DNA of 14,094 nucleotides from Bordetella parapertussis (lineage in GTDB: Bacteria; Pseudomonadota; Gammaproteobacteria; Burkholderiales; Burkholderiaceae_C), in NCBI GenBank assembly GCA_945882755.1, contig CAMCWS010000141.1:1-14094 (forward strand), in the 5' to 3' direction. Made by a program: the position numbers and the translations under genes. The stretch's first letter is position 1; each line of letters opens with the position of its first letter. A model generated the notes under the pieces. It did no database searches and was not told the origin of the DNA. It saw nothing but the letters and a program-made list of their open reading frames with translations. Below are positions 1-14,094 of this stretch, in pieces.

Positions 1-21
1 CCATTTCCCGACTTCACACAG

Positions 22-522
22 TCAATGGTTGTGCATCTCTGACATGCCTGCAGGCACATAGCCAAGTAACGCGGGATCCAACATGCCAGCAATCATTGCG
101 ATATGTCCGAACACCAAAAACAATGCCACACAAATGGCATGTGTCTGACGCTTGGACTCATCTGTCGCCTTTGTGTTGACCCAACCTAATTCCTGAAAAG
201 CAATGTAGATGAGTGGCAGGCCGCCAATCAAATAAGTGCCCACCGCAATCACATCAATGATGGTTCGCCACTCTCCTGCTTGGGTGATGGGCAACACGGC
301 GGTTTTCATCAGATACACAATCACCCCGATGAAATACAGACCCACAGTGATGCCTGCCATTCGGTTCAAACTATGAACCCACCCGGTGTAGTTGCGGGTA
401 GACAGTAGATACAACTCGCTGATGGCCAGTGTTTCCGCCAAAACGATCGGAATGGCCATGAATATCAATAAGTTCCAGGGTTGGTTGACAGCCAACAACT
501 CCATGTAATGCGTCATGTTCAT
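22..522 (-). CDS. DUF6803-like integral membrane protein
   Basis: Predicted 166-residue inner-membrane protein of unknown function with about four hydrophobic segments (around residues 15-35, 50-75, 90-110 and 130-155) and a short His-containing C-terminus ending MHNH. It resembles small permease-like proteins called DUF6803 in proteobacteria; this is from memory of the family. The ATG at 522 is chosen because GGAG lies 6 bases before it; a TTG 12 bases further upstream overlaps that ribosome binding site and is less likely. It lies 48 bases downstream of the Cys/His-rich small gene on the same strand and may be co-transcribed with it. The neighbouring HupE, DMT and His-rich genes suggest a metal-related role, but nothing in the protein itself proves that. 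Confidence 0.7.
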   Translation of the reverse strand: MNMTHYMELLAVNQPWNLLIFMAIPIVLAETLAISELYLLSTRNYTGWVHSLNRMAGITVGLYFIGVIVYLMKTAVLPITQAGEWRTIIDVIAVGTYLIGGLPLIYIAFQELGWVNTKATDESKRQTHAICVALFLVFGHIAMIAGMLDPALLGYVPAGMSEMHNH

Positions 523-570
523 CAAATTCTCCAATCAAAGTCAACAGCCCTCAAAGGGGCAAAATGTTTT

Positions 571-903
571 TTAGATTTGGATAGGACACTTGGGAGGTTT
601 GAACTGCTTGCTGGGGCGCTCTTGAAGAAGCAATGTTTGAAAAACAGGATTCCACATGTGATTCAAACGCAAAGCAGCTTGTGGCGTGTGGTTTGCTAAT
701 GTGGTGAAGCCCAAGCAACACAAATGACCAGTGATATGACAAGATTTAGGGTGGCTGGTGTCTTGTGCTTCGTGACATGCGGTATGGGTTTCAGCGGTGA
801 TAGACACAACTGGTGACGTTAACAAGGTTTCCAATGGCATGGCAGATGCATGGAATAAACCACTGATTAAACTCAAACACAATGTCAAGCACCAGATTCG
901 CAT
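571..903 (-). CDS. Small exported Cys/His-rich protein (CzcI/DUF2946-like)
   Basis: A 110-residue protein with an N-terminal signal peptide (hydrophobic residues 3-21, possible cleavage after ASA). The mature part has Cys and His clustered around residues 40-63: C43-H44, C55-H56, H60 and C62-C63. A Pro/Arg-containing tail (ERPSKQFKPP) follows. Small periplasmic proteins of this build (CzcI and DUF2946 types) occur beside heavy-metal efflux genes and are thought to bind or sense metal; placing this protein there is inference from composition and context. The ATG at 903 follows AGG with about 4 bases of spacing; a TTG immediately before it is the only nearby alternative. It sits beyond the terminator of the upstream four-gene operon, so it probably has its own promoter in 904-984, where a small inverted repeat (TGAGTG at 943-948, CACTCA at 954-959) is visible. 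Confidence 0.6.
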   Translation of the reverse strand: MRIWCLTLCLSLISGLFHASAMPLETLLTSPVVSITAETHTACHEAQDTSHPKSCHITGHLCCLGFTTLANHTPQAALRLNHMWNPVFQTLLLQERPSKQFKPPKCPIQI

Positions 904-984
904 CAACCTATTCTAGTGGATACCAACTTATTCTGTTCATATTGAGTGCCTATCACTCACGATTGAATTCTTAAACTTAATTAA

Positions 985-1017
985 AACAAGCTAGGGCATG
1001 ACTCGCCCTAGCTTGTT
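985..1017 (-). terminator. Rho-independent terminator of the metal operon
   Basis: A perfect 13-bp inverted repeat (985-997 with 1005-1017, 7-base loop) lies 16 bases beyond the stop of the DUF6488-like gene. Read on the minus strand, the stem ends TTGTT and runs into TTTTAATTAA, so a U-rich tract follows the hairpin in the direction of the operon. It separates the four-gene unit from the two genes further left. Confidence 0.8.
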
Positions 1018-1033
1018 CTGGATTCATCGCTGC

Positions 1034-1384
1034 TTACTTGCCTGTGTGATTGGCTGCTATGAAGTTACCATTTTCAGCAAAAAACAAATACAAAGTTGAC
1101 TTTGCCTTGTCACTTGCAGCTGGGTTTTTAATGACGATTTTCCACTCCTTCCCTTTTTCTCCATCAATGGTCGTGATGGACTCAGGCGTGATGGCTTTCC
1201 AACCAGCGTCTAGTTTGCCACGGGTGATCAATTTCCCTACCCGTTGATCTGCACACTTTAAAACCGTTTCTTTGGCAGCTGGCTTGCTGCCGTGGAAGTG
1301 GCAATCTTCGCCAGCACCCGCAAAAACAGATTGAGAAATGGTGATTACCAATGCAATGCCTGAAAATTTGATGAGTTGTTTCAT
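1034..1384 (-). CDS. DUF6488-like exported protein
   Basis: A 116-residue protein with a clear signal peptide (residues 1-22, cleavage likely after VFA). The mature protein starts AGAGEDCHFHGSKP, with a Cys-x-His-x-His cluster at its N-terminus, and has one more Cys in LKCADQR. The rest is a compact basic domain with WKIVIKNP and LYLFFAENG near the end. I recall this architecture as DUF6488, a family of small exported proteins without known function. The exposed N-terminal CxHxH and the HupE gene 15 bases upstream suggest a periplasmic metal-binding or delivery role, by inference only. AAGGAAC precedes the ATG at a good distance. It is the last gene before the terminator at 985-1017. Confidence 0.7.
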   Translation of the reverse strand: MKQLIKFSGIALVITISQSVFAGAGEDCHFHGSKPAAKETVLKCADQRVGKLITRGKLDAGWKAITPESITTIDGEKGKEWKIVIKNPAASDKAKSTLYLFFAENGNFIAANHTGK

Positions 1385-1399
1385 GGATGTTCCTTTGAA

Positions 1400-2185
1400 T
1401 TAAAGTGAATTTCGAGGTGAAGTTGTTGCATTTTGAATCTCCATATCCTCGTGGATATGGATATGTTCTTCCACAGGGAATCGGAAAAGCTCTGCATTTG
1501 TGTCGTGCTGGTAGCCATGCAATTGAACAAATAACAGATAGATACCTGCTGCCATCAATCCCAAATTTGCAAAGTAGCTGAATCGCAAAAAAGAGTTTGA
1601 TTTTCTGAACATTGCAAGTACACCCACAATGACAATCAGTGCAGCAATTTGTCCAAGCTCAACGCCTACATTGAAGCTCAGTATGCGAAGCAACATTTGC
1701 CACGAATCTTCCCCAAGTGGAAGTTGCTGCAAACGAGTGGACAAGCCAAAACCATGTAACAAGCCAAAGGCAAACACCATTCCAAGGAGGTTCGGGGAAG
1801 GCATATCAAAATGCTTTTGAAAACCACCGTTGTTGTCAAAACCTTTGTAGATCACACTGACTGCAATGATGGCGTCTACCAACCAAAAATTCCATGTGAT
1901 TTGGAAAAAGGTTGCAAAAACCAAGGTGATGCAGTGACCCACAGTAAAGGCGGTCACAAACTTCACAATGTCTTTGAAGGTACTTAAGAAAAACACCACG
2001 CCAAGCAAAAACAACAAGTGGTCGTAGCCCGTGAGCATGTGACTGGCGCCCAGTCCAACATACTGCATATAGCCGCCATCCAACATGCGTTGCTTGTCCG
2101 CTTCGCTGATGCCATGTGCAAACGCAAGCAACGGCATCAGCAAGAGCAATAAACCGCCCTTCATGAATGAAAAGTTCAATTTCAT
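1400..2185 (-). CDS. HupE/UreJ-type membrane permease with His-rich tail
   Basis: A 261-residue protein: signal-like N-terminus ending AFAHG (about 1-24), then six or seven membrane helices. Conserved HupE/UreJ-type signatures are visible: H49-MLTGYDH56, TVGH84, GLLHGFG (141-147) and FNVGVELGQ (171-179). Members of this superfamily are proposed nickel or cobalt permeases, and the longer HupE/UreJ_2 type fits best here. The C-terminus after the last helix is hydrophilic and carries HIHIHED at 241-247, a likely cytoplasmic or periplasmic metal-binding tail. It is the third gene of the operon, 55 bases after the His-rich small gene and 15 bases before the DUF6488-like gene. The substrate cannot be read from the sequence; no urease or hydrogenase genes lie in the window. 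Confidence 0.85.
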   Translation of the reverse strand: MKLNFSFMKGGLLLLLMPLLAFAHGISEADKQRMLDGGYMQYVGLGASHMLTGYDHLLFLLGVVFFLSTFKDIVKFVTAFTVGHCITLVFATFFQITWNFWLVDAIIAVSVIYKGFDNNGGFQKHFDMPSPNLLGMVFAFGLLHGFGLSTRLQQLPLGEDSWQMLLRILSFNVGVELGQIAALIVIVGVLAMFRKSNSFLRFSYFANLGLMAAGIYLLFVQLHGYQHDTNAELFRFPVEEHIHIHEDMEIQNATTSPRNSL

Positions 2186-2240
2186 AACGACCCTTTTGAA
2201 ATCAATAAACAGACGGCAAATTGCTCATCTGGACTCAAGA

Positions 2241-2609
2241 TCAAGCGGGCAATTGCGGGGGTCTGAATGGAGCCTCGATAAGGGCAGAAGCAGGTTGTTC
2301 AATTCGAGGCAAATGAACTCTGCTAACTTTTAAGAGAGGTGTCGATAAGTTGTTATCAACCAGCACCGCGATATTTTGAACATAATCAACCGTATGTTGA
2401 TGAACCATATTGACGTCGTCATGATCGATATGTAATGAAAATGAGTCATGGTGATGATGGTCAATGGCAACTTGGTGGGTCGTCATCACATGCAAGTTAT
2501 CTGCGAAATTGATCAGGCTGCCAAACAGACTGATGGCAAATAAATTCAAGCACAAAAGCAACGAAAAGATCGCTCGGGTTATTCTGATCATCGCTAATTG
2601 TAAATTCAT
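2241..2609 (-). CDS. Small His-rich exported or anchored protein
   Basis: A 122-residue protein not assignable to a named family. A hydrophobic segment at residues 9-33 could be a signal peptide or a membrane anchor. A His/Asp-rich stretch follows (DHHHHDSFSLHIDHDD at about 50-65, then HQH), and the C-terminal part ends PFRPPQLPA. The layout (anchor, His cluster, Pro-rich end) resembles the small metal-sensing or buffering proteins found with cation efflux systems, like the Cys/His-rich protein encoded at 571-903. The ATG at 2609 is preceded by GGGAG with 7 bases of spacing. It lies 22 bases after the DMT gene and 55 bases before the HupE gene, all on one strand, so co-expression is very likely. 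A periplasmic zinc, nickel or cobalt binder is the simplest guess. Confidence 0.6.
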   Translation of the reverse strand: MNLQLAMIRITRAIFSLLLCLNLFAISLFGSLINFADNLHVMTTHQVAIDHHHHDSFSLHIDHDDVNMVHQHTVDYVQNIAVLVDNNLSTPLLKVSRVHLPRIEQPASALIEAPFRPPQLPA

Positions 2610-2631
2610 CCAATACTCCCTGGCACGATAG

Positions 2632-3678
2632 TCAATGGGAATGCTGATGATGAATGTCAGGGTAATGAGGATGCTTGTGTTTCAGTGCTGTATGCCTGTG
2701 CCAGTGAACATGGTTGTCGCTGAACACTTCGCCATCAGAATGATCATGTTGATGGTGCTCATCATGTGAGTGTGCATGTGAATGCTCAAGCACTTCGTGA
2801 GTATGTTCATGCTCATGAGCTTCTGAGATGTGCAACCAAACCCCCAGTCCCATTAGCACTGAAGCTAACCAAAAAGCAGTACTGGCACTTTCACCCATAA
2901 ACACCAATGCCACCGCTGAACCAATGAATGGCGCTGTAGAAAAGTAAGCACCTGTCCTGGCAGTACCCAGTCCTCTCAGTGCCAAGACAAACAACACCAG
3001 ACTTATGCCATAACCACACAAACCCAGCGTCATTGCGACCACAGTTGTGTGGATTTCTGGGAATTGCATGCCCATCAATAAAGCGATGGTGCAATTCACA
3101 ATACCAGCCAATAAACCTTTGGTGCTGGCTATGAACACTGGGTCTGAGGCGGATACCTTTCGTGTCAAATTGTTGTCTATTGCCCAGCATGTGCAAGCCA
3201 AGGCAATGGCTGACAAGCCCAACAATGAAGAACCACTTTCTTTCGTGTCTGGTTGAAATGTAAGCACAACACCACCCAATACGATAGCCAGCATTCCCAA
3301 AACGATACGCTTGTCTGCGTTTTCTTTGAAGACTACCCAAGCAATGACAGCTGTTAAGACCGATTCCAAGTTCAGCATTAAAGAAGCTGTTGATCCCGAG
3401 GTGCTAATCAAGCCATACATCAACGCAACTGGACCCACCACTCCCCCGAAGAATATGGCACCTGCGAGCCATTTCCATTCGCCTGCCTGCATGCCAGAGA
3501 TTTGCCATGATTTGTCGCGCACGAGTCTATAAACACTCAAACCGACGCCGCTCCCCAAGTAGAGCAAGCCGCCCAGCATCACAGGCGGGACGTCGCCAAT
3601 CAGTAGCTTGGCAAGTGGTGTACTGGCACCAAATAAGAATGCTGCCAATAATGCAAATACAACACCAGAATGGTTCAT
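2632..3678 (-). CDS. DMT/EamA family permease with His-rich C-terminal tail
   Basis: A 348-residue protein with ten predicted helices in two EamA repeats (about 1-140 and 150-283), including FLFGASTPLAK near the N-terminus and STSGSTASLMLNLESVLTA in the first repeat. The last 66 residues (283-348) carry about 24 histidines in HxH patterns, unusual for a plain drug/metabolite transporter and typical of cytoplasmic metal-binding tails. It opens the minus-strand operon (His-rich protein, HupE-like permease, DUF6488-like protein follow), which supports transport of a metal or metal chelate. The ATG at 3678 has only a weak upstream GAGAA. The 60 bases upstream are AT-rich with an 8-bp palindrome ATCATGAT near 3719 and probably hold the operon promoter. 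Confidence 0.85.
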   Translation of the reverse strand: MNHSGVVFALLAAFLFGASTPLAKLLIGDVPPVMLGGLLYLGSGVGLSVYRLVRDKSWQISGMQAGEWKWLAGAIFFGGVVGPVALMYGLISTSGSTASLMLNLESVLTAVIAWVVFKENADKRIVLGMLAIVLGGVVLTFQPDTKESGSSLLGLSAIALACTCWAIDNNLTRKVSASDPVFIASTKGLLAGIVNCTIALLMGMQFPEIHTTVVAMTLGLCGYGISLVLFVLALRGLGTARTGAYFSTAPFIGSAVALVFMGESASTAFWLASVLMGLGVWLHISEAHEHEHTHEVLEHSHAHSHDEHHQHDHSDGEVFSDNHVHWHRHTALKHKHPHYPDIHHQHSH

Positions 3679-3745
3679 CTGAAGATTCTCAATGCCTAAC
3701 GGTTTTTATCGAAATAACCATCATGATAATGAAATAGGTACAGCT

Positions 3746-3945
3746 AATGTCCTTCAAAAGGACAACCTGAAATCTGCTGACCAACTGTCGTTTTTCACGA
3801 CACCTCCCTTTCACCCCTTCGACGGTGCTCACCCTACCCACAACGGCGCGACAAGCGAACTGTGACTGACCCTAGCAATTCTTCTATTGTGATGCTGGGG
3901 TGTCGATTGACCCGACACTGCTTAACCGAGCCGTCGCTGGACGCT
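3746..3945 (+). repeat. Composite intergenic repeat R1 (a1-a2-b1-b2-c, full copy)
   Basis: Fills most of the 342-base gap between the DMT gene and nhaA. The parts in order are: a1 hairpin at 3748-3764 (TGTCCTT-CAA-AAGGACA); a linker resembling CTTGAAACCTGCTGACC; a2 hairpin at 3785-3803 (GTCGT/ACGAC core); the b1 conserved block at about 3826-3898 (contains TGACTGACCCTAGCAATTC); b2 hairpin at 3900-3918 (GTGTCG/CGACAC); and c at 3923-3945 (CGTC-GCTG-GACG). Every module recurs elsewhere in the window in the same orientation. A further shared stretch, TTAGTGCTGTTAGCA at about 3978-3992, matches one after R3. No open reading frame here looks coding. Confidence 0.85.
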
Positions 3946-4020
3946 GTCACCAAGCTATTTGAACAACGAAATTCAGATTAGTGCTGTTAGCATGAGAGTG
4001 TAAATCTCCAGCTTTACCTC

Positions 4021-5203
4021 ATGCACATAGAACAATCACCTTTAACTCGCACCTTTAACCAGTTCTTCAATTCCGAGAAAACAAGCGGGATACTGATTCT
4101 TTTTTGCACATTGGTTTCAATGCCGATTGCCAACTCGATTTTTGGTGAGCAATATTTAAATTTTTGGCGCATTGAACTACTGGGCCTTAGCATTGAGCAC
4201 TGGGTCAATGATGGCTTGATGGCGGTGTTTTTTTTGTTCATCGGCTTAGAGTTAGAGCGAGCTCTACAGCGGAGAGCTATCAAACTTCAAAAAAGCCCTG
4301 CTGCCATTTTTCGCTGCAGTAGGCGGTATTGCCATTCCAGCTCTGATCCATTTTGTTCTGAATGCAGACACACCAACACAGATTGGCATGGGCATTCCCA
4401 TGGCGACAGACATCGCGTTTGCACTTGGCATTTTGGCTTTGCTGGGTAGCAGAGTGCCTGTTTCGCTGAAGATTTTCCTCACTGCACTGGCTGTGATTGA
4501 TGATCTTGGTGCAATTATTGTGATTGCGATTTTCTACACAGCTGATATTTCGGCTATGTATTTATTTACTGCAATGGGTGTCTTTGCATTAATGGTCGTG
4601 ATGAACCGTTTTCTGCGTGTGTTGAGCCTGATGCCTTATTTGCTTGGGGGTGCCATCATGTGGTACCTAATGTTGAAGTCAGGTGTTCACGCAACCATCG
4701 CAGGTGTGATGCTTGCCTTTGCCATTCCATATTCCAGCAAGCAAGATGATGAAGCTTCACCTTCTCACAAGTTAGAACATTTTCTGCACAAACCTGTGGC
4801 TTATCTGATATTGCCAATCTTTGCTCTTGCTAATACTGGCATCGTTTTTGAAGCCAATTGGGCTGAGAACCTCAGCACAGCAAACAGCCTCGGCATCTTG
4901 GCTGGCTTGGTCATTGGCAAGCCTCTGGGTATTGCCCTCGTCACTTTCGCTGTTGTCGTGCTTGGACTTTGCCAACTTCCAAATGATTTGAATTGGAAAC
5001 ACGTTCTAGGCGCAGGGCTATTGGCTGGTATTGGATTCACCATGTCGATCTTCATCACCAACCTCGCTTATGCTGGGAACAGTGAAATGATCACGGCATC
5101 CAAGATCGCCATATTGTTTGCTTCCTTAACTGCTGGCACTCTTGGATTTTTATGGCTGAGGTTTTTTTCTAACAATCACAAGACAGTTAGTGTTCATTCA
5201 TAA
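4021..5203 (+). pseudogene. nhaA: Na+/H+ antiporter NhaA, frameshifted
   Basis: NhaA exchanges one Na+ for two H+ across the inner membrane. The first 80 codons (4021-4260) read in one frame and end FLFIGLELER; the family motif continues in the next frame from 4259 as ELYSGELSNFKKALLPFFA, running to the stop at 5203. Together they give about 394 residues, close to the 388 of E. coli NhaA. Key residues are intact: MATDIAFALG (D133 equivalent), AVIDDLGAIIVIAIFYT (D163/D164) and IGKPLG (K300). The shift equals loss of 2 bases (or gain of 1) around GAGCGAGCTC at 4255-4264, easily explained by loss of an AG from GAGCGAGAGCTC. As written, translation ends at 4449 without the antiporter core. A true mutation or a base-calling error are both possible. 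Repeat copies R1 and R2 flank the gene. Confidence 0.85.
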
Positions 5204-5267
5204 ATGACCTTTAAAAGGACAACTTGAAACCTGCTGAGCAAGTATCGTTTTAAACGACACCTCTCCC
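5204..5267 (+). repeat. Composite repeat R2 (a1-a2 only)
   Basis: Partial copy filling the gap between the converging 3' ends of nhaA and the Trp-rich gene. a1 is at 5205-5221 (TGACCTT-TAA-AAGGACA, one mismatch in the stem). The linker CTTGAAACCTGCTGAGCA follows, then a2 at 5242-5260 with one mismatch. Modules b and c are absent: the Trp-rich gene starts where b1 would be expected. Confidence 0.8.
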
Positions 5268-5272
5268 ACCCA

Positions 5273-5494
5273 TCAAACCCAACCCTGCCGCCACACACTG
5301 TCGTCTTGCAGATCACGCCATGCAATCTCCTGCACTGCTTTGGAAAACACTGCTTCAATTTCAACCCTTTCAATAGGATCAGTCAGTTGCTCGGGTTCAA
5401 TCACCCGGCAGATCAAAAAATGTTTTTGCTTGGCTATGGGTTTGACCGCAGTCCACTTGGTCAGCAGCAGTTTTTTGGGGTTCAGCAGATTCAT
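5273..5494 (-). CDS. TIGR02450-family Trp-rich small protein
   Basis: A 73-residue protein beginning MNLLNPKKLLLTKWTAVKP and ending DDSVWRQGWV, with tryptophans at 14, 59, 68 and 72. The NPKKLLLxKWTAV start, the central IEAVFSK and the terminal WRxGW match the small Trp-rich proteins grouped as TIGR02450, known from proteobacteria and cyanobacteria, without established function. The length is typical and the protein appears intact, cytoplasmic and soluble. The start is chosen by homology; upstream there is only a weak GAGA. It is a single-gene unit, converging on nhaA and bracketed by repeat copies R2 (3' side) and R3 (5' side). Confidence 0.85.
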   Translation of the reverse strand: MNLLNPKKLLLTKWTAVKPIAKQKHFLICRVIEPEQLTDPIERVEIEAVFSKAVQEIAWRDLQDDSVWRQGWV

Positions 5495-5545
5495 GGGTAA
5501 CAGTTCTCATGGACAACAACATGTATGGTAGCTGTGCTCTTTCGT

Positions 5546-5704
5546 GATGACATAGTGTCGTGAGGAACGACACCTCAACCACCCTGTCCTCCGTCCTAAC
5601 CCTGCTCACTAGACATCGCAAGGTGACTGTGCTTGACCCTAGCAATTATTTAATGGTTATGCTGAGGTGCCTTGTTAAGCAATATTTCATCAGTGTTGTT
5701 AGCA
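5546..5704 (+). repeat. Composite repeat R3 (a2-b1, degenerate b2, shared tail)
   Basis: Begins with GATGACATAGTGTCGT, a variant shared with R6. The a2 hairpin at 5555-5573 has perfect GTGTCGT/ACGACAC arms but loop GAGGA, close to the reverse complement of the usual TTCTC. b1 follows at about 5586-5667 (contains TTGACCCTAGCAATTATTTA); b2 has decayed (GAGGTGCCTTGTTAAG) and c is missing. A tail ATCAGTGTTGTTAGCA at 5688-5703 matches the one after R1. It occupies most of the 263-base gap between the Trp-rich gene and the exported-protein gene, upstream of the former and downstream of the latter. Confidence 0.8.
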
Positions 5705-5748
5705 GGTGTTGAGCCCGTGTTTGATTTCATCATTACGGGCTCAACACC
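5705..5748 (-). terminator. Long hairpin after the exported-protein gene
   Basis: A perfect 13-bp inverted repeat (5705-5717 with 5736-5748) encloses an 18-base AT-rich loop, 9 bases beyond the stop of the minus-strand gene at 5758. No U-run follows on the minus strand, so it may be a stabilising 3' hairpin rather than a classical terminator. It directly joins the shared tail of R3. Confidence 0.5.
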
Positions 5749-5757
5749 ATCAATAGA

Positions 5758-6237
5758 TCACTTTGAGACAGAACACTTAGTTATAGTTGAAAGATGAATC
5801 GTACTGTTCAAGGTCTGCCTAACATTGACAAACGTACATGTACCCTTTACGCTTTCATACTTGCCAGTTAAGCCAACAACTTTAGTAGTGCCATTGAATC
5901 CTTGTGGTGTAGTTTCACCCCGAACGAAATTAACACGAACTTTATCCCCATCTGAGTCCGTACTCAAACAAGTACCACTTCCCTCAATTTTTGAATTTTC
6001 GACAGTCCCTATTCCAAGACACTGCATAACACTAATCGCACCTACCTTATAAAAAGATACAGTTGAATTAAGTATTCTTCCTGTATAGATTGTGTTTGTA
6101 ATTGAATATTTATTATTTCCGAAATCATTTGTAGTAACTGAAAGTGTTCCACTGCTTATAGCTTCATATGTTCCTGATTCAGCACAAGCAAGACCCACAG
6201 TGCAAGCGGCAATAACAGTCAAGATAAGTTTTTTCAT
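5758..6237 (-). CDS. Exported protein of unknown function with four cysteines
   Basis: A 159-residue protein that I do not recognise. A classical signal peptide spans residues 1-19 (MKKLILTVIAACTVGLACA, cleavage before ESGTYE). The mature part is rich in Ser, Thr, Gly and Val, suggesting a beta-strand fold, with four cysteines (73, 90, 134, 155) that could form two disulfides in the periplasm. Motifs include GSGTCLSTDSDGDKV (86-100) and GLTGKYESVKGTC (122-134), reminiscent of small beta-barrel proteins with a repeated GxGxY/C pattern. The ATG at 6237 is chosen because GGAG lies 8 bases upstream and the signal peptide starts there. Single-gene unit between R3 and R4. Its base composition looks more AT-rich than its neighbours. 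Confidence 0.65.
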   Translation of the reverse strand: MKKLILTVIAACTVGLACAESGTYEAISSGTLSVTTNDFGNNKYSITNTIYTGRILNSTVSFYKVGAISVMQCLGIGTVENSKIEGSGTCLSTDSDGDKVRVNFVRGETTPQGFNGTTKVVGLTGKYESVKGTCTFVNVRQTLNSTIHLSTITKCSVSK

Positions 6238-6426
6238 TTGATAACTCCAAGTTGTTGATATTTCAAAATGAAACACCAAACTCGTTCTACAACGCAACCT
6301 TAAAAATAGATATAGCGATTGCAAACTATCTTGTAGGTGTTTGCCTTTCCTTATTTGTCACAATGCAATGGTCAAGCGGCGAGATTGAGGATAAGTTAGT
6401 GTCCACTGGTAGTGATTGGCGCCTGT
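6238..6426. other. Non-coding spacer with promoter region of the exported-protein gene
   Basis: About 190 bases without a plausible gene. The part next to 6237 is AT-rich and probably holds the minus-strand promoter; I could not single out convincing -35 and -10 boxes. The rest shows no repeat copy until R4 starts at about 6427. Confidence 0.4.
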
Positions 6427-6677
6427 AAGCTAACCGTGTCGTTACCGAACGATGCAGTAGATGACTTTCAAAAGGACATCTTGAAACCTACTGATCAAGT
6501 GTTGTTTCTCACGACTCCTCACGACACCTCTCACCACCCCATCAACTGTGAACCACCCTGCACAAACGGCGTCGCAAATTCACTGTGAGCGACCCTTGGA
6601 ATTGTTGAGGCTTATGCGGAGGTGTCGGTTGAACCCGACATTTGTTCAACAGAGACGCTGCTGGACGCTCAATAAGT
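6427..6677 (+). repeat. Composite repeat R4 (c-a1-a2-b1-b2-c)
   Basis: Starts with a degenerate c (TAACCGTGTCGTTACCGAAC from 6431). Then come a1 at 6462-6478, a2 at 6499-6527 enlarged by a small duplication (CTCACGAC TC CTCACGAC), b1 at about 6544-6621, b2 at 6622-6640 (TGTCGG/CCGACA arms around a TTGAAC loop) and a second c at about 6645-6671. It ends in TGGACGCTCAATAA (6662-6675), which is also found at R7 and, inverted, at R8. With the preceding spacer it explains the 487-base gene-free stretch 6238-6724. Confidence 0.85.
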
Positions 6678-6724
6678 TTCTAATTCAAAACACTAATTTG
6701 TGGATTTATGTAAATGGCATTCAG

Positions 6725-7357
6725 CTAAACAGGTTTTCCAGCAATTTGTAGAGCAGACAATAAAAAAGCAATTGCAAACAGCCATGCAGCTAGGACTCGC
6801 AGTACAGTTCGTTGCCAAAATTTCTGGAATCTTTCAAAGGCAAAATTGAACAACAAAGCAGAATACAAAAAACCCAAAAAGCATCCAGCTATTGAACCCA
6901 TTGTGGTGACCGTAAAGGACCAAAAAGGACCCGGGTCGGGAACATTCATTTGGCCCATAACCAAACCCAAAGAGATCACAGAAAGTGTTGCCACTTTCGG
7001 CGTCCACTTAGGTAGCAAAGCCGCATGGATGCATACAAAAACAATCAAAGCCCATAAAGCGATGAATAGCTTTCGTGGCTCAAAAACCAATGGCGACAGA
7101 AGTGCAAATGCAGTGCTTGCAATGATGGTGACTAAAAAAACCCAAAATAGTTTTTTGATCTTTTCTAGATCGACTGTTTGACTAACCAACAGCCCCAAGG
7201 CCAAGAAGGCCATCACGAGAGCCGCCTCGGTAAAAATATGTATTACGCCAGTGTAGAAACCGATGAGCCCCTTGCTTGGACTGTGAGCAAAGGCGATGGA
7301 CGGCGAGATTAACCAAAGAAACGCCAGCCTTGGAAGCCATGTCGGCACGTTTTTCAA
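6725..7357 (-). CDS. Membrane protein, degenerate HupE/UreJ-like partner
   Basis: About 210 residues if translation starts at the TTG at 7357, 5 bases after the stop of the HupE gene; a GTG at 7348 is the alternative and no good ATG exists. The N-terminus is signal-like, ending SIAFAHSPSKG, as in HupE proteins. About six helices follow. The first block (GFYTGVIHIFTEAALVMAFL) resembles the HupE motif around HPxxGxDH, but the Asp-His pair is replaced by other residues, so it looks like a diverged paralogue or a second permease subunit. Near the end of the protein, FWSFTVTTMGSIAGCFLGFLY is another conserved-looking helix. Tight spacing to the upstream hupE-like gene suggests translational coupling and a joint complex. 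Whether this is a known family I cannot say. Confidence 0.65.
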   Translation of the reverse strand: MKNVPTWLPRLAFLWLISPSIAFAHSPSKGLIGFYTGVIHIFTEAALVMAFLALGLLVSQTVDLEKIKKLFWVFLVTIIASTAFALLSPLVFEPRKLFIALWALIVFVCIHAALLPKWTPKVATLSVISLGLVMGQMNVPDPGPFWSFTVTTMGSIAGCFLGFLYSALLFNFAFERFQKFWQRTVLRVLAAWLFAIAFLLSALQIAGKPV

Positions 7358-7362
7358 CTTGC

Positions 7363-7956
7363 TTAAGCCATAAAGATACTTGACATGAATCCCACGCCAG
7401 CAATAGCAATAAAAGCACCCAAGCCTCTGACAATTTTTACGCCCCAACTCCAACGGACCAAATAGCCAACAGCAATTCCTGATAAATGCATCAGACCAGT
7501 TCCCAAAACAAATCCACCTGCATAGGCAAAAGGATTAGCAGCATCAGGTAACTCCGTTCCATGTGCATGACCGTGGAAGATGGCAAAAACAGCTACCAAT
7601 ACTGCAGCCGCCCAAAGCGGTAGACGAATTGCAGCGGCAATACAAGCACCCAGAACAATGGCTGATGCGGCAATGAACGCTTCAACTTGCGGCAACTCAA
7701 CACCCAAAACACCTAAAGCTCCACCCACTGCCATGACCACAGGGAAAACCACAGGCAATAACCATAATGCTGATATTCCAAGAAATGCACCCCACAAGCC
7801 CACAGCCACCATGGCTGCCACGTGATCCCAGCCGAATATGGGGTGGGTGAAGCCACTGATAAATCCACCTGCAATGCCTTGCTCTGAATGTGCCAATGCC
7901 AACGTAGGCATCCATAGCAGCAAAGCAATAAAGGCTTTGAGATCTATTTGTTTCAC
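7363..7956 (-). CDS. HupE/UreJ family nickel/cobalt permease
   Basis: A 197-residue protein with the full family signature: signal-like N-terminus ending LALAHSEQG (cleavage about residue 22), HPIFGWDH at 38-45, FHGHAHGTE at 127-135 and GFVLGTGLMHLSG at 148-160, spread over about six helices. HupE/UreJ proteins are secondary transporters proposed to bring nickel or cobalt into the cytoplasm, and the His/Asp residues in these motifs are the expected metal ligands. The start is GTG at 7956, the only one that keeps the signal segment; the ribosome binding site is weak (AAGA). It is followed after 5 bases by the second membrane-protein gene and is divergent from the cupredoxin-fold gene. It is clearly distinct from the longer HupE-type protein at 1400-2185. 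Confidence 0.9.
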   Translation of the reverse strand: MKQIDLKAFIALLLWMPTLALAHSEQGIAGGFISGFTHPIFGWDHVAAMVAVGLWGAFLGISALWLLPVVFPVVMAVGGALGVLGVELPQVEAFIAASAIVLGACIAAAIRLPLWAAAVLVAVFAIFHGHAHGTELPDAANPFAYAGGFVLGTGLMHLSGIAVGYLVRWSWGVKIVRGLGAFIAIAGVGFMSSIFMA

Positions 7957-8151
7957 TCTTGATCTTTCACATGTGATTGGGGTGAGGCATGATTTTGCCC
8001 GACTTTGATCACCACGTCAGACTTATCGTTTATGGGATAGTCCCTTAGAACTTCTCCGTCCTTTGCAAAATGGATAAACTATTCGATGGATTATTTGGTT
8101 TTTCTGAATCAGCAAAGCACTCAATTCAGAATCTATGTAAGCAGCTATCTT
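7957..8151. promoter_or_regulatory. Divergent promoter region with two inverted repeats
   Basis: Spacer between the hupE-like operon (minus) and the cupredoxin-fold gene (plus). It contains a perfect 10-bp palindrome TCACATGTGA at 7967-7976, 10 bases from the GTG start of hupE, and an inverted repeat TTCTGAAT/ATTCAGAA (8102-8109 with 8124-8131, 14-base spacer) upstream of the plus-strand gene. Either could be a regulator site. No NikR-type GTATGA-N16-TCATAC box was found. Core promoter boxes are not obvious. Confidence 0.35.
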
Positions 8152-8610
8152 ATGAAGTCTATGAAAAATTCACTTGTCAGTATTCTGTTGATCAGCAGTC
8201 TATTTATTTTCACCAATAAGATTCTGGCTGCCGACCTGACGCAACAAGAGCCAACACTCATCAACTTGAAAATTGGTACGCCTGATGGACAACATAAATT
8301 TAGTCCAGACGCTATTACCTTGGAGACAGGCAAGCTGTATAAATTGCGCCTCGAAAATACTGGCGTGCAACCCTACTACTTTTCATCACCAAGTCTTGTA
8401 GATGCCGTTTACACAAGAAAAGTTGTTGTCAAGGATTCCGATGAAAAAGTGATTGCAGAAATATATGGTCCAGTGCGTCGCTTTGAAATTGCATCAGGCA
8501 AACATATTGAGTGGTGGATTTATCCTGTGAGAACTGGCATTTTTGATGATGTGATCTCTACAAAAAAACTTGCTTTAGATGGGATGAGAGCAACAATAAC
8601 AGTCAAGTAA
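8152..8610 (+). CDS. Exported cupredoxin-fold protein lacking copper ligands
   Basis: About 152 residues from the ATG at 8152 (8161 is an alternative; both have weak ribosome binding sites). Signal peptide MKNSLVSILLISSLFIF...ILAA, then a beta-rich domain of the cupredoxin type: FSPDAITLETGKLYKLRLENTG, a middle IYGPVRRFEIASGKHIEWW, and a terminal YPVRTGIFD plus MRATITVK. In copper-binding relatives ENTG is followed by a His (PHEF), and a Cys and His sit before the last strand; here these positions read QPYYFSS and VISTKKLALDG, with no Cys in the mature protein. It therefore probably does not hold a type-1 copper. It is divergent from the hupE-like operon and may be a periplasmic accessory protein of that transport system (inference). 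Confidence 0.7.
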   Translation: MKSMKNSLVSILLISSLFIFTNKILAADLTQQEPTLINLKIGTPDGQHKFSPDAITLETGKLYKLRLENTGVQPYYFSSPSLVDAVYTRKVVVKDSDEKVIAEIYGPVRRFEIASGKHIEWWIYPVRTGIFDDVISTKKLALDGMRATITVK

Positions 8611-8635
8611 AAACAGGCTTGGCAAAAATTCAAGC

Positions 8636-8812
8636 TTGTGCGGTGTTCAAACTGCCGCATCCATAAACCGAGCCGTAACTGGACGCAGCCTCGACACTGC
8701 CGGACCTCTGCCGCGTGTTCAACACTGCTGCTCAAGAGAGGGTTGAACCGACATCAATCAACCGGACCGTTGCTGGACGATGGGCAAGTGTCGTGAGAAA
8801 CGATACGCCAGC
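8636..8812 (+). repeat. Composite repeat R5 (c - partial b2 - c - a2)
   Basis: Contains two c modules (about 8663-8688 and 8757-8781), the first reading AACCGAGCCGTAACTGGACG, a partial b2 (GGGTTGAACCGACA at 8750-8753 onward), and an a2 hairpin at 8788-8806 whose loop GAGAA is the exact reverse complement of the usual TTCTC. GTGTTCAA followed by CTGC occurs twice (8643 and 8715 regions), suggesting a tandem duplication of c with its left flank. It lies between the convergent cupredoxin-fold and MGMT-like genes. A weak stem AGGCTTG/CAAGCTT at 8615-8637 follows the cupredoxin stop. Confidence 0.75.
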
Positions 8813-8872
8813 ACCCACTGACTTCTATTACCCTAACTACACAGAATCTCAAGTTTGCTGAGATAAGCAATG

Positions 8873-9289
8873 CTAACTATTTTGCTTCTCAAGATCCTGT
8901 TGTAAGTCAATCCATGCAGCGTCAAAATTCAATTTTTTAGCCATGGGTGAACTTGACTCAACCACCCTCCAAAACGGTGCGAGACCTTTTGTGCTGCCAG
9001 TTCGACTGAACTCCTCCCAAGTGTGCTCGGCAACGATTCTGAGAAAGAGAGATGTTGACACTGGACAGGCGGCATCACAGTTGTTTTTCTCCGCCAGTTT
9101 GCGCCGAAAAGCTTGAATGGAGATGATGGTTCCTGGCGTGATGTTCTTGAGTTCAGCAGCAACTTCTACTGGACAAGAAATGTGGAGCTTTGATCCTTTT
9201 GGTACTCCTGCAAAGTCCTTGTCCAAGATGACATAGTGAGGCGGTTTTGCCTGCATCTTTTCAGTCCATGTTTTCTTTGCTCTTGGCAA
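8873..9289 (-). CDS. MGMT-like (alkyltransferase DNA-binding domain-like) protein
   Basis: A 138-residue protein resembling those annotated as MGMT family: a PRAKKTWTEKM start, a middle segment with ITPGTIISIQAFRRKLAEK (winged-helix-like, 50-68), ACPVSTSLFLRIVAEHTWEE (74-93) and APFWRVV (104-110), the counterpart of the PxxRVV region of O6-methylguanine-DNA methyltransferases. The PCHRV cysteine of true methyltransferases is absent, so direct alkyl transfer is unlikely; DNA binding or an alkyltransferase-like role is a guess. The start is TTG at 9289, supported by GGAG 6 bases upstream; the next Met is 11 codons in. The stop is TAG at 8873. Single-gene unit between R5 and R6. Confidence 0.7.
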   Translation of the reverse strand: MPRAKKTWTEKMQAKPPHYVILDKDFAGVPKGSKLHISCPVEVAAELKNITPGTIISIQAFRRKLAEKNNCDAACPVSTSLFLRIVAEHTWEEFSRTGSTKGLAPFWRVVESSSPMAKKLNFDAAWIDLQQDLEKQNS

Positions 9290-9319
9290 TGCTGACTCCG
9301 TTGGTTTGGTTCAGTTAAG

Positions 9320-9735
9320 TATCAGGGCTCAATTCTTTAGTGCAGTTAATCCCCGGGAAAACACCGATCTAATCCCTTTGCTGGACGCTGACCAACTGTC
9401 GTTTCTCACGACATTAATCACTGGCAAAACACCCGTAAAGCTCGCCTCAAATCCCCCTCCTCCGCGTCACACCCTGCTCACACGGCGTCGCAGGTTCACT
9501 TTGACTGACCCAGCTAGTTCTTTAGGCTGATGCTGCAGTGCGGGTTGAACCAACTGAAATCAATCTAACCGAGTCGTTGCGCATCCCTCAAACTGCTTGA
9601 CCTCTGCTTGATGTCCTTCAAAAGGTCAACTTGAAACCTGATGACATAGTGTCGTTTCTCACGACACCTAAACCATCCCTCCTTCGTATCGCACACTAGC
9701 CCACATGGCATCGCAAGTGAGATGTGATAGTTCCT
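9320..9735 (+). repeat. Composite repeat R6 (c-a2-d-b1-b2-c-a1-a2-b1), longest copy
   Basis: Accounts for the 508-base gap between the MGMT-like and antitoxin genes. In order: degenerate b1-like sequence from about 9325; c ending CTTTGCTGGACGCTG (9377-9390); a2 at 9396-9414; element d at 9422-9457; b1 from about 9461 (TCACACCCTGCTCACACGGC); b2 remnant CGGGTTGAACC near 9541; c at 9565-9585; a1 at 9612-9628; a2 at 9649-9667 (perfect arms); and a truncated b1 to about 9735. Two repeat units thus lie head to tail here without a gene between them. Shadow reading frames in both strands do not look coding. Confidence 0.8.
9422..9457 (+). repeat. Element d, first copy of a 36-base perfect direct repeat
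   Basis: These 36 bases (starting TGGCAAAACACCCG, ending CAAATCCCCC) recur exactly at 11819-11854, directly upstream of the tRNA-Met promoter. In both places d follows an a2 hairpin at the same distance. Here b1 follows; at the second site the tRNA promoter follows, so the tRNA flank is probably the original location. Confidence 0.85.
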
Positions 9736-9744
9736 TAAATTCAT

Positions 9745-9791
9745 TTGCCTTGCCCAAGCTTTCAAAATATACTTGTATAGCAAAATAGGAG
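9745..9791 (+). promoter_or_regulatory. Promoter, operator and RBS of the toxin-antitoxin operon
   Basis: A -35 box TTGCCT (9745-9750) and a -10 box TATACT (9768-9773) are separated by 17 bases. A perfect inverted repeat TATAC-TT-GTATA (9768-9779) overlaps the -10 box, the expected position of an operator for a ribbon-helix-helix antitoxin. The ribosome binding site AGGAG is at 9787-9791, 6 bases before the chosen ATG. Confidence 0.65.
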
Positions 9792-9797
9792 ATGTGC

Positions 9798-10022
9798 ATG
9801 TTAGCCCTGAGACTTCCTGAAGACATTGAGTCCCGTCTTGACAAGTTAGCCAAGGCAACTGGGCGCACCAAGAGTTTTTACGCCCGTGAGGCAATTCTTG
9901 AGCATTTGGCTGATCTGGAAGATCTTTACCTCGCAGAAAAACGACTTGCCAAAGTTCGCAATGGCAAAACCAAAACATACACCTTGAGTGCGGTGGAGCA
10001 AGAGCTTGGCTTGGCAAATTGA
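9798..10022 (+). CDS. RelB/StbD-like ribbon-helix-helix antitoxin
   Basis: A 74-residue protein starting MLALRLPEDIESRLDKLAKATGR. Residues 2-7 form the DNA-contacting strand and the next 40 the two helices of a ribbon-helix-helix dimer (TKSFYAREAILEHL). The C-terminal part (LAEKRLAKVRNG...YTLSAVEQELGLAN) is the expected toxin-binding segment. Antitoxins of this kind neutralise a RelE/ParE toxin and repress their own operon. The ATG at 9798 is preferred because AGGAG ends 6 bases before it; an ATG at 9792 abuts that site. The toxin reading frame overlaps its last 17 bases. Since the toxin is truncated here, the antitoxin may persist as a free repressor or as an antidote to related toxins. Confidence 0.85.
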   Translation: MLALRLPEDIESRLDKLAKATGRTKSFYAREAILEHLADLEDLYLAEKRLAKVRNGKTKTYTLSAVEQELGLAN

Positions 10023-10278
10023 GATTGATCAAGCCGCCAAGAAAGAGCTTGGCAAACTTGACCCTCAAGTAGCCCGCAGAGTCATACAGTTTCTAAGAAC
10101 CAGACTGCAAAGCCTGAAAGATCCACGCAGCGTGGGTCAAGCCCTGAAAGGCTCTGAGCTTGGTGACTTCTGGAAATACCGATTGGGTGACATCAGAATC
10201 ATTGCCAGCATAGAAGATGATTGATTGGTGATCTTGGTTTTGAGGGTAGGCAATCGCAAGGAAATATATAGGCGCTGA
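10006..10278 (+). pseudogene. RelE/ParE-family toxin with in-frame premature stop
   Basis: From the TTG at 10006 (GGAG 8 bases upstream; a GTG at 9988 is the alternative) the protein begins AWQIEIDQAAKKELGKLDPQ, matching RelE-type toxins, which cut mRNA on the ribosome. It runs through ALKGSELGDFWKYRLGDIRIIASIEDD and meets TGA at 10222-10224 after 72 residues. The same frame then continues LVILVLRVGNRKEIYRR to a stop at 10276-10278, precisely the normal C-terminus of this family (about 90 residues). The lost segment contains the Arg and Tyr equivalent to catalytic R81 and Y87 of E. coli RelE, so the toxin is probably inactive. A single CGA-to-TGA change (Arg to stop) explains it. Overlap with the antitoxin gene is normal for such operons. 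Confidence 0.85.
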
Positions 10279-10350
10279 CTTGTAGGTTTGACTTCGTCGT
10301 GGAATACTTCCATTAAAGCTAACCAGCAACTAGGGCCAATCAACTTCAGC

Positions 10351-10416
10351 CCCTGATGTTGAAGTGTCGGGTTGAACCGACACTTTTTAATCGTCCCGTC
10401 GCTGGACGCTCAATAA
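10351..10416 (+). repeat. Composite repeat R7 (end of b1 - b2 - c)
   Basis: The end of b1 (CCCTGATGTTGAAGTG) leads to the b2 hairpin at 10364-10383 and to c at 10387-10410 (CGTCCCGTCGCTGGACGC). It ends in TGGACGCTCAATAA (10403-10416), which appears inverted at 11708-11723 on the other side of the tetR unit. It lies between the toxin remnant and the convergent tetR gene. Confidence 0.8.
10364..10388 (+). terminator. Possible terminator formed by b2 of R7
   Basis: GTGTCGG and CCGACAC arms (extendable to nine pairs with one bulged G) are followed at once by five T residues (10384-10388). On the plus strand this fits a rho-independent terminator for the toxin-antitoxin operon. It would be a repeat module reused as a terminator. 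Confidence 0.55.
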
Positions 10417-10441
10417 TTTATTTCCATTTGTTTTGTTTTGA

Positions 10442-11071
10442 CTATTTGTTTTTTAATGCTAATGCTTCGAACATTTGACCGATTTGTTTTGTCAGCATTT
10501 CTATCAATTTGCTTTGAGGCAAAGGGATCTTCTTGATGCCGCCATCTATCAAAAGCCCTGACAAGCCATGAACCGCTGACCAAGCATGAAGAACTAATGG
10601 CAGTGGATCACCTTTAGGGGCTTGACCTGACTTTTGACATTCAGCTATCGCTTGACTAAGAATTTCAAATGCTTTGTTCCCTGAAGTGGTTAACTCAGGG
10701 TCATCTGAGTTATGTGTGTCTACCCTGAACATTGTTCTAAAGTGACCAGGGTGTGAAACAGCAAAACTTACATAGGCTTTGCCGATGGCATTCAACTTGG
10801 CTATGGAATCTTTTCGTCCAGAATCTCTTCCATGCAGCATATTCGCCTCAAGAAGATCAAAACCTTCTTTGGCAATCTCCGTAAAAATTTCTTGCCTATC
10901 TACAAAGTGGTGGTACGGGGCTCCTGGGGAAACTCCCGCAACCTTGGCTACTTCTCTGAGATTAAGTGAGTCAACGCCAGTCGTTCCAATAATTTCAATA
11001 CTTGCATCCATCAGTGCTCTTCGCAGATCGCCATGATGGTAAGTTTTTTTAGAAGTTTTTTTGGAAACCAA
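10442..11071 (-). CDS. TetR/AcrR family repressor with WHG-type C-terminal domain
   Basis: A 209-residue protein with a typical TetR N-terminus: YHHGDLRRALMDASIEII, then the helix-turn-helix NLREVAKVAGVSPGAPYHHF (37-56). The C-terminal ligand domain contains AWSAVHGLSGLLIDGG, the WHG-type signature. The start is TTG at 11071, supported by AGGTGG 8 bases upstream; no Met follows until residue 21. It lies 69 bases downstream of the DUF2141 gene on the same strand, with no terminator visible between them, so the two are probably one operon. Two near-identical palindromes in the promoter of that operon (11611-11629 and 11656-11674) have the size and symmetry of TetR operators, suggesting autorepression. 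The ligand is unknown. Confidence 0.9.
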   Translation of the reverse strand: MVSKKTSKKTYHHGDLRRALMDASIEIIGTTGVDSLNLREVAKVAGVSPGAPYHHFVDRQEIFTEIAKEGFDLLEANMLHGRDSGRKDSIAKLNAIGKAYVSFAVSHPGHFRTMFRVDTHNSDDPELTTSGNKAFEILSQAIAECQKSGQAPKGDPLPLVLHAWSAVHGLSGLLIDGGIKKIPLPQSKLIEMLTKQIGQMFEALALKNK

Positions 11072-11140
11072 TTAGTTGTCCACCTAGAGATTGAGGAAGA
11101 ACTTCAATCGTAACCAAAAATATGTTTGATTGCTTTCAAG

Positions 11141-11590
11141 TCAATATCCCATGCGAATCTTTATATTCTTATCGACTTCCCCATTCACTTGGAATGATGA
11201 CTCTTTGAATTCAGGCGCAGACATCATGTGACGAATATTGTTTGACACGCCGTATCCTTCCAATGGCATACCGACAAAGTTTTTGTCTAATTTTTTATTG
11301 TCATTTTCATCGTGGAAAACACTCACAGCATAAGTGCCAGCAGCGATATCCTTGAATTCACAACTGGCAACTCCTGAATTTATTGACACATATACGTATT
11401 GAAAAGATTTCGCTTGTACATCTGGAAAACCATCAGCGACATTGAATAAAGCACAAGCCATCATGCCTGTCGGATTCTTAATTTTGTCAACATCAACTTG
11501 GATAGTTGTTTTTATAGATTGTGCTTGACTACCCAAAGCAGCAATGCTCAAGGTTGCAAAGACAGCAATTTGATATGCGGTTGTTTTCAT
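11141..11590 (-). CDS. DUF2141 exported protein
   Basis: A 149-residue protein with a signal peptide (1-23, cleavage near SQAQS) and a DUF2141 domain: TIQVDVDKIKNPTGMMACALF, then SCEFKDIAAGTYAVSVFHDENDNKKLDKN and MPLEGYGVSNN, the family's most conserved part. Members are small periplasmic or outer-membrane-associated beta-rich proteins without firm function. FHDENDNKKLD looks like an acidic loop able to bind Ca2+ or another metal, as an inference. AGGAG sits 5 bases before the ATG at 11590. It is the first gene of the operon with tetR, and its promoter overlaps a TetR-type operator, so expression is likely induced by the unknown TetR ligand. Confidence 0.9.
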   Translation of the reverse strand: MKTTAYQIAVFATLSIAALGSQAQSIKTTIQVDVDKIKNPTGMMACALFNVADGFPDVQAKSFQYVYVSINSGVASCEFKDIAAGTYAVSVFHDENDNKKLDKNFVGMPLEGYGVSNNIRHMMSAPEFKESSFQVNGEVDKNIKIRMGY

Positions 11591-11610
11591 GAGAGCTCCT
11601 TAAATTGTTA

Positions 11611-11674
11611 ATCTAAGCAAAGTTTAGATCAAGGAAGCTTGTGATGTCAACGAAAATCTAAACAATGTTTAGAT
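11611..11674 (-). promoter_or_regulatory. Promoter with twin TetR-type operators
   Basis: On the minus strand, a -35 box TTGACA (11650-11645) and a -10 box TAAACT (11626-11621) are 18 bases apart. Operator 1 (11611-11629, ATCTAAGCAAAGTTTAGAT on the plus strand) covers the -10 box. Operator 2 (11656-11674, ATCTAAACAATGTTTAGAT) lies just upstream of the -35 box. Both are 19-base inverted repeats with arms ATCTAARC/GTTTAGAT and 3-base centres, 45 bases apart centre to centre. Confidence 0.75.
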
Positions 11675-11707
11675 ATAACTAAAAATCATTCCAATTAAAG
11701 GGGCGCT

Positions 11708-11854
11708 TTATTGAGAGCGTCCATTAACCGTCCCGTAGCTAGACGATCAAGCAAATGTCTTTCAAAAGGACAACTTGAACCCTGCTGACCAAGTGTCGTT
11801 TCTCACGACACCCAACAATGGCAAAACACCCGTAAAGCTCGCCTCAAATCCCCC
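11708..11854 (+). repeat. Composite repeat R8 (inverted c-end, c-a1-a2-d)
   Basis: Starts with TTATTGAGAGCGTCCA (11708-11723), an inverted version of the c-end found at R7 and R4, which with bases 11701-11707 also forms a 7-pair hairpin. Then c (11724-11746, CGTCCCGTAGCTAGACG), a1 (11756-11772, GU-tolerant stem), a2 (11793-11811, perfect arms) and element d (11819-11854), which ends 13 bases before the tRNA -10 box. With the tetR operators it explains the 292-base gap before the tRNA. Confidence 0.8.
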
Positions 11855-11867
11855 AACAGAGTCTCGC

Positions 11868-11873
11868 TATAAT
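11868..11873 (+). promoter_or_regulatory. -10 box of the tRNA-Met promoter
   Basis: A consensus TATAAT lies 9 bases before the first tRNA base. At the matching -35 distance (about 11845-11850) the sequence CAAATC of element d is a poor match, so the -35 is weak or was altered when the repeat array reached this flank. Confidence 0.6.
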
Positions 11874-11882
11874 TTGCGGCTC

Positions 11883-11959
11883 GGCGCTTTAGCTCAGTCG
11901 GTTAGAGCGATGGAATCATAATCCACAGGTCCGCGGTTCGAATCCGTGAAGCGCCACCA
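11883..11959 (+). tRNA. tRNA-Met (anticodon CAU), elongator type
   Basis: A 77-base gene with encoded CCA. The acceptor stem GGCGCTT/AAGCGCC is perfect, as is the D-stem GCTC/GAGC. The anticodon loop ATCATAA gives anticodon CAT at 11917-11919. The T-arm is CGCGG-TTCGAAT-CCGTG, with discriminator A. The first pair of the anticodon stem (27-43) is an A-C mismatch. A full acceptor pairing from position 1 and the GGAATCATAATCC loop region point to elongator Met; the lysidine-modified Ile2 tRNA with the same anticodon is the alternative. Confidence 0.92.
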
Positions 11960-11979
11960 CCAAATACCCTTATAGATCA

Positions 11980-12010
11980 AGCGCTTAGGAGCAATCCTAG
12001 GTGCTTTTTT
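11980..12010 (+). terminator. Rho-independent terminator of tRNA-Met
   Basis: An 11-pair stem (AGCGCTTAGGA with TCCTAGGTGCT, two GU pairs) and loop GCAA are followed by six T residues (12005-12010), 20 bases after the tRNA. Confidence 0.8.
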
Positions 12011-12155
12011 CTTGCAGATTTTTATTGCACAACTGCAAAATGTGTATGCAAATTCTTGGCATCATAAATTAGCGTTGAATCGTGACACTGACTTGAAGCG
12101 ATAGCATCCAAAAACCCGCGCATTGCATTTACTAATCCCTTTTAAAAGATTCGAA

Positions 12156-12650
12156 ATGGTTTCTCACAAACTAAACATCCTATTTGTATGCATGGGCAAC
12201 ATTTGTCGAAGTCCTACTGCAGAAGGCGTATTCAAAGCAAAACTGCAAAATAGCAAACTGTTGGAAACAATCTATGTTGACTCAGCAGGTACGCACAACT
12301 ACCACCCCAACTCTCCACCTGATTCGCGCAGTCAACTACATGCCTTGAAACGTGGATACGACCTCTCCAACCTAAGGGCGCGGGCTGTCAATGAAGATGA
12401 TTTTGAAAACTTTGACCTGCTGATCGCCATGGATTGGGACAACCGCGCCTTACTTGAGCAACGTTGTCCTTCTCACTTACACCACAAAATACGTGGCTTT
12501 GCAGAATTTCTAAAAACATCCGAAGCTACTGTGATTCCTGACCCCTACTATGGTGACGAACAGCATTTTGAACACGTTCTTGATTTGGTTGAGGAAGCTT
12601 CAGAGGGATTGATGGAATTTGTGTTCAAGAAAGTGCAAGGCCATGACTAA
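12156..12650 (+). CDS. Low-molecular-weight protein-tyrosine phosphatase
   Basis: A 164-residue cytoplasmic enzyme that removes phosphate from tyrosine residues through a cysteinyl-phosphate intermediate. The P-loop FVCMGNICRSPTAEG carries nucleophile C12 and R18, the acid/base loop is DPYYG (D129), and VDSAGT and AMDWDN are also conserved. The length is usual for the family. The ATG at 12156 is chosen because the family starts a few residues before ILFVC; an upstream ATG at 12123 would add an unrelated 11-residue lead. The last 8 bases overlap the DUF2237 gene, so the two are co-translated. This type resembles the stand-alone betaproteobacterial phosphatases rather than the Wzb-type of capsule operons, since no capsule genes are near. 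Confidence 0.93.
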   Translation: MVSHKLNILFVCMGNICRSPTAEGVFKAKLQNSKLLETIYVDSAGTHNYHPNSPPDSRSQLHALKRGYDLSNLRARAVNEDDFENFDLLIAMDWDNRALLEQRCPSHLHHKIRGFAEFLKTSEATVIPDPYYGDEQHFEHVLDLVEEASEGLMEFVFKKVQGHD

Positions 12651-13005
12651 ACAAGACCTCAACGTACTGGGTACTGAATTAATTCCATGCTCTTATGACC
12701 CGCTGACCGGATTTTTCAGAGATGGCTGCTGCAAGACTGACAGTGAGGACCATGGAAGTCATGTCATTTGCGCCCGCATCACGCAGGATTTTTTAGATTT
12801 CACCCTCAAGCAGGGTAACGACTTGCTGACACCACGACCAGAATACAGATTCAAAGGACTCAATCATGGCGACAAGTGGTGCTTGTGCGCCTTGCGCTGG
12901 AAAGAGGCTTACAAAGCTGGTGTGGCACCGCCTGTGATTTTGGAAAGCACACACCAGAAGGCGCTTCAATTTGTCACGCTGGAGCAACTTCAATCAAGGC
13001 GCTGA
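12643..13005 (+). CDS. DUF2237 family protein
   Basis: A 120-residue protein matching DUF2237 nearly end to end: NVLGTELIPCSYDPLTGFFR (7-26), DGCCKTDSEDHGSHVICAR (27-45), GNDLLTPRPEY (58-68), GDKWCLCALRWKEAYKAG (76-93) and PPVILESTHQKAL (97-108). Six conserved cysteines (16, 29, 30, 43, 80, 82) suggest a bound metal or redox role; the function of the family is not established. The ATG at 12643 lies inside the last codons of the phosphatase gene, giving an 8-base overlap typical of translational coupling. It converges with the VOC gene, leaving 4 bases between stops. Confidence 0.92.
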   Translation: MTKQDLNVLGTELIPCSYDPLTGFFRDGCCKTDSEDHGSHVICARITQDFLDFTLKQGNDLLTPRPEYRFKGLNHGDKWCLCALRWKEAYKAGVAPPVILESTHQKALQFVTLEQLQSRR

Positions 13006-13009
13006 ATTT

Positions 13010-13384
13010 TCAATCTAAACTTTCAAGAGGGCTGAAATTGAGCTCTACCTTGGCGCCACTGGGGTCTTCGCAAAAAATCTGCCATGGCCCATTGGGTCGG
13101 TGCTGCAACCTATAGGGATATCCTGACAAATCGAAAACCGATTTAACGGCCTTCAAATCTTTTGCGGTGAAAGCCATGTGGTCAATAACGCCAGCAGGCG
13201 GGTTGGGAACAGGACGCTCAAAGTACAAATGAAGCACCGCAGTGTCGCCAGCATAAAGCCACGCACCAGGAAAACCCAAGCCGGGGCGCGGCCCAACTTT
13301 CAACCCAATGATGCGTTCATAAAAATCCAAAGTGGCCACTGGATCTTTGGCGATAGCTGTGAAATGGTTCATGCCAAGAATCAT
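13010..13384 (-). CDS. VOC-superfamily (glyoxalase/dioxygenase fold) protein
   Basis: A 124-residue single-module VOC protein: MILGMNHFTAIAKDPVATLDFYERIIGLKVGP at the start, LYAGDTAVLHLYF in the middle, GVIDHMAFTAKD, and DPSGAKVELNF at the end. His at about residue 7, His in VLHLYF, His in IDHMAF and Glu in KVELNF are in the metal-ligand positions of VOC enzymes such as glyoxalases and fosfomycin-resistance proteins, so a divalent-metal enzyme is likely, with unknown substrate. The ATG at 13384 is chosen because the fold begins at once; a longer frame to 13438 adds an unlikely lead. Divergent from the peroxiredoxin gene. Confidence 0.88.
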   Translation of the reverse strand: MILGMNHFTAIAKDPVATLDFYERIIGLKVGPRPGLGFPGAWLYAGDTAVLHLYFERPVPNPPAGVIDHMAFTAKDLKAVKSVFDLSGYPYRLQHRPNGPWQIFCEDPSGAKVELNFSPLESLD

Positions 13385-13492
13385 GTTCGCTGTATTTCCA
13401 TCTTGCTGCAGTTCACTGCTCTGACACCTATGTGCCACGTACTTTTCGCAATGCTAAGCGAAAATAGCCATGTCGACACCCAATGCCTAGAC

Positions 13493-14050
13493 ATGTCCAA
13501 TTACAACACCACCCCCGATAACCTGCCAGTTCCCCAAGACGATGGGGCAACCCAACATTTGAAGGGCTTATCACTGCCGTCTGTCACTCTGATGGGGACG
13601 CATGGTGTTGAAGTCGATGTCAGTCATTTAAAGGGCTGGGTCGTGATTTACTGCTACCCCATGACAGGCGTACCCGGCGTGCCCTTGCCCTCTGGCTGGG
13701 ACCAAATACCAGGCGCACGTGGTTGTACTCCCCAGTCCAATGCCTACAAAGAAGCGCACCCTGCTCTTAGAGAATTGGGTGTGCAAGTCTTTGGCCTCAG
13801 TACGCAATCCACGCCCTACCAGCAAGAATTGGCCGAACGCTTACAACTGCCCTTTCCTGTGCTCAGTGATGCCCAACTTCAATTTCAAAAGGCCTTGCAA
13901 TTACCCACCTTCGTTGTGGATGAAAAGACATTGATCAAAAGGCTTACCATGGTGGTTAATGACGGCGTGATTCAGCAAGTACATTACCCAGTGTTCCCAA
14001 GCGATGCAGATGCGGCTTGGGTGTTGCGCTATTTGCAAACTGTGGTTTAA
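13493..14050 (+). CDS. Peroxiredoxin, BCP/AhpC-TSA-like, lacking the second Cys
   Basis: A 185-residue thioredoxin-fold peroxidase. WVVIYCYPMTGVPGVPLP (49-66) and GARGCTPQSNAY (74-85) place the peroxidatic Cys at 78. In BCP-type enzymes a resolving Cys lies five residues later, but here that position is Asn83; Cys54 is the only other cysteine in the active-site region. LQLPFPVLSDAQLQF and LQLPTFVVDE are further family blocks. It reduces peroxides, probably by a 1-Cys mechanism or with a partner thiol. The ATG at 13493 gives the usual family length; an in-frame ATG at 13451 is possible, and neither has a strong ribosome binding site. The remaining 44 bases of the window show nothing recognisable. 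Confidence 0.88.
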   Translation: MSNYNTTPDNLPVPQDDGATQHLKGLSLPSVTLMGTHGVEVDVSHLKGWVVIYCYPMTGVPGVPLPSGWDQIPGARGCTPQSNAYKEAHPALRELGVQVFGLSTQSTPYQQELAERLQLPFPVLSDAQLQFQKALQLPTFVVDEKTLIKRLTMVVNDGVIQQVHYPVFPSDADAAWVLRYLQTVV

Positions 14051-14094
14051 AACTGAATCCTTAAAATTTGCGTTTTCGCTTATGTGTAAATGAA

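Follow-up and report, generated by a model that had tools for sequence, protein, structure and literature searches.

Co-oriented composite repeats and variable gene content of a candidate cassette array upstream of tRNA-Met in uncultured Burkholderiales

Whether repeats that lie between accessory genes and all point in one direction mark a cassette array, and how the genes of such an array are gained, lost, and reordered, is the question raised by this locus. The window, that is, the whole stretch of DNA analyzed, was 14,094 nucleotides long.

Repeat modules and gene units in the window

Inspection and module searches of the window revealed that the composite repeats between genes were real and all co-oriented. 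They were non-coding and consisted of the hairpins a1, a2, and c, the block b, and a 24-nt core, d, whose copies were housed in the modules a1, a2, b, and c according to the nhmmer module search. At a threshold of at least 17 of 24 positions, nine forward copies of d were found from 3923 to 11748, with two reverse matches inside the block and none in the flanks (1–3700 and 11883–14094). The preliminary description had reported composite copies of a single direction that were absent outside this block, and both observations were confirmed, with nine composite-copy positions. The a1 pattern (up to three mismatches) matched five times in the window, compared with a mean of 0.00 in 200 shuffles. 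Modules also occurred singly: c stood alone at 10361, and the 8640–8806 stretch held a c-type end twice, followed by a2. The exact a1 patterns had no matches in viral_contigs and genome_contigs because a1 is too diverged, a plasmid megablast with window positions 3700–11990 gave no match, and the Rfam search of the window at the gathering threshold returned only tRNA. A stem inside d was also considered and rejected, as it was not preserved in the AG variants of d.

Table 1. Repeats, genes, and tRNA of the array in the window
Feature	Position	Strand	Basis
R1, full composite	3747..3946	+	nhmmer modules; d 24/24 at 3923
R1 subunits	a1 3747–3780; a2 hairpin 3776–3803; b 3813–3904; c hairpin with d 3899–3946	+	
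nhaA-like gene, two frames	4021..5203 (4021–4449, 4388–5203)	+	PF06965 in both pieces
R2: a1-a2 and beginning of C-rich b edge	5204..5274 (copy 5204–5260)	+	module search
Trp-rich gene, DUF2389/TIGR02450	5273..5494	-	family match
R3: a2-b	5546..5670	+	nhmmer modules
expA, exported protein	5758..6237 (longest ORF 5758–6324)	-	ORF; homologues in G029, G061
R4: d (6431–6454), a1, a2, b, c with d (6647–6670)	6431..6670	+	
hupE gene and neighbor	6725..7956	-	hupE 7363–7956, PF04955
Cupredoxin-like exported protein	8161..8610 (longest ORF 8086–8610)	+	PF13473, under its cut-off
R5: hairpin-d (8640–8688), c-d (8736–8782), a2 (8780–8806)	8640..8806	+	
Gene earlier labeled 'MGMT-like'	8873..9289	-	no Pfam/NCBIfam family
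R6: d, a2, b, c	9367..9589	+	modules, d scan
R7: a1-a2-b	9611..9745	+	nhmmer modules
RelB-type antitoxin and ParE-type toxin genes	9792..10224	+	family matches
c hairpin and d core, solitary	10361..10411	+	R2 model, 66.5 bits
tetR and DUF2141 pair	10442..11590	-	family matches; homologues in G029
R8: d, a1, a2	11725..11811	+	module search; G001 has 3.7 kb extra here
tRNA-Met(CAT), array terminus	11883..11959	+	Rfam search

No family above the cut-off was found for expA (one query was two residues short). In the 'hupE pair' of the preliminary description, 7363–7956 alone has a HupE family, and its partner (ORF 6725–7453) has no Pfam family; the 'MGMT-like' label had no support in Pfam or NCBIfam. 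The gene so labeled had a homologue in G021 (L199, 84% at the nucleotide level) and a terminal remnant in G001 (L111 2662–2718, 93%), and the cupredoxin-like protein had homologues in G029 and G061. The ParE-type toxin ORF encoded 78 aa in the window versus 96 aa in G029 and G071. The tRNA-Met at the array end had gone unremarked earlier; the a2 tail of R6 resembled the sequence upstream of this tRNA.

Most gene entry had been placed at the c/a junction, which agreed with nhaA, hupE with its neighbor, and tetR, all lying after c, whereas the RelB/ParE pair and expA came after b and the Trp-rich gene was flanked by a2 on both sides. Entry solely at the c/a junction was not supported.

The array and its tRNA anchor among relatives

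The genome-wide repeat counts rest on the genomes of relatives rather than on the window's own genome; these were species-level MAGs, which are incomplete and several of which were broken at the array locus. By inspection, the array was present in 9 of 84 species, all from one genus of uncultured Burkholderiales, and the single match in a family-level sample of 399 was the centre genome itself. The array-bearing bacteria are probably lake-dwelling. Matches with E ≤ 1e-5 formed a single array per genome or lay on short contigs that were possibly part of the array, and outside array contigs none was found in 84 genomes, under strict filters and with scoring limited to the top 51 and 71 candidates of each genome in the dispersed-copy scans. 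Genome-wide scattering of the repeats, which the preliminary description had named as contrary evidence, was thus not seen in the relatives at E ≤ 1e-5. It had likewise named the same genes in relatives lacking repeats, and these were found in part, with weak module traces persisting: G019 carried three array gene families upstream of tRNA-Met (c at E 0.078; a2, b, and c at 12–16 bits, a2 on the other strand), and G067 carried other array gene families near tRNA-Met with few module traces. A de novo repeat search (at least 28 nt) returned no such family in stretches L162, L163, L166, L189, and L157; since L157 is itself the array locus of G072, diverged arrays escape this search and its negative results carry little weight. 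No description of the array was found in open PMC papers, among the matches listed.

The array lies directly upstream (5') of an intact tRNA-Met. Seven loci had the array and the tRNA together on a single contig; in all of them the repeats pointed towards this same tRNA-Met, and the gene content beside the conserved tRNA varied between species. All 30 c-model matches of at least 25 bits ran in one direction within their locus (12 loci); eight loci had two or more such matches and accounted for 26 of the 30. There were 28 weaker matches (<25 bits), 19 of which were on the other strand; the 16 of these overlapping a forward match are the hairpin read backwards. Gene families shared by two or more arrays held their orientation to the repeat in 10 of 10 cases (8 units) and differed in order. 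This count excluded shadow ORFs antisense to the RelB gene and also, in G037, an ion-channel relative (38–42%) situated downstream of the tRNA. Looser comparisons broke this rule, namely a 98-aa gene shared by G029 and G081 at 49% and a TetR-type pair at 27%. The genes themselves lay on both strands, 23 along and 22 against the repeat direction in a hand-made list. The likeness to a cassette array proposed earlier was supported in that units recur in other orders with their orientation fixed.

Comparison of the window with G001 gave matches at 11441–11772 (90.7%) and 11784–11986 (90.0%), between which 3.7 kb was exclusive to G001, the break falling inside d-a1-a2. Beside tetR-DUF2141, three genomes agreed through d and then diverged into a1, a2, or a variant a2.

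Most array units were 88–98% identical to those of G029 and G071, whereas core proteins were 57–80% identical. Between the window and G029, amino acid identity was 98% for TetR, 95% for DUF2141, 93% for HupE, 88% for its neighbor, and 89% for the cupredoxin; ParE reached 96% with G071 and 91% with G029, and expA 75–77% between species. For core proteins, the values were 59% for the redoxin (window–G029, aa), 57% for LMWP (window–G071), 67.5% (80 aa) and 65% for the protease (G001–G029 and G001–G071), and 80% for TMEM165 (G071–G029). The comparisons of the RND and one glyoxalase protein (L163) were out of frame and were left aside. Because the cassettes are more alike than the core proteins, array units seem to pass between species. 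Such transfer shows against G029 and G071 only, since expA reached no more than 75–77% between species and, towards G061 and G060, the window's core genes were as similar as its cassettes (84–91%).

Repeat copies inside one genome were not closer to each other than copies across genomes (0.695 within versus 0.703 between for b; 0.724 versus 0.731 for c). The b copies adjoining expA in three species were 66–68% identical, and the idea of repeats travelling fixed to their own gene was unsupported by so low a likeness.

Explanations for the gain, loss, and reordering of units

The array is best read, from the sequences compared, as hypervariable and additive, upstream of tRNA-Met in one genus of uncultured Burkholderiales. 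To the explanation that this is a tRNA-anchored additive gene-cassette array whose units are shuffled as its co-oriented repeats recombine, we give about an even chance. The direct repeats would serve as short homologies for recombination, of RecA type or by annealing, with unequal exchange inside a cell or with incoming DNA; because the homologies would be direct repeats, units could be gained, lost, and reordered, and never inverted. In the species comparison, units were present or absent and varied in order, with one orientation to the repeats and the tRNA. Breakpoints varied between comparisons (end of d, b, or gene end), as repeat homology would produce, the recombination being read from species-level MAGs, several of them broken at the locus. 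Copies about 70% alike over 25–100 nt are poor RecA substrates, which counts against homologous shuffling. The cassette families by tRNA-Met with few or decayed repeats in G019 and G067 also count against this explanation.

A dedicated non-integron system, in which a putative recombinase encoded elsewhere joins units at d, is unlikely. The directional d (YAACCGWSCCGTYRCTGGACGCTG), which often follows a hairpin, would then act like the attC of integrons. Conservation drops sharply on either side of d, the apparent conservation of d being inflated by the selection of the d set by consensus. Further, d kept a single orientation (35 forward versus 3 reverse at no fewer than 18 of 24 positions, ten loci), and one GGACGCTG end continued into a1, a2, or genes. 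The three genomes that agree through d beside tetR-DUF2141 also speak for this reading. However, several units enter after b or near gene ends and not at d, and no recombinase was found in the Pfam scans of array proteins, which covered part of the ORFs; nor did any scanned array protein represent the integrase bearing array repeat ends that the preliminary description had envisaged. Y1 transposase genes occurred in 23 of 32 genomes and in 5 of the 9 array genomes; a Y1 (RAYT-type) transposase was rejected as the mobiliser, its presence not being tied to that of the array. We hold it doubtful that a new bacterial cassette system exists here beside integrons and Xer/dif modules, in which a putative recombinase would act on d to assemble a cassette array at tRNA-Met and trade it among species of this uncultured genus.

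It is rather improbable that tyrosine-integrase elements repeatedly inserted at tRNA-Met, brought cargo, and decayed, leaving the repeats as end remnants. tRNA-flanked islands are common, and in G029, G067, and G081 a tRNA 5' fragment (promoter and nt 1–18) followed by the conserved TGCAAACG motif lay apart from the intact gene, with an integrase-like gene adjoining the junction in G067. Yet this junction occurred in 3 of 84 genomes only, among which G029 alone had a strong array, and the other 22 matches of the search were the tRNA part alone. The modules, when compared, were dissimilar to the tRNA, and no integrase was seen in the arrays examined: the attL-like junction of G029 had none among the ORFs scanned, and neither had the other arrays, frequently truncated where a contig stopped.

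An ordinary REP-, BIME-, or MITE-like family merely lying between genes is very unlikely: the repeats are hairpinned, non-coding, and modular, but they gave no match with E ≤ 1e-5 off array contigs in 84 genomes (strict filters, limited candidates), and kept one orientation per locus, and one unit difference had its break inside a repeat.

Least probable of all, and largely contradicted, is that an integron or CALIN with attC sites of an unusual form has decayed here, although the uniform direction of the sites, a mixed accessory cargo with a toxin–antitoxin pair, and the lack of a local integrase are CALIN-like, and the YAAC start of d is reminiscent of the R'' box of attC. Across 22 array stretches (7663 bp), neither strand yielded an R''/R' pair with complementary arms, against 0.01 expected for each strand, in a scan that detected one control attC (13 versus the threshold of 10) and whose strict boxes an unusual attC could escape. 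RNAalifold gave local pairing and no long dyad. The integron integrase (TIGR02249) was above its cut-off in none of 11 genomes, including 8 of the 9 array genomes (not G030); below the cut-off, these genomes had Xer-like matches, as did 14 of 14 control genomes. CALINs lack the integron integrase by definition. The near-even split of gene directions in the hand-made list (23 along the repeats, 22 opposed) also speaks against a decayed integron.

Comparison with known systems

Like integron arrays and CALINs, this array combines co-oriented recombination-site-like repeats with reordered accessory genes, toxin–antitoxin cargo, and probable transfer between species. It differs from them in that no attC architecture and no integron integrase above the cut-off were found, genes lie on both strands, a unit holds up to three genes, and a tRNA forms the anchor. 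The pdif (XerCD) modules of Acinetobacter are similarly exchanged between delimiting recombination sites, although no dif-like 11-6-11 site was found at the repeats in ten loci, the best match reaching 15 of 22 arm positions. The BOX elements of pneumococcus are modular composites of short non-coding subunits as well, but they are interspersed in the chromosome, whereas the repeats described here share one orientation and do not extend beyond a single array.

In freshwater 'Ca. Methylopumilus', additive flexible islands beside tRNA genes carry recurring direct repeats, and an island at tRNA-Met(cat) is reported too (PMC10872708). Those repeats are described there as the last 20 bp of tRNA-Lys (PMC10872708), whereas here a hairpin family unlike tRNA lies upstream of the tRNA and between single units. 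With tycheposons and other tRNA-targeting integrative elements (mentioned in PMC10872708), the array shares the tRNA anchor and cargo islands, and 3 of 84 genomes had a junction of integrase type at this tRNA. Unlike these elements, it showed no integrase in the arrays examined, lies 5' of an intact tRNA, and has many internal repeats.

It is customary to equate cassette arrays with integrons. At this locus, comparable behavior accompanies another repeat family, with the integron parts sought absent, and the units are reordered and apparently traded between species, not inverted. With its defined position and its repeat profile, the array offers a starting point for studying the acquisition of accessory genes in uncultured bacteria and for asking if repeats are enough by themselves.

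Repeat modules and their distribution

The repeat copies claimed in the preliminary description were present, and module profiles placed all of them on the forward strand (see table); the weaker minus-strand matches in the window overlap the palindromic hairpins of a2 and c. In module c, a hairpin (GTGTCGG/CCGACAC) precedes the 24-nt module end d (YAACCGWSCCGTYRCTGGACGCTG), and directly 3' of d stand a2, a1 or gene units. The hairpin of module a2 (GTGTCGT/ACGACAC) has a loop that was found both ways round (TTCTC and GAGAA); at window 8780-8806 and 9387-9413, for example, loop orientation varies with constant neighbours, as if the hairpin could flip. Module a1, inserted between GGAC and GCTGA, measures ~39 nt and has a hairpin of its own; its pattern (≤3 mismatches) matched five times in the window, and 200 shuffles averaged 0.00 matches. 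From 3923 to 11748, d has nine forward copies at ≥17/24 and two reverse matches. The preliminary description had seen no copies outside the block, and its flanks had no match to d at this threshold.

Positions of repeat modules and tRNA-Met features
Feature	Start or range	Strand	Remark
a1	3747, 5204, 6461, 9611, 11755	+	module profiles
a2	3776, 5233, 5546, 6491, 8780, 9387, 9640, 11784	+	module profiles
b	3813, 5580, 6537, 9453, 9677	+	module profiles
c	3899, 6621, 8738, 9537, 10363	+	module profiles
shorter c ends	6431, 8658, 11723	+	module profiles
tRNA-Met gene	11883-11959		marks end of array
tRNA-Met 5' fragment with motif, first of three	L150:11252-11292
tRNA-Met 5' fragment with motif, second of three	L188:10068-10108
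tRNA-Met 5' fragment with motif, third of three	L189:9769-9812

Matches to d at ≥18/24 in ten array loci numbered 35 in forward and 3 in reverse orientation. Conservation dropped on both sides of d; the set was picked by consensus, which inflates conservation inside d but not the drop outside. At ≥20/24, array loci (103 kb) had 26 matches and other loci (1.70 Mb) had 11; the latter set still included array pieces (L195-L198).

Out of 84 genomes of the genus, 13 matched one G001 repeat in a DNA search at E ≤ 0.01, 8 matched the b profile (R1) and 13 the c model (R2) at the same threshold. The searches combined with inspection of loci gave nine array genomes (G001, G021, G029, G030, G060, G061, G071, G072 and G075), leaving out G074 (E 0.007), G023 and G036 (hairpin part only, on both strands), G044, G046, G050 and G070 (weak single matches to the G001 repeat), and G016 and G067 (fainter traces, close to tRNA-Met or its fragment). 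As to the genome-wide scatter considered in the preliminary description, R1 and R2 matches at E ≤ 1e-5 were confined to one array per genome or, in G021, G030 and G075, to short contigs (3.1-4.1 kb) that may belong to it. Array genomes also had weaker matches at G021:C320, G001:C62 and G072:C172, of which G072:C172 contains d twice and lacks a tRNA gene. In a family sample of 399 genomes, with 10 candidates scored per genome, the sole match was G001, the centre genome itself, and the a1 pattern had no exact match in viral and genome contigs. The window itself probably comes from a metagenome contig. The genome loci nearest to the window were the MAGs L001 (uncultured Burkholderiales) and L002 (Comamonadaceae), each with 87% amino acid identity in the LMW phosphatase. 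All ten named loci placeable in the genus (L001, L002, L003, L008, L010, L015, L017, L020, L025 and L026) are MAGs, and their names suggest that they come from lakes.

Position and polarity at tRNA-Met

The array and tRNA-Met share one contig in the window, G001, G029, G060, G061, G071 and G072, and in all seven loci the array lies upstream with its repeats directed at the tRNA; G021, G030 and G075, where the tRNA is not on the array contig, are excluded from this count. R2 matches of ≥25 bits in 12 array loci ran in one direction within their own locus (30/30), or 26 matches in eight loci when four loci with a single, uninformative match are set aside. Of 28 weaker R2 matches, 19 were on the other strand, 16 of these overlapping a forward match.

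This tRNA-Met locus was found at E ≤ 1e-10 in 44/84 genomes. Among 37 further tRNA-Met stretches, only L162, L163, L181 and L189 had c-profile matches of ≥14 bits, and the remaining stretches had no module match; R2 matched 11 times at E ≤ 1, in six of the 37 (best 30.5 bits), several being one hairpin counted on both strands. Several contigs stop just upstream of tRNA-Met, as a variable locus would produce. In G029, G067 and G081 (positions in table), the tRNA-Met promoter with nt 1-18 of the gene, and a conserved TGCAAACG..GTTTGCA motif after them, stand apart from the intact tRNA; in G067 an integrase-like gene follows (L189:10176-11471). Integrative elements seem to use this tRNA-Met; the fragment was found in only one strong array genome.

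Gene units and their probable exchange between species

Along the repeat direction, the window carries nhaA, the Trp-rich gene, expA (the exported-protein gene), hupE with its neighbour, cupredoxin, an unknown gene, RelB/ParE, tetR-DUF2141 and the tRNA. The order in G029, taking contigs C9 and C5 as neighbours from an identical 119-base end common to both, is YdjM, MFS, cupredoxin, hupE with its neighbour, tetR-DUF2141, expA, a 98-aa gene, a second expA, others, ion channels, BLUF, RelB/ParE and the tRNA; the partial order in G061 is cupredoxin, expA, Sel1, lactonase-like lipoprotein, lipoprotein and the tRNA. The window matches G001 at the DUF2141 end (11441-11772, 90.7%) and the tRNA end (11784-11986, 90.0%), between which G001 has 3.7 kb extra (lipoprotein, GNAT, DUF2306 and CWC genes plus a remnant), with both breaks inside d-a1-a2. 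The preliminary description had most genes entering at the c/a junction. Breakpoints vary, falling after d, after b and at gene ends. Of the unknown gene (window 8873-9289), G001 retains 57 nt at L111:2662-2718 (93%), likely a cassette remnant.

Ten families in at least two arrays kept a constant orientation to the repeat (lipoprotein, ParE, BLUF, expA, DUF2141, tetR, hupE, hupE neighbour, cupredoxin and YdjM), which make eight units when the linked pairs, tetR-DUF2141 and hupE with its neighbour, are each counted once; the two kinds of expA count as one. Gene strand was unbiased overall (23 with vs 22 against the repeats; hand-made list, n = 45). Compared with loci by tRNA-Met or its 5' fragment without strong repeats, seven families had the same orientation (MFS, LysR, 134-aa protein, BLUF, lipoprotein at 37%, 146-aa protein and 124-aa protein) and two differed (98-aa protein, 49%; TetR-type pair, 27%).

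Judged from sequence identity, the majority of units, though not every one, resemble their counterparts far more closely than core genes do in comparisons with G029 and G071. The flanking redoxin of the window shared 59% amino acid identity with G029, 68% with G001, 74% with G067, 91% with G060, 89% with G030, 88% with G021 and 87% with G061, with no match in G071, G072, G075 and G002. LMW phosphatase matched in 4/11 genomes (87% in G001, G067 and G002; 57% in G071, possibly not an orthologue). Beside the array, the protease showed 67.5% between G001 and G029 (over 80 aa) and 65% between G001 and G071, and TMEM165 80% between G071 and G029. Between window and G029, tetR reached 98%, DUF2141 95%, hupE 93%, its neighbour 88%, cupredoxin 89% and expA only 77%. 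ParE reached 91% (window-G029), 96% (window-G071) and 92% (G029-G071), BLUF 95% and YdjM 96% (G029-G030), and MFS 96% (G029-G019). A binning error in G029 is unlikely, because ~6 kb of one contig separates the diverged protease from the similar RelB/ParE unit. Against G061 and G060 there was no such contrast (redoxin and glyoxalase 84-91%; cupredoxin 91%, expA 76%).

Pfam, run on 18 window proteins and 20 of relatives, identified GNAT, DUF2306, CWC, BLUF, ion channels, glutamine amidotransferase, globin, lactonase-like, Sel1, cyclophilin, LysR, PF00144 hydrolase, nucleotidase, MFS, YdjM, HupE, TetR, DUF2141, DUF2389, NhaA and RelB/ParE types, with an outer-membrane barrel and cupredoxin below cut-off. 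Family searches gave no support to the label 'MGMT-like'. The nhaA gene (window 4021-5203) is split into two overlapping frames, by a real change or an assembly error, and the ParE-type toxin ORF (9988-10224) is 18 residues shorter than its G029 and G071 homologues. The left flank (22-3678) encodes DUF6803, a HupE_UreJ_2 protein and an EamA transporter with a His-rich tail, and looks like metal handling.

Mechanism and known comparators

An integron finds little footing: the integrase model TIGR02249 reached its cut-off in 0/11 genomes (eight array genomes plus G002-G004), and sub-cut-off matches (≤84 bits vs 265) occurred in tested genomes and in 14/14 controls alike. In agreement with the preliminary description, which saw no match to known integron ends, neither strand had an attC-like pair (expectation 0.01 per strand; a control attC was detected). 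The best dif-like match reached 15/22 positions, and folding of the repeat alignments gave local pairing only. Given these results and the varied breakpoints, we tentatively favour recombination between co-oriented repeats, through which units would be gained, lost and reordered. The main rival is a dedicated recombinase acting at d; no recombinase was found among the 38 proteins given to Pfam, which are part of the ORFs. Y1 transposase genes occur in 23/32 genomes and 5/9 array genomes, and two ORFs adjoining the G072 array (L157:42-1129) resemble an IS3-type transposase by eye. Repeat copies within one genome were no more alike than copies between genomes, and b copies beside expA were 66-68% alike across three species.

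We found no description of the present array among the open PMC papers listed by the searches. The closest published pattern found is that of freshwater Methylophilaceae, whose additive islands follow repeats of the terminal 20 bp of tRNA-Lys; an island at tRNA-Met is described there as well (PMC10872708). The array described here is best read as a tRNA-anchored additive cassette array, set apart from the known kind by a repeat family of its own.
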